In this document: positions 1-64,000 of the stretch, in pieces
How positions within the stretch are numbered: position 1 is the stretch's first letter
How the letters are laid out: every line of letters begins with the position of its first letter
Source of the DNA: Mycobacteriales bacterium
Lineage (GTDB): Bacteria > Actinomycetota > Actinomycetes > JAFAQI01
Direction of reading: 5' to 3'
DNA: 64,000 nt
Assembly (NCBI GenBank): GCA_035550055.1
Contig: DASZRO010000031.1
Span: 62,001 to 126,000, forward strand
The notes under the pieces: model-generated
What the model saw: only the letters and a program-made list of their open reading frames with translations
Told to the model about the DNA's origin: nothing
The model's database searches: none
Made by a program: the position numbers and the translations under genes

Positions 1-768
1 CTGACCGTCGGCGGCATGACGATCGAGCTGCACCATGCGCGCGGCGAGACCGACGACCACACCTGGACCTGGGTGCCGGAGAAGAAGGTGCTCTGCTCCG
101 GCGACCTGTTCATCTGGGCCTCCCCCAACGCGGGCAATCCGCAGAAGGTGCAGCGCTACCCGATCGAGTGGGCGCGGGCGCTGCGCACGATGGCGTCGCT
201 GGGCGCGGAGTTCCTGCTGCCGGGACACGGCGTACCGGTGGTGGGGGCGGACCGGATCAAGACGGCGCTGCTCGACACCTCGGCGCTGCTCGAGTCACTG
301 CACGAGCAGACCGTGGCGATGATGAACGAGGGTGCCCGCCTCGACGAGATCATCCACGCCGTCAAGGCGCCGGCCGACCTGCTCGACAAGCCTTATCTGC
401 GACCGGTGTACGACGAGCCCGAGTTCGTCGTCCGCAACGTGTGGCGGCTCTACGGCGGCTGGTACGACGGCAACCCGTCGTCGCTGAAGCCGGCGCCCGA
501 CGCGGCCGTGGCGGCGGAGCTGGCCTCCCTCGCGGGCGGGGCGTCGGCGCTCGCGTCGCGTGCCGGCGCGTTGGCCGCTGCCGGCGATGACGAATCGCTG
601 CGGCTGGCCGGACACCTCGCGGAGATCGCCGCTCTCGCCGCGCCGGACGACGCGGGCGTCCACCGGGTGCGCGCGGAGGTGTTCGGCGCCCGCGCCGAGG
701 CGGAGGCCTCGACGATGGCGAAGGGCGTGTTCGCCTGGGCCGCCTCCGAGAGCCGCAAGCGCACCTAG
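1..768 (+). CDS. alkyl sulfatase / MBL-fold hydrolase, C-terminal part (5' cut by window)
   Basis: The reading frame is open from base 1, so this is the C-terminal 255 residues of a longer gene. The sequence LFIWASPNAGNPQKVQRYP followed by FLLPGHGVP is the end of a metallo-beta-lactamase fold (the GHG motif supplies a metal ligand). The next ~110 residues (LDEIIHAVKAP, RPVYDEPEFVVRNVWRLYGGWYDGNPS in part) match the alkyl-sulfatase dimerisation domain of SdsA1/BDS1-type enzymes, which hydrolyse alkyl sulfate esters. An alanine-rich helical tail ends the protein. The substrate cannot be told, because most active-site residues lie upstream of the window. Confidence 0.85.
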   Translation: MTVGGMTIELHHARGETDDHTWTWVPEKKVLCSGDLFIWASPNAGNPQKVQRYPIEWARALRTMASLGAEFLLPGHGVPVVGADRIKTALLDTSALLESLHEQTVAMMNEGARLDEIIHAVKAPADLLDKPYLRPVYDEPEFVVRNVWRLYGGWYDGNPSSLKPAPDAAVAAELASLAGGASALASRAGALAAAGDDESLRLAGHLAEIAALAAPDDAGVHRVRAEVFGARAEAEASTMAKGVFAWAASESRKRT

Positions 769-801
769 CGAGCGAACAGTCGCACCGAGGCGGTCCGTCG
801 T

Positions 802-1641
802 CTACTGGGCGCGCGTGACCTTGCGGTAGCGCGCTTCGAGGAACGAGTACGTCGCGAAGACCAGCAGCCCGGCGGCGACCACCGCCAGCAGGACGTCTCC
901 CCACCAGCGGCCGGTCAGCCGGGCCAGCACCTGGTCCAGGCCCTCCGCGTGAGCGGGATCGGACTGCACCGCGGCGACGATCAGGAACACCCCGACCGGT
1001 ACGAAGACGAGCGCGCGAGCGGGGATACCCACCACCGCCGCACCCGCGACGAGCCGGCAGACCCAGCGCGGCGCCCGGTCCACGGCGAGGCCGTCGGCGT
1101 ACTCCTCGCTCACCGCGGTGCGGATCTGGTTGGCGCACGCCGCGATGACGACGACTCCCAACCCGACAACGATCTCGCGCCCCGCAGGCAGGCTCAGCAG
1201 ATCGCCCGCTGTCCGGTGTTGGGACTGGTTGCTGCCGGTCGATCGGTTGCCGAGGACGTAGCCGAGCGGGATCCACGCGAGCGCCAGATAGAACGCGCCC
1301 TGCAGACCGGTCGTGATCCGGCGCCACCGCGAGCCGCGGCGGTCGGTCCACGCACTCCACAGCCGTACGACGCCGAACCCCAGGAACCCGACCGCCACCG
1401 CGACGATCGCCACCTCACCGATCGGGTTCGACGCGATCGTGGTGAGCGCGCCGTTCGCGTCGGCCTGCGGCCCGCGCCGACCCGTGACGGCCAGGTTCAC
1501 CACGAGCCCGGCGAGCAGCAGGTAGAAGCACCCGCGCGCCACCAGCCCGAACCGGGCGATCACCGTCGCGACGCGCTCCGCGGGATCGGCCGCCCGGCCG
1601 TGAGCGGTACGACGACGTCGTGACGCCGCCGTGGTCGCCAT
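802..1641 (-). CDS. DUF1206 family integral membrane protein
   Basis: A 279-residue membrane protein with six predicted transmembrane helices arranged as three similar pairs. Each pair starts with a small-residue motif (FGLVARGCFYLLLAG, GLQGAFYLALAW, VVGIPARALVFVPVG), the layout of the DUF1206 family. The family has no known function. The ATG at 1641 is preferred: an upstream in-frame start (1689) would run into the promoter space of the divergent hemerythrin gene. A short polar, basic N-terminus (SRRRRTAHGR) should lie in the cytoplasm. Confidence 0.8.
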   Translation of the reverse strand: MATTAASRRRRTAHGRAADPAERVATVIARFGLVARGCFYLLLAGLVVNLAVTGRRGPQADANGALTTIASNPIGEVAIVAVAVGFLGFGVVRLWSAWTDRRGSRWRRITTGLQGAFYLALAWIPLGYVLGNRSTGSNQSQHRTAGDLLSLPAGREIVVGLGVVVIAACANQIRTAVSEEYADGLAVDRAPRWVCRLVAGAAVVGIPARALVFVPVGVFLIVAAVQSDPAHAEGLDQVLARLTGRWWGDVLLAVVAAGLLVFATYSFLEARYRKVTRAQ

Positions 1642-1713
1642 GGCAGTGATGTGCCCGCAGTTGCCGAGTGCAACCATTTGACGGCCCACCCCACCAGCCC
1701 GGAAGGTCGCGCC

Positions 1714-2361
1714 ATGACCGAGAGCTCACTGACCGACACCAGCGACATGATCGGCTTGCACCGCGTCTTTCGCGACGCCGGCGCGAACGGCCCGGCGTTG
1801 ATCCGCGAGGCCGCGGACCAGGCTCGTACCGATCTCGTCGCGAGCTACCTGACCAACGTGCTGTGCCTGCTGAAGTCCCACCACGAGGGCGAGGACGAGC
1901 TGGTCACGCCGCGTCTGGCCTCGCGCGCCGACGAGGACGAGGTCGCGGCGATCACCCGGATCGCGTCGCAGCACGAGCCGGTCGTCGACCTCATCGAGCA
2001 CGCAAACGCCGCGCTCGCCGCCTGGCAGGCCGCCCCGACGGAGCAGACCGCTTCCGCAGCCGTCGCGGCCGTCGAGGGCCTGACCGCGGAGCTGACCCCG
2101 CACCTCGACGAGGAGGAGCAGACCGTGCTGCCGATCGCCGCGCGGCACATGACCCAGTCGGAGTGGGGCGAGCTGCCGGGGCACGGCATGCGGACGTTCA
2201 CCGGTGACAAGCTGTGGCTGATCCTCGGCCTGATCCGCGAGCAGATGACCGCGGAGCAGATCGACCGGATGGACGCGAACATGCCGCCGCCGGTCAAGCA
2301 GATGTGGGACGGCGTCGGCCGCGCCAGCTTCGAGGACTTCGTCAGCCAGCTGCGGAGCTGA
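1714..2361 (+). CDS. hemerythrin HHE domain protein
   Basis: A 215-residue helical protein with the metal-ligand pattern of hemerythrin-like domains: His near residue 16 (GLHRVFRDAG), HHEGEDE near 57-62, QHEPVVDLIEH near 89, and HLDEEEQTVLP near 131. Such proteins bind a di-iron centre and have been tied to oxygen, NO or peroxide sensing. The ATG at 1714 has a GGAAGG ribosome site 7 bases upstream; an earlier in-frame start at 1651 would overlap the divergent DUF1206 promoter region. The 3' end overlaps the converging membrane-protein gene by 20 bases. Confidence 0.85.
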   Translation: MTESSLTDTSDMIGLHRVFRDAGANGPALIREAADQARTDLVASYLTNVLCLLKSHHEGEDELVTPRLASRADEDEVAAITRIASQHEPVVDLIEHANAALAAWQAAPTEQTASAAVAAVEGLTAELTPHLDEEEQTVLPIAARHMTQSEWGELPGHGMRTFTGDKLWLILGLIREQMTAEQIDRMDANMPPPVKQMWDGVGRASFEDFVSQLRS

Positions 2362-2737
2362 CCGTCGGCTCGGCTGCACCGGCCGAGCGCCGGTCACATG
2401 CGATGGGGCAGGAGCGGCACGCCCCACCGGACTCGCACGCCTGCTCCTCGGCGACCTTGCGCAGCTTCGGCAGCATCGGGAGCGGCGCGAGGAGCGTGAG
2501 AAGCGCATACGCCGTGAAGACGAGATCGGGCCACGCCGTGTCGAGCAGCGCCGAGACGACGCCGACCGGCAGACCGGTCGCGGCCCACAACGGATACCTG
2601 CCGGCGTACTTCGCAACCGTGCGGGACCCGTCGCCGCCGACGTAGCGAGCGGCCAGCCGGAAGGCTGCCGCGCTCGCGACCACCCAGACCGGTCCGGCCA
2701 ACACGCCCCACGCGAACAGCGGCCACGACCAGCTCAC
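2342..2737 (-). CDS. small membrane protein with C-terminal cysteine cluster
   Basis: A 131-residue protein. The GTG start at 2737 overlaps the stop of the DUF2237 gene (GTGA), showing translational coupling. Two or three hydrophobic helices (PLFAWGVLAGPVWVVASAAAF; YPLWAATGLPVGVVSALLD; FTAYALLTLLAPLPML) are followed by a soluble tail containing C-E-S-G-G-A-C-R-S-C-P-I-A-C, a possible metal or Fe-S ligand set. I do not recognise a named family. It may act with the DUF2237 protein, which also carries conserved cysteines. Any function is unknown. Confidence 0.65.
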   Translation of the reverse strand: MSWSWPLFAWGVLAGPVWVVASAAAFRLAARYVGGDGSRTVAKYAGRYPLWAATGLPVGVVSALLDTAWPDLVFTAYALLTLLAPLPMLPKLRKVAEEQACESGGACRSCPIACDRRSAGAAEPTVSSAAG

Positions 2738-3126
2738 AGCAGCTCGCCCGGGTCGGACGGTACGTCGGCGGCGTACTGCTGTAGGACGTCGAGCGGCACG
2801 ATCTCGAGGGCCCGCTGGTTCGTCGATGCGAGGACGACCGGCGCCGCCATGCCGTCGAGATGCGCCTGCAGCCACCGTGCCGCGACGACACACCAGCGGT
2901 CGCCGGGCACCAGGCCGGGGAACTGCCACTCGGGTCGCGGCGTGACGAGGTCGTTGCCGACCGACACCTGGTGCGCCAGGAACTCGCGGGTGACGACGGC
3001 GCACACGGTGTGGCTGCCGACGTCTTCCGGGCCGGAGCTACAGCAGCCGTCGCGGTAGAAACCGGTCACCGGGTCGCTGCCGCACGGCTCGAGCGGCTCA
3101 CCCAGTACGTTCAGCTCGCCGTCCAC
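2734..3126 (-). CDS. DUF2237 family protein
   Basis: A 130-residue cytoplasmic protein that matches the DUF2237 family along its full length. Hallmarks are NVLGEPLEPC, GFYRDGCC, HTVCAVVTREFL, GNDLVTPRPEWQFPGL and GDRWCVVAARW, with conserved Cys residues near 14, 28, 29 and 42. No biochemical role is established for the family. The start is GTG at 3126. The gene lies 18 bases downstream of the PF10118 gene, and its stop overlaps the start of the cysteine-cluster membrane protein, so all are probably co-transcribed. Confidence 0.85.
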   Translation of the reverse strand: MDGELNVLGEPLEPCGSDPVTGFYRDGCCSSGPEDVGSHTVCAVVTREFLAHQVSVGNDLVTPRPEWQFPGLVPGDRWCVVAARWLQAHLDGMAAPVVLASTNQRALEIVPLDVLQQYAADVPSDPGELL

Positions 3127-3144
3127 CCCTCGAGCCTGCCACGG

Positions 3145-4020
3145 TCACGCCGCGGACACCGCAGCCACCGCCGCCGGCGAGATCGCGAGGTAGTCCAGCG
3201 CGTCCTGCGTGTCCGCCTCCTGCGAGGGGTGGTAGTCGCGGCGGCAGTAGCGCGGGACGGCCAGCGCGAGCATGCCCGGTGTCGGCAGCAAGCCCTTCTT
3301 CGCGGCGCGCCGGAAGTCGTTGAACGTCGGTGCGGGACCGACGTACGTCGGGTCGGCGGCGCACAGGAAGCGCATGCCGCGCCGCCAGAGGTACGCCATC
3401 GCGATCGCCGACACGATCATCGAGCGGATCCGCGAGAACCAGCTGTTGCTGACGGCACGGAAGACGTCGAAGGCGACACTTCGGTGCTCGACCTCCTCGG
3501 CGCCGTGCCAGCGCAGCAGGTCGAGCATCGTCGGGTCGGCGCCGGCGGCGTCGAACGCCGGTGAGTCGAGCACCCACGCGCCGAGGACGGCGGTGAAGTG
3601 CTCGATGGCGGCGATGATCGCCACCCGCTCGAGCAGCCACCGGCGTTTCGGGGTCGGCAGGTACGGGTCGTCGCCGAGCAGCTTGCCGAACATCCACTCC
3701 ACTCGGCGTACGAACGGATCCGGGTCGAGCCCGTTGGCTCGCAGGTGGTCGAGGACCGCCGCGGGCGCCCGGGAGTGGACCGCCTCCTGCCCCATGAAGC
3801 CCTTGACGTCCGCGCGCAGCCGGTCGTCGTCGATCAGCGGGAGGACCTGCTTGTACACGTGGACGAACCAGCGCTCGCCGGCCGGCAGCAGCAGGTGCAA
3901 CACGTCGATGATGTGCGACGCGACGGGCTCGCCCGGAATCCAGTGCAACGGCGTCGGCTCCCAGTCGAAGCCGACTCGACGAGGCCGGATCTCGTGGGCG
4001 GACGGCGCGGTCACGCCCAC
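3145..4020 (-). CDS. PF10118 predicted metal-dependent hydrolase (ferritin-like)
   Basis: A 291-residue helical protein of the family called predicted metal-dependent hydrolase (PF10118). Carboxylate and histidine ligands of a ferritin-like di-metal site are visible: FMGQEAVHSRA near 75-85, AIEHFTAVLG near 138, and WHGAEEVEHRS near 170-180. Actinobacterial members often sit beside lipid or steroid genes; here the gene directly follows the EphD-like fusion, its GTG start sharing one base with the TAG stop. A second GTG at 4014 is an alternative start. Substrate unknown. Confidence 0.8.
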   Translation of the reverse strand: MGVTAPSAHEIRPRRVGFDWEPTPLHWIPGEPVASHIIDVLHLLLPAGERWFVHVYKQVLPLIDDDRLRADVKGFMGQEAVHSRAPAAVLDHLRANGLDPDPFVRRVEWMFGKLLGDDPYLPTPKRRWLLERVAIIAAIEHFTAVLGAWVLDSPAFDAAGADPTMLDLLRWHGAEEVEHRSVAFDVFRAVSNSWFSRIRSMIVSAIAMAYLWRRGMRFLCAADPTYVGPAPTFNDFRRAAKKGLLPTPGMLALAVPRYCRRDYHPSQEADTQDALDYLAISPAAVAAVSAA

Positions 4021-5792
4021 TAGATCTCGAACCTCGCGAGCCGCCGCATGGCCGCCGGGGACAGCCGCGACATCAGCCGACCGCCGATCGCCTCCGGTGT
4101 CACGGGTACGACGGGGGTCCGCTGCCGGACGGCCATGACGATCGCCTCGGCCACCTTCGACGGCGGGTAGTTGCGCCGCGCGTACTGCTTGGCGATGTTC
4201 CTCGCGCGCTCCTTCTGCTCGGCCTCGGAAAGCCCGACATAGCGCGTCGACGTCGTGATCGGCGTGTTGACGATGCCGGGGCAGATCGCGGAAACACCGA
4301 TGCCGTACTCCGCGAACTCCGCACCGAGGGATTCGCTCAGCATCAGGACCGCCGCCTTGGTGGCGACGTACGCGCTGAGCATCTTGCTCGGCGTGTACGC
4401 CGCGGCGGACGCGACGTTGACGACGTAGCCACCCTCGAGCCGTTCGGCCATCGCCGCCCCGAACAGCCGGCAGCCGTTGACGACGCCCATCAGGTTGACG
4501 TCGACGATCCGCTGCCAGTCCTCGGCGGAGGTGTCGAGGAAGCTGCCCGCGACCCCGATGCCGGCGTTGTTGACGACGACGTCGGGCACCCCGTGGTCGG
4601 CCATCACCCGCTTGGCGAAGTCCTCCATCGAGGCGACGTCCGACACGTCGACGGCGTACGCGTGCGCCGGTGCGCCGGCGGCGCGGATGGTCTCGGCCGT
4701 CTGCTCCCCCGCCTCACCGTGCAGGTCGGCGATCACGACCTCGGCCCCGAGCCGGGAGAACGCAAGCGCCGTCTCGCGGCCGATCCCGCTGCCCGCACCG
4801 GTGATGACGACCAGCTGGTTGTCGAAGCCTTGCTTGCGTCTGCGGCGCTTGCTGCTGGCGGGCGGCGTCTCGGCGCTGACGCGGTGACGGCTGAGCGCTC
4901 GACCTTCGGGCTCGCCTTCGATGTGAGCGACGAGCTCGCTCACTGCGTGGGCGAGGGCAGTGGGCGACTTCTGCTGCAGCCAATGACCGGAACGCACCCG
5001 GCGTACCCAGAGCCGGTCGGTCCAGCGCGCCACGTCGTCGGCCACGACGGAGCTCGACAGGTAGCGGTCGCGGGTCGCCACGATCACCTGGACCGGCACG
5101 GTCGTCGTCCGCTCGGTCGGGTTGCGCAGCCTGCGCGCGACGTTGGCCCGGTAGATGTTCACGCCACGGATGCCGTCCTTGCGCAGCGTCGGCGCCGGCC
5201 ACCCGTCGCGCCTCGGCAGCCCTTCCAGCTTCGCGACCGCGCCGGCGAAGGTGCGGGCCAGGACCAGCCGCCACATCAGCGGGACGAGCAGCGGCACGTA
5301 CATCGCGGCCATGTACCACGATCTGCGCGCCTGTCCGAGCACCGCCGCAAGGGCCGACGGGCGCACTGCCATGCGGTCTCGCACCCAGAACCCGGCGTGG
5401 TCCAGCGACGGCCCGGAGATCGAGGTGAACGACGCGAACCGTGCCTGGGTCTCGGGGTCGGTGACCGCCTCCCAACACTGGACCGATCCCCAGTCGTGCC
5501 CGACCAGGTGGACCGGCGCGTGCGGCGAGACCGCGTCCGCGACCGCGCGCAGGTCGGCGGCCAGCACCTCGAGGCGGTAGGCGGCCTTGCGACGCGGCGC
5601 GTCGGACGCGCCCGCGCCGCGCACGTCGTAGGTGACGACGTGGAAGCGACCCGCGAGCTCGTCGACGACCGCGCGCCACGTGGCGGCGCTGTCGGGGTAG
5701 CCGTGCACCAGCAGCACGGTGGGCGCATCGCGCACACCGCTCTCGTTGACCGCGAGCTTCACCCCGCCCGACTCGACGAAGAACGTCGCCAC
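4020..5792 (-). CDS. ephD: EphD-like alpha/beta hydrolase - short-chain dehydrogenase fusion
   Basis: A 590-residue bifunctional protein. Residues 1-290 are an epoxide-hydrolase-type alpha/beta hydrolase: HGYPDS oxyanion loop (30-35), nucleophile Asp in GHDWGS (about residue 100), catalytic His in RSGHWLQQ. Residues 320-590 are a classical short-chain dehydrogenase with TGAGSGIG cofactor motif, NNAG, and the YVATK (Y-x3-K) active site. This domain order and length match mycobacterial EphD, which acts on oxygenated lipids. The GTG start at 5792 has an AGGAAGGTGG ribosome site. A TetR gene lies divergently just upstream. Confidence 0.85.
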   Translation of the reverse strand: MATFFVESGGVKLAVNESGVRDAPTVLLVHGYPDSAATWRAVVDELAGRFHVVTYDVRGAGASDAPRRKAAYRLEVLAADLRAVADAVSPHAPVHLVGHDWGSVQCWEAVTDPETQARFASFTSISGPSLDHAGFWVRDRMAVRPSALAAVLGQARRSWYMAAMYVPLLVPLMWRLVLARTFAGAVAKLEGLPRRDGWPAPTLRKDGIRGVNIYRANVARRLRNPTERTTTVPVQVIVATRDRYLSSSVVADDVARWTDRLWVRRVRSGHWLQQKSPTALAHAVSELVAHIEGEPEGRALSRHRVSAETPPASSKRRRRKQGFDNQLVVITGAGSGIGRETALAFSRLGAEVVIADLHGEAGEQTAETIRAAGAPAHAYAVDVSDVASMEDFAKRVMADHGVPDVVVNNAGIGVAGSFLDTSAEDWQRIVDVNLMGVVNGCRLFGAAMAERLEGGYVVNVASAAAYTPSKMLSAYVATKAAVLMLSESLGAEFAEYGIGVSAICPGIVNTPITTSTRYVGLSEAEQKERARNIAKQYARRNYPPSKVAEAIVMAVRQRTPVVPVTPEAIGGRLMSRLSPAAMRRLARFEI

Positions 5793-5805
5793 GGCGCCAC
5801 CTTCC

Positions 5806-5826
5806 TAGTAGACTGCTGATCTAATA
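5806..5826. promoter_or_regulatory. imperfect palindrome, candidate TetR operator
   Basis: TAGTAGA and TCTAATA form inverted arms (6 of 7 matched) separated by 7 bases. The site lies in the 34-base gap between the divergent ephD-like and tetR starts, touching the ATG at 5827. This is where a self-regulating TetR that also controls ephD would bind. Inferred from position and symmetry only. Confidence 0.4.
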
Positions 5827-6477
5827 ATGACAGACCACAGGGCAAGGGTGTCAACGGTGCCGACGCGGCGGCGGCTCGCGGTCGCCGACCGGCGCGCCGA
5901 GCTGATCGCGGCCGCGCTCGAGCTGTTCAGCGACCGGCCGGCCGACGAGGTCAGCCTCGACGACGTCGCGGCACGAGCGGGGGTCTCGCGGGCCCTCGCC
6001 TACCGCTACTTCGGCACCCGAGGCGACCTCTACGTCGCCGCGATGCGCAGCGCCGCTGACCAGATGCTGGCCTTGCTCGACCCGCCGCACGACGCTGCGC
6101 CGCTCGACCGCGTCGTCGAGGCGATCCACCGGTTCTTCGACTTCGCGGAGGACCACGCCACCGGCTTCCAGTCGCTGTTGGCCGGCCACCCCGGCGCGCA
6201 ACAAGGCGCGATCGGCGACATCGTGACGGAGGTCCGCCGCGCCCTCTACGAGCGCCTGGTCGAGGGCATGGCGTTGCGGCGGGTCAGTCCCGAGCTGCGC
6301 CTCGCGCTGAGCACGTGGATCGCCGGCGCCGAGGCCGGTGCGTTGGACTGGTTGACCAACCGCGACCTGCCCCGACGTAGCGTCGAGGACTTCCTGCTCA
6401 GCCAGCTCTACGCCGGGCTGAGCGTCGCCGCGACACGTGACCGCGAGGTCGCCCGATTCCTCGAGGAGCTGTCCTGA
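5827..6477 (+). CDS. TetR/AcrR family regulator
   Basis: A 216-residue regulator. The N-terminal helix-turn-helix is clear (VSLDDVAARAGVSRALAYRYFGTRGDLYVAAM, shown in part, residues ~40-75) and is followed by a helical ligand-binding domain with no recognisable specificity. ATG 5827 has no ribosome site, so the message may be leaderless; GTG 5857, behind an AAGGG, is a real alternative. Divergent from the ephD-like gene, which it probably represses, and followed almost directly by an unknown protein gene on the same strand. Confidence 0.85.
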   Translation: MTDHRARVSTVPTRRRLAVADRRAELIAAALELFSDRPADEVSLDDVAARAGVSRALAYRYFGTRGDLYVAAMRSAADQMLALLDPPHDAAPLDRVVEAIHRFFDFAEDHATGFQSLLAGHPGAQQGAIGDIVTEVRRALYERLVEGMALRRVSPELRLALSTWIAGAEAGALDWLTNRDLPRRSVEDFLLSQLYAGLSVAATRDREVARFLEELS

Positions 6478-6512
6478 GCCAGCTTTCCTACGCCGAGTTC
6501 GGAGCGGCGTTC

Positions 6513-7031
6513 GTGCACACCGCGGTGAGCCCCGAGCGGGTGGGCGCGGTCATCCGCCGCATCACCGGCGACGAGGTGCGAGTCGGCCCGCTGCCCGCCG
6601 GACCGGGCGGCGTCGCAACCGCCAACGCGGTCGGCGAGATCGGTGAGCCGTCGATCGAGGTGACCGGACACGACCCGCTCAGCTATGGCATCACCCTGCC
6701 CGCGGCGTTGGACGTCGACGTGACCGCCGCGGGCGCGAAGCACCACTTCGACGTCGAGGCGACGGTGCGCCTGGCCATCGCGGTCCGGCTCGCCCCGCCG
6801 CTGTCGTTGTGCATCGACCCGGCGCGCCCGACCTACGAAGACGTCGACGTCGTCGTACACCCCAAGGGGATTCAAGCCCGGGTGCTGGCGCGATCCGGAA
6901 TCGTGGAGCGCGAGATGCGCAAGCACATCGCGCGGTACGTCAGGGAGCGACTGGACACGGAGGTGGCCGCGTTCTCGACGATCGACTTGATGGAGCTGAT
7001 CCAAGGAGTGGCCAGCAAGCTCACGGGCTAA
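6513..7031 (+). CDS. conserved hypothetical protein downstream of TetR
   Basis: A soluble protein of at least 172 residues that I cannot assign to a named family. It is beta-rich with alternating hydrophobics, has no signal peptide, and ends in an amphipathic helix (MRKHIARYVRERLDTEVAAF). GTG 6513 is the first standard start, but the frame reads well back to 6474 (SQLSYAEFGAAF). There a CTG overlaps the tetR stop as CTGA, so the true start may be a rare CTG. The stop overlaps that of the converging mas gene by 4 bases (CTAA). Confidence 0.6.
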   Translation: MHTAVSPERVGAVIRRITGDEVRVGPLPAGPGGVATANAVGEIGEPSIEVTGHDPLSYGITLPAALDVDVTAAGAKHHFDVEATVRLAIAVRLAPPLSLCIDPARPTYEDVDVVVHPKGIQARVLARSGIVEREMRKHIARYVRERLDTEVAAFSTIDLMELIQGVASKLTG

Positions 7032-7552
7032 GGCAGGACGACCTTGCTGATCAGCCACTCGTCGTGCTCGCGTTGCAGCGTCATCTCGACGCGTTGGGCG
7101 TCGACGTGTGTCCCGCTGCGGTTCTTGATCGTCTGGTTGAGGAACAGGTCGACGACCGCGGTCGTGTCGCTGAGCGAAGCGATGCCCGCGCTGACGATCG
7201 ACGCGGTGGAGCTCGCCTTCGCCTTCACCAGCGTCGTACGCAGCTGTGCCGTCTCGTTGCGGTACTGCGACAGGAACGGGTCGACCGCGTGCGATTCCGT
7301 CTTCGCGAACGCCGCGTCGAGGTCGGTGTAGGAGTAGGTGGCGAAATCGACGGCGTAGCTCTTGGCCGCCGCGATCGCGCTTTGCGCGCTCGGTGAGAGC
7401 TCGTGCGAGAGCCGGTCGTTCTGGGCGAAGGCGTGGTGGGTGCGGATGCCCCCGACGACCAGCCCGGCGACCACGAGCAGCGCTGCCAGGACGCCGAGCG
7501 TGACCCGAAGCCGCGGCAGGCGCAGCGTCACCGACCGGCCCTCGTCGCTCAC
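7028..7552 (-). CDS. Mce-associated membrane protein (Mas)
   Basis: A 174-residue protein with a short cytoplasmic N-terminus, one transmembrane helix (LGVLAALLVVAGLVVGGI, residues ~19-36) and an extracytoplasmic alpha+beta domain resembling the Mas/VirB8-like proteins found at the end of mce operons (SAIAAAKSYAVDFATYSY; DEWLISKVVLP). Mas proteins support the stability or assembly of the Mce transporter. GTG 7552 overlaps the mceF stop (GTGA) and has AGGAG upstream, which decides the start over an in-frame ATG at 7582. Confidence 0.8.
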   Translation of the reverse strand: MSDEGRSVTLRLPRLRVTLGVLAALLVVAGLVVGGIRTHHAFAQNDRLSHELSPSAQSAIAAAKSYAVDFATYSYTDLDAAFAKTESHAVDPFLSQYRNETAQLRTTLVKAKASSTASIVSAGIASLSDTTAVVDLFLNQTIKNRSGTHVDAQRVEMTLQREHDEWLISKVVLP

Positions 7553-8670
7553 TGTGCTCCTGTCGTGTAGATGCCGCGCCACGTGTCGTCGCCCGCCGGC
7601 CGGGGCTCGTAGACCGCACCCCGCTGATCCTGGATGGGCAGTGGATGCAGACAGTAACCGTTGGTGATCGGCGGCCCCCGATGCGGATTGAACGGGGCGC
7701 GCCGACGGGTGCCCGGGTAGCCGCAGAAGGTGCCCGGTTGGTCACTGAGCAGGAACGAGACGTGCCCGCCGTGGACTGCGGAGGCGAGCGCATGCAGACC
7801 GGCCGGCAGCGAGAACAGCAACGCCTTGAGCCCGGGCAACCGGGCCACCGCGATGCGCCCGGTGGTGACCAGGTTGGTCAGCAGTACCGCTACGTCGTGT
7901 GAGTCGTTGACGAGCAGCGGGGCGACCTGCTCGGTCGTGCGCAGCGCGGCGTCGATCAGTTGCGCCGTTCGCGGGTCGTCCTTGCGGATCGTGTCCGAGA
8001 GCCGGCGCAGCGAAGTCGCGAACGTGCGGATGTCGCTGTCGTGGCGTACCTGTGCGTCGAGCAGGACGCCTGCGCGGTGGAGCAGGTCGACGGTTTGCGG
8101 CTCGACCGCCACGAGCGAGTCGACGAGCCGGGCGCCGTGATCCAGGATCGCGCCGAGCGCCGGGCCGGTCCCGGCGAACGCGATGTCGAGCTGGTCGAGG
8201 ACGGTACGGAGCTGGCGAAGGTCGACCGACTTCGAGAACGCGTCGATGCTGCTCAGCAAGGTCGCCAGCGACGGCGGCCGGGCGGTGTCCTTCGCTGCGA
8301 TGACGGAACCGGCGACGAGGTACGGCGGGCCCGCCGCCGTCGGCTCCAGGTCGAGGTACTGCTCCCCCGCCGGCGATCGATCCGCGACCACTGCCTTGGT
8401 GGCGCTCGGGATGTGCACCGAGTCGTGAATGGCGAGCTCGGCGGCCACGCCGGTGTGGGTGATCTCGATCGCGGAGACGAGGCCAACCGGCACACCCCGA
8501 TAGGTCACCTGGCTGCCGGGGAACAGCCCGCCGGTCTTCGGCATGTCGACGGTGACGCGGTAGCTGCCCTCGATCGTCTTCTGCCCGATGACGCTGACGA
8601 CGAGATAGCCGAGCGCGAGCAGGCCGACGGCGGCGAACAGCCCGAGCTTGCCGAGTGGCAGTCGCCTCAT
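7549..8670 (-). CDS. mceF: Mce family protein, MceF position
   Basis: A 373-residue protein with an N-terminal membrane anchor (residues ~7-28), an MCE domain (about 36-115: GSYRVTVDMPKTGGLFPGSQ, VTYRGVPVGLVSAIE) and a long helical region followed by a Cys-containing tail (TFCGYPGTRR, NGYCLHPL). It is the last of six MCE proteins. In characterised systems these form a periplasmic tube that carries lipids or sterols to the YrbE permease. ATG at 8670 overlaps the mceE stop. Confidence 0.85.
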   Translation of the reverse strand: MRRLPLGKLGLFAAVGLLALGYLVVSVIGQKTIEGSYRVTVDMPKTGGLFPGSQVTYRGVPVGLVSAIEITHTGVAAELAIHDSVHIPSATKAVVADRSPAGEQYLDLEPTAAGPPYLVAGSVIAAKDTARPPSLATLLSSIDAFSKSVDLRQLRTVLDQLDIAFAGTGPALGAILDHGARLVDSLVAVEPQTVDLLHRAGVLLDAQVRHDSDIRTFATSLRRLSDTIRKDDPRTAQLIDAALRTTEQVAPLLVNDSHDVAVLLTNLVTTGRIAVARLPGLKALLFSLPAGLHALASAVHGGHVSFLLSDQPGTFCGYPGTRRRAPFNPHRGPPITNGYCLHPLPIQDQRGAVYEPRPAGDDTWRGIYTTGAQ

Positions 8671-9662
8671 CGCGCCGATCCTCTCGGCACGATGATGTTG
8701 CCGACCAGGTCGAGGTAGTCGCCTGGGATCGCCCGGTCCAGCAGGAGCGCGAACCGGCGCAGCCCGGCCAACGTCGAGCCGAGCCGGCCGCGCAGCGAGA
8801 CCAGCGTGTCCAGGGTCGGAGCGAGGTCGTCCAGGTCGGTGAGCAGCGTGCCCTGCACGGAGTCGAGCACCTGGGTGGCGGTTCGGCCGAGCGAGGAGAG
8901 CCGGGTCAGCAGCGCGGTGAAGCCCGCCGTGTCGTTGCGCAGGTCCGCGATGCCCGGCCGAAGCGCGGTGAGTCCGCGCACCAGCAGCTGGTGCTGAGCC
9001 GCGAGCTCCTTCGACAACCCGGCGACCGCGGTCAGGGTGTGGTCGATCTCCGCGGTGTGCGCGTCGAGCTGCGACAGCACCCGGTTGAGCCGGGCGATCA
9101 ACGCCCGACCGGTTCGCGCCCGGCCGTCGAGGGCGACGTCGAGCTGCCCGACGATCGTCGAGATCTGGCTGATCCCGCCGCCGTTGAGCACCGCGGAGAA
9201 CGCCGAGAGCAGGTCCTCGATGTCCGGAGCACGGTTCGTGCTCGTCGCGGCGATCTCGTCGCCGTCTTTCAGGTCCTCCGCTGTCGCCGCCCGGGTCGGC
9301 GGCAGCAGGTCGACGTACTCCTCGCCGAGCGGAGTCGTCAGCTCCAGCGTCGCGCGGGTCCCGACCGGCATCCTCGCCGACTGCTCGATGGCCATGTGGA
9401 CGTAGGCGCGGAAGCCCGACGTGGTCAGTGAGGTGACCCGGCCGACCGTGACGTCGTGCAGCTCCACCCGGCCACCGATCGGCAGGCCCGTCGCATCGCC
9501 GAAGACCGCCGTCAACCGGTAGGACGGTCCACTCACCCCCCGACCGACAGAGAAGCTCTGCAGGCCCGGACCGCACCCCGTCACGGTCGCGATGACCACC
9601 AGGCTCAGGGCGATGGCGCGGCGGTGCCGTCGCGGCGTGGCCGGCGGGCGGGTCGCGCTCAT
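8667..9662 (-). CDS. mceE: Mce family lipoprotein, MceE position
   Basis: A 331-residue protein. The start at ATG 9662 overlaps the mceD stop (ATGA). The N-terminus RRHRRAIALSLVVIATVTGC carries a lipobox (V-T-G-C, Cys30), as expected for the MceE (LprK-like) member that is lipid-anchored. The MCE domain spans about residues 43-122 (YRLTAVFGDATGLPIGGRVEL, GEEYVDLLPP in part), followed by ~180 residues of helices. No frameshift or missing element is visible. Confidence 0.87.
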   Translation of the reverse strand: MSATRPPATPRRHRRAIALSLVVIATVTGCGPGLQSFSVGRGVSGPSYRLTAVFGDATGLPIGGRVELHDVTVGRVTSLTTSGFRAYVHMAIEQSARMPVGTRATLELTTPLGEEYVDLLPPTRAATAEDLKDGDEIAATSTNRAPDIEDLLSAFSAVLNGGGISQISTIVGQLDVALDGRARTGRALIARLNRVLSQLDAHTAEIDHTLTAVAGLSKELAAQHQLLVRGLTALRPGIADLRNDTAGFTALLTRLSSLGRTATQVLDSVQGTLLTDLDDLAPTLDTLVSLRGRLGSTLAGLRRFALLLDRAIPGDYLDLVGNIIVPRGSAR

Positions 9663-10705
9663 CGGGCGTCCCCCGCCATGCCGGTCAGGATCTGGCAGAC
9701 CGGGCCGAGCTGCGCGCACAGCTTGCTCACCTGCGCGTTGAAGAACTGGTTGCGACCGAGGTCGGCGTGCCGGGTGAGGATCGCGCCGCCGTGGTTCACC
9801 CGCGCCAGGTTCTGCGCGGCGAGCGGCAGGTTGTCGAGGGTCTCGATGAGCGCGCGCTGATGCTGGAGCAGCACGTTGGTGGTGACGACGAGGTCGTGCA
9901 GGTCGCCATGGAGCGTCGCGCGGTGTGCCTCGAGGAAGCTCGCCAGCGACAGCAGTCCGGTCGAGAGGTTGTCCACGACGCCGGTGATCTGGCCGCGCTC
10001 GGCGGCCAGCTCGGACGACGCCCGCGCGAGGTCGGACTCGAACGACGAGATCCGCCGCACCCGGGTGGCGAGGTTGCTACTGAGCGTGTCGAGATGGGTG
10101 ATAACCGCCGCGAACGCACCACGGTCCTCCGCCAGCGCCCCCGTCGCGGTCGACAGGCCCTCGATGCTCTCGTGCAGGGCGGGCCCGTTGCCGGCGAGGT
10201 TGTTCGAGAGCACCGTGATCAACCGCCCGACCGCGCCCTTCGCGCCCGCCTGCTTCGGACCGAGCGCGTTGAACAGCGTGGTCAGCGACCCCACGAGCTC
10301 GTCGAACTCCGCCGGCTCATGCGTGCGCGCCAACGGCAGCACGTAGTTGTCGGGCATCGTCGGGCCCGTCCCGTCGTAGGCCGGGCTCAGTCCGACGTAC
10401 CGGTCGCTGATCACCGACGGCGGCACGATGTAGGCCTGCGCGTCGAGCGGGATCTTCGTCCCCGCCGGCAGACTCAGCACGACCTTGACCTGGTGGGGCT
10501 GCGGGGTGACCGAGGACACGTCACCGACCGGCAGGCCGAGGATGTCGACGTGGTTGCCGACGTAGATCCCGTTGCTCTCGGTGAAGTACGCCGTGATGTG
10601 CAGCCGCTTGCCGCCGGTCACGAGGTGAATGCCGACGACGACGACCGCCACGACCACAGCGAGCGCCACCGACGCCGCGGTGGCCACGACGACCTGCCGC
10701 CTCAC
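9659..10705 (-). CDS. mceD: Mce family protein, MceD position
   Basis: A 348-residue protein with an N-terminal transmembrane helix (VVVATAASVALAVVVAVVVV), an MCE domain (LHITAYFTESNGIYVGNHVD, ISDRYVGLSPAY in part) and a long helical domain. The C-terminus has a Cys pair (KLCAQLGPVC), possibly a disulfide outside the membrane. The GTG start at 10705 overlaps the mceC stop (GTGA) and is preferred to an upstream in-frame ATG at 10735. Confidence 0.85.
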   Translation of the reverse strand: MRRQVVVATAASVALAVVVAVVVVGIHLVTGGKRLHITAYFTESNGIYVGNHVDILGLPVGDVSSVTPQPHQVKVVLSLPAGTKIPLDAQAYIVPPSVISDRYVGLSPAYDGTGPTMPDNYVLPLARTHEPAEFDELVGSLTTLFNALGPKQAGAKGAVGRLITVLSNNLAGNGPALHESIEGLSTATGALAEDRGAFAAVITHLDTLSSNLATRVRRISSFESDLARASSELAAERGQITGVVDNLSTGLLSLASFLEAHRATLHGDLHDLVVTTNVLLQHQRALIETLDNLPLAAQNLARVNHGGAILTRHADLGRNQFFNAQVSKLCAQLGPVCQILTGMAGDAR

Positions 10706-11694
10706 GAGCAGTCCTTCGCGATCGAGAAGCCACACAACACGTTGTCCGGCAGCAGCAGGTAGGGCAGGTTGATGTCGAGATACGGGCCGTCACCGGAGGC
10801 GTTGACCAGCCCGCGGCTGGCCGGGGCGAGCAGGTCGACGGCATGGCCGAGCACGTGGTCGTCGTTGCGCAGCAGCGTCGTGACGACGTGCAGCCGCGTG
10901 AGCAACGGGCCGAGAGTGGCGGCGTTGTGCGCCACCAGCCGGGCCAGCTCCCGACCGAGCCGGCTCGAGTCGACGAGCAGCTCGTGGATGATCGCCCGCC
11001 GGGCGTGCAGCGTCGCCAGGACTTGGTCGGCGTCGAGGAACAGCTGATCGAGGTCGCTGCGCTGTGAGACCAACGTCGCGGTCACCGACCGCGTGCTGCG
11101 GACGAGGTCTTGGAGCTGGGACTGCCGCGAGACCACCACGTTGGAGATGCCGGCCAACCCGTGCAGGAGCCGGCGAGTGACCGTAGGCGTGTGCGCGAAC
11201 GTCGTGCTGACCGTCGCGAGCGCCTTGCGCAGGGTGGGGATGTCGAGACCGGACACCGTCGCGGACAGTCCGTTGGTGACGTCGGCGAGGTCGAACGGCA
11301 CCTGGGTGCGCGACACCGGAATCGTGGTCGACGGGTCCAGCGTGCCGCCGCCCGCCGGCGTGATCTCGACGTACTTCGTGCCGAGCAGCGTCGCGACCTC
11401 GATCGAGGCTGAGGTGTCCGCGCCGAGGTGGACGCTCTTCGGCAACGTGAAGTCGACCCGGATGACCGCGCTGTCGAGGTGGACCCCGGTGACCGTGCCC
11501 TGCGGGATGCCGGCGACCCGGACGTCGTCACCGGTCGACAACCCGGCGGCTTCGGCGAAGTCTGCCGAGTAGGTGCGGCTGGCGGAGAACAGCGAAACCT
11601 TCGGCAGCAGGATCACCGCCGCGAGGACGCCGACCAGCGCGAGCGTCCCGATCGCGCCGACGACCAGCCGGTTGCGCGAACGAAGCGGCCTCAT
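10702..11694 (-). CDS. mceC: Mce family protein, MceC position
   Basis: A 330-residue protein with one N-terminal membrane anchor (residues ~11-31), an MCE domain (YSADFAEAAGLSTGDDVRVA; ATLLGTKYVEITPAGGG) and a helical C-terminal half ending PDNVLCGFSIAKDCS, with two Cys residues. The ATG at 11694 overlaps the mceB stop. It belongs to the same co-translated run as its neighbours. Confidence 0.85.
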   Translation of the reverse strand: MRPLRSRNRLVVGAIGTLALVGVLAAVILLPKVSLFSASRTYSADFAEAAGLSTGDDVRVAGIPQGTVTGVHLDSAVIRVDFTLPKSVHLGADTSASIEVATLLGTKYVEITPAGGGTLDPSTTIPVSRTQVPFDLADVTNGLSATVSGLDIPTLRKALATVSTTFAHTPTVTRRLLHGLAGISNVVVSRQSQLQDLVRSTRSVTATLVSQRSDLDQLFLDADQVLATLHARRAIIHELLVDSSRLGRELARLVAHNAATLGPLLTRLHVVTTLLRNDDHVLGHAVDLLAPASRGLVNASGDGPYLDINLPYLLLPDNVLCGFSIAKDCS

Positions 11695-12758
11695 CGCGCG
11701 CCGCCTCGGGATGCGCTCCGGCAGACCGCCGAGTGCACGACCGTGCCGTTGATCCGGACGGGTACGACGAGCGACCCGCTCTGCAGCGCCACCGAGCAGA
11801 CGTAGCCGTTGAGCCAGGTGCCGTAGCCGAGGCTGCGGGTGAAGGCGGCCGCGCCGAGCGGGAGCGCCCGCACCGCCGCGGCGAGGATCCGCTGGTTGCG
11901 CACCAGCGTGCCGGCCACGAGGAACAGATCCCCGATGTCGTGGTGCAGGATCGGCTCGCCCTTGTCGAACAGGTCGCTCACCGAGGCGGCGACCTCGTCG
12001 ATGCCGTGCAGGGCGCGCGCGATCTGCCCGCGGTCTGCCGCCAGTCCGTGGGTCAGTGACGTCAGGTCGCCGATCAAGGCCGCCAGGTCGCCGTCGTGGT
12101 CGGCAACGCTGCCCAGCACCACGTCCAGGTTGCTGACGACCTGGCCGATGAGCGCATCGCGGTGGCTGAGGTTGGTCGTGAGGGCTGCCACGTTGCCGAG
12201 CAGCGCGGTGATGCTGCCGCCCTCGCCCTGGAAGTCGGCGACGATGTCGGCGGCGAGCTGGTTGGCCTGCGCCGGTGACAGCGCGGAGAACAGCGGCTTG
12301 AAGCCGTCGAACAGCGTGGTGAGCGACAGCGCGGGTGCGGTGTGGTCGGGATAGAAGACCGCCTCCGGTGCCATCGTCGACCCGCTCGGGCTCGACTGCT
12401 CCAATGACAGGAACCGCGCGCCGAGCAGGTCTTCGTAGCGGATGACCGCCCGGGCGTTGGTGGTGAAGCGCTGGGATCGTTCGACTTCGAACGTCACCAC
12501 CGCGTCGTCGGGATACTGCTTGCCGTCGGGGTAGGTCGTGGCACCGGACAGCCGCTCGCCGGTGACCTTGCCGACGCGGACGCCTGCGATGTCGACGTCG
12601 TCGCCGGGACGCAGCCCGGATGCGTCGGTGAACAGCGCCCGGTAGGTGTAGGTCGAGTGCCCCAGCGGCCGGGTCACGGTGTTGCTGACGATCAGGGTGA
12701 GCAGCACCGACACGACGACGAACAGCGTCAGCTTGACCGCGGCGCCTCGGCTCGTCAC
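11691..12758 (-). CDS. mceB: Mce family protein, MceB position
   Basis: A 355-residue protein. A short basic N-terminus and one membrane helix (TLFVVVSVLLTLIVSN) precede the MCE domain (YRALFTDASGLRPGDDVDIA, YEDLLGARFLSLEQ in part) and a helical domain (about residues 140-310). The tail contains two Cys residues (GYVCSVALQ, SAVCRSA) that may pair. The GTG start overlaps the mceA stop (GTGA). Confidence 0.85.
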   Translation of the reverse strand: MTSRGAAVKLTLFVVVSVLLTLIVSNTVTRPLGHSTYTYRALFTDASGLRPGDDVDIAGVRVGKVTGERLSGATTYPDGKQYPDDAVVTFEVERSQRFTTNARAVIRYEDLLGARFLSLEQSSPSGSTMAPEAVFYPDHTAPALSLTTLFDGFKPLFSALSPAQANQLAADIVADFQGEGGSITALLGNVAALTTNLSHRDALIGQVVSNLDVVLGSVADHDGDLAALIGDLTSLTHGLAADRGQIARALHGIDEVAASVSDLFDKGEPILHHDIGDLFLVAGTLVRNQRILAAAVRALPLGAAAFTRSLGYGTWLNGYVCSVALQSGSLVVPVRINGTVVHSAVCRSASRGGAR

Positions 12759-13918
12759 GGCGACACCAGCAGCGAGAGCAGCGCGAGGATCGGGACGACG
12801 ACCAGCTCCGGCCAGCTGATGGCTCGTGGCTTCCCGACTTGCCGCGCCGACGTCGCGTTGCGCTCAGCGTGCGCTTTGGTGCTCAGGCAGTTCTTGCCTG
12901 GCACTGCGGCGTACCTCGGGCACTCGGCCGGCGTGTAGCCCTGGGTGTCTTGCGGGTTGAGGTCGGGCGCGACCGTGACCTGCAGCCAGGGGCCGTGCCC
13001 GAGCGCCTTCGCCGCTCCGAGCAGGAAGGCCCGCAGCTGCGTGACCCCCTTGACCAGGTTGGTCTGCCGGCTCTGCAACACCGTGATCACCGGTCGCAAC
13101 AGCCCGACCAGCTCGCGCAGCTTGTGCTGGTTGACCCTGAGCAGCCGCCGGGTGCGGTCGGCGACCACCGGGCCGGCCGCGAGCAGCCGCCGGATGGCGG
13201 CCTGGCTGCCGTGGACGGTCTGCGACGTCGCGATTGCGTTGTCGAGTGTCTTCAGCAGGTTCGGCGCGTCACGGCCGAGCTCGTCACTGACCGTGCCGAG
13301 CGTCGCGACGTCGTGAATGAGCTGGGGGGTCTGCGGTGCGACCTGCCTCGTGTAGCGCTCGAGCTCGTCGACGATCGCGCCGAGCTCGGCTCCGCGACCG
13401 TTCAACGCGGTGGCGATCGCGGTCAGCGTCGCGTCGAGCTTGCCCGGGCGAACCGCGGTGAGCAGGCGGTACCCGGCGTCGAGAGCCTGGTCGAGCTCGA
13501 CGGTCGGGGTCGAGGTGTCGGCGACCAGGTGCGCGTCCGCGGGTAGCGCGCGATCGCTCGTCGCCGGCGGCACGAGGTCGACGTAGAGGTCGCCGAACAC
13601 GCTGCGCGGCACCAGGCGCACCGTCACCCCATCGGGGATCTTCGACAGCTGCGACGGGTCGACGTGCAGGGTGAGCACCGCGTCGCTGAGCGTCCGGTGC
13701 ACGCTTGCGACGGAGCCGACCAGCACTCCCCGGTATTCGACCTCGGCGCCCGGCCCGAGCGCCGGCCCGGCCTCCGGCAGCGTGGCCGTGACGACCTTCG
13801 ACGACGAGAACGCGCCGAAGCCGTAGGCGACGCCGACCACGGACAAGCCCAGGACCAGCACGATGAACAGCAGCCCGGCAAGCGCCGTCGCGGCCCGGCC
13901 GCTGCCGAGCCGTGTCAT
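12755..13918 (-). CDS. mceA: Mce family protein, MceA position, with hydrophobic C-terminus
   Basis: A 387-residue protein with an N-terminal anchor (LAGLLFIVLVLGLSVVGVAYGF in part, residues ~13-34), an MCE domain (VTATLPEAGPALGPGAEVEY; VFGDLYVDLVPP) and the usual helical region. Unlike its five paralogues here, it ends in a second hydrophobic stretch (ELVVVPILALLSLLVSP), so both ends may be membrane-embedded. ATG 13918 overlaps the stop of the second yrbE gene; the much earlier in-frame codons (to 14653) lie inside yrbEB and are not used. Confidence 0.85.
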   Translation of the reverse strand: MTRLGSGRAATALAGLLFIVLVLGLSVVGVAYGFGAFSSSKVVTATLPEAGPALGPGAEVEYRGVLVGSVASVHRTLSDAVLTLHVDPSQLSKIPDGVTVRLVPRSVFGDLYVDLVPPATSDRALPADAHLVADTSTPTVELDQALDAGYRLLTAVRPGKLDATLTAIATALNGRGAELGAIVDELERYTRQVAPQTPQLIHDVATLGTVSDELGRDAPNLLKTLDNAIATSQTVHGSQAAIRRLLAAGPVVADRTRRLLRVNQHKLRELVGLLRPVITVLQSRQTNLVKGVTQLRAFLLGAAKALGHGPWLQVTVAPDLNPQDTQGYTPAECPRYAAVPGKNCLSTKAHAERNATSARQVGKPRAISWPELVVVPILALLSLLVSP

Positions 13919-14799
13919 CCGGAGATCCGAACGGAGGGGTTCGCGCCGTACAGCACGAACGTCAGCACGAGATCGAAGATCACGATCGTGACGATGCTGG
14001 TGCGCAGCGCGCGGCCCGCAGCCCGGCCGACGCCCTCCGGACCACCGGTGGCGGTGTAGCCGTAATAGCAGTGCACCAGGGTGACGATGATCGCGAACGC
14101 GACGGCCTTGAGCAGGGAGTAGAACAGCTCCTCCACCGGCAGGAAGCGGTGGAAGTAGTAGAGGTAGGTGCCCTTCGACTGGTGGTTGAGGTAGACCACC
14201 TCGACCTCGGTCGCGACGTACGACGCGAAGAGCCCCACCAGGTAGAGCGGGACGACGGCGGTGAACGCGGCGAGGATGCGCGTGGTCACGAGGTAGGGCA
14301 GCGATGGGATCGCCATCACCTCGAGCGCGTCGACCTCCTCCGAGATCCGCATCGCGCCGAGCTGAGCGGTGAAGCCGCAGCCGACCTGCGCCGCCAGTCC
14401 CACCCCGGCCACGATCGGCGCGATCTCGCGGGTGTTCGCGTACGCCGAGATGACACCGGACAACGGCGCGAGGCCGATGATCTGCAGCCCCTTGAAACCC
14501 TGCAGCCCGAGCTCGCTGCCGGAGAAGAACGACAGCGCGAAGATCACCGCGACGGTGCCGCCGCCGACAAGCAGCGCCCCCGACCCGAAGCTGATCTCGG
14601 CGACCAGCCGCAACACCTCCCGCCAGTACCGCTTCGCGGCGCGCGGGATCCACAGCAGGGCCGCGACGTAGAAGCGCAGCTGGGTACCGAGGTCGACGAG
14701 GGCGTCGATCACTCTCGTCGTGCTTCGCACGACGAGACGCACCGGACGCGGTGGCGCTAGGCCGGCAAGCGGGCCGGCGCTCGGCTGTGTCGTCGTCAT
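13915..14799 (-). CDS. yrbEB: YrbE/MlaE-type permease, second copy (YrbEB)
   Basis: A 294-residue integral membrane protein of the MlaE permease family, the ABC-transporter membrane subunit of Mce systems. The family signature EEVDALEVMAIP is present around residue 160, with about five transmembrane helices around it. It probably pairs with YrbEA as a heterodimer; the ATPase (MceG/Mkl) is not encoded in the window, as is usual. The start at ATG 14799 overlaps the yrbEA stop (ATGA). Confidence 0.9.
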   Translation of the reverse strand: MTTTQPSAGPLAGLAPPRPVRLVVRSTTRVIDALVDLGTQLRFYVAALLWIPRAAKRYWREVLRLVAEISFGSGALLVGGGTVAVIFALSFFSGSELGLQGFKGLQIIGLAPLSGVISAYANTREIAPIVAGVGLAAQVGCGFTAQLGAMRISEEVDALEVMAIPSLPYLVTTRILAAFTAVVPLYLVGLFASYVATEVEVVYLNHQSKGTYLYYFHRFLPVEELFYSLLKAVAFAIIVTLVHCYYGYTATGGPEGVGRAAGRALRTSIVTIVIFDLVLTFVLYGANPSVRISG

Positions 14800-15614
14800 G
14801 GGCCGTGGGGTGGGACGAGGATGAGGTAGATCTGCGAGATCACCGTGTTGGCGACGAACACCAGCAGGAAGCTGATGACGACCGACTGGTTGACGGCGTC
14901 GCCGACCCCCTTGGGGCCCCCTTTCACACTCAGCCCCTTGTAACCCGCGACCAGGGCCGCGATGACGCCGAACACCGCGGCCTTGATCTCACCGACCACG
15001 ATGTCGCTGAACGAGGTGAACTCGGTGAACGTCCGCAGAAAGCTGCCCGGCGTACCGTGACCGACCCAGACCTCGTAGAGGTAGCCGCCGGTCACGCCGA
15101 CGAACAGCACGATGCCGTTGAGCAGGATCGTCACCACGACGGCCGCCGCCAGCCGCGGCGCGACCAGCCGCTCGATCGGCGAGATGCCCATCACCTCGAG
15201 CGCGTCGATCTCGTCCCGGATCTTGCGCGCCCCGAGGTCGGCGCAGATCGCCGATCCGCCGACACCGGCGATCATGAGCGCGGTGACCAACGGAGCGGCT
15301 TCGCGAACGATCGTCAGCGCGTCCACGGCACCGGTATAGGAGTCCGCGCCGATCTGGTGGGCAACCGAGCCGACCTCGACCGCGACCAGGATCCCGAACG
15401 GGATCGCGACCAGCATCGCCGGCAGGATGCAGACGCTGGCGATGAACCAGGCCTGGGAGACGGCCTCCTGCCACGGGAAGGTGCGCCGCGCCATCCCCCG
15501 CATCCCGGCCAGGATCGTGTCGCCGGCGAGGGCGTAGAGGTCACCGGCCGCGCCCAGCCCGGCGCCGGCGTACCCCGCGAGAGCGGCCCGGTCGAAGCCG
15601 CGGGTCTGCGCCAA
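14796..15614 (-). CDS. yrbEA: YrbE/MlaE-type permease, first copy (YrbEA)
   Basis: A 272-residue MlaE-family permease subunit with the signature RDEIDALEVMGISP around residue 138 and five or so membrane helices. The only reasonable start is TTG at 15614, 5 bases after the stop of the SRPBCC gene, so the two genes are almost certainly co-transcribed. Together with YrbEB it would form the inner-membrane channel that receives lipid from the Mce proteins. Confidence 0.88.
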   Translation of the reverse strand: MAQTRGFDRAALAGYAGAGLGAAGDLYALAGDTILAGMRGMARRTFPWQEAVSQAWFIASVCILPAMLVAIPFGILVAVEVGSVAHQIGADSYTGAVDALTIVREAAPLVTALMIAGVGGSAICADLGARKIRDEIDALEVMGISPIERLVAPRLAAAVVVTILLNGIVLFVGVTGGYLYEVWVGHGTPGSFLRTFTEFTSFSDIVVGEIKAAVFGVIAALVAGYKGLSVKGGPKGVGDAVNQSVVISFLLVFVANTVISQIYLILVPPHGP

Positions 15615-15619
15615 GGTGG

Positions 15620-16084
15620 CTACTCGCTCTCGGCGCCGCTCTTCAAAGCCGCGAGAGTCGCCTCCATGTTCTTCCGGTTGTGGTCGGCCCGGTCCGACAC
15701 CCCCATCGCCAGGGCGGACAGCTTGTCCATGACGGGCGTGCGCCGGTCGACCCAGCGTTCGGTGACCCGCGTGGTCTGCCCCTCGGTGGCGAACTCATAC
15801 GACCAGTCGGCGATCTTCAGCGGGCCCACCGTGACGTGGAACGCGAACCGCTTGCCGCGCTCGGCGTCGGTCACCTCGGCCACGGTCGCCCACTTGCGCC
15901 ACCCCATGCCGTTGCGGCCGAGGAACCGCGCGCCGACGGCCGGCCCCGCGGCGCCGCCGAGCCAGCGGCCGCCGCTCGCCTCCGGGCTCCACCGGCCCAT
16001 CTGCGCGAGGTCGCTGACCATGTCGTAGAGGGTGTTCGCGTCGCAGCGGATGTCCGTCGAGACCTCGACCTGCTTGTCTGCCAT
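15620..16084 (-). CDS. SRPBCC (START-like) family protein leading the mce operon
   Basis: A 154-residue soluble protein with the pattern of SRPBCC/polyketide-cyclase-like proteins, a fold with a deep hydrophobic pocket that binds lipids or other non-polar ligands (VSTDIRCDANTLYDMVSDLA; GRWSPEASGG; VTERWVDRR). The ATG at 16084 gives the compact family length; the in-frame ATG at 16093 is equally possible and a start at 16234 would overlap the divergent VOC gene. As the first gene of the mce operon it could bind the imported lipid, which is inference. Confidence 0.75.
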   Translation of the reverse strand: MADKQVEVSTDIRCDANTLYDMVSDLAQMGRWSPEASGGRWLGGAAGPAVGARFLGRNGMGWRKWATVAEVTDAERGKRFAFHVTVGPLKIADWSYEFATEGQTTRVTERWVDRRTPVMDKLSALAMGVSDRADHNRKNMEATLAALKSGAESE

Positions 16085-16193
16085 GGCGGACATATTGGCG
16101 CAAACCAGCCGCCGATGTCGTACTGAGGCGTCTTCCGGATCCTTACCGCGGCAGCCTCGACGAGCCTCGCCCGGTCGGGGGATGCTTCCCACC

Positions 16194-16964
16194 ATGACGT
16201 CGAGCCTTCGCGGCATCCCGTGCTGGATGGACATGATGACCTCGGACGAGGCGAAGACCCGCGAGTTCTACAGCGAGCTGTTCGGGTGGACCGCTGCAGA
16301 GGGAGCGCCCGAGTTCGGCGGCTACTTCATGTTCCTGCGCCACGACGTACCAGTGGCCGGTGCGGCACCGCTGCAGCCCGGTATGGAGGCCGACGAGACC
16401 TGGAAGGTCTACCTCGCCGTCGAGGACGCCCGCAAAACTCTCGCAGTCGCTACCGCGTCCGGCGGCGCCGAGGTCACGCCCGCGATGGACATCGCCGACC
16501 TCGGCACGATGGCGATCATCAGCGATGCCGCGGGTGCCAAGGTCGGGATGTGGCAAGCCGGCACGTTCGCAGGAATCACCGTTCGCGGCGAAGTCGGAGC
16601 CCAGGCGTGGTTCGAGCTGCACACCTTGGCCTACGACGAGAACGTCGCCTTCTACCGCGACGTCTTCGGGTGGGACGCGCACTCGATGTCGGACACCGAG
16701 GAGTTTCGCTACACGACCCTCGGCGAGGGCGACGGTGCAGTGGCCGGGATCAACGACTCGGCGATCCACGCGGGTCCCGACTTCCGTTCGGAGTGGGGCG
16801 TCTACATAGCGGTCGACGACACCGACGCGACCTTGGCGAAGGCGGTCGCGCTCGGCGGCTCGCAAGTCCAGCCGCCGCGAGACTCGCCGTACGGGCGGCT
16901 CGCCGAGATCGCGGACGCCACCGGCTGCCGCATCAAGCTGATGGGCCCCAACACCGAGTCATAA
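16194..16964 (+). CDS. VOC family protein with two glyoxalase-like domains
   Basis: A 256-residue cytoplasmic protein with two tandem VOC (glyoxalase/bleomycin-resistance/dioxygenase) domains. Domain 1 runs about 8-125 (IPCWMDMMTSDEAKTREFYS; FGWTA) and domain 2 about 135-255 (AWFELHTLAYDENVAFYRDV; FGWDA). The double-domain layout resembles the mycobacterial CFP30B (Rv0577) type and related Streptomyces proteins. Function unclear; candidates are methylglyoxal handling or small-molecule binding. ATG 16194 is chosen because the domain starts right after it. Confidence 0.8.
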   Translation: MTSSLRGIPCWMDMMTSDEAKTREFYSELFGWTAAEGAPEFGGYFMFLRHDVPVAGAAPLQPGMEADETWKVYLAVEDARKTLAVATASGGAEVTPAMDIADLGTMAIISDAAGAKVGMWQAGTFAGITVRGEVGAQAWFELHTLAYDENVAFYRDVFGWDAHSMSDTEEFRYTTLGEGDGAVAGINDSAIHAGPDFRSEWGVYIAVDDTDATLAKAVALGGSQVQPPRDSPYGRLAEIADATGCRIKLMGPNTES

Positions 16965-16972
16965 GAGTCGCT

Positions 16973-17031
16973 GCGAGGCCAACCTTTTCGGCGCAATGGG
17001 CCGCTCGATACGCCGATACGGTTGGCCTCGC
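16973..17031. terminator. bidirectional stem-loop between converging genes
   Basis: A perfect 12-bp inverted repeat, GCGAGGCCAACC and GGTTGGCCTCGC, with a 35-base loop that holds a further CGGCG/CGCCG stem. It fills the 68-base gap between the 3' ends of the VOC gene and the DUF559 gene, as a shared terminator would. Confidence 0.6.
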
Positions 17032-17032
17032 G

Positions 17033-17833
17033 TCAGGCGACGGCGGTGAAGGCTTGGCGCAGCTGTGCCAGGAATGCCTGCCGGTCGCCGTAGTAGTCCG
17101 ACGCGCTCATCACGAACACCCGCCAGCCGAGTGCACGCAGCCGGTCTCGACGACGATCGTCATCGCGGCGCTGGTTCCAGTGGTGGGCCCCGTCGTACTC
17201 GACAACGATGCGGCGGTCCGGATACGCGAAGTCGACGCGTGCGACGAACCGGCTCCACTCGTCGAGGACGACGTACTGGGACACGAAGCCGTCGAAGCCA
17301 GCCGAGACGAGCAACAGGCGCAAGCGCGACTCCATCGGGGACTCGCTGCGCGGATCCAACAGCGAAGCGACACGCCGCGCCTGTCGCACGCCTCGCAGGC
17401 CGCTGTGCGAGGCGATGTAGCCCGCGAGCTTGTCGCGGTCCACGAAGTGCTCCCGAGCGATCGCATCAGCGACGACAACCGCCTCGATCAGCGACAGCCA
17501 TCGCGCACAGTCGAACACGGTCCGCAGTGGGCTCGTGACGAGCGCGCCGTGGACAACGACGAGATCCTCAGGCCCGACGGTGACCTCACGGACGAGACAA
17601 CCGGGCCGGGCCTTGCGCCAGCTGCCGTTCCGCCGACCGACCCAGACCAGCTCGTGTCGAGGGTCCTGCGCCTCGATGCCGAACACCCACGCGGCGGTCA
17701 GCCCGCACAGGAAGCCCTTGCGGGCCGCGTAGGGCCGAGTCGCTGATTCCGGCGGCGCGCGCCTGGGTGTAGGTATTCCCAGGAAGCGCGGGCTCGCCCG
17801 CGAATAGAGCACGGTGGGTATTCGACGATCCAT
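17033..17833 (-). CDS. DUF559 (Vsr-like nuclease fold) domain protein
   Basis: A protein of about 266 residues. The last ~110 residues are a DUF559 domain with the very-short-patch-repair-like nuclease core (MESRLRLLLVSAGF; ARVDFAYPDRRIVVEYDGAHH; RRRDRLRALGWRVFV), including the E-Y-D-G-x-x-H motif. The N-terminal half (CGLTAAWVFGIEA; TSPLRTVFDCARWLS) is the region commonly joined to DUF559 in actinobacteria and often labelled AbiEi-like; function unproven. ATG 17833 lies 20 bases inside the divergent esterase gene, so the true start could be GTG 17812 instead. Confidence 0.7.
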   Translation of the reverse strand: MDRRIPTVLYSRASPRFLGIPTPRRAPPESATRPYAARKGFLCGLTAAWVFGIEAQDPRHELVWVGRRNGSWRKARPGCLVREVTVGPEDLVVVHGALVTSPLRTVFDCARWLSLIEAVVVADAIAREHFVDRDKLAGYIASHSGLRGVRQARRVASLLDPRSESPMESRLRLLLVSAGFDGFVSQYVVLDEWSRFVARVDFAYPDRRIVVEYDGAHHWNQRRDDDRRRDRLRALGWRVFVMSASDYYGDRQAFLAQLRQAFTAVA

Positions 17834-19199
17834 CTGTGGCGCGGGCGCGGCGGCCGTCCTGTGCGGATCGCTGCTGGCCACGCCGGTGGCCGCTGCATCG
17901 CTGCCGTCTCCGGAATGCCTGGCGCGGACCGCGCCGGTCCCGTCCGGACCGGCGACCCTCGTCAGCGACGTGGTGGTCAAGGGGTACGGCGGGCGCTTGC
18001 ACGACCTCACCCTGCGATCTCCGGCCGTCGGCAGCGACATCGGGGTGTACGTCTACCTGCCGAAACACTTCTCGCAACGCTCACCGCAGCGCTACCACGT
18101 GCTCTACCTGCTGCACGGATCAGGAGGCAGCGAGGTCGACTGGACCAAGAACGGTGCCGAGCAGATCCTCGCGGAAGCAGGGCCGAAGGCGCACCTGCCG
18201 TCGACGATCGTGGTGATGCCCGACGACGCACTCGAGGGCTACTACACGGACTGGTACGGCCGCGACCTGCTCAATCCGGCAGAGACCGTCGCACCCGGCT
18301 GGGCGACGTTCCAGATCCACGAGCTGATCCCGTACGTCGACTCGCACTACCCGACGATCGCCGCACGCCGTGGCCGGGCGATCGCCGGGCTGTCGATGGG
18401 CGGCTTCGGCGCGACCAGCCTCGCGGCCCGCAACCCGGGAATGTTCTCCGTCGTCGGCAGCTTCTCCGGCGCCGACGACATCGACTACGACGCGCCGTAC
18501 GAGGCCGTGATCCTCGAAGGCACCAGCCCGGTGTTCACCGGCGGCGTGCCGACCACTTGCATCTGGGGCGACCCCCTCACGCATCGGATCGGGTGGGAGT
18601 CCGCCGACCCGACCTATTTGGCCCCGGACCTCGCCGGCACTCGGCTCTACCTCGCCACCGGGAACGGCACACCGGGTCCGCTCGACGACCTGACGAACCC
18701 GACCGGCATCGCGACCGCGGCGGCTGGCGGCGCGGTGGAACTCGACATCAGCGAGATGAACGCGGGATTCGTGTCGGCGCTGAACGCCGCTCATGTCCCG
18801 CACACCGACTACTTCTACGGCGCCGGCACCCACAGCTGGGGCTACTGGGAACGTGACCTGCGAAGGTTCATCCCATTCCTGGTGCGGGGCTGGCGACACC
18901 CCGACCCCGCACCGTCGTCGTTCAGCGACCTCAGCGCGGCGACCCGCTTCACCGCGTGGGGCTGGACGTTCGTGGTGCACCGCTCGGTCGAGGAGTTCAC
19001 CTATCTGCGCGACGTCACTTCGCAGGGCTTCGAGGCCGCCGGCAGCGGCACGTTGCGCGCCACCGACCCGCACGGCCGGACGTTCACCGTCAGCCTCGGA
19101 TCGCACGCCGGCCAGCAGACCTCGTTCCCTTCCGGCGGCGCGCTTCCCGCCGGATGGACCTGGCGAAGAGTGGGACATCCCGGCGCGGATCGCGAATGA
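17814..19199 (+). CDS. secreted esterase (PF00756, esterase D / S-formylglutathione hydrolase type)
   Basis: A 461-residue exported alpha/beta hydrolase. A signal peptide (IRRSICGAGAAAVLCGSLLA, cleavage near PVAAAS) precedes the catalytic domain with YLLHGSGGSE oxyanion loop, nucleophile Ser in GLSMGGFGA (about residue 195), a likely acid after NGTPGPLDD, and catalytic His in GTHSWGYW. A C-terminal beta-rich domain of about 90 residues follows. GTG 17814 is the only start after an in-frame stop at 17805. Its stop overlaps the start of the DUF6351 gene (ATGA), so the two secreted hydrolases are made together. Confidence 0.82.
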   Translation: MGIRRSICGAGAAAVLCGSLLATPVAAASLPSPECLARTAPVPSGPATLVSDVVVKGYGGRLHDLTLRSPAVGSDIGVYVYLPKHFSQRSPQRYHVLYLLHGSGGSEVDWTKNGAEQILAEAGPKAHLPSTIVVMPDDALEGYYTDWYGRDLLNPAETVAPGWATFQIHELIPYVDSHYPTIAARRGRAIAGLSMGGFGATSLAARNPGMFSVVGSFSGADDIDYDAPYEAVILEGTSPVFTGGVPTTCIWGDPLTHRIGWESADPTYLAPDLAGTRLYLATGNGTPGPLDDLTNPTGIATAAAGGAVELDISEMNAGFVSALNAAHVPHTDYFYGAGTHSWGYWERDLRRFIPFLVRGWRHPDPAPSSFSDLSAATRFTAWGWTFVVHRSVEEFTYLRDVTSQGFEAAGSGTLRATDPHGRTFTVSLGSHAGQQTSFPSGGALPAGWTWRRVGHPGADRE

Positions 19200-21463
19200 A
19201 CTGCGGCTTCCGCGTGAAGCTTGTGCTGGTCGTCGGTTGCCTGGTCGCCGTCGCCACGCCCGCGGTCGCCCCAGCGACGCCCTTGTCGGGCCCGGCAGCG
19301 CCTCGGATCCTCGTCCTGTCGAGCAGACCCGCGTGGGTGTCCGGGCCGGATGCGCTCGTCGCCGTAGTGGTACCGACCTCCGCAGAGCTCGCCCACCTCA
19401 CGGTGCGCCTCGACGGCAGCAGTGTCGGTGACGAGTTGCGCACCGGGCGGCTCGGCGCGCTGCTCGCCGGCCTTCCCGACCCGCAACACCTCGGCCTGTC
19501 CCGGTCCGACCACGCGCTGATCGGCCTGGTGAGCCTGCGGGCCGGCGACCACACGTTGACGGCGTCGGTCCCGGGCCTCCCGCCAGTCACGCGGTCGTTG
19601 ACCGACTATCCGGACAGCGGTCCGATGTTCGCGGGCCCACAGGTCACGCCGTGGATCTGCAACGACGGCTCGACATCCGCCGACTGCGCGATGCCCGCCA
19701 CGTACCGCTACTACTACCTGCCCCTGACGGCCGCCGGCGCCGGCAACCAGCCGACCGTGGCCTCGCCACCTTCGTCCGACCAGTTCCTGCCCTACGACGT
19801 GGCCCATCCTCCGCTGGCGGCAACGGTCGCACGGACGACGACCGACGAGGGCGTCTCGGTGCCCTTCGTCGTACGGGTCGAGACGGGAGTGATCGACCGC
19901 GACACCTACCAGGTCGCGGTGCTGGCGGCACCTGGCCGCTCGACGGCACCCTGGCACGCGTTTGCGGCGTGGGACCACAAGCTCGACATCGAGGTCGGGG
20001 GCGACTGCCGCCCTTGGCACGACCAGGCGGCCGGGTTGCCGGTCTTCGACGCGCACGCGCTGGCGCGGGGTTACGCCGTGGCGACCGGTGGCCTCGAGAC
20101 GCTCGGTGACAGCTGCAATCCGGTCGTCGCTGCCGAGGCCATCGCGATGCTCGAAACGCACATCGTCGACGAGTACGGGTTGATCCGCTACACGATCGGC
20201 GAAGGATGCTCCGGCGGTTCGATCGTGCTCAACGCGGTGGCGTCGAACTACCCGGGGTTGGTGAACGGACTGCTGCTGATGTGCAGCTTCCCTGACGTCT
20301 GGCAGGTGGCACAGCAGGCCGAGGACTGCCATCTCCTCGATCGCGTCTTCGACCAGCACCCACTGCAGTGGTCGACGATCGCGCAGGACGACGTCACGGG
20401 CTTCCTGTCGCCGACGACGTGTCGCGGCTTCTTCGACGGACCGCAAGGAAGCGTCTCGGCACGAGTTCCGGACTACGCACAGTCGCTGTTCGACCCCGCG
20501 GTCGCTGCCGACTGCACCGCTGAGCACGACCCCGGGTGGGTCTACGACGCGTCGACCAACCCCGCCGGCACGCGATGCACCTTGCAGGACTACCAGGTCG
20601 CGATCTGGGGCCGGCGGCCGCGTGCCGTGTGGTCAGCCGCCGAGCGACGGATCGGCCACGGGTTCGCGAACCGGCCGTTCGACAACGTCGGGGTGCAGTA
20701 CGGCCTCGAAGCACTCGACCGCCACCAGATCTCCATCACCCAGTTCCTCTCCCTCAACCGGGAGGTCGGTGGGCTGGACATCGACTGGAACCACACCCGC
20801 TCACGCAGCGTCGCCGACCACCACGCGCTGGTCGTCGCCTACCGCACGGGTCAGGTCCTCGACCCGCACGCCGAGTCTCGGGTGCCGATCTTCGACATCC
20901 GCGGACACGACAACGAGGAGATTCACCTCGACATCGACAGCTACGTCGAGCGCGCGCGGCTGCAGGCGGCGACCGGGAGTCACCGCAACGAGGTGCTCTG
21001 GTTCGATCTGGGCGAGTACGCGGTCGACCCCACCATCACGGCGCGCGCCTTCGACCGTCTCGACGCGTGGCTCGGCGCGGTGGAGCGTGACGAATCCGGA
21101 CGCACCCTGCGCGCCAAGGTCGCCGCGGACCGCCCGGCCGGCGTCGTCGACGAGTGCTGGCTGGCCGAACGACCCGTCACTTCCGGTGCCGAGTGCCGCC
21201 GGCTGTTCGTCCACGGCACCGATCCCCGGATCGCCGCCGGCGGGCCGCTGCAGGACAACGTGCTGAAGTGCCGTTTGATCGCACCGCGACGGGCCGACTA
21301 CGCGGTGCGCTTCTCGAAGGCGCAGTGGAGGCAACTGCGGGCGATCTTCCCGGGCGGCGTCTGCAACGACCAGGTTCCAGGGGTCGGCGCACGGGCCTCG
21401 ATGACCTGGCCGACGTTCGGAGGTGCCCGGCTGGCCCGCAACGACACTGCTCCATCCGGCTGA
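19196..21463 (+). CDS. secreted DUF6351 family hydrolase
   Basis: A 755-residue protein with a signal peptide (VKLVLVVGCLVAVATPAVA) and a large domain like DUF6351, a poorly studied alpha/beta-hydrolase-related family. The probable nucleophile is Ser in EGCSGGSIVLNAVASNYPGL (about residue 339). Further family-like motifs are PDVWQVAQQAEDCHLL, PVFDAHALARGYAV and IFDIRGHDNEEIHLD. Pairs of Cys suggest disulfides outside the cell. It overlaps the esterase stop by 4 bases and probably shares its substrate class (polyester or plant ester), which is inference. Confidence 0.72.
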   Translation: MNCGFRVKLVLVVGCLVAVATPAVAPATPLSGPAAPRILVLSSRPAWVSGPDALVAVVVPTSAELAHLTVRLDGSSVGDELRTGRLGALLAGLPDPQHLGLSRSDHALIGLVSLRAGDHTLTASVPGLPPVTRSLTDYPDSGPMFAGPQVTPWICNDGSTSADCAMPATYRYYYLPLTAAGAGNQPTVASPPSSDQFLPYDVAHPPLAATVARTTTDEGVSVPFVVRVETGVIDRDTYQVAVLAAPGRSTAPWHAFAAWDHKLDIEVGGDCRPWHDQAAGLPVFDAHALARGYAVATGGLETLGDSCNPVVAAEAIAMLETHIVDEYGLIRYTIGEGCSGGSIVLNAVASNYPGLVNGLLLMCSFPDVWQVAQQAEDCHLLDRVFDQHPLQWSTIAQDDVTGFLSPTTCRGFFDGPQGSVSARVPDYAQSLFDPAVAADCTAEHDPGWVYDASTNPAGTRCTLQDYQVAIWGRRPRAVWSAAERRIGHGFANRPFDNVGVQYGLEALDRHQISITQFLSLNREVGGLDIDWNHTRSRSVADHHALVVAYRTGQVLDPHAESRVPIFDIRGHDNEEIHLDIDSYVERARLQAATGSHRNEVLWFDLGEYAVDPTITARAFDRLDAWLGAVERDESGRTLRAKVAADRPAGVVDECWLAERPVTSGAECRRLFVHGTDPRIAAGGPLQDNVLKCRLIAPRRADYAVRFSKAQWRQLRAIFPGGVCNDQVPGVGARASMTWPTFGGARLARNDTAPSG

Positions 21464-21504
21464 ATCAGTGCTTAGGTGAGGCGTGCGGTGGGCATGGGGA
21501 GCCA

Positions 21505-22509
21505 GTGACGCGGGCGGAGCTCTTGGTGCCCGCGGGCGCCAACGGGGTCAGAACCGCGCGCCGGATGACCGCCGAGACGTTGCGCAAGCTCCCCGACGAT
21601 CTCCTCGCCGACGCTGAGATCGTGGTCACCGAGCTCGTCACCAACGCCGTCCTGCACGGTGCGCCACCGATCGTGCTGCGAGTCAGCGGTCGCCGGGAAC
21701 GCGTGCGGATCGAGGTCGTCGACTGCGGCCGCAACGTCCCGTTGCGGCTCCACCGCGGCGTCGACGGCATGACGGGGCGAGGCATCGCCGTCGTCGAAGC
21801 GCTGTCGAACACGTGGGGTGTCGAGCCTTCCGGCACCGGCAAGGTCGTCTTCGCCGAGCTCGGCCGCCCTCGACGGCGGCCGACCCGCAACAGCGCTCGT
21901 GGCAACCCCGACGCCTTGCGCGCCGCGTGGTCGGCGGAAGACGCCGTCCGCAGGTACGAGGTCCAGCTCGGTTTCGTGCCGACCGCTCTGCTGGTCGCCG
22001 CCAAGGCGCACATCGACAACATCGTCCGGGAGCTCGCCCTGATCCGGGCCGGCGCCGACGGGGAGCTCGGCCTGCCGTCGAAGACGGTCGACCTGCTGTT
22101 GCGCGCCACTGAAGACTTCGGCGAGGCGCGCAACGAGATCAAGCGCCAAGCCGTCGACGCGGCCCGTCGTGGGGATGCCTTCACCGATCTCACCCTCCAC
22201 CTGCCGCTGTCGGCGGCCAACGCCGGGTTGCGCTACCTCATGGCGCTCGACGAGGCCGACCGCCAGGCGCGAGCCGCGCGGCTGCTCACCGTGGCGGCAC
22301 CGCCGTCGCATCGCGTCTTCCGCGAGTGGTACGTCCGGGGTCTCGCCGACCAGCTGGTCGCGGCCAGTCATCACCAGGCGCGGCCCCCGCTGCAGCCGTT
22401 CTCCCTCGCACTTGCGATCGAGTTCGACCGGATCGGGGGTGCTCCGGGCGCGACCGCCGAAGGCGCCGACGAGGTGTACTTCCGGCACGTCGACGGTGGC
22501 CACGAATGA
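21505..22509 (+). CDS. RsbW-like ATP-binding protein with extra C-terminal helical domain
   Basis: A 334-residue protein. Residues 1-125 are a HATPase_c_2 (anti-sigma/serine kinase) domain: N-box ELVTNAVLHGAPP, G1 box DCGRNVP, and TGRGIAVVEALSNTWG. The remaining ~200 residues are helical (AHIDNIVRELALIRAGAD; EIKRQAVDAARRGDAFTD; HRVFREWYVRGLADQLV), a region I do not connect to a characterised domain. GTG 21505 follows GGGGAG. The stop overlaps the start of the SpoIIE phosphatase (ATGA), forming a partner-switching kinase/phosphatase pair; no STAS antagonist or sigma gene is nearby. Confidence 0.78.
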   Translation: MTRAELLVPAGANGVRTARRMTAETLRKLPDDLLADAEIVVTELVTNAVLHGAPPIVLRVSGRRERVRIEVVDCGRNVPLRLHRGVDGMTGRGIAVVEALSNTWGVEPSGTGKVVFAELGRPRRRPTRNSARGNPDALRAAWSAEDAVRRYEVQLGFVPTALLVAAKAHIDNIVRELALIRAGADGELGLPSKTVDLLLRATEDFGEARNEIKRQAVDAARRGDAFTDLTLHLPLSAANAGLRYLMALDEADRQARAARLLTVAAPPSHRVFREWYVRGLADQLVAASHHQARPPLQPFSLALAIEFDRIGGAPGATAEGADEVYFRHVDGGHE

Positions 22510-24167
22510 CCGGCCGCAGCTGGGCCCGGCTCAGCGCGCTCGTGCTCGCGCTCGTGCTGGCGCTCACCGCGTTCGGGACCTGGGCGGTGCGAGACGTCGT
22601 CCACAGCCAGGAGAAGCAGCTGTTGCGGGAACGCGGCAACGAGGTCGGCTTGGTGTTGAAAGAGGCCGTCGACTCACTGTCGAGCGAGCTCCGCACGGTC
22701 GGAGGCGTGCTGCAGGCGACGGACAGCTCGCCGGCGGCGTTTCGGCGGGCGAGCGCTGCGCTCGTCGCCGCCTCGCACGGCAAGGACAGCATCGCGTTGT
22801 TCCAACGCTCGCCCGCCGGCTTCCGGGCGAGACTGGTCGACGGCCAGGCGTTCACCGTCGGCCAGCAGCCCAGCGGCTCGCTCACCGACGTGCTGAGCCG
22901 CGCGGCAACGGTGGGCGCCGTCATCCCGACCGCGGTCATGGGTGCCGGGGCCGACCGCACCCTCGGCTTCGCACTCGGCCCGCCGGCCACCTCGCAGGCG
23001 ACCGTCCTCTACCTGCAGCTGCCACTCGGGCCGCTCGGGCCGCCACGCGAAGCAGACACCGCACCGTTCCACGAGCTTCATGTCGTGCTGTACGGCAGTC
23101 CCACTCCGATTGCGTCTCAGGCTCTGGTGGCCACCACCGACGAGTTCCCGCTTCGCGGCGACGTACGCACGGTCGAAGTCCCCGCCGGCGCGGCGACCTG
23201 GTCGCTGCAGGTCAGCGCGGTGCACCCGCTGGTCGGCGGTGCCGCCGCCAACGCGCAGTGGCTGACCCTCGGCGCCGGCATCGCGCTCGCCGTGCTGCTC
23301 GCACTCGTCGTGGAGATCGAGAGCCGGCGGCGGCGTAGCGCGCTCGCGCTGTACCGCAACGAGCACGAGCTCGCCGAGGCGCTGCAACGCAGCCTGCTGC
23401 CCGAGCTACCGGCCGTTGCCGGCCTCGAGCTCGCCGCCCGCTACCTGCCGGGATCCTCGGGCCAGCAGGTCGGTGGCAACTGGTACGACGTGTTCGAGCT
23501 CGACGGCGGCTACGTGGGCCTGGTCATCGGCGACGTGCTCGGCCACGACATCGAGGCGGCGGTGCTGATGTCGCGGGTGCAGACCGCACTGCGTGCTCAC
23601 GCGCTCGTCGGCGAGGAACCGGCGGCCGTTCTCGACCGGCTGGACCAGCTCGTCAAGTCGTTGCAGACCGACCGGCTCGTCACCGTCTTCTACGGCCTGC
23701 TCGCCCCGCCGGACGCCGCCGGCAACCGGAGCCTCACCTTCGCCAACGCCGGGCATCCGCCGCCGCTGTTGCACGACGCTCGCACCGGCACCCGCGAGAT
23801 CGACGAGGCCGACTCGATCCTGCTGGGCGTTCCGGTGACGACATCCGACGCCCGAGCCCAGCAGACCATCACCGTCGGCCCCGACGCCACGCTGGTCTTC
23901 TACACCGACGGCTTGGTCGAGATCCCGGGCCAGTCGCTCACCGACCTGATCGCCAACCTGCGCAGCACCGTCACCGCCGAGGTACCGAACGCGACGGCGG
24001 AACAGGTCTGCGAACGGCTGGTGGCGCGGATCCATCCGGCGGCGCGCCGCGACGACGTAGCCCTACTTGTCGTCCAGCTTCCTTCCGCCACACTGTCGGG
24101 GTGCTCGCGCTCCGACGAGTCTTCGCAGCCGCAACTTTTGCAGCCTGCTGCACCCTCTCCGGGATAG
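22506..24167 (+). CDS. membrane-anchored SpoIIE/RsbU-type PP2C phosphatase with extracytoplasmic sensor
   Basis: A 553-residue protein. The first helix (ALVLALVLALTAFGTWAV, ~10-28) and a second (LTLGAGIALAVLLALVV, ~253-270) flank a ~220-residue extracytoplasmic domain of CHASE-like layout (QEKQLLRERGNEVGLVLKEA). The C-terminal SpoIIE domain has the metal-binding motifs GGNWYDVFEL, VIGDVLGHDIEAA, FANAGHPPPLL, YTDGLVE and RDDVALL. It should dephosphorylate an anti-anti-sigma factor in response to an outside signal, opposing the kinase just upstream. The 3' end overlaps the next gene by 67 bases. Confidence 0.87.
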   Translation: MTGRSWARLSALVLALVLALTAFGTWAVRDVVHSQEKQLLRERGNEVGLVLKEAVDSLSSELRTVGGVLQATDSSPAAFRRASAALVAASHGKDSIALFQRSPAGFRARLVDGQAFTVGQQPSGSLTDVLSRAATVGAVIPTAVMGAGADRTLGFALGPPATSQATVLYLQLPLGPLGPPREADTAPFHELHVVLYGSPTPIASQALVATTDEFPLRGDVRTVEVPAGAATWSLQVSAVHPLVGGAAANAQWLTLGAGIALAVLLALVVEIESRRRRSALALYRNEHELAEALQRSLLPELPAVAGLELAARYLPGSSGQQVGGNWYDVFELDGGYVGLVIGDVLGHDIEAAVLMSRVQTALRAHALVGEEPAAVLDRLDQLVKSLQTDRLVTVFYGLLAPPDAAGNRSLTFANAGHPPPLLHDARTGTREIDEADSILLGVPVTTSDARAQQTITVGPDATLVFYTDGLVEIPGQSLTDLIANLRSTVTAEVPNATAEQVCERLVARIHPAARRDDVALLVVQLPSATLSGCSRSDESSQPQLLQPAAPSPG

Positions 24168-25018
24168 ATGCTGCGGTCGCGACGACACCGACGCCTCAGG
24201 CAGGCTTCTGGTGGGTCGCCGAGCCCGTCGCCGGACTGATCCCAGTGCCCGGCGTTCCCGCCGGTGGGCTCTACGTGGCGTCGGCGCCCACCGGTGCGCA
24301 AGCCGAGTCGGCGATCCGGATCGCGCTGCCCGCCGGCGCCGAGACCGTGCGCCTGACGCTGCACGTCGCGGCACTGAACCGGATCAACGCACCGGTCGTC
24401 GTCGGCTATCCCGCAACCGGGGACTGGCCGACCGGCGGCCCGCAACCCTGGACGGCCCGCCCGGCGTACCGGAGCAACGCGGCGCCCGCGGTCGGGATCT
24501 TCGCCCCCGGGAACAAGACGATGACGATCACCTTCCCGGCCAGCGAAGCGACCGCCGGCATCGTCCTCGTCCCGGGGTCGAGCCAGATGTTGGCGCCGAC
24601 GTTCACGGTCTCTTTCGCGCCGCCTACGTCGGCTGACGTGGCGGTGCGCGGCGCAACGAGGCCCGGCTCACCGCGGCCGACCACCGCCCCGCAAACGCAT
24701 CGCCCGACGACCTCGCCGGCCGCCAACAACCGGCCGTCGCACTCGCCGTCGCCGTCGCGGTCGTCCTCGGCCAGGCCGGCAAGAACCTCGCGGCCCCGGC
24801 CACGACCGACGGCGTCGACGACAAGCCCGCAGCGCGCCAGCACGAGTCCCAGCAGCCCGGCGCGCCCCGCGCCGTCCCGGCCGCCGACGGCGGTCGCCGC
24901 CGACCACACCGGCTCCAGCCACGACGGCCGTGACGTTGCGATTGCCGTGAGCGTCGCGGTCGTCGTGGCAGCCGCCGCGATGTCGCTGCTGTTGCGCCGG
25001 CGGCACCCCCGCGGGTGA
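24101..25018 (+). CDS. secreted/surface protein with S/T/P-rich stalk and C-terminal membrane anchor
   Basis: A 305-residue protein with a signal peptide (RRVFAAATFAACCTLSGI), a globular beta-rich domain (~35-180), a long Ser/Thr/Pro/Arg-rich stalk (~185-270) and a C-terminal helix (VAIAVSVAVVVAAAAMSLLL) followed by RRRHPRG. No LPXTG sorting motif is seen, so anchoring is by the helix. The stalk is the kind that spans the cell wall. GTG 24101 lies inside the phosphatase gene, an unusually long 67-base overlap. No family recognised. Confidence 0.65.
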   Translation: MLALRRVFAAATFAACCTLSGIDAAVATTPTPQAGFWWVAEPVAGLIPVPGVPAGGLYVASAPTGAQAESAIRIALPAGAETVRLTLHVAALNRINAPVVVGYPATGDWPTGGPQPWTARPAYRSNAAPAVGIFAPGNKTMTITFPASEATAGIVLVPGSSQMLAPTFTVSFAPPTSADVAVRGATRPGSPRPTTAPQTHRPTTSPAANNRPSHSPSPSRSSSARPARTSRPRPRPTASTTSPQRASTSPSSPARPAPSRPPTAVAADHTGSSHDGRDVAIAVSVAVVVAAAAMSLLLRRRHPRG

Positions 25019-25051
25019 AGGAGCGCACGGCCGCGCAGCGAATCAGAACCG

Positions 25052-27553
25052 GTGCACACGTCTGCCCGGTTCTCCGCCGTGGTCGTCGGGGTGATCGCCG
25101 TCGTCGTGCCGGCGTCGGCGTCACGTCACCACCCCGCTCCGCGCCTCGCTGACCGTCCGCGCGCGATCGCGACCGTGGACGTGTCCTCGTTTGCGACCCA
25201 GCCGGTCGTCCTCACCGGAGCGGACTTCCCCACCTGGTCGAGCGGTCCGGAGGTGACGGCCCGGGTGCCGCAGCTGCCCAACTACTACGGTGTCGCCAAC
25301 ACCCAGTCGTGGCTGCCGAAGCAGCTGCGCAGCGCCTGCTACCAGCCACACCCGAAGCCGGACGTGAACGGGTATGTCGACCCCGACCACGACGACCACA
25401 ACTGTTTCCAGCCCAGCCAGCTCCCGATCCGCACCCTGCTGCCCGGCGTCGCGACGGCCAGCCTGCGGGGCTACGCGTGGAACGGAAAGCGGTTCGTCCA
25501 GATCCCGTTCCAGGTCGACCCGATGTGGACGCACTACATCTCGAACAACGCGTCCGGCTTCGCGGTGTACTCGGGCACGGACCAGTTCCTGACCTACTCC
25601 TTCGACCACGAGCCGTTCCTCGACACGACGAACGCGGCGCTGCCGGCGGACTGCGACCCGGGCAAGGACGCGGCGACACCGGGCTGCATCCCGCCGGGCC
25701 CGCATCAGCTCGCGCAGGCCGGCATCGTCTGCCGGGCGAAACCGGCCAACGGATTGCCGGACCCCACCCCCGACCCCAATCGCGGGTTGATCGACACCGA
25801 CCAGCTCGCGTTCATGGCGCGTGACGCGGCAGCAGCCGCGCCGCGCGACGCCCGGCTGCCGACCGGCATCGTCTCGGCCAACCAGGTCGCCGTCGTCGAC
25901 CCGGGCACCGGCCAGACCCGCTACGCCTACGTGATGGAGTCCGCGACCGGCGCCCACGGCCACCGCTGGGCGGTGCCGATGCGCTACACCGCGAAGAACT
26001 CGCCGTACGTCCGCTACACGCCCGACCCGGACGCGGACACGATGGTCTACTCGCAGAGCTCGTACGGCGACTACGGCAACGCGCCGTACGGGCCTGTGTG
26101 CACGCCCGACGGACAAGCGGTCATCGGGCAGGGCTTCCGCTACAACAGCCGCCACGACGTCGTCCTCGACCCCAAGACCTACGTCCAGCGGCGCACCCTC
26201 GACAACGCGACGGTGACCACGCCGCGCTACCGATTCCGCTACGACGGGCGGTGGCTGATGGACGACCTGCAGGTGTCGAAAGACGACCGCGGCTTCACCA
26301 AGGGTGACTACGGCCCGAGCCTGATCGACCGCTTCAAGGCGCGTGCGTTCCAGCAGTCGCCGGCCGGGCAGACGCCGTGCTGCGGGTACGAGGACGAGCA
26401 GAACAACTGGGGTGGCTCGTCGATGACGATGGGGATCAGGGTCGGCCCGGTTCGCGACATCCGGGTGACGTGGGGCTCGGACTCCGGCACGAACGTCACG
26501 CGGACCGACATCTTCTACCCGTACTCGATCGTCCACGACTACGGCATGCGGGTGCATCCGATCCCGCCGCTGGACGGCATCTACACCCAGTGGGACATGG
26601 CGGCCGGGGAGATCACCCGCTACTACAACCCGTACAACCCCAAGGGTGTGCCGGTCGAAGGCATCAACCCGGTGCTCTACGGCGACATCAACGCCCACAT
26701 CGGCCCGGACGGCATCTCCGAGTCGAGCAACGACGAGCTGGGCCGGATCGAGAAGTCCCTCACCGGGGGCAAGCCGCTGACGATCGGCAACCCGAACGAC
26801 GCGAAATGCACCTCCGACGCGTGCGTCTACGGGTCGTTCAACCTGCCCGACGTGACGTTTTCCGGAGTGGTCCCGGAGGCACTGTCGTGGGAGGAGATGA
26901 CGGGTCCCGCCGGCACGATGGTCGAGAAGTGGGGGCTGTCCCAGAACCAGCCGCTGTCCCCGGGTGACGTGCAGGGCCTGCTCGTCGCGCAGCCGTACTA
27001 CGTCGACGACTCGTGCTTCGACGACGGGACGGGTGACAACCCCGGCCCGCATGTGGCGTTGCGCAGCCCGGACGAGCCCACGACCTGGGGCTTCGCCGAC
27101 ATCGACGGCAAGCCCGTGGCACAGACCCCGGCGCCGGCGACCGAGCATCGTTATCACGGTGTCGTCCACGACGACGGCGCCACGTATCGCGGCGATGAGG
27201 TCTACCAGCGGCGGTGCTGGAACCACACGCGTTCCGGCGCGCCGTACAACATCCCGGGCACGGCGACCTTCGACGCCTCGAAGCCGGTCCAGCGGCCCGA
27301 TCCCGCCCCCGACCCGAGCTTCGGCCCGCAAGGCGACGTGCGCTATCTGCAAGGAGACGTCGCGACGCACGGGCTGCACATGCTCGTCGTCGCCGAAAGC
27401 GACAACGCGGAGCTCACCGTCCCCGTCGACGAGATCGACGCCGAGGACAACCAGCTGATCCTTCCGCCAGGAGTCGGCAACGTCGGCGACGCCGCCTCAC
27501 GTGCCTACCTGCTGCCGATCACCACAGCCGTCGTCACCCCGTGGATCGGCTGA
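25052..27553 (+). CDS. large secreted protein of unknown family
   Basis: An 833-residue protein with an N-terminal signal-like segment (FSAVVVGVIAVVVPASAS). It is rich in Tyr, Trp, Asp and Pro and has scattered Cys (QTPCCGYEDEQNNWGG, CTSDACVYGS, DDSCFDDGTGDN, QRRCWNH), typical of a beta-rich disulfide-bonded extracellular protein. Long acidic and aromatic motifs such as FYPYSIVHDYGMRVHPIPPL may line a carbohydrate or metal site, but I do not recognise a domain. GTG 25052 starts the exported form. The 3' end overlaps the converging OsmC gene by 20 bases. Confidence 0.65.
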   Translation: MHTSARFSAVVVGVIAVVVPASASRHHPAPRLADRPRAIATVDVSSFATQPVVLTGADFPTWSSGPEVTARVPQLPNYYGVANTQSWLPKQLRSACYQPHPKPDVNGYVDPDHDDHNCFQPSQLPIRTLLPGVATASLRGYAWNGKRFVQIPFQVDPMWTHYISNNASGFAVYSGTDQFLTYSFDHEPFLDTTNAALPADCDPGKDAATPGCIPPGPHQLAQAGIVCRAKPANGLPDPTPDPNRGLIDTDQLAFMARDAAAAAPRDARLPTGIVSANQVAVVDPGTGQTRYAYVMESATGAHGHRWAVPMRYTAKNSPYVRYTPDPDADTMVYSQSSYGDYGNAPYGPVCTPDGQAVIGQGFRYNSRHDVVLDPKTYVQRRTLDNATVTTPRYRFRYDGRWLMDDLQVSKDDRGFTKGDYGPSLIDRFKARAFQQSPAGQTPCCGYEDEQNNWGGSSMTMGIRVGPVRDIRVTWGSDSGTNVTRTDIFYPYSIVHDYGMRVHPIPPLDGIYTQWDMAAGEITRYYNPYNPKGVPVEGINPVLYGDINAHIGPDGISESSNDELGRIEKSLTGGKPLTIGNPNDAKCTSDACVYGSFNLPDVTFSGVVPEALSWEEMTGPAGTMVEKWGLSQNQPLSPGDVQGLLVAQPYYVDDSCFDDGTGDNPGPHVALRSPDEPTTWGFADIDGKPVAQTPAPATEHRYHGVVHDDGATYRGDEVYQRRCWNHTRSGAPYNIPGTATFDASKPVQRPDPAPDPSFGPQGDVRYLQGDVATHGLHMLVVAESDNAELTVPVDEIDAEDNQLILPPGVGNVGDAASRAYLLPITTAVVTPWIG

Positions 27554-28040
27554 TCGTGAGCTCCGGCGGTGACGCGAGGGTCTGGTAGACGACGCAGTAG
27601 CGGCGGGTCGTCTCGATCAACGCGTCGAGGTCCTCCGCAGGCGCCTGCGAGGTCAGGTCGAACGACAGGCGTACCGCACTGAAGCCGACCGGCGCTTCGC
27701 GGTCGACGCCGAGGGTCCCGCGGAAGTCGAGATCACCCTCGGCGCGCACGCTTCCCGCCACCGCTATCCCGCGCGCCGTCGCCACCGCGCGCAGCGTCAC
27801 GCCGGCACATGCGACGAGCGCCTGCAAAAGCATGTCGCCGGAACACGCGAGGGAGCCGTCGCCTCCGGTCGCGGGATGCAGCCCGGCGGCGACGAGTGCC
27901 CGCCCGGTGCTGACCGAGCAGGCCACCTCGTCGTCGCTGAGCGAGCCGGATGCGTGAAGCGTCACTACCGCGGCCTCGGGCTGGTCCCGATACCGGTCCT
28001 TGAGCGGAAGCTGTGCCTCACGCAGTCCGGCGGCGTCCAC
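27534..28040 (-). CDS. OsmC-like family protein
   Basis: A 168-residue protein of the OsmC/Ohr fold. The central helix has the active Cys in LLQALVACAGVTLRAVA, followed by the beta-strand LDFRGTLGVDREAPVGFSAV; a second Cys (RRYCVVYQTL) sits near the C-terminus, giving the two-thiol set used by OsmC/Ohr peroxidases. It would reduce organic peroxides or act on thiol adducts. It starts 4 bases after the DUF4242 stop, forming a two-gene operon controlled from the array at 28345-28407. Confidence 0.82.
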   Translation of the reverse strand: MDAAGLREAQLPLKDRYRDQPEAAVVTLHASGSLSDDEVACSVSTGRALVAAGLHPATGGDGSLACSGDMLLQALVACAGVTLRAVATARGIAVAGSVRAEGDLDFRGTLGVDREAPVGFSAVRLSFDLTSQAPAEDLDALIETTRRYCVVYQTLASPPELTISRSTG

Positions 28041-28044
28041 GGTC

Positions 28045-28317
28045 TCAGTCGCCGGTCGACGGATCGATGACCGCGGAGATCTTGCTCACGCTGTCGGCCG
28101 GGAAGCCGCCGCAGCGGGCGTGCTCGTAGATGATGTCGGTGTCGGGGGCGTGGTAGACGCAGTAGATCTTGTCGTCGGTGACGTAGCTGTGCAGCCAGTG
28201 GATTTCCGGTCCCAGCGTCGCGAGCACCTTGTTCGACTTCTCGCTGATGCCCCTGAGCTCCTCGGCCGAGAGCTTGCCCGCACCCGGTAGTGGTCGCTCG
28301 ATCACGAACTTCGGCAT
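28045..28317 (-). CDS. DUF4242 family small protein
   Basis: A 90-residue protein matching DUF4242: MPKFVIERPLPGAG at the start, WLHSYVTDDKIYCVYHAPD in the middle, then EHARCGGFPADSVSKI. Family members are small ferredoxin-like folds, some described as metal (nickel) binding; His and Cys residues here fit that. A very strong ribosome site (GAGGAGG) precedes the ATG at 28317. First gene of the operon with OsmC, divergent from a TetR gene. Confidence 0.82.
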   Translation of the reverse strand: MPKFVIERPLPGAGKLSAEELRGISEKSNKVLATLGPEIHWLHSYVTDDKIYCVYHAPDTDIIYEHARCGGFPADSVSKISAVIDPSTGD

Positions 28318-28344
28318 TACCCCTCCTCTTGTGGACGCCGTGTT

Positions 28345-28407
28345 ACCGTACCAACGGTATGTAAGTCACATACTGTCGGTATGTAGTTACACATACCGCC
28401 AGTATGG
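28345..28407. promoter_or_regulatory. array of three operator palindromes at 23-bp spacing
   Basis: Two palindromes are near-identical: ACATACTGTCGGTATGT (28368-28384) and ACATACCGCCAGTATGG (28391-28407). A weaker one (ACCGTA ... GTATGT, 28345-28362) lies exactly 23 bases further up. The half-sites alternate every 11-12 bases. The array fills the gap between the divergent DUF4242-OsmC and TetR genes, as expected for a cooperatively bound TetR operator. Confidence 0.75.
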
Positions 28408-28430
28408 ATGTCAAGAGCTCGAGGGGTGCA

Positions 28431-29045
28431 GTGTCGAAACGGGCGTCCAACCGTGCGGCGCAGGCGACCGAGACCCGCGGCGCGCTGCTCAACGCCGCCC
28501 GTGAGCTGTTCGGCGGCCAGGGGTACGCCGCGACCTCGATCGAGGAGATCGTCGATCGCGCCGGCGTGACGAAGGGTGCGCTCTACCACCACTTCGCGGA
28601 CAAGGAAGCGCTGTTCCAAGCCGTGTTCGAGCAGGTCCAGCTCGAGGTCTCGGACGCAGCCGTTGCGGAGTTCAACCAACCCGACTCCTGGGACGCGCTG
28701 GTCGCGGGATGCCTGCTGTGGGTCGACGCGCACGAGGATCCGGCGGTTCGCCAGATCGCGCTGATCGACGCCAGGGTCGTCCTCGGCTGGCAGACCGCAC
28801 GGGAGATCGAGACCAGGTTCAGCACCGTTGCGCTGCGTGGTGCGCTGCGCAAGGCGATGCACGCCGAGGTCGTCGTGCGGCAGCCGCTGCGTCCGCTCTC
28901 GGCGATGCTCATCGGTGCGCTGAGCGAGGCCTGCCTGTACGTCGCGAGCGCGGACGACGGCGCCGCAGCGCGCGACGAGGTCGCAGAGCTGATCGTCTTG
29001 CTGCTGTCCGGATTGCGGGCAAATGCGATGGCCGAGGTCGGCTGA
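28431..29045 (+). CDS. TetR/AcrR family regulator
   Basis: A 204-residue TetR protein with the N-terminal helix-turn-helix YAATSIEEIVDRAGVTKGAL and YHHFADKEALFQAVFE, and a ligand domain whose C-terminus (RPLSAMLIGALSEACLYVA) is typical of a common actinobacterial subgroup. GTG 28431 with GAGGGG upstream is preferred; ATG 28404 lies inside the last operator half-site. It most likely controls itself and the divergent DUF4242-OsmC pair through the array. Confidence 0.85.
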   Translation: MSKRASNRAAQATETRGALLNAARELFGGQGYAATSIEEIVDRAGVTKGALYHHFADKEALFQAVFEQVQLEVSDAAVAEFNQPDSWDALVAGCLLWVDAHEDPAVRQIALIDARVVLGWQTAREIETRFSTVALRGALRKAMHAEVVVRQPLRPLSAMLIGALSEACLYVASADDGAAARDEVAELIVLLLSGLRANAMAEVG

Positions 29046-29162
29046 GGACTCGTCGTACCTGCTCCACATATGCGGCATTCGTCCGTCTGCCATCCGAGTG
29101 AAATCGTTGGCGTTGTTGATCTTCTCCGACATCGGAGGTTTGCCGCTGTCGATAGACAGGTC

Positions 29163-30392
29163 GTGAACGCCCAGCCTCGCCCCCATCGCTCGCCGCTGCG
29201 GTTCGCCGCGCCCGCAGCCGTCGTCGCACTCGGCGCCGGCCTCGGGCTCGCGCCGAGCGCCCACGCCTCACCCGCGCTGGGGGCGTGGTCGTGCCCGCAG
29301 GCCGAGGCGCTGGTCGCCGGCACGACCTGGCACACCCACAAGCTCGCCCCCGGGGTGACGTTGACCGAGGGCAACCGGACCGACGACCACGGCCGGGGTC
29401 TGGTGAAGATGCACGTTCTGACCGTCGACATCGGGCAGCGCGGCGTGTCCTTCGTCCCGCTGGTCCACTCGGTTGCCAACCGGCAGCCGCTGAGCCGGCT
29501 GGCCGCCGGGCATCCTCACCTGGTGGCGGCGGTCAACACCGGCTACTTCGACTTCAACACCGGTGCGCCGACCCAGCCGCTGATCGTCGACGGCACGCCG
29601 CTGGTCATGTCCAGCCGGTTCATGCGGGTGCTCGGCTTCAACGCCGAAGGCAAGGTGCAGTACGGCAGGGTCCGGCTCGACGCGAAGCTGTACGACGGCC
29701 AGCAGTCCTACGGAATCGACGGGCTCAACGACGTGTCGGACGGCGGCCTGCAGGCCTACAGCCCGGCATGGGGTGCCCGCGCGGTCCCGTCGAGCTGGGC
29801 GTCGGACGCGCGTTCCGTGGTCGGCGACGTCCTCGGCGCGAACGCGGCCCGCTCGGCCCGGGTTCCCAGCGACGGGTTCGAGCTCGAAGCTGACGGCGGC
29901 TCCGCGTCGAGCTGGCTCGCCCGCCTCACCTCGGGCTCGACTGCCGGCATCGCGGCCAAGGTGCGCCAGACGACCAAGCGGCCGTTCGTGCAGGCGTACG
30001 GAGTCGGCGCGGAGGTCGTGAAGCACAAGGGCCAGACCCGCAACGGGCTGGCCTGCGACACCGCCAACACCACCACGCCGGCCCGGACCGCGTTCGGGAT
30101 CGCCGACCACGGCAAGGTGTTCGTGATCGCCGAGGCCGAAGACCACCCCGGCACCGACGTACACGGCCTGGACGCGAACGAGATGTCCGGGCTGATGGCC
30201 CAGCTCGGCGTCGACCGGGCATGGGACGTCGACGGCTCCGGCTCGACGGAGCTGCTCGCCAAGCTTCCCTCGCAGCACAGCCTCGAGCTCCGGACCTACC
30301 CCGCCGACGGCGAGGAGCGGCCGATGCCGGTCGGCCTCGGGATCGCCTATGTGGCGCCCAGACACGTCAAGCCGGTCGGGCGTCACCACTAG
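29163..30392 (+). CDS. secreted phosphodiester glycosidase family protein (NAGPA-like)
   Basis: A 409-residue exported protein with signal peptide (RFAAPAAVVALGAGLGLAPS, cleavage after AHA). The body matches the phosphodiester glycosidase domain (PF09992) seen in the human uncovering enzyme and many bacterial wall proteins: VAAVNTGYFDFNTGAPTQPL, PLVMSSRFMR, RTAFGIADHGKVFV and the late DVDGSGSTEL motif. Likely acts on sugar-phosphate linkages of wall polymers. GTG 29163 gives a proper signal peptide. The 3' end overlaps the converging methylase gene by 26 bases. Confidence 0.8.
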   Translation: MNAQPRPHRSPLRFAAPAAVVALGAGLGLAPSAHASPALGAWSCPQAEALVAGTTWHTHKLAPGVTLTEGNRTDDHGRGLVKMHVLTVDIGQRGVSFVPLVHSVANRQPLSRLAAGHPHLVAAVNTGYFDFNTGAPTQPLIVDGTPLVMSSRFMRVLGFNAEGKVQYGRVRLDAKLYDGQQSYGIDGLNDVSDGGLQAYSPAWGARAVPSSWASDARSVVGDVLGANAARSARVPSDGFELEADGGSASSWLARLTSGSTAGIAAKVRQTTKRPFVQAYGVGAEVVKHKGQTRNGLACDTANTTTPARTAFGIADHGKVFVIAEAEDHPGTDVHGLDANEMSGLMAQLGVDRAWDVDGSGSTELLAKLPSQHSLELRTYPADGEERPMPVGLGIAYVAPRHVKPVGRHH

Positions 30393-31440
30393 CGCGGCAG
30401 ACCTCCATCGCGGCGGCGACCTTGGCCGCCGGGCCCGCCACGATCAGGTGCTCGACGTTGCGCAAGTGCGAGACCTCACCGACCTTGCGCCCGCGCGGGT
30501 CGTGGATGCCGATCTGCGCGCCGACGTAGCGCTTGCTGTCGAAACCCGCGGTCCCGACCTCGTCGTGGCCGGCCTCCGTGAGCCACCGCGCGATCTCCTC
30601 CGGGGTCACCCACGACTCGTCGTTGTGCGAGACGACGACCACCTCCGCGGAAAGCCGCATGATGACGTCGCGCAGCGCGCCCGGCATCTTGCGGCGACTG
30701 TTGAAGACGCTCTTCGTCGCCGCGTCACGGCTGTCCGCCCGTTTGCACGCGACGCCGTAATGGGCCGGGGCGTCCCAGCGGACGAGGGTCTCCCAGACGT
30801 GGTAGTTCGTGAAGTAGCGGTGCTGGTTGTACGGCGGGTCCACGTACGCGAGGTCGTAGCGCGGCAGCCCGTCGAGCAGCACCGACACGTCACCGCGGAT
30901 CGCCGAGCCGCGGCCCGCGATGAGCTCGGGCGGTTTCAGCTCGAGGTCGCGGTGGGCGCGCGGCGCCCATCGCTTGAGGTAGGCCATCTGGACGCCGGTC
31001 GTCGAGTCGACGCGGTCGGCGGCAAGCATCAGCGCCGTCAGCAGGATCGGGAACAACGGGGTGCCGGCGTACGACGCTTCCAGCTCGTCGCGGATCGCGT
31101 CGACCCGTTCGCCGTTCTTCGGCTGGAAGTAGCGCGCCGCCTCGCAGAAGGTCTCGGTGAAGTAGCCGCGACGGCCGGGCAGCCGGCCGAGCTCGTCGAG
31201 CACCCCGGCCAGGTGCGCCTCGTCCACCTGCGACCGGTCGGTCGCGATGAAGCACTGGGCGAGGATCTCCGAGTACGTCGCGACGTCGACCGCGGTCACC
31301 TCGAGGCCGCGCCGCTTGAGCTCCTGGGCGACCCGGGTGGTGCCGGTGAACAAGTCGACGGCGCTGCGTGCGCCGACCGCCGCGGCGATCGCTCCGAGCA
31401 CCGGGACCAGCGTCCGCTTCGAGCCGAGGTACTTGATCAC
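30367..31440 (-). CDS. D12-class (Dam-like) adenine-specific DNA methyltransferase, orphan
   Basis: A 357-residue protein. It begins VIKYLGSKRTLVP, the N-terminal motif of D12-class N6-adenine methylases, with FTGTTRVAQ (the AdoMet-binding F-x-G-x-G loop), and the catalytic DPPY in YVDPPYNQHRY (about residue 203). No restriction endonuclease or specificity subunit is near, so it is a solitary methylase; target sequence unknown. The GTG at 31440 is chosen because the family motif starts there. Confidence 0.83.
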   Translation of the reverse strand: MIKYLGSKRTLVPVLGAIAAAVGARSAVDLFTGTTRVAQELKRRGLEVTAVDVATYSEILAQCFIATDRSQVDEAHLAGVLDELGRLPGRRGYFTETFCEAARYFQPKNGERVDAIRDELEASYAGTPLFPILLTALMLAADRVDSTTGVQMAYLKRWAPRAHRDLELKPPELIAGRGSAIRGDVSVLLDGLPRYDLAYVDPPYNQHRYFTNYHVWETLVRWDAPAHYGVACKRADSRDAATKSVFNSRRKMPGALRDVIMRLSAEVVVVSHNDESWVTPEEIARWLTEAGHDEVGTAGFDSKRYVGAQIGIHDPRGRKVGEVSHLRNVEHLIVAGPAAKVAAAMEVCRASGDARPA

Positions 31441-31524
31441 GTAGCTGCAGAGTATGCGGTAGGTGAGGGACGGTCCCGCGTCGAACTTCCACCCGGGGCG
31501 GTGTGGTGACCACGAGGGGTTCTG

Positions 31525-33246
31525 ATGAGACGACGCGGCGTTGCGCTGTGGGTGACGACTGCCGCGCTGACCATGACCGGCTCGGTCGCGGCCTTCGGCG
31601 TGGACGCCGGCGCGGGGCGGGCAGTGACCGGCGGTCACGTCTCGGCCGGCTGCGCGAGCACTGACTGGCGGCAGTACGGCTACAACCCGGACCACAGCTT
31701 CGCGGTGCCGGCCGGCTGCTCACCCATCTCGTCGAAGAACGTCGCGACGCTGATCCCGAGGTGGTTCTTCCACACCAAGGACTCGGTGACCGCCTCCCCT
31801 GCCGTGGTCGGCGACAGCGTGTACGTCGGGGACTGGGACGGCAAGTTCTACTCACTCGACGCAAAGACCGGCAAGGAGCAGTGGGTCTTCGACATCCGCC
31901 TCGCCGACCCGGTCGCGTTCGGCCAGATCGTGTCGAGCGCCGCGGTCGAGCCGTTCCCGGTCGGTGACACCGGCAAGACCCAGGAGGTCGTGGTCTTCGG
32001 GGGCGGCTCCACGGTCTGGGCGCTGGCTGCCGACACCGGCAAGCTGCTCGCCTCGATCGACCTGGATCCGCGCAAGGCGAAGCTGCGCAAGCAGCAGCAA
32101 GCCTCGGCCAACCCGCCGGTCGTGGAGATCGAGTCCTCGCCCGCTGTGGCGGACGTCAAGGTCGGTGACACCGTGCAGCGGCGGGTGTATGTCGGTCTCG
32201 ACGTACACAACGACAGCGGGGTGGGGCGCACCGGGATCGTGGCGCTGCGGCTCCTCGCGAACGCCGACGGCCACTGGTCGTTCGACCCGCTGTGGAAGAA
32301 CGACGCCGAGACCGACCGCACCTACTACGGCCGGGCGGGCCTGACCGCCGGGTCCGGACAGGGTCAAGGTTGCGGCGACGTGTGGTCCTCGCCCGCCGTC
32401 GACGGCGCCGCGGACCTGCTGGTCTATGGCGTCGGCAACTGCGACCACCCGCCGAACGCGATGGCGCACCACCAGAACTGGGCCGAGTCGCTGATGGCCG
32501 TCAACGCCGCCACCGGCAGGTTCCTGTGGCGGTACTCGCCCTCGGAGCACCACGGGTCCAAGTCCGCCGACATCAAGGCGGCCTATCTCGACGACGACTT
32601 CGGTTCGTCGGCGAACATCTACCGCAACGACCGCGGCCAGCTCGTCGCCGGTGACGGGTCGAAGGGGTCGGTCTACTACGCGCGAGCGGCGCGGACCGGC
32701 GCGAGCCTGTGGCAGACCGCCGACGGCTCCCCCGGCAACCTGTCCGAGGACTTCGCGGTCGGCGGCTTCATCGGCTCGCTCGCGGTGGCCTCGAACGCCA
32801 GTGGCGAAGCGACGCAGATCGTCGGCGGCACCGCGATCCCGATCCCGCTGGCGAAGGACGGCGGCAACCTGCTCGGCGCCCTCGAAGACATCCACAGCTT
32901 CGACGCCAACACCGGCAAGGTGCTCTGGAGCGACCGGCTGGTCGCCCCGACGTACGGCTCGACCTCGATCGTCAACGACATCGCGCTGCTGCCGATGACC
33001 GTCGCGAGCTCCGTGGTCGCGGTCGACCTGAAGACCGGCCTGCCGCTGTGGGTCGGTCCGGTGCTCGGGCCGCCGTCATCCACGGCCGTCGTGAGCGGCT
33101 CGTCGGTCTACCTCGGCACCGGCACGAACGAGACCGACCTCGAGTACAAGGCGCTCAACCTCGCCATCCCGCCGTCGCTGGAACGAACCATCGGGCAGTC
33201 ACCGCTCTCGCCGCTGTCCGGCGTACAAGCCTTCCAGCTCCTCTGA
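31525..33246 (+). CDS. secreted PQQ-like beta-propeller protein
   Basis: A 573-residue exported protein. The signal peptide (RGVALWVTTAALTMTGSVAA) is followed by repeated blades of the quinoprotein/PQQ-binding-like type: SPAVVGDSVYVGDWDGKFYS, LDAKTGKEQWVFD, ALAADTGKLLASIDLD, FDANTGKVLWSDRL, VDLKTGLPLWVG. Cys pairs occur early (AGCASTDW, AGCSPIS) and in QGCGDVWSS. The blades fit both PQQ dehydrogenases and non-enzymatic propellers; I see no clear Cys-Cys or metal-site motif of a true PQQ enzyme. ATG 31525 follows GAGGGG. Confidence 0.78.
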   Translation: MRRRGVALWVTTAALTMTGSVAAFGVDAGAGRAVTGGHVSAGCASTDWRQYGYNPDHSFAVPAGCSPISSKNVATLIPRWFFHTKDSVTASPAVVGDSVYVGDWDGKFYSLDAKTGKEQWVFDIRLADPVAFGQIVSSAAVEPFPVGDTGKTQEVVVFGGGSTVWALAADTGKLLASIDLDPRKAKLRKQQQASANPPVVEIESSPAVADVKVGDTVQRRVYVGLDVHNDSGVGRTGIVALRLLANADGHWSFDPLWKNDAETDRTYYGRAGLTAGSGQGQGCGDVWSSPAVDGAADLLVYGVGNCDHPPNAMAHHQNWAESLMAVNAATGRFLWRYSPSEHHGSKSADIKAAYLDDDFGSSANIYRNDRGQLVAGDGSKGSVYYARAARTGASLWQTADGSPGNLSEDFAVGGFIGSLAVASNASGEATQIVGGTAIPIPLAKDGGNLLGALEDIHSFDANTGKVLWSDRLVAPTYGSTSIVNDIALLPMTVASSVVAVDLKTGLPLWVGPVLGPPSSTAVVSGSSVYLGTGTNETDLEYKALNLAIPPSLERTIGQSPLSPLSGVQAFQLL

Positions 33247-33263
33247 AGGTCGTGACGGGGACG

Positions 33264-34034
33264 TCAGGCGCCGACCGCGTGGACTCCGCCGTCGACGTGG
33301 ACCACGGATCCGGTGGTGGCCGGGAACAGGTCGGAGAGCAGGGCGACGCAGGCCAGCGCCGCGGGGCGGGCGTCGTCGACGTCCCAGCCCAGCGGCGCCC
33401 GCTCCTTCCACACCTGCTCGAAGCCGTCGAAGCCGGGGATCGACTTGGCCGCCATCGTGCGCAGCGGCCCGGCCGCGACGAGGTTGACCCGGACTCCGTG
33501 CGGCCCGAGATCACGGGCGAGATAGCGGGCCGCCGACTCCAGGCCCGCCTTGGCGACGCCCATCCAGTCGTACGCCGGCCAGGCGCGGGTCGCGTCGAAG
33601 TCCAGCCCGACGACCGAGGCGCCGGTGGTCAGCAGCGGTCGCACGGCGCGCACCAAGGACACCAACGAGTACGTCGAGATCTGCAAAGCCTGCGAGACCT
33701 CCTGCCAGCTCGTCTGCAGGTAGTTGCCGCCCAACGCCGCCGCGGGGGCGAAGCCGATCGCGTGCAGCACGCCGTCGAGCCGATCGGCGTGAGCGCGCAC
33801 CGCGTCGGTGAGCCCATCGAGCTCGGCGTCGTCGGTCACGTCGAGCGGGACCACCGGCGCCGGCACCGGCAGCCGCTTGGCGATCCGCTCGGTCAGCGAG
33901 CGGCTGCGCCCGGCACCGGTCAGCACGACCGAGGCGCCCTCCCGCTGGGCGGCCTCCGCGACCCGGAAGGCGATCGAGGCCTCCGTGAGGACGCCGGTCA
34001 CCAGGATCGTCTTGCCGTCGAGCAATGCCGTCAT
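33264..34034 (-). CDS. fabI: enoyl-[acyl-carrier-protein] reductase (FabI/InhA type)
   Basis: A 256-residue NADH-dependent reductase catalysing the last step of each elongation cycle. ILVTGVLTEASIAF is the FabI/InhA cofactor loop (residues ~10-23), HAIGFAP the substrate loop (~91-97), and Tyr155-x6-Lys162 (YDWMGVAK) the catalytic pair, spaced as in InhA. It ends the operon; its ATG overlaps the fabG stop by one base (TGATG), as in the mycobacterial mabA-inhA pair. Closer to InhA than to E. coli FabI, judged by motifs only. Confidence 0.9.
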   Translation of the reverse strand: MTALLDGKTILVTGVLTEASIAFRVAEAAQREGASVVLTGAGRSRSLTERIAKRLPVPAPVVPLDVTDDAELDGLTDAVRAHADRLDGVLHAIGFAPAAALGGNYLQTSWQEVSQALQISTYSLVSLVRAVRPLLTTGASVVGLDFDATRAWPAYDWMGVAKAGLESAARYLARDLGPHGVRVNLVAAGPLRTMAAKSIPGFDGFEQVWKERAPLGWDVDDARPAALACVALLSDLFPATTGSVVHVDGGVHAVGA

Positions 34035-34750
34035 CAGTGCCCCATCCCCAGCCCACCGTCCACCGGGACCACCGCTCCGGTGAGGTACGACGCCTCGTCG
34101 CCGACGAGGAACGCCGCGACCGATGCGATCTCCGCGACGGACGCGGCGCGTCCCAGCGGCGTACGCGCAACGATGTCCGCACGCTGGGCATCCGACAGCG
34201 ATGCCGTCATCGCGGTCTCGACCAGACCAGGGGCCAGGACGTTCGAGGTGATGCCCCGCCCGGCGTACTCACGGGCCAGCGAGCGCGCCAACCCGATCAG
34301 GCCGGCCTTCGCCGCGGCGTAGTTGGCCTGGCCCGCCGAGCCGAGCAGCCCGACCACGCTGCCGACGAACAGCAGCCGGCCGTGGCGCGCCTTGGCCATT
34401 GCGGGCAGCACCGATCTCGCACACGCCCAGGCGCCTGCGAGATCGGTCTCGATCACGTCGTCCCAGTCGCGGTCGGCCATCCGCAATGCCAGGCCGTCGC
34501 GCGTGATGCCCGCGGCGTAGACGAGCACCTCGACCGCGCCTTGCGCCTCACTGACCGCCGCCACCGCCTCGGCGACCGAGTCGCGATCCGTCACGTCACA
34601 CTTGACGCAGTGCAGATCCGCGGGCGCGGACGAGGCGTGATGCGTCACCGCGACCCGATGGCCCGCCGCAGCCAGCCGCTGCGCGATGCCGAGCCCGATC
34701 CCCTGGTTGCCGCCCGTGACCAGCACGGACCGCGACGTCACCGCGGTCAC
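34034..34750 (-). CDS. fabG: 3-oxoacyl-ACP reductase FabG
   Basis: A 238-residue short-chain dehydrogenase with the cofactor motif TGGNQGIG (12-19), YAAGITRDGL (NAG equivalent), catalytic Ser in VGSVVGLLGSAGQ and Tyr-x3-Lys in NYAAAKAG. It reduces beta-ketoacyl-ACP to hydroxyacyl-ACP. Position directly before fabI and after accD, with GTGA overlap to accD, identifies it as the FAS-II FabG/MabA rather than a generic SDR. Confidence 0.9.
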   Translation of the reverse strand: MTAVTSRSVLVTGGNQGIGLGIAQRLAAAGHRVAVTHHASSAPADLHCVKCDVTDRDSVAEAVAAVSEAQGAVEVLVYAAGITRDGLALRMADRDWDDVIETDLAGAWACARSVLPAMAKARHGRLLFVGSVVGLLGSAGQANYAAAKAGLIGLARSLAREYAGRGITSNVLAPGLVETAMTASLSDAQRADIVARTPLGRAASVAEIASVAAFLVGDEASYLTGAVVPVDGGLGMGH

Positions 34751-36165
34751 AGCGGGATGTTGGTGTGGCCGCCACCGCGACGAGGCTCGGCGGCGAGTGC
34801 GCGGCTGACGACGCTACGCGTCCGGTCAGGATCGATGACCTCGTCGACCAACCCGAGCGAGACCGCGCGCGCGACCCCGCCCGACGTGACCTCGTGCTCC
34901 GCGGCGAGCGCGCGTTCGAGGTCGGCCCGCTCCGCTTCGGGCGCCGCGGCGATCGTGCGGCGATGGAGCACCCGTACGGCGGCGACGGCACCCATCACTG
35001 CAACCTCGGCATCGGGCCAGGCGAACACCCGCGTCGCACCGAGCGAACGCGAGTTCATCGCGATGTAGGCCCCGCCGTAGGCCTTGCGGGTGACGACGGT
35101 GACCCGCGGCACGCTCGCCTCGGCGAACGCGTGCAGCAGCTTCGCGCCGCGGCGTACGACGCCCTCCCATTCCTGCGCAACCCCCGGCAGGTAGCCCGGG
35201 ACGTCGACGAGCACCACCAGCGGTACGCCGAACGAGTCGCACATCCGGACGAAGCGCGCGGCCTTCTCCGCGCTTGTGGAGTCCAGGCACCCGCCCAGCC
35301 GCAACGGGTTGTTGGCGAGCACCCCGACCGGCGCTGCGCCTAGCCGGCCCAGCGTGGTCACCATGTTCGGCGCCCACTTCGCGTGCAGCTCGATGCCCGG
35401 CTCGTCGAGCAGCTGGTCGACGAGCGGGTGCACGTCGTAGGCCCGCCGCGGCGAGTCGGGCAGCAACGCGGCCATCGGCCGATCCGCAACCTCGCCCACC
35501 GTGGCGCCCCGGTCGCCGAGCACGGTGACGACCCGCCGCGCCGCATCGAACGCGGCAGCGTCCGAGTCGGTGACCACATGGACCACACCGCTACGGCGGC
35601 CGTGCGGCTCAGGTCCGCCGAGCCGCGCCATGTCGACGTCCTCGCCGGTCACGCTGCGCACCACGTCCGGACCGGTCACGAAGACCCGGCCAGCAGGGCC
35701 GAGCACCACGACGTCGGTCAGCGCCGGTCCATAGGCGGCGCCGCCGGCGGCCGGTCCGAGCACGACCGAGACCTGCGGCACCCGTCCGGACGCGTCCGTC
35801 ATGGCCGCGAATACCTTGCCGACGCCGTCCAGGGACGCCACACCTTCGGCGAGCCGCGCGCCGCCGGAGTGCCAGATCCCGACGATCGGCGCCTGGCGGT
35901 CGAGCGCGGTGCGGTACGCCGAGACGATGACGTCACAACCGTCGGCGCCGAGCGCACCGCCCTGGATCGTGGGGTCGGTCGCGAACGCAACCGCGCGGCG
36001 ACCGCCGATCGTGCCCACCGCCGCAAAGACCCCGCAGGTCTGGTCGCCGCGAGCCAGCGGCTCGCAGTCACCGAGCAGGGCGCTCAGCCTCGCGCGCGGA
36101 TCGCGCGCCGGATCCACCTCGCGCGGGATGACCGTCCGGAGCCGGTCGACGTCGGTCAGTGTCAT
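34747..36165 (-). CDS. accD: acyl-CoA carboxylase beta subunit (AccD6-like carboxyltransferase)
   Basis: A 472-residue carboxyltransferase with both crotonase-like halves: N-half RLAEGVASLDGVGKVFAAMT, GPAAGGAAYGPAL; C-half CDSFGVPLVVLVDVPGYLPG, RKAYGGAYIAMNSRSLGA. It should carboxylate acetyl-CoA (malonyl-CoA supply for FAS-II) with an AccA biotin protein encoded elsewhere. Its place after fabF mirrors accD6 in mycobacterial kas operons. The ATG shares one base with the fabF stop (TGATG). Confidence 0.88.
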   Translation of the reverse strand: MTLTDVDRLRTVIPREVDPARDPRARLSALLGDCEPLARGDQTCGVFAAVGTIGGRRAVAFATDPTIQGGALGADGCDVIVSAYRTALDRQAPIVGIWHSGGARLAEGVASLDGVGKVFAAMTDASGRVPQVSVVLGPAAGGAAYGPALTDVVVLGPAGRVFVTGPDVVRSVTGEDVDMARLGGPEPHGRRSGVVHVVTDSDAAAFDAARRVVTVLGDRGATVGEVADRPMAALLPDSPRRAYDVHPLVDQLLDEPGIELHAKWAPNMVTTLGRLGAAPVGVLANNPLRLGGCLDSTSAEKAARFVRMCDSFGVPLVVLVDVPGYLPGVAQEWEGVVRRGAKLLHAFAEASVPRVTVVTRKAYGGAYIAMNSRSLGATRVFAWPDAEVAVMGAVAAVRVLHRRTIAAAPEAERADLERALAAEHEVTSGGVARAVSLGLVDEVIDPDRTRSVVSRALAAEPRRGGGHTNIPL

Positions 36166-37406
36166 CAGCTCTCCGTGAAGACGAGGGCGACGTCGTGGCC
36201 GCCGAACCCGAAGGAGTTGGACAGCGCCGCGCCGCCCGCGACGAGCGGCCGCGGCGACATGCGCACCAGGTCGAGCCGGATCGCGTCGTCAGGGTCGTCG
36301 AGGTTGGCGGTCGCCGGGACGACCCGGTCGCGCAGGCTCAGACAGGTGATGGCCGCTTCCAGCGCCCCCGCTGCTCCGAGCAGGTGGCCGGTGCCGGACT
36401 TCGTCGAGGTCACGGCGATGCGGTCGGCGTGATCACCGAACGCCCGACGGATGGCCGCCGCCTCCGCGACGTCCCCGGCCGGCGTCGAGGTGGCGTGCGC
36501 GTTGATGTGCGTCACGTCGGTCGCGGCCAGCCCGGCGTCGGCGACCGCGGCGGTGATCGCAGCGGCGGCGCCGCGCCCTTCCGGTTCGGGTGCGGCGACG
36601 TGGTGGGCGTCGTTCGCCATGCCCGCGCCGGCGAGCACGGCGTACGCCGAGGCGCCGCGGGCCTGCGCATGTTCGGCGGACTCGAGCACGACTACGGCGG
36701 CGCCCTCTCCGAGTACGAAACCGTCACGTTGCTTGTCGAAGGGCCGGGACGCGGCCTTCGGCTCGTCGTGGCGCGCCGACAGCGCGCGCATCGCGGCGAA
36801 CGCGGCCAGAGGCAGCGGGTGGATCGCCGCCTCCGCCCCACCGCAGACGACGACGTCAGCGCGCCCGTCGCGGATCATCGCCAGGCCGTACGCGATCGCC
36901 TCGGCGCCGGAGGCGCACGCGGACACCGGCGAGTGCGCTCCGGCCCGGGCGGACAGCTCGAGGGCGAGCGTGGCGGCCGGTCCGTTGGGCATGATCATCG
37001 GCACCGTGAACGGCGACACCCTGCGGGCGCCGTTGGCCCGCAGCACGTCGTACTGGTCCAGCAGCGTGGTGACACCACCGATGCCGCTCGACACGACGAC
37101 CGCGAGCCGCTCCGGCTCGACGTCAGGGGCTCCCGCGTCGCGCCACGCTTCGAGGCCCGCAAGGAGCGCGAACTGCTGGCTGCGGTCGAGGCTGCGCATC
37201 CGCGGCGCGGGAAGCAGGTCCGCCGGCTGACACGCGGCCCGCGCCGCGATGCGGACCGGCAGGTCGGCCGCCCACTCGTCTGTCAGCAGCGAGGCACCGG
37301 ACTGGCCGTCGAGCAGCGCGCGCCACGTCGAGGGCATGTCACCGCCCAACGGGGTCGTCGCACCGAGCCCCGTCACCACGACAGAGCGAGTGGGCGTCCG
37401 GGTCAC
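36165..37406 (-). CDS. fabF: beta-ketoacyl-ACP synthase II (FabF/KasA type)
   Basis: A 413-residue condensing enzyme with the Cys-His-His triad: Cys164 in VSACASGAEAI, His in INAHATSTPAGD, and His in STKSGTGHLLGAAGA. Elongates acyl-ACP with malonyl-ACP. GTG 37406 overlaps the acpP stop by 4 bases, so ACP and its main partner are co-translated. Length and motifs are complete. Confidence 0.92.
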   Translation of the reverse strand: MTRTPTRSVVVTGLGATTPLGGDMPSTWRALLDGQSGASLLTDEWAADLPVRIAARAACQPADLLPAPRMRSLDRSQQFALLAGLEAWRDAGAPDVEPERLAVVVSSGIGGVTTLLDQYDVLRANGARRVSPFTVPMIMPNGPAATLALELSARAGAHSPVSACASGAEAIAYGLAMIRDGRADVVVCGGAEAAIHPLPLAAFAAMRALSARHDEPKAASRPFDKQRDGFVLGEGAAVVVLESAEHAQARGASAYAVLAGAGMANDAHHVAAPEPEGRGAAAAITAAVADAGLAATDVTHINAHATSTPAGDVAEAAAIRRAFGDHADRIAVTSTKSGTGHLLGAAGALEAAITCLSLRDRVVPATANLDDPDDAIRLDLVRMSPRPLVAGGAALSNSFGFGGHDVALVFTES

Positions 37407-37648
37407 GCGGGGACGCCCGCCTTGCCGAGGAACGCCACGACGTCGTCCACGGTCTCGAGCTTCGCCAGCTCGGCGTCGGGGATGGAGACCCCGAACTTGT
37501 CCTCGGCCATGGTGGCGATCTCCACCATCGACAGCGAGTCGATGTCGAGGTCCTCACGGAAGGACACGCCGGGTACGACGCGGGCGGCCGGGATTCCGGT
37601 CGCTTCTTGCACGATCTCGCCGAGGTCGGCGATCAGCTGGTCGGACAT
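37403..37648 (-). CDS. acpP: acyl carrier protein
   Basis: An 81-residue acidic four-helix carrier protein. Ser38 in DIDSLSMVEI is the phosphopantetheine attachment site. A strong ribosome site (GAAGGAG) precedes ATG 37648, fitting the high ACP level a cell needs. It lacks the long C-terminal tail of mycobacterial AcpM. FabH, FabF and FabD partners flank it in the operon. Confidence 0.92.
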   Translation of the reverse strand: MSDQLIADLGEIVQEATGIPAARVVPGVSFREDLDIDSLSMVEIATMAEDKFGVSIPDAELAKLETVDDVVAFLGKAGVPA

Positions 37649-37688
37649 GGGTTCTCCTTCGGTTGGTCGGCTTGATGGGGTCTGCGGA

Positions 37689-38642
37689 TCAGGGCACTTC
37701 GACGACGAGACCGGCCCAGGTCAGGCCCGCCCCGAACGCCAAGGTCATGGCGAGATCGCCTGACGCCACACGGCCTTCACGGCGCAGTCGCGCCAACGCC
37801 AGCGGGACGGACGCGGCCGAGGTGTTGCCGGTGTCGACGACGTCGGTCGCCACGACCGCGTCAGGAGCGTCGAGCGACGCGGCGATCGCGTTGACGATGC
37901 GCAGGTTCGCCTGGTGCAGCACGATCGCGGCGAGCTCGTCGGGCACGACGCCCGCGACCGCGCACACCTCACGTGCCGTGCGTCGCAGCGAGGTGGTCGC
38001 CCACCGGAACACCGCCGGCCCGTCGAGGCGTACGTGCCCCGCCGCGGTCATGCCGATCAGCTCTGCGGCGCTGCCGTCGCTGCCACTGACCAGCGGTCCG
38101 ATCCCGGGCTGGTCCGCCGGCCCGACCACCACCGCGCCGGCACCGTCGCCGAACAGGATCGCGGACGAGCGGTCGGTCCAGTCGACCAGGTCGGACAGTC
38201 GCTCCGCGCCGGCCACGACCACGTAGTCGGCACCGCCGGTGCGGACCGCGTTGGACGCGGCGGCGAGGGCGTAGCAGAAGCCGGCACAGGCGCCGTTGAC
38301 GTCGTAGGCCCCCGCGCCGGTCGCCCCCACCATGTCGGCGACCCGCGGCGCGCCACCCGGAACCGACTGAGGCATGCTGCACGTGGCGAGCACCACTTGA
38401 CCCACCCGAGCGGGGTCGACTCCGGCATCGGCGAGCGCCTTCGTCGCCGCCGAGGCCGCCATGGACACGACGCTCTCGCCGTCGCCGGCCAGATGCCGTC
38501 GCTCGATCCCGGTCCGCTGCCGAATCCACGCGTCGTCGGTGTCGAGGTCCGGCGGCAGGTCGGCGTTGGTCATGACCCGCGATGGCCGGTGCTCCCCCAC
38601 GCCGAGGATCCGGCTGCCGCGCAACCCGGCGGATGCGATCAC
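37689..38642 (-). CDS. fabH: beta-ketoacyl-ACP synthase III (FabH)
   Basis: A 317-residue starter condensing enzyme with Cys119 (DVNGACAGFCYAL), His (VLHQANLRI) and Asn (VDTGNTSAAS) catalytic residues. It condenses an acyl-CoA starter with malonyl-ACP to open the cycle. The start GTG 38642 overlaps the fabD stop; the region further upstream in frame belongs to fabD. A 40-base gap with an ACP ribosome site separates it from acpP. Confidence 0.9.
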   Translation of the reverse strand: MIASAGLRGSRILGVGEHRPSRVMTNADLPPDLDTDDAWIRQRTGIERRHLAGDGESVVSMAASAATKALADAGVDPARVGQVVLATCSMPQSVPGGAPRVADMVGATGAGAYDVNGACAGFCYALAAASNAVRTGGADYVVVAGAERLSDLVDWTDRSSAILFGDGAGAVVVGPADQPGIGPLVSGSDGSAAELIGMTAAGHVRLDGPAVFRWATTSLRRTAREVCAVAGVVPDELAAIVLHQANLRIVNAIAASLDAPDAVVATDVVDTGNTSAASVPLALARLRREGRVASGDLAMTLAFGAGLTWAGLVVEVP

Positions 38643-39718
38643 GATGCGCTCACCCGGGCCAGCGGTTGCCCGGCGGAGACCGGGTCGCCGTCGGCCACCA
38701 GCAGCTCGATGAGAGAGCTCCCCGCCTGCTCGACGACGTCGCAGAGCCGAACCGTTCCCTTCTCCGGCGCGACCAGCAGCCGCCAGCCGGGGGCGGCCGA
38801 CGGCTGGGTGGTGTGCTGGGCGAGCAGCTCGCGGGCCGCGTCGAGGTCGTCCGGCGAACGCAAGGCGACGGCGTCGATGCTCGGAAGAGCGCGACGGACG
38901 AGCGCGGCCAGTGTGCCGGCCGGCGGGAGCTCGATGACCGCGGTCACGCCGAGTGCCGCCATCGTGGCCATGCAGGCGTCCCAGCGCACCGGCAGACACA
39001 CCTGGTCGACCAGACGGGACAGGACCTGCGCGCCGTCGGCTTGCAGTGTTCCGTCTCGGTTGGACAGCACGGCCCCCGCACCGTCGTGGGCCACGACATC
39101 GGCGGCCGCGATCGCCAGCGCGTCGCGAGCCGGCGCCATGAAATCGGTGTGGAAGGCGCCGGCGACCGCAAGCGGCCGCATCCGAGCGCCGGCGGGCGTG
39201 GTCCCGCTCAGCCGCTCCAGCGCTTCGAGCCGGCCGGCGGCCACGACCTGCCCGGCGCCGTTGAAGTTGGCCGCGACGCACCCGGCCGCCTCGATCGCGG
39301 CGAGCACCGCGGCGGCGTCCCCGCCGAGCACGGCGGCCATGCCGGTCGGGGCCGCTGCGGCGGCCTGCGCCATCGCCCTGCCTCGTACGCCGATCAGCCG
39401 CATGGCCGCGGACTCGTCGAGCATCCCGGCGATCGCCGCGGCGGCGAACTCCCCGACGCTGTGACCGGCGAGCACGCAGCTGGCGGGATCGATCGCGAGC
39501 TCAGCCGCGGCGGCGATCCCGGCGCCGACGATCAGCGGCTGGGCGATCGCGGTGTCGGCGATGGCATCGTCCGACAGCTCGGTGCCGGCGCTCGCCAGGT
39601 CGACCTCTGCGCCGGACGCGAGGGAGTCGAGCCGCGATCGGAACCCTGGCAGCTCCAGCCAGCCAGCCAGGAACCCGTGGCGTTGCGCGCCCTGACCTGG
39701 CGCGAGAACGACGAGCAT
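38639..39718 (-). CDS. fabD: malonyl-CoA:ACP transacylase with biotinyl/lipoyl-like C-terminal extension
   Basis: A 359-residue protein. Residues 1-300 are a standard FabD: GQGAQ (8-12), nucleophile Ser87 in GHSVGEFAA, and His near 193 in AFHTDFM. The last ~50 residues (WRLLVAPEKGTV ... ADGDPVSAGQPLARV) resemble half of a biotinyl/lipoyl barrel: A-P-x-K-G-T-V and G-D-x-V-x-x-G-Q-x-L. It lacks the M-K-M attachment hairpin, so it should not carry biotin. Other actinobacterial FabD proteins have a similar tail, from memory. First gene after fasR. Confidence 0.87.
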   Translation of the reverse strand: MLVVLAPGQGAQRHGFLAGWLELPGFRSRLDSLASGAEVDLASAGTELSDDAIADTAIAQPLIVGAGIAAAAELAIDPASCVLAGHSVGEFAAAAIAGMLDESAAMRLIGVRGRAMAQAAAAAPTGMAAVLGGDAAAVLAAIEAAGCVAANFNGAGQVVAAGRLEALERLSGTTPAGARMRPLAVAGAFHTDFMAPARDALAIAAADVVAHDGAGAVLSNRDGTLQADGAQVLSRLVDQVCLPVRWDACMATMAALGVTAVIELPPAGTLAALVRRALPSIDAVALRSPDDLDAARELLAQHTTQPSAAPGWRLLVAPEKGTVRLCDVVEQAGSSLIELLVADGDPVSAGQPLARVSAS

Positions 39719-39786
39719 GAGCGCCAGCCTCGACGTGACCGGTCAGTAGGTCAGTCGGGCGTGCCCACAGTGTTGGCTGCTGCGCG

Positions 39787-39803
39787 TTGTAGGTTTCCTA
39801 CAA
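39787..39803. promoter_or_regulatory. 17-bp perfect palindrome between fasR and fabD
   Basis: TTGTAGG-TTT-CCTACAA, overlapping the fasR stop codon and 69 bases upstream of the fabD start. FasR activates fabD operons in Streptomyces; this palindrome is the best candidate site here. It could also be a weak hairpin, but a three-base loop and no U tract argue against a terminator. Confidence 0.45.
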
Positions 39804-40967
39804 ATCCGCGTTGCTGTCGATCCGCCCTAACGTCAGCGCAACCTGCACGACGTGGCGATCACGTCCGGCGGCAAGGTCGTGCCCGCACACTTCCGCGATC
39901 CGGCGCAGCCGGTACCGCACCGTGTTGGCGTGCACGAACAGCGAGCGAGCGGCCGCCTCGATCGAGCCGCCCGAGCCGAGGTAGGCGTCCGCCGTGTCGA
40001 GCATCGTCTGATCGGCGGCCAGCGGTCGGTAGACGTCGGCGACCAGCCGCCGCGCGGCCCGCAGGTCGCCGGCCAACGCCCGCTCGGGCAGCAGGTCGTC
40101 GGCTGCGACCGGTCGGGGAGCATCCGGCAGGCCGGGCACGGCACGCAGCGCCGCGAACACGTCTTGCACCGTGCTGGCGGCCTCCGCAAGGCCCGCGCAC
40201 ACCGGTCCCGTGACGACCGGGCCGTCGGCAAACGCGGGGAGCAGGCCACGGACCACCCGCGCCACGCGTCCCGGTGCGCCGGCCACGACGACCAGGCGGC
40301 CCGACTGGACGCCGGTGAGGATCTCGGCGCCGGCTTCCCGGCCGAGCCGCCGGGTGTGGGCCAGCGACCGCTCCGGATCACCGTCAGGCGAGCTTCCCGC
40401 CATCAGGAAGACGTGGCTGGGCTCCTGCCAGCCGAGCGCAGACGCACGCGACTGCAACGAGTCGCTGACGTCGCCGCGCACGATCGCGTCGATCACCAGT
40501 GCCTCGAGACGGGCGTCCCAGGCGCCTCGCTGTTCGGCGGCCCGGGCATACACCTGAGCCGCCGCGAAGGCGATGTCGCGGGAGTAGCGCAGCACCGCTT
40601 CCCGCGCCCACGCCTGCGCCTCCTCCGCCGCGAACTCCTCGACCGCCGCCTCGGTGACGTCGACCGCGATGCGCACCAGCTCGACGGTGTGCTCGAGTTT
40701 CACGAGCCGCGCGAGATCACGGGGCGCGACGTCGAACACCGCTGCGGTGATCGCTGCGCCGGCCTCGGGCCGGCGCAGCCAGTCCGCGAAGCCCCGGATG
40801 CCCGCCTGGACGAGAAGTCCGACCTGTGTCCGGGGCAGCGGCGGCATCGCGTCGAACCACGGCAGCGTCTCGGCCATCCGTTGCTGGGCTCGCGTGGCGA
40901 GCGCCCCGGACTGCCGCTCGACCCGGCGCGCAGTCGCGGCGACCACCGCGGCGCCGGGCCTGTCCAC
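39798..40967 (-). CDS. fasR: PucR-type regulator of fatty-acid synthesis (FasR-like)
   Basis: A 389-residue protein whose C-terminus carries the PucR helix-turn-helix (YLGSGGSIEAAARSLFVHANTVRYRL, given here in part, residues ~325-365, then RRIAEVCGHDL). The N-terminal two-thirds is a GGDEF-like/PucR ligand region of unknown ligand. Streptomyces FasR (SCO2386 type) has the same architecture and sits directly upstream of fabD, where it activates the fabDHPF operon. The same arrangement here supports the assignment. Confidence 0.8.
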   Translation of the reverse strand: MDRPGAAVVAATARRVERQSGALATRAQQRMAETLPWFDAMPPLPRTQVGLLVQAGIRGFADWLRRPEAGAAITAAVFDVAPRDLARLVKLEHTVELVRIAVDVTEAAVEEFAAEEAQAWAREAVLRYSRDIAFAAAQVYARAAEQRGAWDARLEALVIDAIVRGDVSDSLQSRASALGWQEPSHVFLMAGSSPDGDPERSLAHTRRLGREAGAEILTGVQSGRLVVVAGAPGRVARVVRGLLPAFADGPVVTGPVCAGLAEAASTVQDVFAALRAVPGLPDAPRPVAADDLLPERALAGDLRAARRLVADVYRPLAADQTMLDTADAYLGSGGSIEAAARSLFVHANTVRYRLRRIAEVCGHDLAAGRDRHVVQVALTLGRIDSNADL

Positions 40968-40986
40968 CGGTCGAGCATGTCAGAAC

Positions 40987-41027
40987 ACGACAAGGGCGGC
41001 CCCGGAAACCCGGGGCCGCCCTGTCGT
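40987..41027 (-). terminator. strong stem-loop after the Ig-like protein gene
   Basis: GGGCGGCCCCGG and CCGGGGCCGCCC form a 12-bp GC stem around an AAAC loop, extended by ACGACA/TGTCGT with one bulged A. It lies 20 bases past the stop at 41047 and before the fasR start, separating the two transcripts. Confidence 0.85.
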
Positions 41028-41046
41028 CGTGCCGACTAGGTCAGGA

Positions 41047-43872
41047 CTACCTGACCCGGATCGTGCGGACCGCGGAGGTCCCCACGGTGGTCCGCGGCGT
41101 CCGCGTCACGTTCACGCGGAAGGACAGCCGGTGACCGGACGACTCGACGAACCGCATCGAGGCGTTGCCGCCGGGACCGGTACGGCTGGTGCCGATCCGG
41201 TGCCAGACGCCGTGGGTCTTCACGAAGTACCGAACCAGCGCGTTGCGCGCCGCCGGACGGGTGTGCACGTGCACCGTCACCCGGTTGTGGGTGGAGGTGA
41301 GCACGACACGCGGCCGCTCGACGAACCGGACCTGCGTGGACGCCGAGCTGGTGGGCTCGTTGCTCTCGCGAATCTGGTCGTTGTTCGTGTCGGCGAAGGC
41401 GGCGAAGCTGGTCTTGCCGGCCTTGGTCGGCGAGTAGTGCACCGACGCGTTGCCTGCCGGACCGGTGGTCGCCGAACCGATGGCGACCGCCTTGCCGTTG
41501 ACCCCGACGTAGAACCGGATGAGCTGGCCCGCCATCGAGGCGCCGGTGGCGTTGGTCGCGTGACCGGTGAGGGTCACGTTGCCGCCGACGGTGCCGTTGA
41601 CCGGAGCCCGCAGCACGAGACCGCTGGCGCCAGCCGCGGCGACCGTGTAGGAAGCCGTGGCGGAGCAGGTGCCGCCGGTCGTGCTGCACTGGTTGCCACC
41701 CGCCGCGATGGAGAACGACAGCGTCCCGGCGCCCGAGTCAGTCGACGCGGTGGTGACGGTGACGCTGGCGGTGCCGTCGGAGGCGGTGATCACCTGGTTG
41801 TTGCCGTTGCCGACCGAGCCCGCACCCGTCTGGGTGTAGACCACGTTGACGTTGGCGACCGGGTTGCCGGTCTTGTCGGTGACCGTGGCGGTGAACTTCT
41901 GGCTGCCGCCCGCCGCGATGGTCGCGGTGGTCGGGCTGACCGTCACCGTGTAGGCCTGCGCCGGGCTCGGCGAGGCGTAGGTGACGGCGGCGTTGCCGGT
42001 CGCCGTACCCGAGGTGGCGGTGACCGTCTGGGCACCGGACTTCGTCGAGGTGACGTACGCCTCCGCGACGCCGGCCTGGTCGGTCGTCGTGCTGTACGAC
42101 GTGCCGGCGCTGGTCGGGACCGTGCTGGTACCCGCAACCTGGCCGCCGCTGACGGTGAAGGTCACGGGAGCGCCGGCGAGAGCCTCACCGGAGCTGTTCT
42201 TGACGATCGCGCACACCTCGGTGGTGGCACCCGAAGCGACGTTGGTGGCGGCGGTGTTACCCGTCGCGCCGCAGGTCGCGTCGGAGACGCCCTTGCCGCT
42301 GGTGTCGACCGTCACCGTGCTCGCCGTGGTCGACGCGACGTAGCTGACCGTCGCGCTTCCGGTGATGGAGGCGTTCGCCGAGTCGGTGACCTTGATGGTG
42401 TCGGTGTTGCCCGTCGTACCGGAATCGGTGTAGGTGATCGTCCCGTCAGCCGCCGCCGTGCCGGCCTTGAGGTTGCGGCCGTTCACGACGTAGGTGAGGG
42501 TCGGCTGCGTCGCGAGCGCGTTACCGAACTGGTCGGTCACCTGCGCCTTGACGGTGACCGTCCCGCCACGGACGACGCTCTGCAGCACCGGCTGAACGCT
42601 GACGGCGCTCGCGACGGGGGCAGCCCACGTCGCGGTCGCGTTGCCACCGAACGACTTGCCGATGATGTTCGCGGTCATCGTGACGTTGTCGCCGGCGGCC
42701 GGAGTCGGGTCGCTGACGGAGAAGGTCGCCTGACCACTCGCGTTGGTGACGCCGGTGCCCGACGGCAGGCTGGTGCCGGTCACGGTGGTGCCACCCAGCT
42801 TGGCCGCGGTCGCCGCGAAGTTCACGGTGACGCCGGACAGCGGGTTGTGGTTGGCGTCTTCGACGGTTGCGGTGAAGGTCTCCGACGTCGCCGACGTCGG
42901 AACGGTGCAGCTGGCCGCCTGGGTGTTCTGGTTCGGGGCGGTGTGCTGCGTGCAGGTGAGGGTGCTGTTCGCGGCGACGAACGGCGGGCCCGCATTGAAG
43001 ACCGCGGAGGCGGTCGTCTGCGGCTCACCGTTGTCCGGACCCTGCGAGTGCGTGGTCCCGTTCGAGTTGTTCACCCAGAACACCAGCGAGTCGGTGCCGG
43101 CGTTGCCACCGTTGGTGACCGAGCAGGTCGCCTGGCCGCTCGCGTTGGTCGAACCGCACGACGTGGTGTCGGCGACCTGGTCCGGGTTGGTCGAGCCGGT
43201 GGTCTCTTCGAAGACCGGCACGCCCGAGATCGGGTTGTTGTTCGTGTCCTCGGCGGTCACCGTGAACTTCGCGGTGGTGCCGGTCGCCTGCGTCGTCGAC
43301 GTCGGGCTGGCCACGAGCTTGGTGACGGCGTCAGCCGTGCTGGCGGTCCAGCTCACGTTGTCCTGATCGCTGACCGCGCCGTTGCCGGTCGCGGCGACCT
43401 TGACGCTGCCGGTCCCGACCGAGCTCGACGAGACGCCGATGTAGGCCTGGCCGCTGGCGTTGAAGACGCCGGCGAGGGAGTACGTCGTCGTGTAGGGGCC
43501 GGTGCCCGTGGTCGTGCCGACCGCGGTGCCCGTGCCGGAGCACGGCGAACTCGGCGTGGCCGCGTTGCTGTAGACCTTGAACGGCGTCGCGCCCGGGTTC
43601 GCCGAGGAGGTCTCCGTCACGGTGAACGTGAAGGCCTCGTTCGCCGCGGCGCCGTTGTTGTCTTGGGCCAGGACGCTGTAGGCCTCGCAGTTGCCCGTCG
43701 GCACCGTCGTCGGAGAGCCCCCAGCGGGGGTGTCGGGGGTGAGCACGATGTTCGTCGGGATGCCGACGGCTGCGGCGGTGCCGAGGGCGAACGGGGAGGC
43801 CAATACGGCCACCGCCGACCCCAGCACCAGCGATGCAGACGCCCACCTCTTCGTGGGGCGTTTCCTGATCAT
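41047..43872 (-). CDS. large secreted Ig-like (Big_1) repeat surface protein
   Basis: A 941-residue exported protein. Signal peptide (ASASLVLGSAVAVLASPFAL) then about seven immunoglobulin-like repeats of ~95-120 residues (roughly 38-178, 182-292, 300-417, 420-512, 515-633, 638-745, 750-850). Each has the Big_1 pattern: FTATVTDKTGNPVANVNVV-type strand and NASGQATFSV-type turn. A basic beta-rich tail (851-941) may bind the wall. Thr, Ser and Gly dominate; a few Cys pairs. Likely an adhesion or surface-layer protein; no sorting motif. Base use is less GC-rich than its neighbours. Confidence 0.82.
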   Translation of the reverse strand: MIRKRPTKRWASASLVLGSAVAVLASPFALGTAAAVGIPTNIVLTPDTPAGGSPTTVPTGNCEAYSVLAQDNNGAAANEAFTFTVTETSSANPGATPFKVYSNAATPSSPCSGTGTAVGTTTGTGPYTTTYSLAGVFNASGQAYIGVSSSSVGTGSVKVAATGNGAVSDQDNVSWTASTADAVTKLVASPTSTTQATGTTAKFTVTAEDTNNNPISGVPVFEETTGSTNPDQVADTTSCGSTNASGQATCSVTNGGNAGTDSLVFWVNNSNGTTHSQGPDNGEPQTTASAVFNAGPPFVAANSTLTCTQHTAPNQNTQAASCTVPTSATSETFTATVEDANHNPLSGVTVNFAATAAKLGGTTVTGTSLPSGTGVTNASGQATFSVSDPTPAAGDNVTMTANIIGKSFGGNATATWAAPVASAVSVQPVLQSVVRGGTVTVKAQVTDQFGNALATQPTLTYVVNGRNLKAGTAAADGTITYTDSGTTGNTDTIKVTDSANASITGSATVSYVASTTASTVTVDTSGKGVSDATCGATGNTAATNVASGATTEVCAIVKNSSGEALAGAPVTFTVSGGQVAGTSTVPTSAGTSYSTTTDQAGVAEAYVTSTKSGAQTVTATSGTATGNAAVTYASPSPAQAYTVTVSPTTATIAAGGSQKFTATVTDKTGNPVANVNVVYTQTGAGSVGNGNNQVITASDGTASVTVTTASTDSGAGTLSFSIAAGGNQCSTTGGTCSATASYTVAAAGASGLVLRAPVNGTVGGNVTLTGHATNATGASMAGQLIRFYVGVNGKAVAIGSATTGPAGNASVHYSPTKAGKTSFAAFADTNNDQIRESNEPTSSASTQVRFVERPRVVLTSTHNRVTVHVHTRPAARNALVRYFVKTHGVWHRIGTSRTGPGGNASMRFVESSGHRLSFRVNVTRTPRTTVGTSAVRTIRVR

Positions 43873-44133
43873 TCGAGTCCTTTCATCGTCGGCGGCCTGT
43901 CCCGCCTACTTGCAAAATCACAAATCTGAACCGCCGCGCACCCATCCCGGGCGCACGCCTCCCCGCACCTCTTGAACAGCGCTTCCCCCCTCGAAGGCGT
44001 TACACACCTTTCGGGAGGGCAAAAGTTGATCAAGGTCGTTGGGGCCTTCGCTATGTTGCGCGGCAAAAGCCCAAGATCCAATCACTTCTCCCGCAAATGA
44101 CTAAAAGGGACTATGTAGCCGGCCGTCACCTAG
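43873..44133. promoter_or_regulatory. 261-base AT-richer gap with hairpins upstream of Ig-like gene
   Basis: No convincing gene. On the minus strand it would form the leader and promoter of the Ig-like protein, with a GAAAGGA ribosome site near the start. Two hairpins are visible: CCCTCGAAGG/CCTTTCGGGAGGG (43987-44019) and GCGCACCC/GGGCGCAC with wobble pairing (43936-43956). I match it to no known riboswitch. Confidence 0.45.
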
Positions 44134-45393
44134 TCACGCCTTGATCGTTTCTCTCGCCCCCGGAGACTCCCGCCCGTCCTGTCGCGCGGTCAAGCGACGC
44201 CTCAGCGTGAGAGCGCCGGCGCAGGCGCCGCCACCGGCGCCGACGACGAGCGCGAGCCAGACGCCCCACAGCCCGTTGCCGATCAACGGCGCGGCGCTCA
44301 GCGGGCCGATCACCCCGGACACCCCGAACGTCATCGAGGACAGCGTGTTGTAGCGGCCACGCAGCTCGTCGGGTGCCAGGCTGTTGGTCAGCGCCGGCAT
44401 GATCGGGGACATCACCACCTCGCCGAGCGCGAACACGAGCGCGCAGCCGACCACGGCGATGATGGCGAGGCTGCTCGCCGGCCGGTGCGCCGCGAGTGCG
44501 AGCACGAGCCAGGAGCCCCCCAGCAGCGCGGAGGCGAGCGCCAGCAGCCGGCTGCGGCTTCGACCTTCGAGGCGCGGCAGCACCCCGAGCTGGATGACCA
44601 CGATCGTCGTGCAGTTGGCGGCGAACGCCCATCCGACGACCCGAGTCGAGACCTTGGCGACGTCCGCGCTGAACGCCGTGAAACCGTACTCGAGCTGGCC
44701 GTACGCGCACCCCATCAGCAGCACCCCGACTGCCACCAGGCGTACGAACACCCGGTCCGCCAGCACCGCGCGCCAACCGCCGTGCGGTGGCGCGTCAGGC
44801 ACCACGGGCAGGGCCGAGCCCAACGAGCGCAGGCCCACCACCACGACCCCGCCGGCGACGACGGACCCACCGGCGCAGAGATAGAGGACTTGGAACGAGC
44901 TCGGGTGGTGTACGTCGGCCACCGCGCCTCCGATCAGCCCGCCGAGGCCGATCCCGAGGTTCAACACGACGAAGGAGAGCCCGAAGAACCGCTGCCGGCC
45001 CGCCTCGGTCGTGGCCGAGGCGAGCAGGGTGTCGAACGCACCGATCAGCGGCGGGCCGCCCATCGCCGCGAGAGTCGCCGCGGCGAACGCCTGCCACACC
45101 GAGTGGACGAAGGCGTAGCCGCCGAGCCCGACTCCCTGCAGCACCGCGACGGCCACGTACACCGGACGCGACCCGTACCGGTCCACCAGCGCACCGGCCG
45201 GCCCCGCGGCGAGCAGGCCGGCGAGCCCGATCCAGGCGCCCGCGACTCCCACCCAGGTCGGGTCGAGACCGCGCACCTTCGTCAAGTAGATGAACAGGAA
45301 CGGCAGCACCAGCCCGAATCCGGCGGTCGACAGCAGCATGCTCGCGAGCAGTGTCGGCGCGGCCCGGAGGTCGTCCCGCCAATGCCCGGCCAC
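44134..45393 (-). CDS. MFS transporter
   Basis: A 419-residue protein with about twelve transmembrane helices in two halves. The first inter-helix loop has AGPAGALVDRYGSRPVYV, the classical G-x-L-x-D-R-x-G-x-R motif A of major facilitator drug/H+ antiporters; the second half has APDELRGRYNTL. Substrate unknown. GTG 45393 lies divergent to the unknown gene at 45471. No regulator is adjacent. Confidence 0.85.
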   Translation of the reverse strand: MAGHWRDDLRAAPTLLASMLLSTAGFGLVLPFLFIYLTKVRGLDPTWVGVAGAWIGLAGLLAAGPAGALVDRYGSRPVYVAVAVLQGVGLGGYAFVHSVWQAFAAATLAAMGGPPLIGAFDTLLASATTEAGRQRFFGLSFVVLNLGIGLGGLIGGAVADVHHPSSFQVLYLCAGGSVVAGGVVVVGLRSLGSALPVVPDAPPHGGWRAVLADRVFVRLVAVGVLLMGCAYGQLEYGFTAFSADVAKVSTRVVGWAFAANCTTIVVIQLGVLPRLEGRSRSRLLALASALLGGSWLVLALAAHRPASSLAIIAVVGCALVFALGEVVMSPIMPALTNSLAPDELRGRYNTLSSMTFGVSGVIGPLSAAPLIGNGLWGVWLALVVGAGGGACAGALTLRRRLTARQDGRESPGARETIKA

Positions 45394-45470
45394 TTTCAGT
45401 CCCCATCAATCGCCCTGGCAACAGGTCATCGCCGCTGGCCGTAGGTCTATCGCTGATGGAGGATCCCGGC

Positions 45471-46079
45471 ATGTCCATTTTGGGGGATCAGCTCGAGCTG
45501 TCCGCTCGTGTCTCACGTGCGAAGAACAACACGCTGGTCGTCACCTGCAGCGGCCCGGGCGGCGCCGACGTCGCCGTCGGACGGCAGAAGGGTGGCGCCG
45601 CCGTTCTGCTCGGGCTCAAGAACGGCGGCAAGGGCAGCTACACCGTCACCGGTACCGGCACCGAGCTCGGCGTCGAGGTCGCCGCAACCACTCGCGTCAC
45701 GCGGGACGGGCAACCGCTGGGATCGATCGTCGGGGAAGGCACGTCGGCGCGCATCGAGTCGGCGGGCGGGTCCGTGCTCGCCCACGTCAACCCGTTCCGC
45801 GGCGAGCGAGCCGACGCGGCATGGCCTCATCCGCTGACCTCGCCGGACGGCAAGCAGCTCGGGACGCTCACGCTGATGCGGACGATGCAGGCGTGGTCGC
45901 TGCAGGCGTTCGGCTATTGGGCAGCGACCTGGGAGATGACCGGGCTCGGGCTGAAGACACCGTCCGCCGGGGCCGTGTTGCAGCTGTCCGCCCCGGTCAG
46001 TGACATCCTCGCCGACCTGCTCGTCGCCGCGCTCGTCGACGTGACGACGCTGCCGCGCGGCTACGTCGCCACAACATAG
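45471..46079 (+). CDS. conserved hypothetical protein
   Basis: A 202-residue soluble protein I do not recognise. It is beta-rich and glycine-rich in the first 120 residues (VVTCSGPGGADVAVGRQKGG; GKGSYTVTGTGTELGVEV) and ends with a hydrophobic helix-rich part (LLVAALVDVTTLPRGYV). ATG 45471 has a GGAGG 8 bases upstream, which decides the start over in-frame codons at 45351 and 45456. Divergent from the MFS gene; its stop is 69 bases before the next gene. Confidence 0.55.
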   Translation: MSILGDQLELSARVSRAKNNTLVVTCSGPGGADVAVGRQKGGAAVLLGLKNGGKGSYTVTGTGTELGVEVAATTRVTRDGQPLGSIVGEGTSARIESAGGSVLAHVNPFRGERADAAWPHPLTSPDGKQLGTLTLMRTMQAWSLQAFGYWAATWEMTGLGLKTPSAGAVLQLSAPVSDILADLLVAALVDVTTLPRGYVATT

Positions 46080-46148
46080 GCGGCCCGACGCCGTCAACCT
46101 GCTCATGATCGTTTGCACCGCGGCGGCGGCGGGCAGGTTCGCCCCGTC

Positions 46149-46661
46149 ATGGCCGATGCTGTCGAACCGATCGAGTCTCACCGGCGAGACGCCGGCCTGC
46201 CGTGGCCGCGATGGGTCGGGATGGCGGTCCTCACCGGGATCGTCGTCGCCGCGCTGTGCAACGTCTTCGGCCAGCGAGCGACGACCGAGCACGTCCACGG
46301 TCCGCTCGCCGACCTGACGCTGCGCGCGCCGTCGACGGTCCGGCCCGGCCTGCTGTTCCAGGCCAAGGTGACCATCTCGGCGGATGCGGTACTTCCCGAC
46401 GCTCAGCTCGTCCTGAGCCCGGGCTGGGTCGACGGGCTCACGATGAACACTGAAGAGCCCTCGCCGACCAACGAGACCAGCGGTCCGGACGGGTCGCTGG
46501 TGTTCAGCATCGGGACGCTGAAGCCGGGTCAGCCCTTCACGGAGTACCTGGACTACCAGATCAACCCGACGAGCCTGAGCAACCGGTCGCAGACCCTCAC
46601 TGTGCGCAGCGACGGGACCACTGCGGCCACCCTCACCCGAACGCTGGCGGTCGTGCCGTGA
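46149..46661 (+). CDS. single-pass membrane protein upstream of DUF421 gene
   Basis: A 170-residue protein with one N-terminal membrane helix (WVGMAVLTGIVVAALCNVF) and an extracytoplasmic Ig-like/beta domain (VRPGLLFQAKVTISADAVLP; QINPTSLSNRSQTLTVRSDG). ATG 46149 is chosen to give a short N-tail before the helix. It sits 28 bases before the DUF421 gene, with which it likely forms a complex or operon. Confidence 0.6.
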   Translation: MADAVEPIESHRRDAGLPWPRWVGMAVLTGIVVAALCNVFGQRATTEHVHGPLADLTLRAPSTVRPGLLFQAKVTISADAVLPDAQLVLSPGWVDGLTMNTEEPSPTNETSGPDGSLVFSIGTLKPGQPFTEYLDYQINPTSLSNRSQTLTVRSDGTTAATLTRTLAVVP

Positions 46662-46689
46662 CCGTCAGCCGACTGGAGGTCGAGGCCTG

Positions 46690-47166
46690 ATGGACATCGC
46701 GCTGCGGACGATCGTCCTGTACTTCTTCGTCGTCGTGCTCATGCGTGTCGTCGGGCGCCGTGAGCTGTCCTCGCTGACCGCGGTCGACCTGGTCCTGCTG
46801 ATCGTGATGGGCGACGCGATCCAGCAGGGCCTGACCCAGGACGACTATTCAGTGACCGGCGCGATCATCGTCATCTCGACGTTCGCGGTGCTCCAGGTGG
46901 CGACCGCGTATGCCGGCTTCCGCTCGCGCACCGTACGTCGTCTGCTCGAGGGCCGACCGGTCGTGCTGATCGACGACGGCAAGCTGGTCGAGGCGAACCT
47001 GCGGCGCAACCGGCTGACCGCCGACGACGTCGCCGAGGAGATGCGGCTGCAGCAGATCATGTCCTTCGCAGACGTTCGCTGGGCGATCCTCGAGGCCAAC
47101 GGCCGGATCAGCTTCATCGAGCACCGCTCGCTGAAGGACTCCGCCGAGGCCGCAGGCACTTCCTAG
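46690..47166 (+). CDS. DUF421 (YetF-like) membrane protein
   Basis: A 158-residue protein of the YetF/DUF421 family: N-terminal transmembrane helices (RTIVLYFFVVVLMRVVGRRE; DLVLLIVMGDAIQQGL; IIVISTFAVLQVATAY), then the cytoplasmic part RPVVLIDDGKLVEANLRRNR. Function in the family is not settled; Bacillus members associate with the spore or envelope stress. GGAGG precedes ATG 46690. The stop overlaps the converging dioxygenase gene by 4 bases (CTAG). Confidence 0.82.
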   Translation: MDIALRTIVLYFFVVVLMRVVGRRELSSLTAVDLVLLIVMGDAIQQGLTQDDYSVTGAIIVISTFAVLQVATAYAGFRSRTVRRLLEGRPVVLIDDGKLVEANLRRNRLTADDVAEEMRLQQIMSFADVRWAILEANGRISFIEHRSLKDSAEAAGTS

Positions 47167-48008
47167 GCGGGTACGTCGCCTTCGAGGGTGATGCGGTGCA
47201 ACAGCCGTCGATGGCCGTGGTAGTCGTTGACCGGGTTGTGCTGGGCGCAGCGGTTGTCCCACATCGCCAACGAGCCGACCTGCCAGTTGAACCGGCAGGT
47301 GAACTCCGGCTTGACCTGGTGGGCGTAGAGGAAGCGCAGCAGCGGCTCGCTCTCGGCTTCGGTCATGCCGTCGAAGCGCGCGGTGTGCGCGACGTTGACG
47401 TAGAGCGCCTTGCGCCCGGTCTCGGGATGCGTACGGACCACCGGATGCACGGACTCGAAGTCCTGCGGCTCGACGCCCTCCAGCCCGCGGATGCGATCCT
47501 CGCGGGTCTTGCTGACATCCGCCCGCGCCGAGCTGTTGACCGCACGAAGACCGTCGAGGATCTCCCGCAGCTTCGGCGACAGCGCGTCGTAGGCCGCGTA
47601 CTGGTTGGCGAACAAGGTGTCGCCGCCGTACGGCGGGATCTCGCGGGCCAGCAGCATGGTGGCCATCGGCGGGCGTTCGAGATAAGTGGTGTCGGAGTGC
47701 CAGATGCCGCCGAAGTTGACGGTCTCGTGCGGCTCCTTGAGCACCGCGATGATCTCCGGGTGGCCGGGGATCCCGGGCACCAGCGGGTAGGCGCCGATCG
47801 GCCCGAAGCGCTTCGCGAGTCGCACGAACTGCTCGTCGCTGATCGGCTGGTCACGGAAGAACACCACCAGGTGCTCGAGCCACGCGCTGCGGATCTCCGC
47901 GACGACGTCGTCGTCGAGATCGACGCTGAGGTCGACCCCGCTGATCTCGGCGCCGAGCGCGCCGGCGATCGGCGTCACCGTGATGGTGCGGGTGCTGAGC
48001 ACCTGCAC
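47163..48008 (-). CDS. TauD/TfdA family alpha-ketoglutarate-dependent dioxygenase
   Basis: A 281-residue non-haem iron enzyme. The facial triad is His-x-Asp in IWHSDTT (~residues 103-105) and a distal His in DYHGHRRLLHR near the C-terminus; the Arg that binds 2-oxoglutarate follows. Such enzymes open C-S, C-O or C-N bonds (taurine, phenoxyacetates, alkyl sulfates) by hydroxylation. GTG 48008 (3 bases after the enoyl-CoA hydratase stop) or GTG 48002 starts the gene. The link with an alkyl-sulfatase-like gene at 1 kb is only suggestive. Confidence 0.85.
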   Translation of the reverse strand: MQVLSTRTITVTPIAGALGAEISGVDLSVDLDDDVVAEIRSAWLEHLVVFFRDQPISDEQFVRLAKRFGPIGAYPLVPGIPGHPEIIAVLKEPHETVNFGGIWHSDTTYLERPPMATMLLAREIPPYGGDTLFANQYAAYDALSPKLREILDGLRAVNSSARADVSKTREDRIRGLEGVEPQDFESVHPVVRTHPETGRKALYVNVAHTARFDGMTEAESEPLLRFLYAHQVKPEFTCRFNWQVGSLAMWDNRCAQHNPVNDYHGHRRLLHRITLEGDVPA

Positions 48009-48011
48009 AAA

Positions 48012-48881
48012 CTACTCGCTCGCGGCGGCGCTTTCATCCGCGGCCGCCGCCTGGCGACGCGCCATCTCGGCGGGCTTCATGTTGCCCTGCAGCACCTGAC
48101 CGATGAGCGCCTGCACGTCCTTGCTCATCGAGGCCAGCGTCACGAGGTCGTTCGAGCTCTGCCAGTGCACCCGCATGCCCATGAGCTCCCACGCCCGCTT
48201 GAGGTTGGCCTTGGTGGCCATCAACGTCGTGAGCGGCGCCTGAGCGACGTGCCGCGCGATCGCTTCGACCCGGTCCTCGAGCTGTTCGCGCGGGACGACT
48301 TCGTTGACGAGGCCGTACTCGAGCGCCTCCGCCGCACTGAGCGTCTGCGAGGTGTAGAGGTAGTACGCCGCGCGGCGCCAGTTCATGAACACCCACGGCT
48401 CGATCGAGCACTCGCCGGACGGCATGCCGAACCCCTGCAGCGGCGGGTAGCCGAAGTAGGCGTCCTCGGACGCGATGACCATGTCGGTCGTGAGCCCGTA
48501 GTGGGTGCCGCCGCCGACGCAGTAGCCGTGTACCGCGGCGATCGTCGGCTTGGCGAACTCCCACAGGTTCATGACCGGCTTGACGAAGATGTCGCTCTGG
48601 GCCTTCCACGCGCTGCCGCGCGCAGCCGTCTCCTCCGCGAAGGCGGGGTAGGCCTGCGCCATGTTCGCGACGATGTGGCCGGAGCAGAAGCCCTTCCCGT
48701 TCGCCTTGAGGATCACGACCTTGATGTCGTAGTCGCGCTCCGCGTCGTACAGCGCGGCGTCCACCTCTTCGGCCAGCACCTGGTCCTGGGCGTTGGCCTT
48801 CTCCGGCCAGTTCAGGATCACCCGGGCGATCGGGCCGTCCTTTTCGTAGATGATCCGCTGGCGGGTCTCGTTGAGGTCCAT
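48012..48881 (-). CDS. enoyl-CoA hydratase/isomerase family (crotonase) protein
   Basis: A 289-residue crotonase. Oxyanion-hole segments KGFCSGHIVANMA (about 63-75) and VHGYCVGGGTHYGL are present; a Glu sits in GECSIEPWVFMNWRRAAYYL (shown in part), but the usual second catalytic Glu position is not certain, so isomerase or hydrolase activity is equally possible. Followed by the TauD gene 3 bases on. The 14-bp motif at 48904 sits 22 bases before its ATG at 48881. Confidence 0.82.
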   Translation of the reverse strand: MDLNETRQRIIYEKDGPIARVILNWPEKANAQDQVLAEEVDAALYDAERDYDIKVVILKANGKGFCSGHIVANMAQAYPAFAEETAARGSAWKAQSDIFVKPVMNLWEFAKPTIAAVHGYCVGGGTHYGLTTDMVIASEDAYFGYPPLQGFGMPSGECSIEPWVFMNWRRAAYYLYTSQTLSAAEALEYGLVNEVVPREQLEDRVEAIARHVAQAPLTTLMATKANLKRAWELMGMRVHWQSSNDLVTLASMSKDVQALIGQVLQGNMKPAEMARRQAAAADESAAASE

Positions 48882-48903
48882 CTTGCGGACGCTAGCGGGT
48901 AGG

Positions 48904-48917
48904 TGACACGCGCGTCA
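48904..48917. promoter_or_regulatory. 14-bp operator, copy 1 (TGACACGCGCGTCA)
   Basis: Imperfect palindrome 22 bases upstream of the enoyl-CoA hydratase start on the minus strand, overlapping the stop of the deazaflavin gene. One of four copies of TGACRYNCGYGTCA in the window (others at 51996, 58310 and 59488). Confidence 0.55.
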
Positions 48918-49373
48918 GGGTCGGCTCGCCGTGTCGCGCGGCTCGCAGATCACGACCGGGATGTCACGGTCGGTGTTGCGCTGGTACCCCGCGTAGCCCT
49001 TGTAGGCGGCGACGATCTGCGGCCACAGCTGCGCCTTCTCGGTCGGCGACGCCGTCCGCGCCGTCATCGGCTTGGTCGCGCCGTCGATCGTGATCTCGAC
49101 GTCCGGGTTGGCGGCGAGGTTCTTGTACCAGTCGGGGTGGTCCTGCGAGCCGCCTTTCGAGGCGACGATGACGATGCGTTCCCCGTCGACGACGGGTGCC
49201 GTCAGCATCGTGGAGTACCGCTTGCCCGACTTTCTGCCGCGCACGTGCAGCTCGATCGGCCTCATCCCGAGGATGGTCTTCGGGAAGCGGCCGAAGGTCA
49301 GCGCCAGCAACGTGCGGTGCCCGGTCTCGAGCAGCCACGCGCCGGCACCGATGACCCGATCCGATGTGGGCAT
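48915..49373 (-). CDS. deazaflavin (F420)-dependent nitroreductase-fold protein (Ddn/DUF385)
   Basis: A 152-residue protein with the split-barrel fold of Ddn-like enzymes: PIELHVRGRKSGKRYSTMLT, VIVASKGGSQDHPDWYKNLA, NPDVEITIDGA. The R-G-R-K-S-G-x-x-Y-S-T motif and the GGSQDHPDWY signature are characteristic of F420-dependent quinone/nitro reductases. ATG 49373 matches the family start. A much longer in-frame stretch upstream is not coding. Confidence 0.85.
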   Translation of the reverse strand: MPTSDRVIGAGAWLLETGHRTLLALTFGRFPKTILGMRPIELHVRGRKSGKRYSTMLTAPVVDGERIVIVASKGGSQDHPDWYKNLAANPDVEITIDGATKPMTARTASPTEKAQLWPQIVAAYKGYAGYQRNTDRDIPVVICEPRDTASRP

Positions 49374-49445
49374 GCTGCCCCCCCTTCGTCGAGTGCCGAG
49401 CCTATTGCGGGCAGGTGATGCGGCGCTGGCGGCTAAGTACTGAGC

Positions 49446-51323
49446 ATGCGCAAAGGTCTGTGCGGTCTCGGCGCCGCCGTGACGCTGCTCGTCACGGCGG
49501 TCCCGGCGGTCGGCTCGGCGGCCGCCGCTGCGCCGTCCGCTCGCCCGGCCACGACGTCGACCGTGACGTCGACCGTCACGTCGACCACCGTGGCGATCCA
49601 GGGCTTCATCCCGGTGCCCGGCGCGAAGCTCGAGTACACCGTCGACCTGCCATCGGCGACCGGCAAGTACCCGACCGCGATGGTGTACGACGGCTACTGC
49701 GAAGGACCGGGTGCGCTGGCCTGCAACGACGTGGCGTCGGCGCACGCGTTGCTGGCGGCGGGCTTCGCCGTGATCGGCGTGAGCATCCGGGGCACCAGCT
49801 GCTCGACCGGCATCTTCGACGCGTTCACCGACCAGGAGTGGCGCGACGGCGCTGCCGCGGTCGAGTGGGTGGCTCGCCAGCCGTGGTCGAACGGCCGGGT
49901 CGGCATGATCGGCGACTCCTTCCCCGGCATCACCCAGCTCGGCGTCGCCGGGCTGCATCCCGCCCATCTCGACGCCATCGCACCGTTCCAGGTCACCACC
50001 GACATGTATCGCGACGTCGCCTACCCGGGCGGCATGGCCAACCTCGGGTTCGGGGCCTTCTGGGCCGGGGTCGACCAGCCGCTCAACTCCTATCGCAGCG
50101 GTCTCGATCAAGCGCTGAAGACGAAGGACCCCGGCTGCGTCGCGTCGATGCTGGAGAACCTCGCCGAGCTGCCGTTCCACAACGTCGCGTTGCAGGGCTT
50201 CCAGCACGCCTACGACGGGGCATGGTGGCAGCAGCACGAGCCCGGCGCCAACGTCGAGCGGATCCACATCCCGACGTTCGGATGCTTCACCTGGCAGGAC
50301 GACGAGGTGTCCAGCCGCGGCTCGTCGTACCTGAGCCAGCTCGACCCGAAGACCACCTGGGTCGTGGCGAGCAACGGCTACCACGGCATGTGCGAGCTGT
50401 CGATCCCGCGGGTCACCGACGAGCTGGTCGCGTTCTTCGACCGGTTCGTCAAGGGCGTGCACAACGGCTTCGCGCGCACCACCCCGCACGTGCAGCTGTG
50501 GCACGAGGCGCATGTCGACAGCGCCGGCCACAACGTGCCGAGCTGGGTGACGACGTACCCGTCGTACGCCTCGATGCCGGTGCGACCGATCTCGTTCTAC
50601 TTCAACTCCGACGGCAGCCTGTCGCTCACCCCGCCGAAGTCGGCGACCGCCCCGGCGAGGAGCTACGTCTACCCGCTGCCGGACCTCGGTAACGAGGACG
50701 GGGTGGTCGTCGGCCAGCACAACCTGCTGTGGAAGAGCGGCGACCCGACCGGCGGATCGCTGGCGTACACGACGCCGGCGCTCACCCACGACACGGAGCT
50801 GTTCGGCTCCGGGTCGGCGAACCTCTGGCTGAGCTCGACCGCGCCCGACACCGACCTGCAGATCACGTTGACCGAGGTACGCCCGGATGGCCAGGAGGTC
50901 TACATCGACCGCGGCTGGCTACGCGCGTCGCGCCGCAAGCTCGCGGTGAAGCGCTCGACCGTGCTGGCGCCGGTGCAGACCGACCAGGCCGCCGACGTCG
51001 AGGACCTCACGCCCGGCAAGCCGACGTACCTGCGGATCCAGCTCGACCCGTTCGACTACGTGTTCCGCAAGGGCTCGCGGATCCGGTTGTGGATCGATGC
51101 GCCGACCGGGCTGACCGGCGGCTGGTCACTGAACTTCCTCAACATCCCGGGCGTCAACAGCATCTACTCCGACGCGAGGCACCCGTCGGCGATCGTGCTC
51201 GGCGACCTGCGCAGCAGTGACCGGGCAGTGCCGCCCATGCCGAGGTGCGACACCATCCTCAACCAGCCGTGCCGCAAGAACCAGGCGTCCCTGCCGGTCG
51301 GGTCCCTGTCGGTCCCGCGCTAG
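49446..51323 (+). CDS. secreted CocE/NonD (S15) family hydrolase
   Basis: A 625-residue exported protein. Signal peptide (LCGLGAAVTLLVTAVPAVGS) then an S15 alpha/beta hydrolase with nucleophile Ser in GMIGDSFPGITQL (about residue 158), EWVARQPWSNGR before it, and catalytic His in NGYHGM. The C-terminal jelly-roll domain (PTYLRIQLDPFDYVFRKGSR, RLWIDAPT) is the cocaine-esterase/PepX type. Probably a secreted esterase or dipeptidyl peptidase. Its stop overlaps that of the converging aldolase gene by 4 bases (CTAG). Confidence 0.83.
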   Translation: MRKGLCGLGAAVTLLVTAVPAVGSAAAAAPSARPATTSTVTSTVTSTTVAIQGFIPVPGAKLEYTVDLPSATGKYPTAMVYDGYCEGPGALACNDVASAHALLAAGFAVIGVSIRGTSCSTGIFDAFTDQEWRDGAAAVEWVARQPWSNGRVGMIGDSFPGITQLGVAGLHPAHLDAIAPFQVTTDMYRDVAYPGGMANLGFGAFWAGVDQPLNSYRSGLDQALKTKDPGCVASMLENLAELPFHNVALQGFQHAYDGAWWQQHEPGANVERIHIPTFGCFTWQDDEVSSRGSSYLSQLDPKTTWVVASNGYHGMCELSIPRVTDELVAFFDRFVKGVHNGFARTTPHVQLWHEAHVDSAGHNVPSWVTTYPSYASMPVRPISFYFNSDGSLSLTPPKSATAPARSYVYPLPDLGNEDGVVVGQHNLLWKSGDPTGGSLAYTTPALTHDTELFGSGSANLWLSSTAPDTDLQITLTEVRPDGQEVYIDRGWLRASRRKLAVKRSTVLAPVQTDQAADVEDLTPGKPTYLRIQLDPFDYVFRKGSRIRLWIDAPTGLTGGWSLNFLNIPGVNSIYSDARHPSAIVLGDLRSSDRAVPPMPRCDTILNQPCRKNQASLPVGSLSVPR

Positions 51324-51973
51324 GCCTGGTTGGCCTTCTTCGTCGTGCCGTAGCCGCGCTTCATCGCCGCCTCGATGACCTTCTGCAGGTCCGCGTCGGT
51401 GAGCAGTGTCGGCGTGCCGAGGGAGGTCGCGCGGCTGTAGAGCTCGCAGCACCACTCGAGCATCTCGAGGGTCTCGCAGGCCCCCTCGATGGTCTGCCCG
51501 TGCGCCACGGAGCCGTGGTTGGCCATGAGCGCAGCGGTCTTGCCTTCCAGGGCGGTGGCGACGTTCTGCGCGAGCTCGGGACTGCCGAAGGTGGCGTACG
51601 GCGCGGTGCGCACCGACCCGCCGAGCATCAGCTGGCTGTAGTGGATGACGGGCAGCTCGGTGTGGGTGCACGCCACCGCGGTGGAGGCCAGCCCGTGCGC
51701 GTGCGCGACTGCCTTCGCGAACGACTTCTTGTAGACGAGCAGGTGCAGCTCGAGCTCCGAGGTCGGAGCGAGGTCGCCGTCGACGATCTGCCCGTCGAAG
51801 TCGACGACGGTCATCATCTGCGCAGTCAGCTCCTCGAGCACGCCGCCGGTCGGGGTGATCACCACGTGCTCGTCGGCCCGGATCGACAGGTTGCCCGCCG
51901 TACCGGTGACGAGACCTTTCGCGGCGACCCGATGACAAGCCGCGGCCAGCTGTGCGCGTTCCTTCTCGAGCAT
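51320..51973 (-). CDS. class II aldolase/adducin family protein
   Basis: A 217-residue protein of the fuculose-1-phosphate aldolase / ribulose-5-phosphate epimerase fold. Zinc ligands are visible in AVAHAHGLASTAVACT (His-x-His) and ANHGSVAHG; the catalytic acid in TSELELHLLVY. It should cleave or epimerise a phosphorylated sugar or a related small acid. ATG 51973 is preferred to the in-frame GTG 52003, because the latter lies inside the operator at 51996-52009. Confidence 0.82.
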   Translation of the reverse strand: MLEKERAQLAAACHRVAAKGLVTGTAGNLSIRADEHVVITPTGGVLEELTAQMMTVVDFDGQIVDGDLAPTSELELHLLVYKKSFAKAVAHAHGLASTAVACTHTELPVIHYSQLMLGGSVRTAPYATFGSPELAQNVATALEGKTAALMANHGSVAHGQTIEGACETLEMLEWCCELYSRATSLGTPTLLTDADLQKVIEAAMKRGYGTTKKANQA

Positions 51974-51995
51974 GGCGAGGACGTTACCGGTTGCC

Positions 51996-52009
51996 TGACG
52001 CACGCGTCA
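51996..52009. promoter_or_regulatory. 14-bp operator, copy 2 (TGACGCACGCGTCA)
   Basis: Core of an 18-bp near-perfect palindrome (51994-52011) 22 bases upstream of the aldolase ATG, the same distance as copy 1 has from its gene. Confidence 0.6.
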
Positions 52010-52023
52010 GGGTCGGTACCGCC

Positions 52024-53661
52024 TCAGCGCCGACACCATGGGTTCGCCGGGACGCCGGCGCATGCGTTCGGCATCGACTCGAGGTGCTTCGGCAGCGGGT
52101 GCATGACCACGTGCGTCAGCCGCGGGTAGTGGTCGGTCGGCAGGCACGGGACGCTCACGCCGGCCACGAGCGCCACCTGGGTGTTGCACAGCACCTCGTC
52201 CAGGAACAGCGGGTTGAGGTTCGCCGGAACGTCCTGGCCCGTGCACGACGGGTGACTGCTCTGCAGCGTCGCCGAGTCCGAGGTCAGCTTCCCGCTGGTG
52301 TCGGTGTTGCCGTGGTAGCAGTCGGTCGGCTCGTTGTTCTCGAGGTTGAGCTGGTCGAAGTCGCCGTTGGTCGGGTTCCCGAAGAAACCGTTGTGCGTGT
52401 AGGTGTTGCCGATCAGCGCATCGCCGTACTCGTCGTACAGACAGCTGCCCGGACCGGTCACGACGAAGTTCGGAGTGCCCCCGGTGCACGGCCCGCCGCT
52501 GTCCGGGAACGGGACGATGATCGTGCCCCAGGAGCCGTTGTTGACGAACTTGTTGTCCATCACGGTGTCGTTGCGGGCGCCGGAGAACGACGCCCCGGTG
52601 CCGACCGGGCCCTGCGCCGCCTCGCCGGACTTCGGCACGTTCGGGTTGTTGTTGTTCGCGAACACGTTCTGGTAGAGCACCCAGCACGTCGGAGCGCCCT
52701 TGATCGGCGGCTTGATGCCCTTCGGGCATGCGCCGTTCTGCGGCGGCGGGTTGTCGCCGTTCTGGCTGTTGGTGTCGAAGCCGTCCTCGTTGTGGTCGAA
52801 GCGGTTGTGCTCGATCAGCATCGTGCCGCCCGAGTTGCTGCCGGAGTAGCCCAGCGCGTTGAACTCCGACCGGCTGTCACGAATGATCTGCGTGCACAGC
52901 TGCTGGCAGGCGCCGATGTAGTAGCCCGCGTCGTCGAAGTTGCTCGCGTAGTCGTGCGCGAACACCCCGCCCTGCCAGGCGCTGGAGAACAACCCGTACG
53001 CCGCGGCGTCGGACACCCCGTTGTAGAAGGTGGACGTGGCCGACAGGTAGGTCGCGAGGAAGCCCCACCCGTGGATCCGGTTCTTGCTGTTGAGGCCGTC
53101 CCACCAGATCTCGTTGCCGGTGTCACCGCCCGGGCCGCTCAGGAAGTTGCACGCGGTGAGGTTTTCGACGTTCACGTTGTCGGCCTGGTAGGCGACGATG
53201 CCGTTGAGCCCTTCGTGCTTCGGGCCGTAGTTCTGTGCCGCCGGGTCGCTGCTGCACTGCGGGTAACCGGGCTTGGTCCCGTCGACCACGACCGTGTTGC
53301 GGTTCATCCCGCGGATCGTGATGTCGGGCGTGGTCACCAGGACCCCCGACGGGATGTCGGGACTGTCGGCCGGCGCCCGGCTCGTCGTCGTCTTGTAGTC
53401 CCCGGGTGCGACGAGGATCCAGTCGCCCGGGCGGGCGGCGTCGACCGCGGCCTGGATCGTGGCGAACTGGCCCTTGATGTGGTGGTAGGTGCCCACCCGC
53501 AGGACCCTGCCGTCGGCGCCGCGAGCGGCTGGCGCCGCGGCGGCGCTCGACACCGCCGCGCGCGCCGGGCCGGCCGCGGCGGAGCCGCTCAGCCCGACCC
53601 CCACCGCACTACCGGCCAGGACCGGTATGAGGAAGAGAACCCTCACCAGACGCGCTTGCAC
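52024..53661 (-). CDS. secreted parallel beta-helix protein
   Basis: A 545-residue exported protein with an N-terminal signal (RVLFLIPVLAGSAVGVGLSG) and a right-handed beta-helix domain of the pectate-lyase/carbohydrate-binding type: ATIQAAVDAARPGDWILVAPG opening motif, then repeats such as ITIRGMNRNTVVVDG, VENLTACNF, MLIEHNRFDHNEDGF, VLYQNVFANNNNPN. Several Cys pairs. Probably binds or cleaves polysaccharide; no catalytic residues stand out. Starts at GTG 53661; ends 15 bases past the 51996 motif on the other side. Confidence 0.78.
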   Translation of the reverse strand: MQARLVRVLFLIPVLAGSAVGVGLSGSAAAGPARAAVSSAAAAPAARGADGRVLRVGTYHHIKGQFATIQAAVDAARPGDWILVAPGDYKTTTSRAPADSPDIPSGVLVTTPDITIRGMNRNTVVVDGTKPGYPQCSSDPAAQNYGPKHEGLNGIVAYQADNVNVENLTACNFLSGPGGDTGNEIWWDGLNSKNRIHGWGFLATYLSATSTFYNGVSDAAAYGLFSSAWQGGVFAHDYASNFDDAGYYIGACQQLCTQIIRDSRSEFNALGYSGSNSGGTMLIEHNRFDHNEDGFDTNSQNGDNPPPQNGACPKGIKPPIKGAPTCWVLYQNVFANNNNPNVPKSGEAAQGPVGTGASFSGARNDTVMDNKFVNNGSWGTIIVPFPDSGGPCTGGTPNFVVTGPGSCLYDEYGDALIGNTYTHNGFFGNPTNGDFDQLNLENNEPTDCYHGNTDTSGKLTSDSATLQSSHPSCTGQDVPANLNPLFLDEVLCNTQVALVAGVSVPCLPTDHYPRLTHVVMHPLPKHLESMPNACAGVPANPWCRR

Positions 53662-53713
53662 AATGCTCTCCCCTCCGCCGAAGCGGGTTGTCCTGACCTG
53701 CCGACGTGCCGAC

Positions 53714-54205
53714 TTACTTGACCAGTCCGCCGTTGGCGTTGAGCGCGTACCACGCGCCGTGGAACTGGCGGTTGCCGATGTTGATCACCGACCGCGGGCC
53801 AGTGTCGAAGCGATAGGTGTGCAGCGGGTGGCCTTTGTAAGTGAGCTCCCGGAGCTTGCCCTGGTAGGGAATCGTGCCGAGCAGCGACCTCTTCACCCCC
53901 GGGCCCACCACGGGCTTGCCGGCCGTCGTCACGGCTGGCCAGTCCTTCTCGCAGCCCTTGATCGTCCGGCACACGTCCTTGTTGGGCTTGTCGCGCGCGA
54001 ACATGTAGATCGTGTAGCCGGTCTTGTCGACCAGCAGGGGCCCGACGTAGGTCTTGGCGACGCTCACGGTCGGCCTGACGTGCGCCGGTGCCTTGCCCGC
54101 CGTGGCACCGGAAGCGGCGGCCGAACCCAACACGACCAGCGCTGCGATCGCCGGCACGACCGCCCAACGCGGCCGGGCACTTCCGCGAGCAGCTCTGCCT
54201 CTCAT
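53714..54205 (-). CDS. secreted PF03640 repeat protein
   Basis: A 163-residue exported protein. Signal peptide (PRWAVVPAIAALVVLGSAAA) followed by the PF03640 domain (secreted repeat of unknown function): PLLVDKTGYTIYMFARDKPN, VCRTIKGCEKDWP, LLGTIPYQGKLRELTYKGHPLHTY in part. The Cys pair and the W-P motif are typical. Similar proteins are often found near haem or redox enzymes. Divergent from the DyP-like gene across a 76-base promoter gap. Confidence 0.8.
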   Translation of the reverse strand: MRGRAARGSARPRWAVVPAIAALVVLGSAAASGATAGKAPAHVRPTVSVAKTYVGPLLVDKTGYTIYMFARDKPNKDVCRTIKGCEKDWPAVTTAGKPVVGPGVKRSLLGTIPYQGKLRELTYKGHPLHTYRFDTGPRSVINIGNRQFHGAWYALNANGGLVK

Positions 54206-54281
54206 GACCGCCTCCACGCGTTCGACTCCGGGTGCTCGGCGGCAGCGTATCGAGCGCTGTCGATTCGTGTATGTTCCGGCG

Positions 54282-55565
54282 ATGCAGGAGAACTCGGATG
54301 CAGTACGCCGGGGCCTGACGCGTCGCCGATTCGTCGCGGGAGCGTCTGCACTGACGGCGGGTGGGGTTGCACTCGGGCGCGGCACGAAGCGGGCGTTCGC
54401 GAGCACGAGGCCGAAGATGGTGCCGCTCGGCACCCAGCCGCACGGGCTACCGGCCCGTCAGCACGCGTGGGGTGACTACACCGCCAAGGACGCCTACGGC
54501 AACGGGACGGCGCCCAAGTACGACCGGCTGATGTTCTTCGACGTACGAGGCACTCCGACGCCGGCGCACGCGCGACTGCTCGAGTCGCGGCTGCGGGTGC
54601 TCGAGCGCCACTTCCACTGGAGCCACACCGGCCTGCTGTTCACGGTGAGCTGGGGGCCGAGCTACTTCCGGCTCCTCGGGGTCCGGTCGCCGATCCCCGA
54701 GGCGACCAAGCTGTCGAGTTTCGAGCACCCGGAGATCGACAACTACGACGTGTGCATCCACCTCGCCTGCGACGACGACGCCCGGCTCGACCAGGTCGAG
54801 GCCGCCCTGGTCCGTGGCCACAAGCTGCACGGCGTCAACGGTTCGCTGTCCCTCAAGCCCGCCCTCACGTGGCGGGAGACCCGTACCGGGTTCACCGGGG
54901 TCGGCATCCCGGCGAGGCGTCAGGACGTCAAGGGCATCCCCGCCGGTAACCCGGTCCCCGCAGGCTCGCCGTTGTTCATGGGCTTCAAGTCGGGCCTTCG
55001 CAAGAACCAGGCCAGCGAGGACGCCGTCACGATCAAGGACGGACCGTTCGCCGGCGGCACCACGATGCATGTGAGCTACATGCGCGAGACGCTGGGCGAC
55101 TGGTACCGCAAGCTCTCCGAGCAGGACCGCCGGGCGCTGATGTACTCCCCGGAGACCGATGCCGCCGCCGAGCAGCGGATCATCGAGGACAAGACCGACA
55201 CTTCCGCCAACACCAAGCAGATCGCCTCGGCGATCCACACCTACGGCATGGTCGGGCACTCCCAGGCGACCGCACAGGCTCGCAAACACGGCAGCCCGCT
55301 GATCATCCGCCGCGACTTCAACACCACCGACGACGGCTACGCCGGCCTGCACTTCGTCGCGGTGCAGCGCACCATCGAGGACTTCGTCGTCACCCGCAAC
55401 GCGATGAACGCCAACGGCGCGCACAACATCAACAAGAAGGTGACCGCGACCAAGAACAACGGCATCAACGCGTTCATCAAGGTCCGGCGTCGCGCGAACT
55501 ACATCATGCCCTCGCGCGCGGACCGGTCCTTCCCGCTGCTGCCCGGTCGCGGCGCCGTTCTGTAA
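54282..55565 (+). CDS. Tat-exported DyP-like (DUF7405-type) protein
   Basis: A 427-residue protein with a twin-arginine signal (TRRRFVAGASALTAGGVAL). The body resembles the dye-decolourising-peroxidase superfamily in layout: VCIHLACDDDARLDQVEAAL in the first ferredoxin-like half and PLIIRRDFNTTDDGYAGLHF, VAVQRTIEDFV in the second, with a His in VGHSQATAQARKHG as possible haem ligand. A GxxDG signature is not evident, so peroxidase activity is uncertain. ATG 54282 places the RR motif near the start. Divergent to the PF03640 gene. Confidence 0.65.
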   Translation: MQENSDAVRRGLTRRRFVAGASALTAGGVALGRGTKRAFASTRPKMVPLGTQPHGLPARQHAWGDYTAKDAYGNGTAPKYDRLMFFDVRGTPTPAHARLLESRLRVLERHFHWSHTGLLFTVSWGPSYFRLLGVRSPIPEATKLSSFEHPEIDNYDVCIHLACDDDARLDQVEAALVRGHKLHGVNGSLSLKPALTWRETRTGFTGVGIPARRQDVKGIPAGNPVPAGSPLFMGFKSGLRKNQASEDAVTIKDGPFAGGTTMHVSYMRETLGDWYRKLSEQDRRALMYSPETDAAAEQRIIEDKTDTSANTKQIASAIHTYGMVGHSQATAQARKHGSPLIIRRDFNTTDDGYAGLHFVAVQRTIEDFVVTRNAMNANGAHNINKKVTATKNNGINAFIKVRRRANYIMPSRADRSFPLLPGRGAVL

Positions 55566-55640
55566 CGGACTCGGTCACGACCGACCGGAACCGAAGCCGA
55601 CGCTGGCCCTCCGCCCGAGGACGAAAGGCCAGATCGACGA

Positions 55641-55717
55641 TGGTGCGCCGCCAGGGACTCGAACCCCGGACCCGCTGATTAAGAGTCAGCTGCTCTAACC
55701 AACTGAGCTAGCGGCGC
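55641..55717 (-). tRNA. tRNA-Lys (CTT)
   Basis: A 77-nt tRNA on the minus strand with a 7-bp acceptor stem (GCGCCGC/GCGGCGC), D-loop GCTCAGTTGGTTAGAGC, anticodon stem around CTCTTAA giving anticodon CTT, T-arm GGTTCGAGTCC, and an encoded CCA end. The anticodon identifies lysine (AAG codons). Confidence 0.95.
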
Positions 55718-55775
55718 GTCTGGCCGAGACTAGCAGCGGCCCGGAAGGCTCGCCCTCGAACGGGATCGAGTCGAG

Positions 55776-57725
55776 TCAGCCGATCCTCATGGCGCGAGCC
55801 ATCGTGCCAGTGCCGTCGGTCACCGTCACGGTTCGCCGGTCCTCGCTCCACCGAGTGGCAAGCACGTGGCCGTCTCCCCCGCGCACCACGACGCGCCCGC
55901 CGGTGAGCGAGACGCGCAGCGGGGCGTACACGTGCACCGTGAACGAGGTCGTCACCGGTTGGCCGGCTGCGTCGAGGATGCGCGCGGTGACGTGGTGCAC
56001 GCCGACGCCGAACGCGTGCGTGACGATGTAGGGCTTCAGGTCCGAACCCGAGAAGTCGTGGTAGCCGGTCACCGCACCGAAGCTCCAGTGCACCTTGCCG
56101 GTCGGGTTCTCCTTGATGTCGATGCTGCCCACCGGCAGCCCGTCGGCGGTCGTCGCCTCGGGCAGGTCAGGCGGGGAGTACGTCGCGATCATCCGTACCC
56201 GCGCCTTGCCGTCAGGCCCGGCGTCGGTGACGAACGGGCCGCCGACGACCTGCAGGCCGGGGTCGAGGGCCTGCAGGGGCTGGGTGCTGACCGGATCGAG
56301 CACCTGCGGAGTGGTCGCGAAGCCGACCGCCGACAGGTTGGCCTCCTGGCCCGCGACCACCAGGTCGCCGGTCAGCGCAGACGCCGAGTTGGTGAAGGTG
56401 TCCGACGGGTAGATCTCCGTGAACGGCGTTACGTACGCGGGGTAGAAGTAGCCGAGGTCGTCCTGCCCCTTCGACAGGGCGATGACCGTCGCGCCGGGGG
56501 CGGCGCGCTGCAACGCGTGGCGGATCTCCGGGAACGGCTCCCCCGGCATGGACACGTAGGCGAGATCGCCCACGCGCAGCGCGGTCACCCAGGTGCCGAC
56601 GTCGAGGCCCGTCTGGTACGGCGGGACGTCGGCGCGGTCGACCGGGTACTGCCCGAGCACGTTCTCGATCTGTCGCTTCTGCGCGTCGGGCAGGTTGTTG
56701 GCACTCACGAGCGCAAGCAGCAGTGCGCCGGTGCCGGGGATCTGGATCATCCGCTGGGAGGCGGCAAGCCGGTTGCTCATGACCGGCTGCGCGCGAGCGA
56801 GCGCCGAGTCGACGAGGTCGAGGACGTTCGCGGCGAACACGTGGTCCTCGGGGATGTCGGTGGCCTGCACCGGCGTCTCCTCGCGGCCCAGCGTCGCCGG
56901 CCCGACGATCGCGACGCCGCCGAGCTGGCGTTGCAACGCCGCGTGCACCAGGCCGGGATAGTCGGTCGTCAGATGGCGGATCCGCTCGCCGTTGACGATG
57001 TCCGGGTGCGCCGGGACGGTCGCGTACGTCGCGATCGTCGCCCCCGTCTGCGGGCTGACCGCCTGCAGGACGGTCAGCAACGGGTCGTCGGCCCAGCCTG
57101 CGAAGGCGTCGTACTGGGACGCTGCGACGAGATCGAGCGAGGAGGCGTTCGCGGTCCCGAAACGCAGGTAGGCCGGCCGTGCCGCGGCCGCCGCCTCGAC
57201 CAGCGCCTTCGTCTCGGCGGCGGTGACCGCCTTCAGGTACGCCGTGGGGACCGGTCCCCACAGCCCTTCCAGCGTCGGGGCCGAGTGGCTGTGGGTGGCC
57301 GAGACGATGATGTCGGCCGCGCTGATCGACGGGCCGTGACCGGCGGCGTCGATCTGCTTGGCGGCCTGCGTCCTCGCCGCCGTGATGCCGTACTCGGGCC
57401 CTTCCTGGTAGGCCGCGAACTCGGCCTGCGCGTCCACCAACGCGAACTCGACCGCGGTCGTGCCGTTGCTGATGTACATCGCCCGTGCCGACAGCCGCGG
57501 CCCGATGACGCTGCCCGGCTTGATCGGCGGGCTCACGCCGAACCCGCCGGAGTAGACCGTCACCTTCGGGTTGAGCCCCACCACGGCTGCCCCGACCTGG
57601 AACACCGGCGGCTGCGCCACGCCTGCCGACGCGCCGGCAGGCGTCCCCGCGAGCCATGTCCCCGCGACGGCCACCACCGACACAACCGACACACCCGACA
57701 CAACCGACACAATCGACACCCGCAT
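55776..57725 (-). CDS. secreted neutral/alkaline ceramidase-like protein
   Basis: A 649-residue exported protein. The signal peptide (RVSIVSVVSGVSVVSVVAVA) is encoded by a 9-bp tandem repeat. The body matches non-lysosomal ceramidase-like proteins: AVVGLNPKVTVYSGGFGVSP, LSARAMYISNG, and the zinc-site motif SATHSHSAPT (His-x-His), with a further site in SMPGEPFPEI and a beta-sandwich C-terminal domain. Likely cleaves an amide or ester lipid outside the cell. ATG 57725 is chosen because it heads the signal peptide; in-frame codons to 57755 are possible. Confidence 0.78.
   Translation of the reverse strand: MRVSIVSVVSGVSVVSVVAVAGTWLAGTPAGASAGVAQPPVFQVGAAVVGLNPKVTVYSGGFGVSPPIKPGSVIGPRLSARAMYISNGTTAVEFALVDAQAEFAAYQEGPEYGITAARTQAAKQIDAAGHGPSISAADIIVSATHSHSAPTLEGLWGPVPTAYLKAVTAAETKALVEAAAAARPAYLRFGTANASSLDLVAASQYDAFAGWADDPLLTVLQAVSPQTGATIATYATVPAHPDIVNGERIRHLTTDYPGLVHAALQRQLGGVAIVGPATLGREETPVQATDIPEDHVFAANVLDLVDSALARAQPVMSNRLAASQRMIQIPGTGALLLALVSANNLPDAQKRQIENVLGQYPVDRADVPPYQTGLDVGTWVTALRVGDLAYVSMPGEPFPEIRHALQRAAPGATVIALSKGQDDLGYFYPAYVTPFTEIYPSDTFTNSASALTGDLVVAGQEANLSAVGFATTPQVLDPVSTQPLQALDPGLQVVGGPFVTDAGPDGKARVRMIATYSPPDLPEATTADGLPVGSIDIKENPTGKVHWSFGAVTGYHDFSGSDLKPYIVTHAFGVGVHHVTARILDAAGQPVTTSFTVHVYAPLRVSLTGGRVVVRGGDGHVLATRWSEDRRTVTVTDGTGTMARAMRIG
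57678..57720. repeat. 9-bp tandem repeat within signal peptide codons
   Basis: About 4.8 copies of CGACACAAC-type units (CGACACAAC, CGACACACC, CGACACAAC, CGACACAAT, CGACACC). On the minus strand each unit encodes V-S-V or a close variant, so unit gain or loss would lengthen or shorten the hydrophobic core without a frameshift. Confidence 0.8.
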
Positions 57726-58239
57726 GACGAGAAGTTCGCCACCCGTCGAGCCCAACCTTGTTGGTCTTTCGAGGGGGTCTGAAAGACCAAGAACGTTGGG
57801 CTCGGCGCACGCTTTGGCGTTCTACGGCGAGACTCCGGGCGCCACGGTGGCCGAGCTCACCGACCGGCTGCGCCGCGCGGCCGAGCGCACGACGCCGCTG
57901 TCACTGCGCCTGACCGGGGTCGGCTCCTTCCCGGCCGATCCGGTCAAGGCGAAGGTGCTCTGGCTGGGGATCGACGGCGACCTGACCGAGCTGAGCCATC
58001 TCGCCGACCGGTGCTCGGCCGCCGGGCGCCGGTCAGGCCTGGACCTCGAGATCCGCAAGTACCGGCCTCACCTGACGATCGGGCGCCCCCGCCACGGCAC
58101 GATCGACCTTCGCCCGACGCTCGAGGCCCTGCCGCCGTACGCCGGGCAGCCGTGGCGAGCGACCACGCTGCGACTGGTCCGCAGCCATCTCGGCCCGAAG
58201 GTGCGCCACGAGACGCTCGACGAGCTTCCGCTCGGGTGA
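57724..58239 (+). CDS. 2'-5' RNA ligase (ThpR) family protein, N-terminus apparently truncated
   Basis: About 171 residues from ATG 57724. The C-terminal half has the second HxT motif of the family (RPHLTIGR, about residue 115). The first motif (usually H-x-T-L-x-F-L-G) is replaced by HALAFYGE with no alignable ~35-residue start, and the N-terminal residues (SSPPVEPNLVGLSRGSERP) look unrelated. The reading frame also carries a 56-bp inverted repeat. TTG 57796 is an alternative start. It may be a decayed or inactive copy. Confidence 0.55.
   Translation: MTRSSPPVEPNLVGLSRGSERPRTLGSAHALAFYGETPGATVAELTDRLRRAAERTTPLSLRLTGVGSFPADPVKAKVLWLGIDGDLTELSHLADRCSAAGRRSGLDLEIRKYRPHLTIGRPRHGTIDLRPTLEALPPYAGQPWRATTLRLVRSHLGPKVRHETLDELPLG
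57748..57803. repeat. 56-bp inverted repeat between divergent genes
   Basis: GAGCCCAAC (57748-57756) pairs with GTTGGGCTC (57795-57803) and GGTCTTTC (57763-57770) with GAAAGACC (57781-57788); a 6-base internal mismatch lies between them and the loop is 10 bases. It sits just upstream of the ceramidase-like start. Possible operator or hairpin. Confidence 0.6.
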
Positions 58240-58309
58240 GTCACCCGCTCAGATTCGGCTGATCGGGCTAGTCAGGGGTTTATTCGTCGAAGGACACAGC
58301 CAACAAACC

Positions 58310-58323
58310 TGACATTCGTGTCA
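58310..58323. promoter_or_regulatory. 14-bp operator, copy 3 (TGACATTCGTGTCA)
   Basis: Centre of a CTGACA-TTCG-TGTCAG palindrome (58309-58324) 46 bases upstream of the DMT transporter start; same consensus as the other three copies. Confidence 0.5.
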
Positions 58324-58369
58324 GATGGGTAGCGACACGAGCGCCCGACGTCCTTACGCTGGATACCTC

Positions 58370-59434
58370 ATGTTCTCTCCCCTCGGCCTCCTCGCGATTG
58401 GGCTGTCGTTTGCGACCGCCCTGTGCTACGCCGCGGGTTACGTGCTGCAGTACCACGAGGCCCATCAGGCGCCCGACCGACTGTTCCTGTCCTCCAAGAA
58501 GCTGATCCTCGAGCTCGTCCGGCACCGGATCTGGGTGTTCGGCGTCATCGTGATGTTCATCGGCAGCGGCCTGCAGGCGGCCGCGCTCGCCTGCGGCAGC
58601 CTCGCGGTCGTCGAGCCCATCCTGTGCACGGCGTTGCTGTTCGCGTTGCCGCTGTCCGCGGCGTGGCGCCGGGAGCGGCTGACCCGACGCGACTGGTACG
58701 GCGCGCTCGCGGTCTGCCTCGGCCTCGCCCTGCTGCTCGGCGTCGGCTCGCCCAGCGTCGGCAAGCCGTCGATGCCGCAGAGCGAGTGGTTCCTGGTCAC
58801 CGCGGCGGCGTGGGCCGCCGCGCTGTTCTGCGTCTCGGCCGGCAAACGGACGACCGCGGCCGCCCCGCGAGCGGCGCTGATCGGCGCCGCGTCCGGCATC
58901 CTGTCCGGTCTGCAGGACGCCCTGACGCACTACACGCTGCACGAGATGTCGGTGCACGGCTACTTCTCCCAGACGCTGTCGTGGGAGATGTGGGTCCAGA
59001 TCGTGGCCGGCTTCTACTCGATCGCGCTGATGCAGTCGGCGTACAAGGCCGGACCGCTCACCGCGGGCCTGCCCACGATCGCCGTCGGCGAGCCGGTCGT
59101 CGGCATGCTGATCGGCATCGTCGCCCTCAGCGAACACCTCAACGCCTCGACCGCCGCCCTCACCTTCGAGTGCATCGGCGGGCTGGTGATGGTCGCGGGG
59201 ACCTGGGTGTTGTGCCGCTCGGAGCTGGTGCTCGGCCGCAACCACCCGGCACGCCTCGCCCACGAGGCGATGCTGTCGGCGCAGGAGGCGGTCCAGCAGC
59301 TCGAGGCGAAGCTCGCCCCGGTCAAGGACGCGGCAGAAGCCGCGCTGGGAGCGGCTCGCCGGCCGGTCTCGGCGAGAACCCGCTACGCGAGCCTGCAGGC
59401 GGTCATGGTCTTCCTGTTCTGGCGCAACCGCTGA
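58370..59434 (+). CDS. DMT-superfamily (EamA-type) transporter
   Basis: A 354-residue membrane protein with about nine or ten transmembrane helices in two homologous halves (first half PLGLLAIGLSFATALCYAAG; second half TIAVGEPVVGMLIGIVALSE, with the E-P-V motif typical of the superfamily). A cytoplasmic basic/alanine-rich tail (AKLAPVKDAAEAALGAARRP) ends it. NIPA-like ion or metabolite export is possible. ATG 58370 starts the first helix; an upstream in-frame ATG (58325) abuts the operator at 58310. Confidence 0.75.
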   Translation: MFSPLGLLAIGLSFATALCYAAGYVLQYHEAHQAPDRLFLSSKKLILELVRHRIWVFGVIVMFIGSGLQAAALACGSLAVVEPILCTALLFALPLSAAWRRERLTRRDWYGALAVCLGLALLLGVGSPSVGKPSMPQSEWFLVTAAAWAAALFCVSAGKRTTAAAPRAALIGAASGILSGLQDALTHYTLHEMSVHGYFSQTLSWEMWVQIVAGFYSIALMQSAYKAGPLTAGLPTIAVGEPVVGMLIGIVALSEHLNASTAALTFECIGGLVMVAGTWVLCRSELVLGRNHPARLAHEAMLSAQEAVQQLEAKLAPVKDAAEAALGAARRPVSARTRYASLQAVMVFLFWRNR

Positions 59435-59487
59435 CCTGACCGCCGTCGACTCCTGGCGGCGCTGCGCCGTACGATTCGCTCCGTTGC

Positions 59488-59501
59488 TGACACGCGTGTC
59501 A
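59488..59501. promoter_or_regulatory. 14-bp operator, copy 4 (TGACACGCGTGTCA), perfect
   Basis: Perfect 14-bp palindrome (16 bp with flanking C/G, 59487-59502) 13 bases upstream of the GTG start and immediately before the ribosome site GGAAGGAG. A repressor bound here would block the whole four-gene operon. Confidence 0.65.
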
Positions 59502-59514
59502 GGGAAGGAGCCAG

Positions 59515-60378
59515 GTGACCGACGAAGTCAAGCCGTCCCGTCGACAGGTGGTGGGCGCGATCGGCGCCGCGCCGCTGCTCACCCTGGGTCCGACCATCCT
59601 GCGAGACGGCCGCCCGGCGAGGGCTGCCGACACGAACGCCGCCGACAAGGCGCCGGCGCGGAAGTTCCGGTTCTTCACCGAGCACGAGGGCGCGGTCATC
59701 AAGGCCGCTGCCGCGCGGCTCGTGCCCGGGCCCGACGACGACCCGATCGAGAAGCTCTACAACTCTCCGGGCGCGACGGAGGCGGGCGTCGTCTACTACA
59801 TCGACACGATGCTGGCGGCGTTCAGCTTCAAGGTCCCGAAGATCTTCGCGGGAGGCCCGTGGAGCAACCGGCACCTCGGCGGGTACGGCGACCACGAGAA
59901 CTACATGAAGCACTTCGTGTCGCCGGCCCCTCGCCAGGAGTGGGCGTGGCGCCGTCGCCTCCACCACCTCCAGAAGCAGTACCGCTCCGCGGTCAAGCAG
60001 CTCGACGCGGCTGCGGGCGGCGACTTCAGCAAGGCCAGCCAGTCGACCCAGGACCAGGTGCTCACCAAGCTCGGCGACGTACGCAACCTCATCTTCACCA
60101 ACACGATCGAAGGCATGTACGCCGTGCCGGAGTACGGCGGCAACCGCGACACGGTGGGCTGGAAGAGCGTCTACTGGCCCGGCGACTCCCAGCGGCGTGG
60201 CTACACCGCGGCCGAGGTCGAGCACAGTGACGGCCCTGACGTCGTCGTCCTGACCCCGACGCTCGAGGCGGTCCTCGGCGACCTCGGCATCGTCAGTGCC
60301 GCCCGCCGCGTGCGGCGCCAGCGGATGCTCGGGGTCAACCGCGTCAACGTCGACAGCGCGGAGCAGCCCGATGCGTGA
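59515..60378 (+). CDS. Tat-exported gluconate 2-dehydrogenase subunit 3 family protein
   Basis: A 287-residue protein of the gluconate 2-dehydrogenase subunit 3 family (PF13618), which carries the Tat signal for its GMC flavoprotein partner. Here the signal is SRRQVVGAIGAAPLLTLGP (twin arginine, residues 8-26), followed by RFFTEHEGAVIKAAAARLVP and VYYIDTMLAAFSF. GTG 59515 follows a good ribosome site and the perfect operator. Its stop overlaps the GMC start by 8 bases. First gene of the operon. Confidence 0.8.
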   Translation: MTDEVKPSRRQVVGAIGAAPLLTLGPTILRDGRPARAADTNAADKAPARKFRFFTEHEGAVIKAAAARLVPGPDDDPIEKLYNSPGATEAGVVYYIDTMLAAFSFKVPKIFAGGPWSNRHLGGYGDHENYMKHFVSPAPRQEWAWRRRLHHLQKQYRSAVKQLDAAAGGDFSKASQSTQDQVLTKLGDVRNLIFTNTIEGMYAVPEYGGNRDTVGWKSVYWPGDSQRRGYTAAEVEHSDGPDVVVLTPTLEAVLGDLGIVSAARRVRRQRMLGVNRVNVDSAEQPDA

Positions 60379-62113
60379 GCGCGCGATCGTGATCGGCAGC
60401 GGCGCAGGCGCCTCGGTCACGAGCATGGTGCTCGCCCACAACGGCTGGGACGTCGTGGTGTTCGAGAAGGGTCCCCGCTACATCGACGGGTGGGAGAAGC
60501 CCGGCCCGATCAAGACGGTGTTCTCCAACGACGAGCTGAAGTTCGACCGCAACTTCGACCAGCCGGACCCGATCTCGGAGCCACGCACGTTCCGCGCCAA
60601 GGCCGGCGGTGACGTGATCGTCGGCGTCGTGAACCCGCTCGCCTCGGTAGTGGGAGGCGGCACCACTCACTGGGACGCGAAGGTGCCGCGCTTCTGGGAC
60701 GTGGACTTCTCGAAGAAGTCGATGCTCGGGCCGTTCCCGGGCGCCGACATCGAGGACTGGCCGTTCGACTACGACGAGATCGCGCCGTACTACCAGCGGA
60801 TCGAACGGCTGATGGGCGCGCAGGGCGACCAGGACGCGATCCCGGACATCGTGCTTCGGCACGCCCCCGGCAAGCGCGGGTTCGTGATGCCGCCCGGACC
60901 GCAGCAGCTGTCGTCGACGACCGTTGCGAAAGGCTGCCGAGCGATCGGGCTGCACCCCTACCCGTTCCCGATGGCGATCAACTCGCGCCACCATCTGGGC
61001 CGTCCGGCGTGCAACGACTGCGGCCAGTGCAGCGACTACGGCTGCCCGATCGGCGCACGGATCGGCGCACTCGCGATCATGCAGCACGCTCACCAGACCG
61101 GCCACGTCGAGATCCACGCCGACACCATGGTCGACAAGGTGCTCCACGACGGGAAGCGCGCCAGCGGCGTGCGGTACGTCGACCGGCGCGGCAAGCGCCA
61201 CAAGATGGACGCGAAGGTCGTCGTCATGTCGTGCTCCGCGATCGAGACGTCGCGGTTGGCCCTGCTGTCGAACCTGCCGAACCCGCACGACCGGATCGGC
61301 CGCGACATGATGTTCCACAACTTCATGGACGGCTTCGGCATCTTCACCGCCCAGCGGATGCACGCCTACCGCGGCCGTTCGATCACGATGTGCTGCGAGG
61401 ACTTCGCGGATCCCGACTACGTCGGTGCCCGCGCGTTCGCGAAGCTCAACGGCATCCCGTACTTCCGGGGCGGGATCATGGAGATCGGCGGCAGCGAAGA
61501 CGTCATCGGTGAGGGCACCGAGCTGCAGTTCGTCCTCGACGCGCTCGGCAGTGCCCCCGGCGTCAAGCCGTTCGGCAGCACCTTCAAGACGCTGATGCGC
61601 ACCAGCCTGCTGCGGGACCGGCTGGCCGGCATCGACTTCATCGGCGAGGATCTGCCCTATCCGACCAACCGGGTGGACCTCGACCCGAAGGTGAAGGACT
61701 TCCGGGGCGTGCCGGTGCCCAGGCTGACCTACTCGCAGGGCAAGCACGAGCACATCGCGTCGCTGTTCTACATCCCGCTCATCACCGCGCTGCTCAAGGC
61801 CTCCGGCGCCGACGCGATCGGCGCCGCGTTGCCCGAGTCCGTCGTCAACAGCCTGACCGGCGCGAACATCCCGCACGGCGCTCACGTGATGGGTGGCATG
61901 CGGATGGGCAAGGACCCGCGTACGTCGGCCACCGACGGCACCGGCCGGGTCCACGGGATGGACAACGTGTTCGTCGCCGACGGCTCGGTGTTCCCGAGCA
62001 GCGGCGCGCAGAACCCGACCAACACGATCCTGGCCACCGCGCTGCGCAACGCGACCCTGAACTTCGGGCACGGCGCCGACCATCTCGGCGCCGACCACGG
62101 GGACGGCGCCTGA
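60371..62113 (+). CDS. GMC-family FAD oxidoreductase (large subunit)
   Basis: A 580-residue flavoprotein with FAD-binding AIVIGSGAGASVTSM at the N-terminus, a Cys cluster CNDCGQCSDYGCPIG (residues ~214-228, a possible cluster or disulfide set), GMC hallmarks VGGGTTHWDAKVPRF and VADGSVFPSSGAQNPTNTIL. No own signal: it is likely exported folded with subunit 3. It oxidises an alcohol or sugar at the membrane; the cytochrome c subunit of true gluconate dehydrogenase is not encoded here. TGATG overlap with the next gene. Confidence 0.85.
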   Translation: MRERAIVIGSGAGASVTSMVLAHNGWDVVVFEKGPRYIDGWEKPGPIKTVFSNDELKFDRNFDQPDPISEPRTFRAKAGGDVIVGVVNPLASVVGGGTTHWDAKVPRFWDVDFSKKSMLGPFPGADIEDWPFDYDEIAPYYQRIERLMGAQGDQDAIPDIVLRHAPGKRGFVMPPGPQQLSSTTVAKGCRAIGLHPYPFPMAINSRHHLGRPACNDCGQCSDYGCPIGARIGALAIMQHAHQTGHVEIHADTMVDKVLHDGKRASGVRYVDRRGKRHKMDAKVVVMSCSAIETSRLALLSNLPNPHDRIGRDMMFHNFMDGFGIFTAQRMHAYRGRSITMCCEDFADPDYVGARAFAKLNGIPYFRGGIMEIGGSEDVIGEGTELQFVLDALGSAPGVKPFGSTFKTLMRTSLLRDRLAGIDFIGEDLPYPTNRVDLDPKVKDFRGVPVPRLTYSQGKHEHIASLFYIPLITALLKASGADAIGAALPESVVNSLTGANIPHGAHVMGGMRMGKDPRTSATDGTGRVHGMDNVFVADGSVFPSSGAQNPTNTILATALRNATLNFGHGADHLGADHGDGA

Positions 62114-63333
62114 TGCGCGGACTGCTGTTCGGAGTCAGTCCGGCTGCGACCGACCCCGTCCCTGACGACGCGCACCCGTACCTGAAGGCGCTGGCCAGCG
62201 TCCCGATGGACCTGCGCGAGCTGCCCGACCCGGCGCTGCCGGCCGACGACTGGGTGATCATCAAGACCAACCTGTGCGGGATCTGCGGGTCGGACGCCAA
62301 GCAGGTGTTCATGGACGGCGACGGGGACTCGTCCATGACCGCGCTGATCAGCTTCCCGCAGGTGCTCGGCCACGAGGTGATCGGCGAGCTCGTCGAGGCG
62401 GGCGCGACCTCCGGACGCCGGGTCGGCGAGCGCGTCGTCCTCAACCCGTGGCTGTCCTGCGGACCGCGCGGCATCTCCCCGATGTGCCCGTCGTGCGAGG
62501 TCGGCGACTTCAACCTCTGCCACCACTTCACCGAGGGACACCTCGCGCCGGGCATCCACACCGGCAACTCGAAGACCGCCAGCGGCGGGTTCGCCGAGCT
62601 GGTGCCGGCCCACACCTCGATGGCCATCCCCTGCCCCGACGAGGTGGCCGACGAGATTGCGGTACTCGCCGACCCGTTCTCCGTCGCGCTGCACTCGGTG
62701 CTGCGCAACCCGCCGCCGATCGGCGGACGAGTCCTGGTCTACGGAATCGGTGCGCTCGGACTGTCCACGCTGGCGGTCCTCGCCAAGCTGTACCCGACCG
62801 TCGAGGTCGGCGCCATCGTGCGCTGGCAGCACCAGGCCGATGCCGCCGAGCGGCACGGCGCGAAGGCGTTCTTCCACTCGCCGCAGGAGTCGCTGATCGA
62901 GGCCGTCGCAGACTGGAGCCAGGCCAAGCTGTACAAGCCGTGGCAGGGCCTGTCGATGGTCTTCCCGGGCGGCGTCGACGTCGTCTACGACACGGTGGCC
63001 GCGCCGGAGACCCTCGAGGTGTCGGTCCGCCTGCTGCGCGCCCGCGGCCGCATGGTGCTCACCGGGGTCAGCCAGGCGGGACGATTCGAGTGGAGCCCGT
63101 GGTACTTCAAGGAGCTCAACCTGATCGGCTCCAACGCCTTCGGGGTCGAGGAGGTCGACGGCGTGCGCAAGCACGCGATCTCCCACTACCTGGACTGGGC
63201 GGCGACCGGCGGCATCGACATCAGCGACATGCTCACCCACCGCTTCACCCTCGAACGGTGGCGCGACGCGTTCGGCGCGATCGCCCGGCAGGGCGAGACC
63301 GGCACGATCAAGGTGGCGTTCGACTACCGATGA
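62113..63333 (+). CDS. zinc-dependent MDR-family dehydrogenase
   Basis: A 406-residue medium-chain dehydrogenase. Catalytic zinc ligands: Cys in LCGICGSD (~residue 56), His-Glu in VLGHEVIGE, and later Asp region; a Cys-rich segment CGPRGISPMCPSCEVGDFNLC (118-138 region) may hold a structural zinc. The cofactor loop is YGIGALGLSTL. Unusually for a glucose-6-phosphate-like dehydrogenase it has a loop KLYKPWQGLSMVFPGGVD. The ATG shares one base with the GMC stop. Confidence 0.82.
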   Translation: MRGLLFGVSPAATDPVPDDAHPYLKALASVPMDLRELPDPALPADDWVIIKTNLCGICGSDAKQVFMDGDGDSSMTALISFPQVLGHEVIGELVEAGATSGRRVGERVVLNPWLSCGPRGISPMCPSCEVGDFNLCHHFTEGHLAPGIHTGNSKTASGGFAELVPAHTSMAIPCPDEVADEIAVLADPFSVALHSVLRNPPPIGGRVLVYGIGALGLSTLAVLAKLYPTVEVGAIVRWQHQADAAERHGAKAFFHSPQESLIEAVADWSQAKLYKPWQGLSMVFPGGVDVVYDTVAAPETLEVSVRLLRARGRMVLTGVSQAGRFEWSPWYFKELNLIGSNAFGVEEVDGVRKHAISHYLDWAATGGIDISDMLTHRFTLERWRDAFGAIARQGETGTIKVAFDYR

Positions 63334-64000
63334 GGGCCGCAGTGACCGAAGGTCCGGGTCGGCTGGCCGTCCAGGACGTCGTACGCCGCGACCCCGGTCC
63401 CGGCGAGGTGCTGGTCCGGATCGAGTACTGCGGCATCTGCGGGAGCGACCTGCACGGCGTGCTCGACGGCTGGGTGGCTCCGGGCACGGTCGAAGGTCAC
63501 GAGTGGTCGGGCCGGGTCGTCGCGGTCGGCGCTGACGTCACCGAGTGGGCCGAAGGCGACCTGGTGGTCGGCGGCCCGCCGTGGTGCGGACAGTGCCAGT
63601 GGTGCAAGGCCGGGCGGCCTGCGCTCTGCGTGGCCGACCCGCTGCGCAACGCGACCGTCGGGCACACCGGCGGCTTCGCGGAGTACCACGTCAGCGCCGC
63701 GGGCGCGCTGCACCGCATCCCGGAGGGTCTCGACCTGCGGACCGCGGCCCTCGCCGAGCCCCTCGCGGTCGCCCTGCACGGAATCACCGCCGCGAAGCTC
63801 CCGGCGGAACTCGCCGGGCATCGCCTGCTGGTCAGCGGCGGCGGCCCGCTGGGACTGCTCGTCGTCGCCGCCCTGCGAGCCGCCGGCGCGGACGACGTCA
63901 CCGTGTCCGAGCCATCGGATGCTCGGCGCCGGCAGGCGCTTGCGGCCGGCGCGACCAGCGCGGTCGCCCCCGAGGACCTTCCCAACGTCCCTGACCTGCC
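63330..64000 (+). CDS. zinc-dependent MDR-family alcohol dehydrogenase (3' cut by window)
   Basis: At least 223 residues; the gene runs past the window end. Catalytic Cys and His in YCGICGSDLHG and VEGHEWSGRV; structural zinc motif GQCQWCKAGRPALC (about 88-101); cofactor loop VSGGGPLGLLVVAAL. Sorbitol/threonine dehydrogenase-like. ATG 63330 overlaps the preceding stop (ATGA). It is the fourth gene of the co-translated operon. Confidence 0.85.
   Translation, partial: MRAAVTEGPGRLAVQDVVRRDPGPGEVLVRIEYCGICGSDLHGVLDGWVAPGTVEGHEWSGRVVAVGADVTEWAEGDLVVGGPPWCGQCQWCKAGRPALCVADPLRNATVGHTGGFAEYHVSAAGALHRIPEGLDLRTAALAEPLAVALHGITAAKLPAELAGHRLLVSGGGPLGLLVVAALRAAGADDVTVSEPSDARRRQALAAGATSAVAPEDLPNVPDL

Follow-up and report, generated by a model that had tools for sequence, protein, structure and literature searches.

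Three tandem palindromes between a TetR_C_41 gene and an SCO4226-like/OsmC-like operon as putative operators of an EthR2-like repressor

Described relatives and the layout of the locus

The nearest solved relative of the repressor discussed here is Rv0078 (EthR2) of Mycobacterium tuberculosis, which has a divergent target gene, Rv0077c, and an operator in the gap between the two genes. The published Rv0078 operator is a single 21-bp site for two staggered dimers, which share it cooperatively; Arg48 is the only residue seen touching a base, the R48M substitution abolishes binding, and a fatty-acid-like density has been seen in the protein (PMC6016246). EthR, acting on ethA-ethR, is another TetR repressor; its operator, which lies between divergent genes, is long and accommodates several dimers, and EthR octamerises there cooperatively (PMC5403819). 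The dimer-of-dimers TetR regulators CprB and QacR have operators longer than tetO, each being one site for two overlapping dimers. CprB forms a cooperative dimer of dimers, and its consensus starts with ACATAC (PMC4150764). A literature search on DUF4242 and TetR found nothing on such a gene pair, and a search on tandem TetR operators found nothing closer.

In the window, that is, the whole 64-kb stretch of DNA analysed here, the tetR gene (28404-29045, forward strand) encodes a TetR_C_41 (EthR2/Rv0078-like) repressor with TetR_N (74.1 bits, cut-off 24) and TetR_C_41 (86.5 bits, cut-off 27) domains; the solved structures closest to it are those of Rv0078/EthR2 of M. tuberculosis (5icj and 5wm9, E about 1e-38). 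The divergent operon begins with an SCO4226-like gene (DUF4242, PF14026; 28045-28317, reverse strand; 82.7 bits, cut-off 28.5), and an OsmC-like gene (27534-28040, reverse strand; 59.7 bits, cut-off 27.5) begins a few bases after it. The earlier note had named TetR, DUF4242 (now 'SCO4226-like') and OsmC as the neighbours, with an array of palindromes between them, and the domain matches confirm this. Nickel binding has been reported for SCO4226 (PMC4186839), and an operon of one metal-type and one OsmC-type protein is ordinary in itself. The OsmC-like gene is adjoined by a region (25052-27553) encoding a predicted 833-aa protein without a Pfam match.

The same layout, with DUF4242 and OsmC genes in this order facing tetR, is found in the orthologous loci L092 (77% identity), L093 (69%) and L018, while the contig of L012 stops within the DUF4242 gene; as in the Rv0078/EthR2 system, the target gene diverges from the repressor gene and the gap between the two holds the operators, in the window and likewise in orthologues. 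The window locus differs from Rv0078/EthR2 in having three separate sites, in its DUF4242-OsmC target, which replaces an alpha/beta-hydrolase-like gene, and in the Lys that takes the place of Arg48, with CATACC replacing AACAG/CATACA half-sites. Since this Lys stands in place of Arg and the operator base has changed to match it, the window TetR belongs to the same subfamily but is no EthR2 orthologue. For EthR, the cooperative octamer is an experimental result. The ACATAC with which the CprB consensus starts recurs in the window array, whose operators are likewise longer than tetO, but the window sites are separate tandem palindromes and not one site for two overlapping dimers.

The palindromes and their distribution

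The gap between tetR and the DUF4242 gene measures 86 bp and is filled by three imperfect 17-bp palindromes of the form CATAC-N5-GTATG, a motif that also lies upstream of the genes of related repressors. Site 1, CCGTACCAACGGTATGT (28346-28362), is the most degenerate, with 5 of 8 positions symmetric and 20.3 bits (rank 2); site 2, ACATACTGTCGGTATGT (28368-28384), is the strongest, with 7 symmetric positions and 28.6 bits (rank 1); site 3, ACATACCGCCAGTATGG (28391-28407), overlaps the ATG at 28404 and has 6 symmetric positions and 18.7 bits (rank 3). The scores come from a position weight matrix that combines 20 operators from ten distant Lys-type relatives (L094-L096, L098-L101, L103-L105), the window's own clade being excluded; over the 64-kb window, the three sites take ranks 1-3 and the next-best position reaches 11.7 bits. 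The matrix is not wholly independent of the window, because the search for the relatives' operators used a 12-letter half-site consensus that came from the window in the first place; a 10/12-letter match should turn up in about 1% of comparable upstream stretches (our own arithmetic, equal base frequencies), and all ten distant relatives carry two such upstream matches, far beyond chance. The three CATAC-type palindromes reported earlier for this gap are real and likewise far beyond chance; the starts given for them, 28368 and 28391, hold, but the first, 28345, has to be moved to 28346 (20.3 versus -32.9 bits).

The pattern CRTACYNNNRGTAYG has four exact matches in the 3.5-Mb genome, three of them being the array sites and the only other one lying at C29:22694. 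When one mismatch is allowed, the background dominates (61 genome matches versus 46 in the control), and a near match on C83 (L011) has no clear promoter context at a quick look; the genome search for a wider regulon yielded no convincing further sites. The paralogue L002, encoded in the same genome (36% identical), was considered as a sharer of the motif and rejected, as its upstream repeats, CCGACCG..AGTCGGTCAGCG (by eye), differ.

Among the five orthologous loci (the window, L092, L093, L012 and L018), site 2 is conserved and sites 2 and 3 stand 23 bp apart without gaps in every one; across the five aligned sequences, the half-site columns agree in 4.4/5 on average and the other columns in 3.3/5. 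The start-to-start spacings of the triple are 22/23 bp in the window, 22/23 in L092, where the counterpart of site 1 is also 22 bp from site 2, and 23/23 in L093. The third site stays under the threshold in L012 and L018; in L012, the site 3 partner scores 5.1 bits, which is below the threshold. The comparison with related loci that the earlier note had proposed thus finds the half-sites kept, and the triple kept in L092 and L093, and does not refute the array.

Sites upstream of TetR genes were counted with leave-one-out matrices in 84 loci. At least one site was found in 59 of them (two in 39 loci, one in 17 and three in 3), and the three-site loci are the window and its two closest orthologues (L092 and L093) only; no site was detectable in one Lys-type relative (L137) and in 24/66 Arg-type loci. 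With 39 two-site loci against three three-site ones, tandem pairs prevail in the subfamily, and the triple is found in the window clade. The array had been described as more elaborate than the usual single operator; elaborate it is, but the commonest state is two tandem palindromes, about two helical turns apart. By sequence comparison, the window array is a three-site variant of the tandem-operator arrangement common in the TetR_C_41 subfamily. The same motif and tandem palindromes accompany TetR_C_41 repressors facing VOC-like genes, both actinobacterial (L094-L105) and rhizobial (L034, L036, L039, L040), and the actinobacterial group combines Lys with CATACC, as in the window; these groups differ from the window in having a pair of sites, separated by 32-42 bp in the actinobacterial and by 27-29 bp in the rhizobial loci, and a divergent gene that looks like a VOC/glyoxalase fold (by eye). 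In L013, L107 and L097, the TetR_C_41 gene faces a gene that looks to be of the DinB/maleylpyruvate-isomerase type (by eye).

The recognition helix and the operator base

The residue of the window TetR equivalent to Arg48 of Rv0078 is Lys (VTKGALYHHF), while most relatives have Arg, and the recognition helix varies together with the half-site: TKG goes with CATACC and TRG with CATACA. The letter beside CATAC, a position that lies outside the scoring of the site detector, was counted in both halves of each site. In Lys-type loci (L001, which is the window, L092-L096, L098-L101, L103-L105, L123 and L129), the letter is C in 54 cases, T in 9, G in 1 and A in 0; in Arg-type loci, it is A in 95 cases, T in 9, G in 4 and C in 4. 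Scored per locus, with five ambiguous loci excluded and 50 remaining, it is C in 14/14 Lys types and A in 36/36 Arg types.

In a tree of 82 proteins, there are 5 switches of the residue and 4 of the operator letter; the independent Lys/Arg contrasts agree in 4/4 cases, two of which lie on well-supported branches. A phylogenetic sign test of the link between residue and operator found too few independent switches for significance; the parallel switches nevertheless speak against a single shared ancestor as the sole cause of the covariation. The pairing of Lys with CATACC and of Arg with CATACA suggests a specificity rule for TetR_C_41 repressors, relating one residue to one base, which is testable. 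The match to the relatives' operators and the covariation of the recognition helix support the assignment of the sites as operators of the adjacent TetR; binding of the array by the encoded repressor is well supported, with the covariation as the strongest evidence. A concrete operator motif can now be proposed for the TetR subfamily to which the drug-relevant EthR2 belongs.

Spacing, occupancy of the sites and the EthR2 loci of mycobacteria

The three palindromes are probably (about 0.85) autoregulatory operators of the adjacent EthR2-like TetR_C_41 repressor, covering the shared divergent promoter region. What the sequences establish is the identity of the sites, their conservation and the covariation of residue and base; the degeneracy of site 1, the third site that stays under the threshold in L012 and L018, the relatives in which no site was detected, the small number of independent Lys/Arg switches and the negative promoter scan weigh on the other side. 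That they might serve another regulator, or be a chance or structural repeat, is very improbable; nothing specific favours it beyond the large number of TetR genes in the genome, and it is opposed by the presence of the motif upstream of many genes of the same TetR subfamily, where it varies with the recognition helix, and by the near confinement of the sites to the window locus within the genome.

On the reading of the sites as operators of the adjacent repressor, TetR dimers would, without inducer, occupy all three palindromes and mask the promoter region shared by the divergent units. The DUF4242-OsmC promoter would be blocked at site 1 and the tetR start region at site 3, with site 2 as the strongest anchor in between. 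A small molecule in the C-terminal pocket would free the repressor, and both tetR and the DUF4242-OsmC operon would be induced. The inducer is probably hydrophobic or electrophilic, because a fatty-acid-like density was seen in Rv0078 (PMC6016246) and the partner genes of the relatives look to be of the detoxification type (by eye). The array covers both divergent gene starts, and site 1 overlaps a candidate -10 element for the DUF4242-OsmC operon, TACGGT (28345-28350, reverse strand); the equivalent place has TACGGT in L093 and TACGTT in L092. A scan of the gap for sigma-70-type promoters found none, so we infer promoter occlusion from the anatomy of the locus. Two starts come into question for tetR, the ATG at 28404 and a GTG near 28431 that is preceded by GAGGGG. 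In the stretch that follows site 3 (28408-28431), GTCAAG, right after the site, is retained in L012 and L018 as well, although it falls outside the tetR frame there, so that it may be a DNA-level element and translation of tetR may begin at the GTG farther downstream.

The half-sites start at 28346, 28357, 28368, 28379, 28391 and 28402, with steps of 11, 11, 11, 12 and 11 bp, which agrees with the 11-12 bases stated earlier. An exact interval of 23 bp had also been claimed; since site 1 is in register at 28346, the start-to-start spacing is 22 bp for sites 1-2 and 23 bp for sites 2-3. At 10.5 bp per turn, sites 2 and 3 are rotated relative to site 1 by 34 and 103 degrees, respectively, so that no single face of the DNA carries all three, and the earlier claim of a common side was too strong; the sites come near to one common face only at 11 bp per turn. 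Spacings of 18 to 42 bp occur in the subfamily, those of 21-24 bp forming the commonest class and recurring in several lineages; helical phasing gives p 6e-4 with raw counts, and p 0.40 with unique spacings and p 0.08 with clusters, once relatedness is reduced.

These measurements bear on two readings of how the array is filled. In one, which has about an even chance of being right, the sites are independent operators, one palindrome for each of the divergent promoters (sites 1 and 3) and an extra one, bound by dimers that do not interact, so that the spacing would mirror the distance between the promoters; the outer sites do lie at the two gene starts, the relatives are mostly two-site, and their spacing (about 22, 27-29 or 32-42 bp) follows lineage and not the helix. 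It leaves unexplained both the rank of site 2 as the best match and its retention, and also the spacing of 22-23 bp that sites 1-2 and 2-3 share in the window and in L092. The other reading, a cooperative array as suggested in the earlier note, is plausible but tentative, and we regard it as the less probable of the two; dimers would touch or aid each other, directly or through DNA shape, and produce a steep all-or-none switch; the sharing of one operator by two Rv0078 dimers, the octamer of EthR, the dimer of dimers of CprB and the recurrence of 21-24 bp in several lineages all favour it. The rotations of 34 and 103 degrees, the breadth of spacing in the family and the loss of phasing on correction for relatedness stand against it, and where cooperative pairs are known, both dimers bind a single site, overlapping there on opposite faces, which is a different geometry. 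The spacing is compatible with a cooperative multimer of the EthR type, but not diagnostic of one, and each site may take one dimer or two staggered dimers. Doubtful as a whole is the fuller proposal of a cooperatively filled three-site array in which specificity would depend on a single Lys (CATACC)/Arg (CATACA) switch in the recognition helix, made in parallel several times in TetR_C_41 repressors along with their operators.

The register of window site 3 recurs in the EthR2 loci. Over the region compared, one mycobacterial locus (L106) has 92% identity to Rv0078, and 20 more (L147-L166) were retrieved via the published start sequence of Rv0078, a primer (PMC8634040). In all of these, a palindrome such as ACCAACAGGTTGTATGG spans the ethR2 start codon from -13 to +4, -13 being also the register of window site 3, and it lies 22 or 26 bp from a second, upstream palindrome; the latter resembles the published 21-bp operator, as judged by length and inverted repeats only. 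The open-access literature searched describes one operator only for EthR2 and does not describe the start-codon palindrome. These loci suggest that, in mycobacteria, the EthR2 operator region includes one more site, which lies at the ethR2 start codon and has apparently not been described. In the EthR2 loci, one site (-39 to -19) is 4 bp longer, about 21 bp, and one site of L093 (-72 to -52 from the start of the match) is likewise enlarged by 4 bp to about 21 bp; the enlarged sites have two overlapping registers, like the Rv0078 operator with its two staggered dimers.

Follow-up and report, generated by a model that had tools for sequence, protein, structure and literature searches.

The window (the whole 64-kb stretch of DNA analysed here) contains four exact copies of a 14-bp palindrome at the positions that an earlier note had reported, and a pattern search of the window returned no further exact match of the strict palindrome (Table 1). 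The copies lie, as claimed there, upstream of four separate units: hydratase–TauD, class II aldolase, DMT transporter and GMC operon. The consensus of the palindrome is CCTGAC-RYNNRY-GTCAGG, and the consensus sequence of the sites here, as given by a matrix, is CCTGACRYNNRYGTCAGG. Judged from the sequence, the start of the DMT gene is very probably at 58370 instead of 58325. The closest solved relatives of the GMC oxidoreductase are glucose dehydrogenase and the large subunit of fructose dehydrogenase, and alignment to contig C8 extends the GMC operon past the window end by a second dehydrogenase, a small protein and a TetR gene.

Table 1. Features at the four palindrome copies, in window coordinates.
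Feature	Position	Strand	Remarks
TauD/TfdA-family dioxygenase	47163..48008	-	Pfam TauD 3.3e-72; downstream of hydratase
Enoyl-CoA hydratase/isomerase family gene	48012..48881	-	Pfam ECH_1 4.8e-34
Predicted -10, TAGCGT	48889..48894	-	Operator 1 9 bp away, ATG 7 nt on; leaderless
Putative operator 1	48904..48917		Upstream of enoyl-CoA hydratase–TauD unit (minus strand); matrix score 21.8
Class II aldolase, L-fuculose-phosphate aldolase-like	51320..51973	-	Pfam Aldolase_II 2.1e-47; PDB 4c24 1e-36
Predicted -10, TAACGT	51981..51986	-	Operator 2 9 bp away, ATG 7 nt on
Putative operator 2	51996..52009		Upstream of class II aldolase (minus strand); matrix score 22.6; not conserved
Putative operator 3	58310..58323		Upstream of DMT transporter; matrix score 28.4
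Predicted -10, TACGCT	58355..58360	+	31 bp from operator 3, 9 nt before ATG
DMT/EamA-family transporter	58370..59434	+	NCBIfam NF038012 161.1 bits, cut-off 50
Predicted -10, TACGAT	59470..59475	+	Upstream of operator 4; aligned TACGAT in 3/3 sequences
Putative operator 4	59488..59501		Between predicted -10 and GMC operon start; matrix score 25.3
Gluconate 2-dehydrogenase subunit 3-like protein	59515..60378	+	Pfam Gluconate_2-dh3 8e-15
GMC oxidoreductase	60371..62113	+	Pfam GMC_oxred_C/N; PDB 6a2u 9.7e-40, 8k6k 1.5e-36
Zinc-dependent alcohol dehydrogenase	62113..63333	+	In GMC operon

The window by itself is no proof of a motif, because the enrichment is mild, control half-sites and spacers behave similarly and the strict pattern was derived from the four window copies themselves. 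The looser pattern TGACN6GTCA occurs five times against 1.13 expected, a count reached in 2 of 100 shuffles; the same TGAC/GTCA half-sites with a spacer of 7 occur six times, and permuted half-sites up to four times. With up to two mismatches, the strict pattern gives 18 matches, which is below the 27.9 expected. The fifth copy of TGACN6GTCA, at 33253, lies between the converging genes 31525-33246 (+) and 33264-34034 (-). Overall, the window statistics are weak, the enrichment of TGACN6GTCA is mild, and the case rests on comparison.

Comparison of the regions upstream of orthologues, one of the checks proposed in the earlier note, was positive for the hydratase, the DMT transporter and the GMC operon (6/6 regions) and negative for the aldolase, whose operator is missing at both orthologues examined (G005 and G011), giving conservation in 6/8 regions overall. 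TGACN6GTCA was found within 100 bp upstream in other genomes for 2/2 hydratase, 2/2 DMT and 2/2 GMC small-subunit orthologues, at distances from the start that are equal within 3 bp. The site precedes the start by 36-37 bases in each of the three hydratase sequences (also G005 C133:3405 and G012 C27:3749), by exactly 60 bases in the three DMT sequences (G005 C138:9391, G012 C27:18799) and by 24-27 bases in the three GMC sequences (G005 C138:8273, G011 C51:13792). In the three upstream alignments, which have 32-38 of 100 columns identical, all eight template columns are identical only at or overlapping the operator (1, 4 and 3 of 87 offsets); this test is independent of the partly circular matrix test described below. 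Paralogous hydratases (C47, G005 C61 and G012 C105; 50-51% identical) carry no site, with a best score of 5.9. Two genomes in which the candidate TetR was not found have GMC homologues with no upstream site; the best score was 1.8 in G010, and in G007 a copy inside the GMC gene scored 14.5.

Across the 3.54-Mb genome the strict pattern occurs at nine places and the reversed pattern at none; four of the nine fall within 10.6 kb of this window, a gene on C18 contains another, and a further one, on C35, overlaps a probable start codon. TGACN6GTCA was rejected as a definition of the regulon because it is too noisy (73 places, 50 of them listed individually, versus 26 for the reversed control), and the 16-mer CTGACN6GTCAG occurs 12 times versus six reversed, with two of the 12 on contig C116, which is similar to C8. 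A matrix trained on 21 hand-chosen sites, with lower-scoring sites of relatives omitted, ranks the window sites 1-4, followed by a match at 11.8, and the maximum of 200 simulations was 19.7; this test is partly circular, since the patterns that located its training sites had themselves come from this window. Scores of 12-19 bits are also reached inside or at unrelated genes, including at C35:43268 (19.4) and C107:7771 (17.4), both inside open frames. Places on C95, C109, C52 and C44 and at C5:144744 were dropped because they score low, fall within genes or stand at unrelated ones, and C4:6655 matches the 16-mer yet does not reach a matrix score of 12.

About a dozen transcription units of this genome carry the operator, as do orthologous units of three relatives. 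The site between divergent acyl-CoA dehydrogenases, CCCTGACRCAAATGTCAGGG, varies at one position only across 5/5 copies. Operators are present in 4/4 genomes both between a divergent D-2-hydroxyacid dehydrogenase and FGGY sugar kinase and between a divergent acyl-CoA dehydrogenase and hydratase, the fourth hydratase being confirmed, and a second GMC pair in this genome is also preceded by a site. Sites that fall within a hydrolase coding region or at its beginning (C8:4412, C116:4993, G005 C138:2224, G012 C27:29355 and G011 C51:3135) are left as possible operators, since they recur in 5/5 but have low scores (12.5-17.2).

Two copies had been placed exactly 22 bases before a start codon, which is true of the hydratase (ATG 48881) and of the aldolase only if its start is ATG 51973, as taken here. 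This spacing fits apparently leaderless promoters in which the operator is followed by 9 bp, TANCGT, 7 nt and ATG. TAGCGT lies 9 bp from the operator in 3/3 hydratase orthologues, with 7, 8 and 7 nt to the ATG, and 3/3 DMT orthologues have TANNNT at the same distances on both the operator and the ATG side. The operator and the predicted -10 are 9 bp apart at the hydratase and the aldolase but 31-33 bp apart at the DMT gene and the rightward acyl-CoA dehydrogenase; these two groups differ by about two helical turns and are kept across genomes. Two genes, DMT and one acyl-CoA dehydrogenase, have their operator centred near -52 relative to the predicted start, further upstream than a -35 box, a position that fits activation as well as repression.

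The regulator was expected to be encoded outside the window, and the best candidate is indeed a TetR gene 792 bp past the window end, the last gene of the same contig (contig positions 126792-127190, cut by the contig end), with further copies on contigs C8 and C116. From its sequence context it apparently belongs to the GMC operon. The earlier note had suggested looking for a TetR-like gene with a copy upstream; here the TetR gene is either part of a site-bearing unit or follows one immediately. A palindromic site stands upstream of what, going by gene order, is its own transcription unit, in G005, G011 and G012 as well as at the GMC operon of the window. TetR-type models match residues about 22-97 of the protein, an N-terminal HTH, and the HTH stretch RVDDIVK.AKTSHGTFYLYF.NKEDLF has only two variable positions in 6/6 copies. 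The predicted model (pLDDT 73.4, moderate) has the all-helical TetR fold, and its five PDB matches at E<=0.001 are four FasR and one PhlH. The protein matches 48 distinct solved sequences, the best eight of which are EthR. Identity with the mycofactocin regulator MftR was rejected (NCBIfam TIGR03968, 29.8 bits versus a cut-off of 224.9), as was identity with FasR, Bacillus FadR and AcuR (30.5 of 330, 37.9 of 200 and 31.0 of 247 bits; NCBIfam equivalogs). LacI-type operators are expected to have a central CG, and such an operator was dropped by eye since the CG is absent.

At E<=1e-30 the candidate TetR was found in 4/393 genomes of the class, its own included; in most of the 393, scoring covered the seven best first-look candidates of each genome. 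Among the 13 genomes of the order, motif counts are highest in the four that have the TetR: CTGACN6GTCAG occurs 12, 15, 12 and 16 times (2-10 in the others), and TGACRYNNGYGTCA, forward, 13, 13, 14 and 9 times (0-5 in the others). The reversed 16-mer control is also raised in two of the four (6, 2, 5 and 1; 0-3 in the other nine), the four TetR-positive genomes are related to each other, and of the nine negatives two have a completeness of only 68%. The GMC-operon TetR shares the phyletic pattern of the motif.

We consider it probable (roughly 0.8), on comparative grounds, that the palindrome serves as operator for a TetR-family regulator whose gene lies in the GMC operon, itself under the control of this regulator. 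Conservation at orthologous promoters and co-occurrence with one TetR support the claimed single regulon of one regulator; this regulon is larger than first described, and the candidate regulator is encoded next door. In a few uncultured actinobacteria, this regulator would very probably control breakdown genes that lie scattered. In the proposed mechanism, a TetR dimer binds each palindrome. A site 9 bp upstream of the -10 would cover the -35 region, whereas the GMC operon has its site directly behind the predicted -10; acting as a repressor, the bound regulator would block RNA polymerase from either position. An inducer, perhaps acyl-CoA or another pathway intermediate, could release TetR, thus switching on the transporter, oxidation and acyl-CoA genes jointly, while TetR would feed back on its own gene.

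The two conserved distance groups, 9 bp versus 31-33 bp, could instead reflect an activator or dual regulator that represses at core-promoter sites and activates at sites centred near -52. We regard this as unlikely: TetR proteins often act as repressors (PMC4482099); the -10 elements used for the distances are themselves predicted; and the -52 sites could act on the divergent gene or on an unseen upstream promoter. Decidedly improbable is a true regulon under a different regulator, either a TetR of the window or another TetR or repressor elsewhere in the genome. The window does contain two TetR genes (5827-6477 and 28404-29045), and TetR-like frames, identified by eye, adjoin sites in G011 (C51:13905 and C103:6407); however, both window TetRs are without an orthologue (E<=1e-25) in motif-bearing G005, their orthologues occur in low-motif genomes (28404 in G006 and G008, 5827 in G001), the matrix scan places a strong site near neither gene, and of the three TetRs compared it is the GMC-operon one that has the phyletic pattern of the motif. 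Chance palindromes of a GC-rich genome, noticed for their upstream positions, would account for the mild enrichment, the similar control counts and the low two-mismatch count in the window, but are scarcely credible and are already contradicted by the comparative sequence data, namely conservation at 6/8 orthologous regions (aldolase included) and at other units, and nine strict matches versus none reversed genome-wide.

The claim that the genes form one pathway of uptake, oxidation and chain cleavage is only partly supported: the putative targets beyond the window are for the most part acyl-CoA and sugar-type enzymes. A more speculative and doubtful reading takes the regulon as the sign of a catabolic pathway not yet described. 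In this reading, sugar-type enzymes, acyl-CoA enzymes and a P450 may act on one compound, the TetR clade is so far known only from this family, and the operator positions may give repression at some promoters and activation at others. The shared compound could then be, for example, a glycosylated lipid or terpenoid. The sugar-type enzymes concerned are the glucose/fructose-dehydrogenase-like GMC complex, the FGGY kinase, the D-2-hydroxyacid dehydrogenase and the fuculose-phosphate-aldolase-like enzyme. For an uncultured actinobacterial family, the analysis provides an operator together with its likely regulator and gene set; scattered genes become one testable unit and a lead towards a carbon source, and the two conserved operator-promoter spacings offer a clean case for position-dependent TetR action at apparently leaderless promoters.

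A literal search for the operator sequences found no description in the literature searched, only unrelated papers, and that literature likewise held no description of a GMC oxidoreductase combined with gluconate 2-dehydrogenase subunit 3 and TetR. The best solved relative of the candidate TetR is EthR of Mycobacterium tuberculosis (E 3.3e-12, residues 3-131 of 237), but the match spans little more than half of the protein and does not amount to a full-length relation. The EthR motif, as described in the extract of PMC4482099, is larger, multi-copy and not a classical palindrome, in contrast to the simple palindrome here. FasR (M. tuberculosis) and FadR (Bacillus halodurans) are high fold matches of the predicted model (E 2.4e-4 and 1.3e-3), although the protein is far below the family cut-offs and the fold match is at TM about 0.5 and rmsd 7-8 with a moderate model. 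The mycobacterial TetR regulator KstR2 has, in the extract of PMC3068626, a 14-bp inverted palindrome, AnCAAGnnCTTGnT, at a few catabolic promoter regions, which resembles the arrangement proposed here; it differs in half-site and spacing (AnCAAGnnCTTGnT versus CCTGACRYNNRYGTCAGG), so that the operators do not match, and the genes here gave no steroid-pathway assignment. BkaR, according to the extract of PMC3920632, is a TetR repressor that regulates its own gene and has palindromic operators at an operon for catabolism. It resembles the system proposed here in both respects, whereas the core of its operators, GTTA(N)T(N4)A(N)TAAC (PMC3920632), does not fit the sites of the window. The proposed regulon would be a solid new one of a familiar kind.

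Comparison across genomes argues that the four palindromes belong to a genuine, conserved TetR-type regulon, much as the earlier note had proposed when it assigned them to a single regulator, and the likely regulator was located 792 bp past the window end. The palindromes were confirmed at their positions, and the window contains no further exact match. TGACN6GTCA, a looser form of the 14-bp pattern, was sought in the 100 bp upstream of orthologous starts in other genomes of the order (G012 and locus L010 are one contig and were entered once). It is present for the hydratase and the DMT transporter in G005 and G012 and for the GMC small subunit in G005 and G011, which makes 6/6 upstream regions, and each gene keeps its operator-to-start distance within 3 bp. 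The three upstream alignments have 32-38 of 100 columns identical in all three sequences; 1, 4 and 3 of 87 offsets have all eight template columns identical, and each of these is the operator or overlaps it. The proposal of four units stood less well for the aldolase, whose membership is doubtful outside this genome: its orthologues in G005 (88% identical) and G011 (74%) lack the site in the upstream 100 bp (0/2), and among four distant aldolases (34-45%) that of G012 alone lies in a site-bearing operon. In G012 a site precedes the DMT gene, and 7 bp separate the end of this gene from the GMC small subunit. Homologues of this subunit (E<=1e-20) occur in 6/13 genomes of the order, own included; the upstream regions of those in G007 and G010 were searched and hold no site.

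Window counts by themselves would not convince as proof of a motif: with two mismatches allowed there are 18 matches against 27.9 expected, varying the half-site spacer gives five matches with spacer 6 and six with spacer 7, and permuted half-sites give up to four. In the 3.54 Mb genome the strict pattern occurs at nine places and its reverse at none. The earlier note had suggested such a scan; seven of the nine matches lie upstream of gene starts, while one overlaps a probable start codon and one is intragenic. A symmetric 20-bp matrix was built from sites in G005, G011 and G012, 21 in all. It gives the window sites the four highest scores (28.4, 25.3, 22.6 and 21.8; next 11.8), and 200 copies of the window simulated with a first-order Markov model reach at most 19.7. 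The ranking is partly circular because the 21 sites came from window-derived patterns. The matrix serves to describe the motif and to score other places and is not independent proof. Matrix scoring covered about 0.29 Mb of this genome, so the member list in the table is incomplete.

Putative operators and motif matches in the window and elsewhere in this genome (contigs C8 to C116), with other window features
Feature	Position	Observation
Hydratase operator	48904	strict match
Class II aldolase operator	51996	strict match
DMT transporter operator	58310	strict match
GMC operon operator	59488	strict match
Strong site in the intergenic region of a divergent acyl-CoA dehydrogenase pair	C8:8930, C116:475	operator kept in 5/5 copies, one varying position
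Strong site between D-2-hydroxyacid dehydrogenase and FGGY kinase	C8:15425	strict match upstream of gene start; found in 4/4 genomes
Strong site between acyl-CoA dehydrogenase and hydratase (third pair)	C8:19100	found in 4/4 genomes
Strong site before second GMC pair	C108:28590	strict match upstream of gene start
Strong site	C20:47764	strict match 11 bp before ATG of open reading frame
Weaker site before P450	C49:43252	score 17.3; a similar gene in G005 has a matching site, 15.8
Strict match over probable start codon	C35:42947
Strict match inside gene	C18:70993
Matrix matches in open frames	C35:43268, C107:7771	scores up to 19.4
Fifth TGACN6GTCA of the window, TGACGGGGACGTCA	33253-33266	between converging genes, 6 bp past end of PQQ-propeller gene 31525-33246; scores low at 11.8; may be a terminator arm or chance
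MlaD/Mce-like and MlaE permease cluster	8667-15614 (minus)	lipid or steroid import system type; two proteins tested, others by eye
Fatty-acid-synthesis-like cluster	33264-39718 (minus)	ketoacyl synthase and carboxyltransferase tested; open frames resembling reductases and acyltransferases recognised by eye
Long secreted-looking proteins	52024-53661 (minus), 55776-57755 (minus)	no Pfam match at E<=0.001
Protein of unknown family DUF7405	54054-55565	2.1e-101

The related genomes have additional sites ahead of genes for amidohydrolases, PQQ-propeller proteins and more acyl-CoA dehydrogenases; some of these genes were named by eye.

A TANNNT close to the start codon marks leaderless actinobacterial transcripts. 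The hydratase and the aldolase share one layout (operator, 9 bp, TANCGT, 7 nt, ATG), the DMT gene has another in 3/3 genomes (operator, 31 bp, TANNNT, 9 nt, ATG), and the rightward acyl-CoA dehydrogenase keeps 31-33 bp from operator to TANNNT in 5/5. Given these shared layouts and the nearby TANNNT, the 22-base operator spacing is best read as promoter layout, in which the operator would there cover the -35 region. The GMC operon has its TACGAT on the upstream side of the operator (3/3). No TANNNT was found 4-12 nt before the tested position in the other 24 of 36 starts examined (GMC small subunit, 4; leftward acyl-CoA dehydrogenase, 5; kinase, 4; D-2-hydroxyacid dehydrogenase, 4; third-pair acyl-CoA dehydrogenase, 4; hydrolase, 3); for the kinase, as for some of the D-2-hydroxyacid dehydrogenases, that position was a conserved motif rather than the start codon.

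The candidate regulator is a TetR gene, apparently of the GMC operon, that starts at position 126792 of the window's contig and is truncated where the contig stops; the same gene is present on C8, two genes past the start of paralogous zinc dehydrogenases. Among 393 genomes sampled from the class (E<=1e-30; best seven candidates scored in most), this TetR was found in four: this genome (G000, three copies), G005, G011 and G012. Both motif forms are most numerous in these four of the order's 13 genomes, a ranking expected once in 715 under random order, yet the genomes are related and two of the nine others are only 68% complete. The reversed 16-mer control (from CTGACN6GTCAG) is also high in G000 (6) and G011 (5) versus 0-3 in the nine others; the reversed TGACRYNNGYGTCA control gives 1-2 in the TetR-positive genomes and 0-4 in the nine. 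The helix-turn-helix stretch is near-invariant over six copies. Two TetR genes inside the window are less likely to be the regulator, as their occurrence does not follow the motif. The operon end (61235-64000) is 78-79% identical to each of C8:52-2864 and C116, and the latter two contigs are 82% identical; within one assembly these are paralogous copies or strain variants.

Nearest to the GMC protein are the large subunits of glucose and fructose dehydrogenases, to the aldolase L-fuculose-phosphate aldolase and to the kinase FGGY sugar kinases; other targets are acyl-CoA dehydrogenases and hydratases. When ten C8 proteins were compared with NCBIfam, one SDR scored above a subfamily cut-off (393.8 against 373 for NF005861); among the matches listed, no equivalog cut-off was reached. 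The predicted TetR model (pLDDT 73.4) has a fold that resembles FasR, EthR and FadR, a likeness that only hints at an acyl-type ligand.
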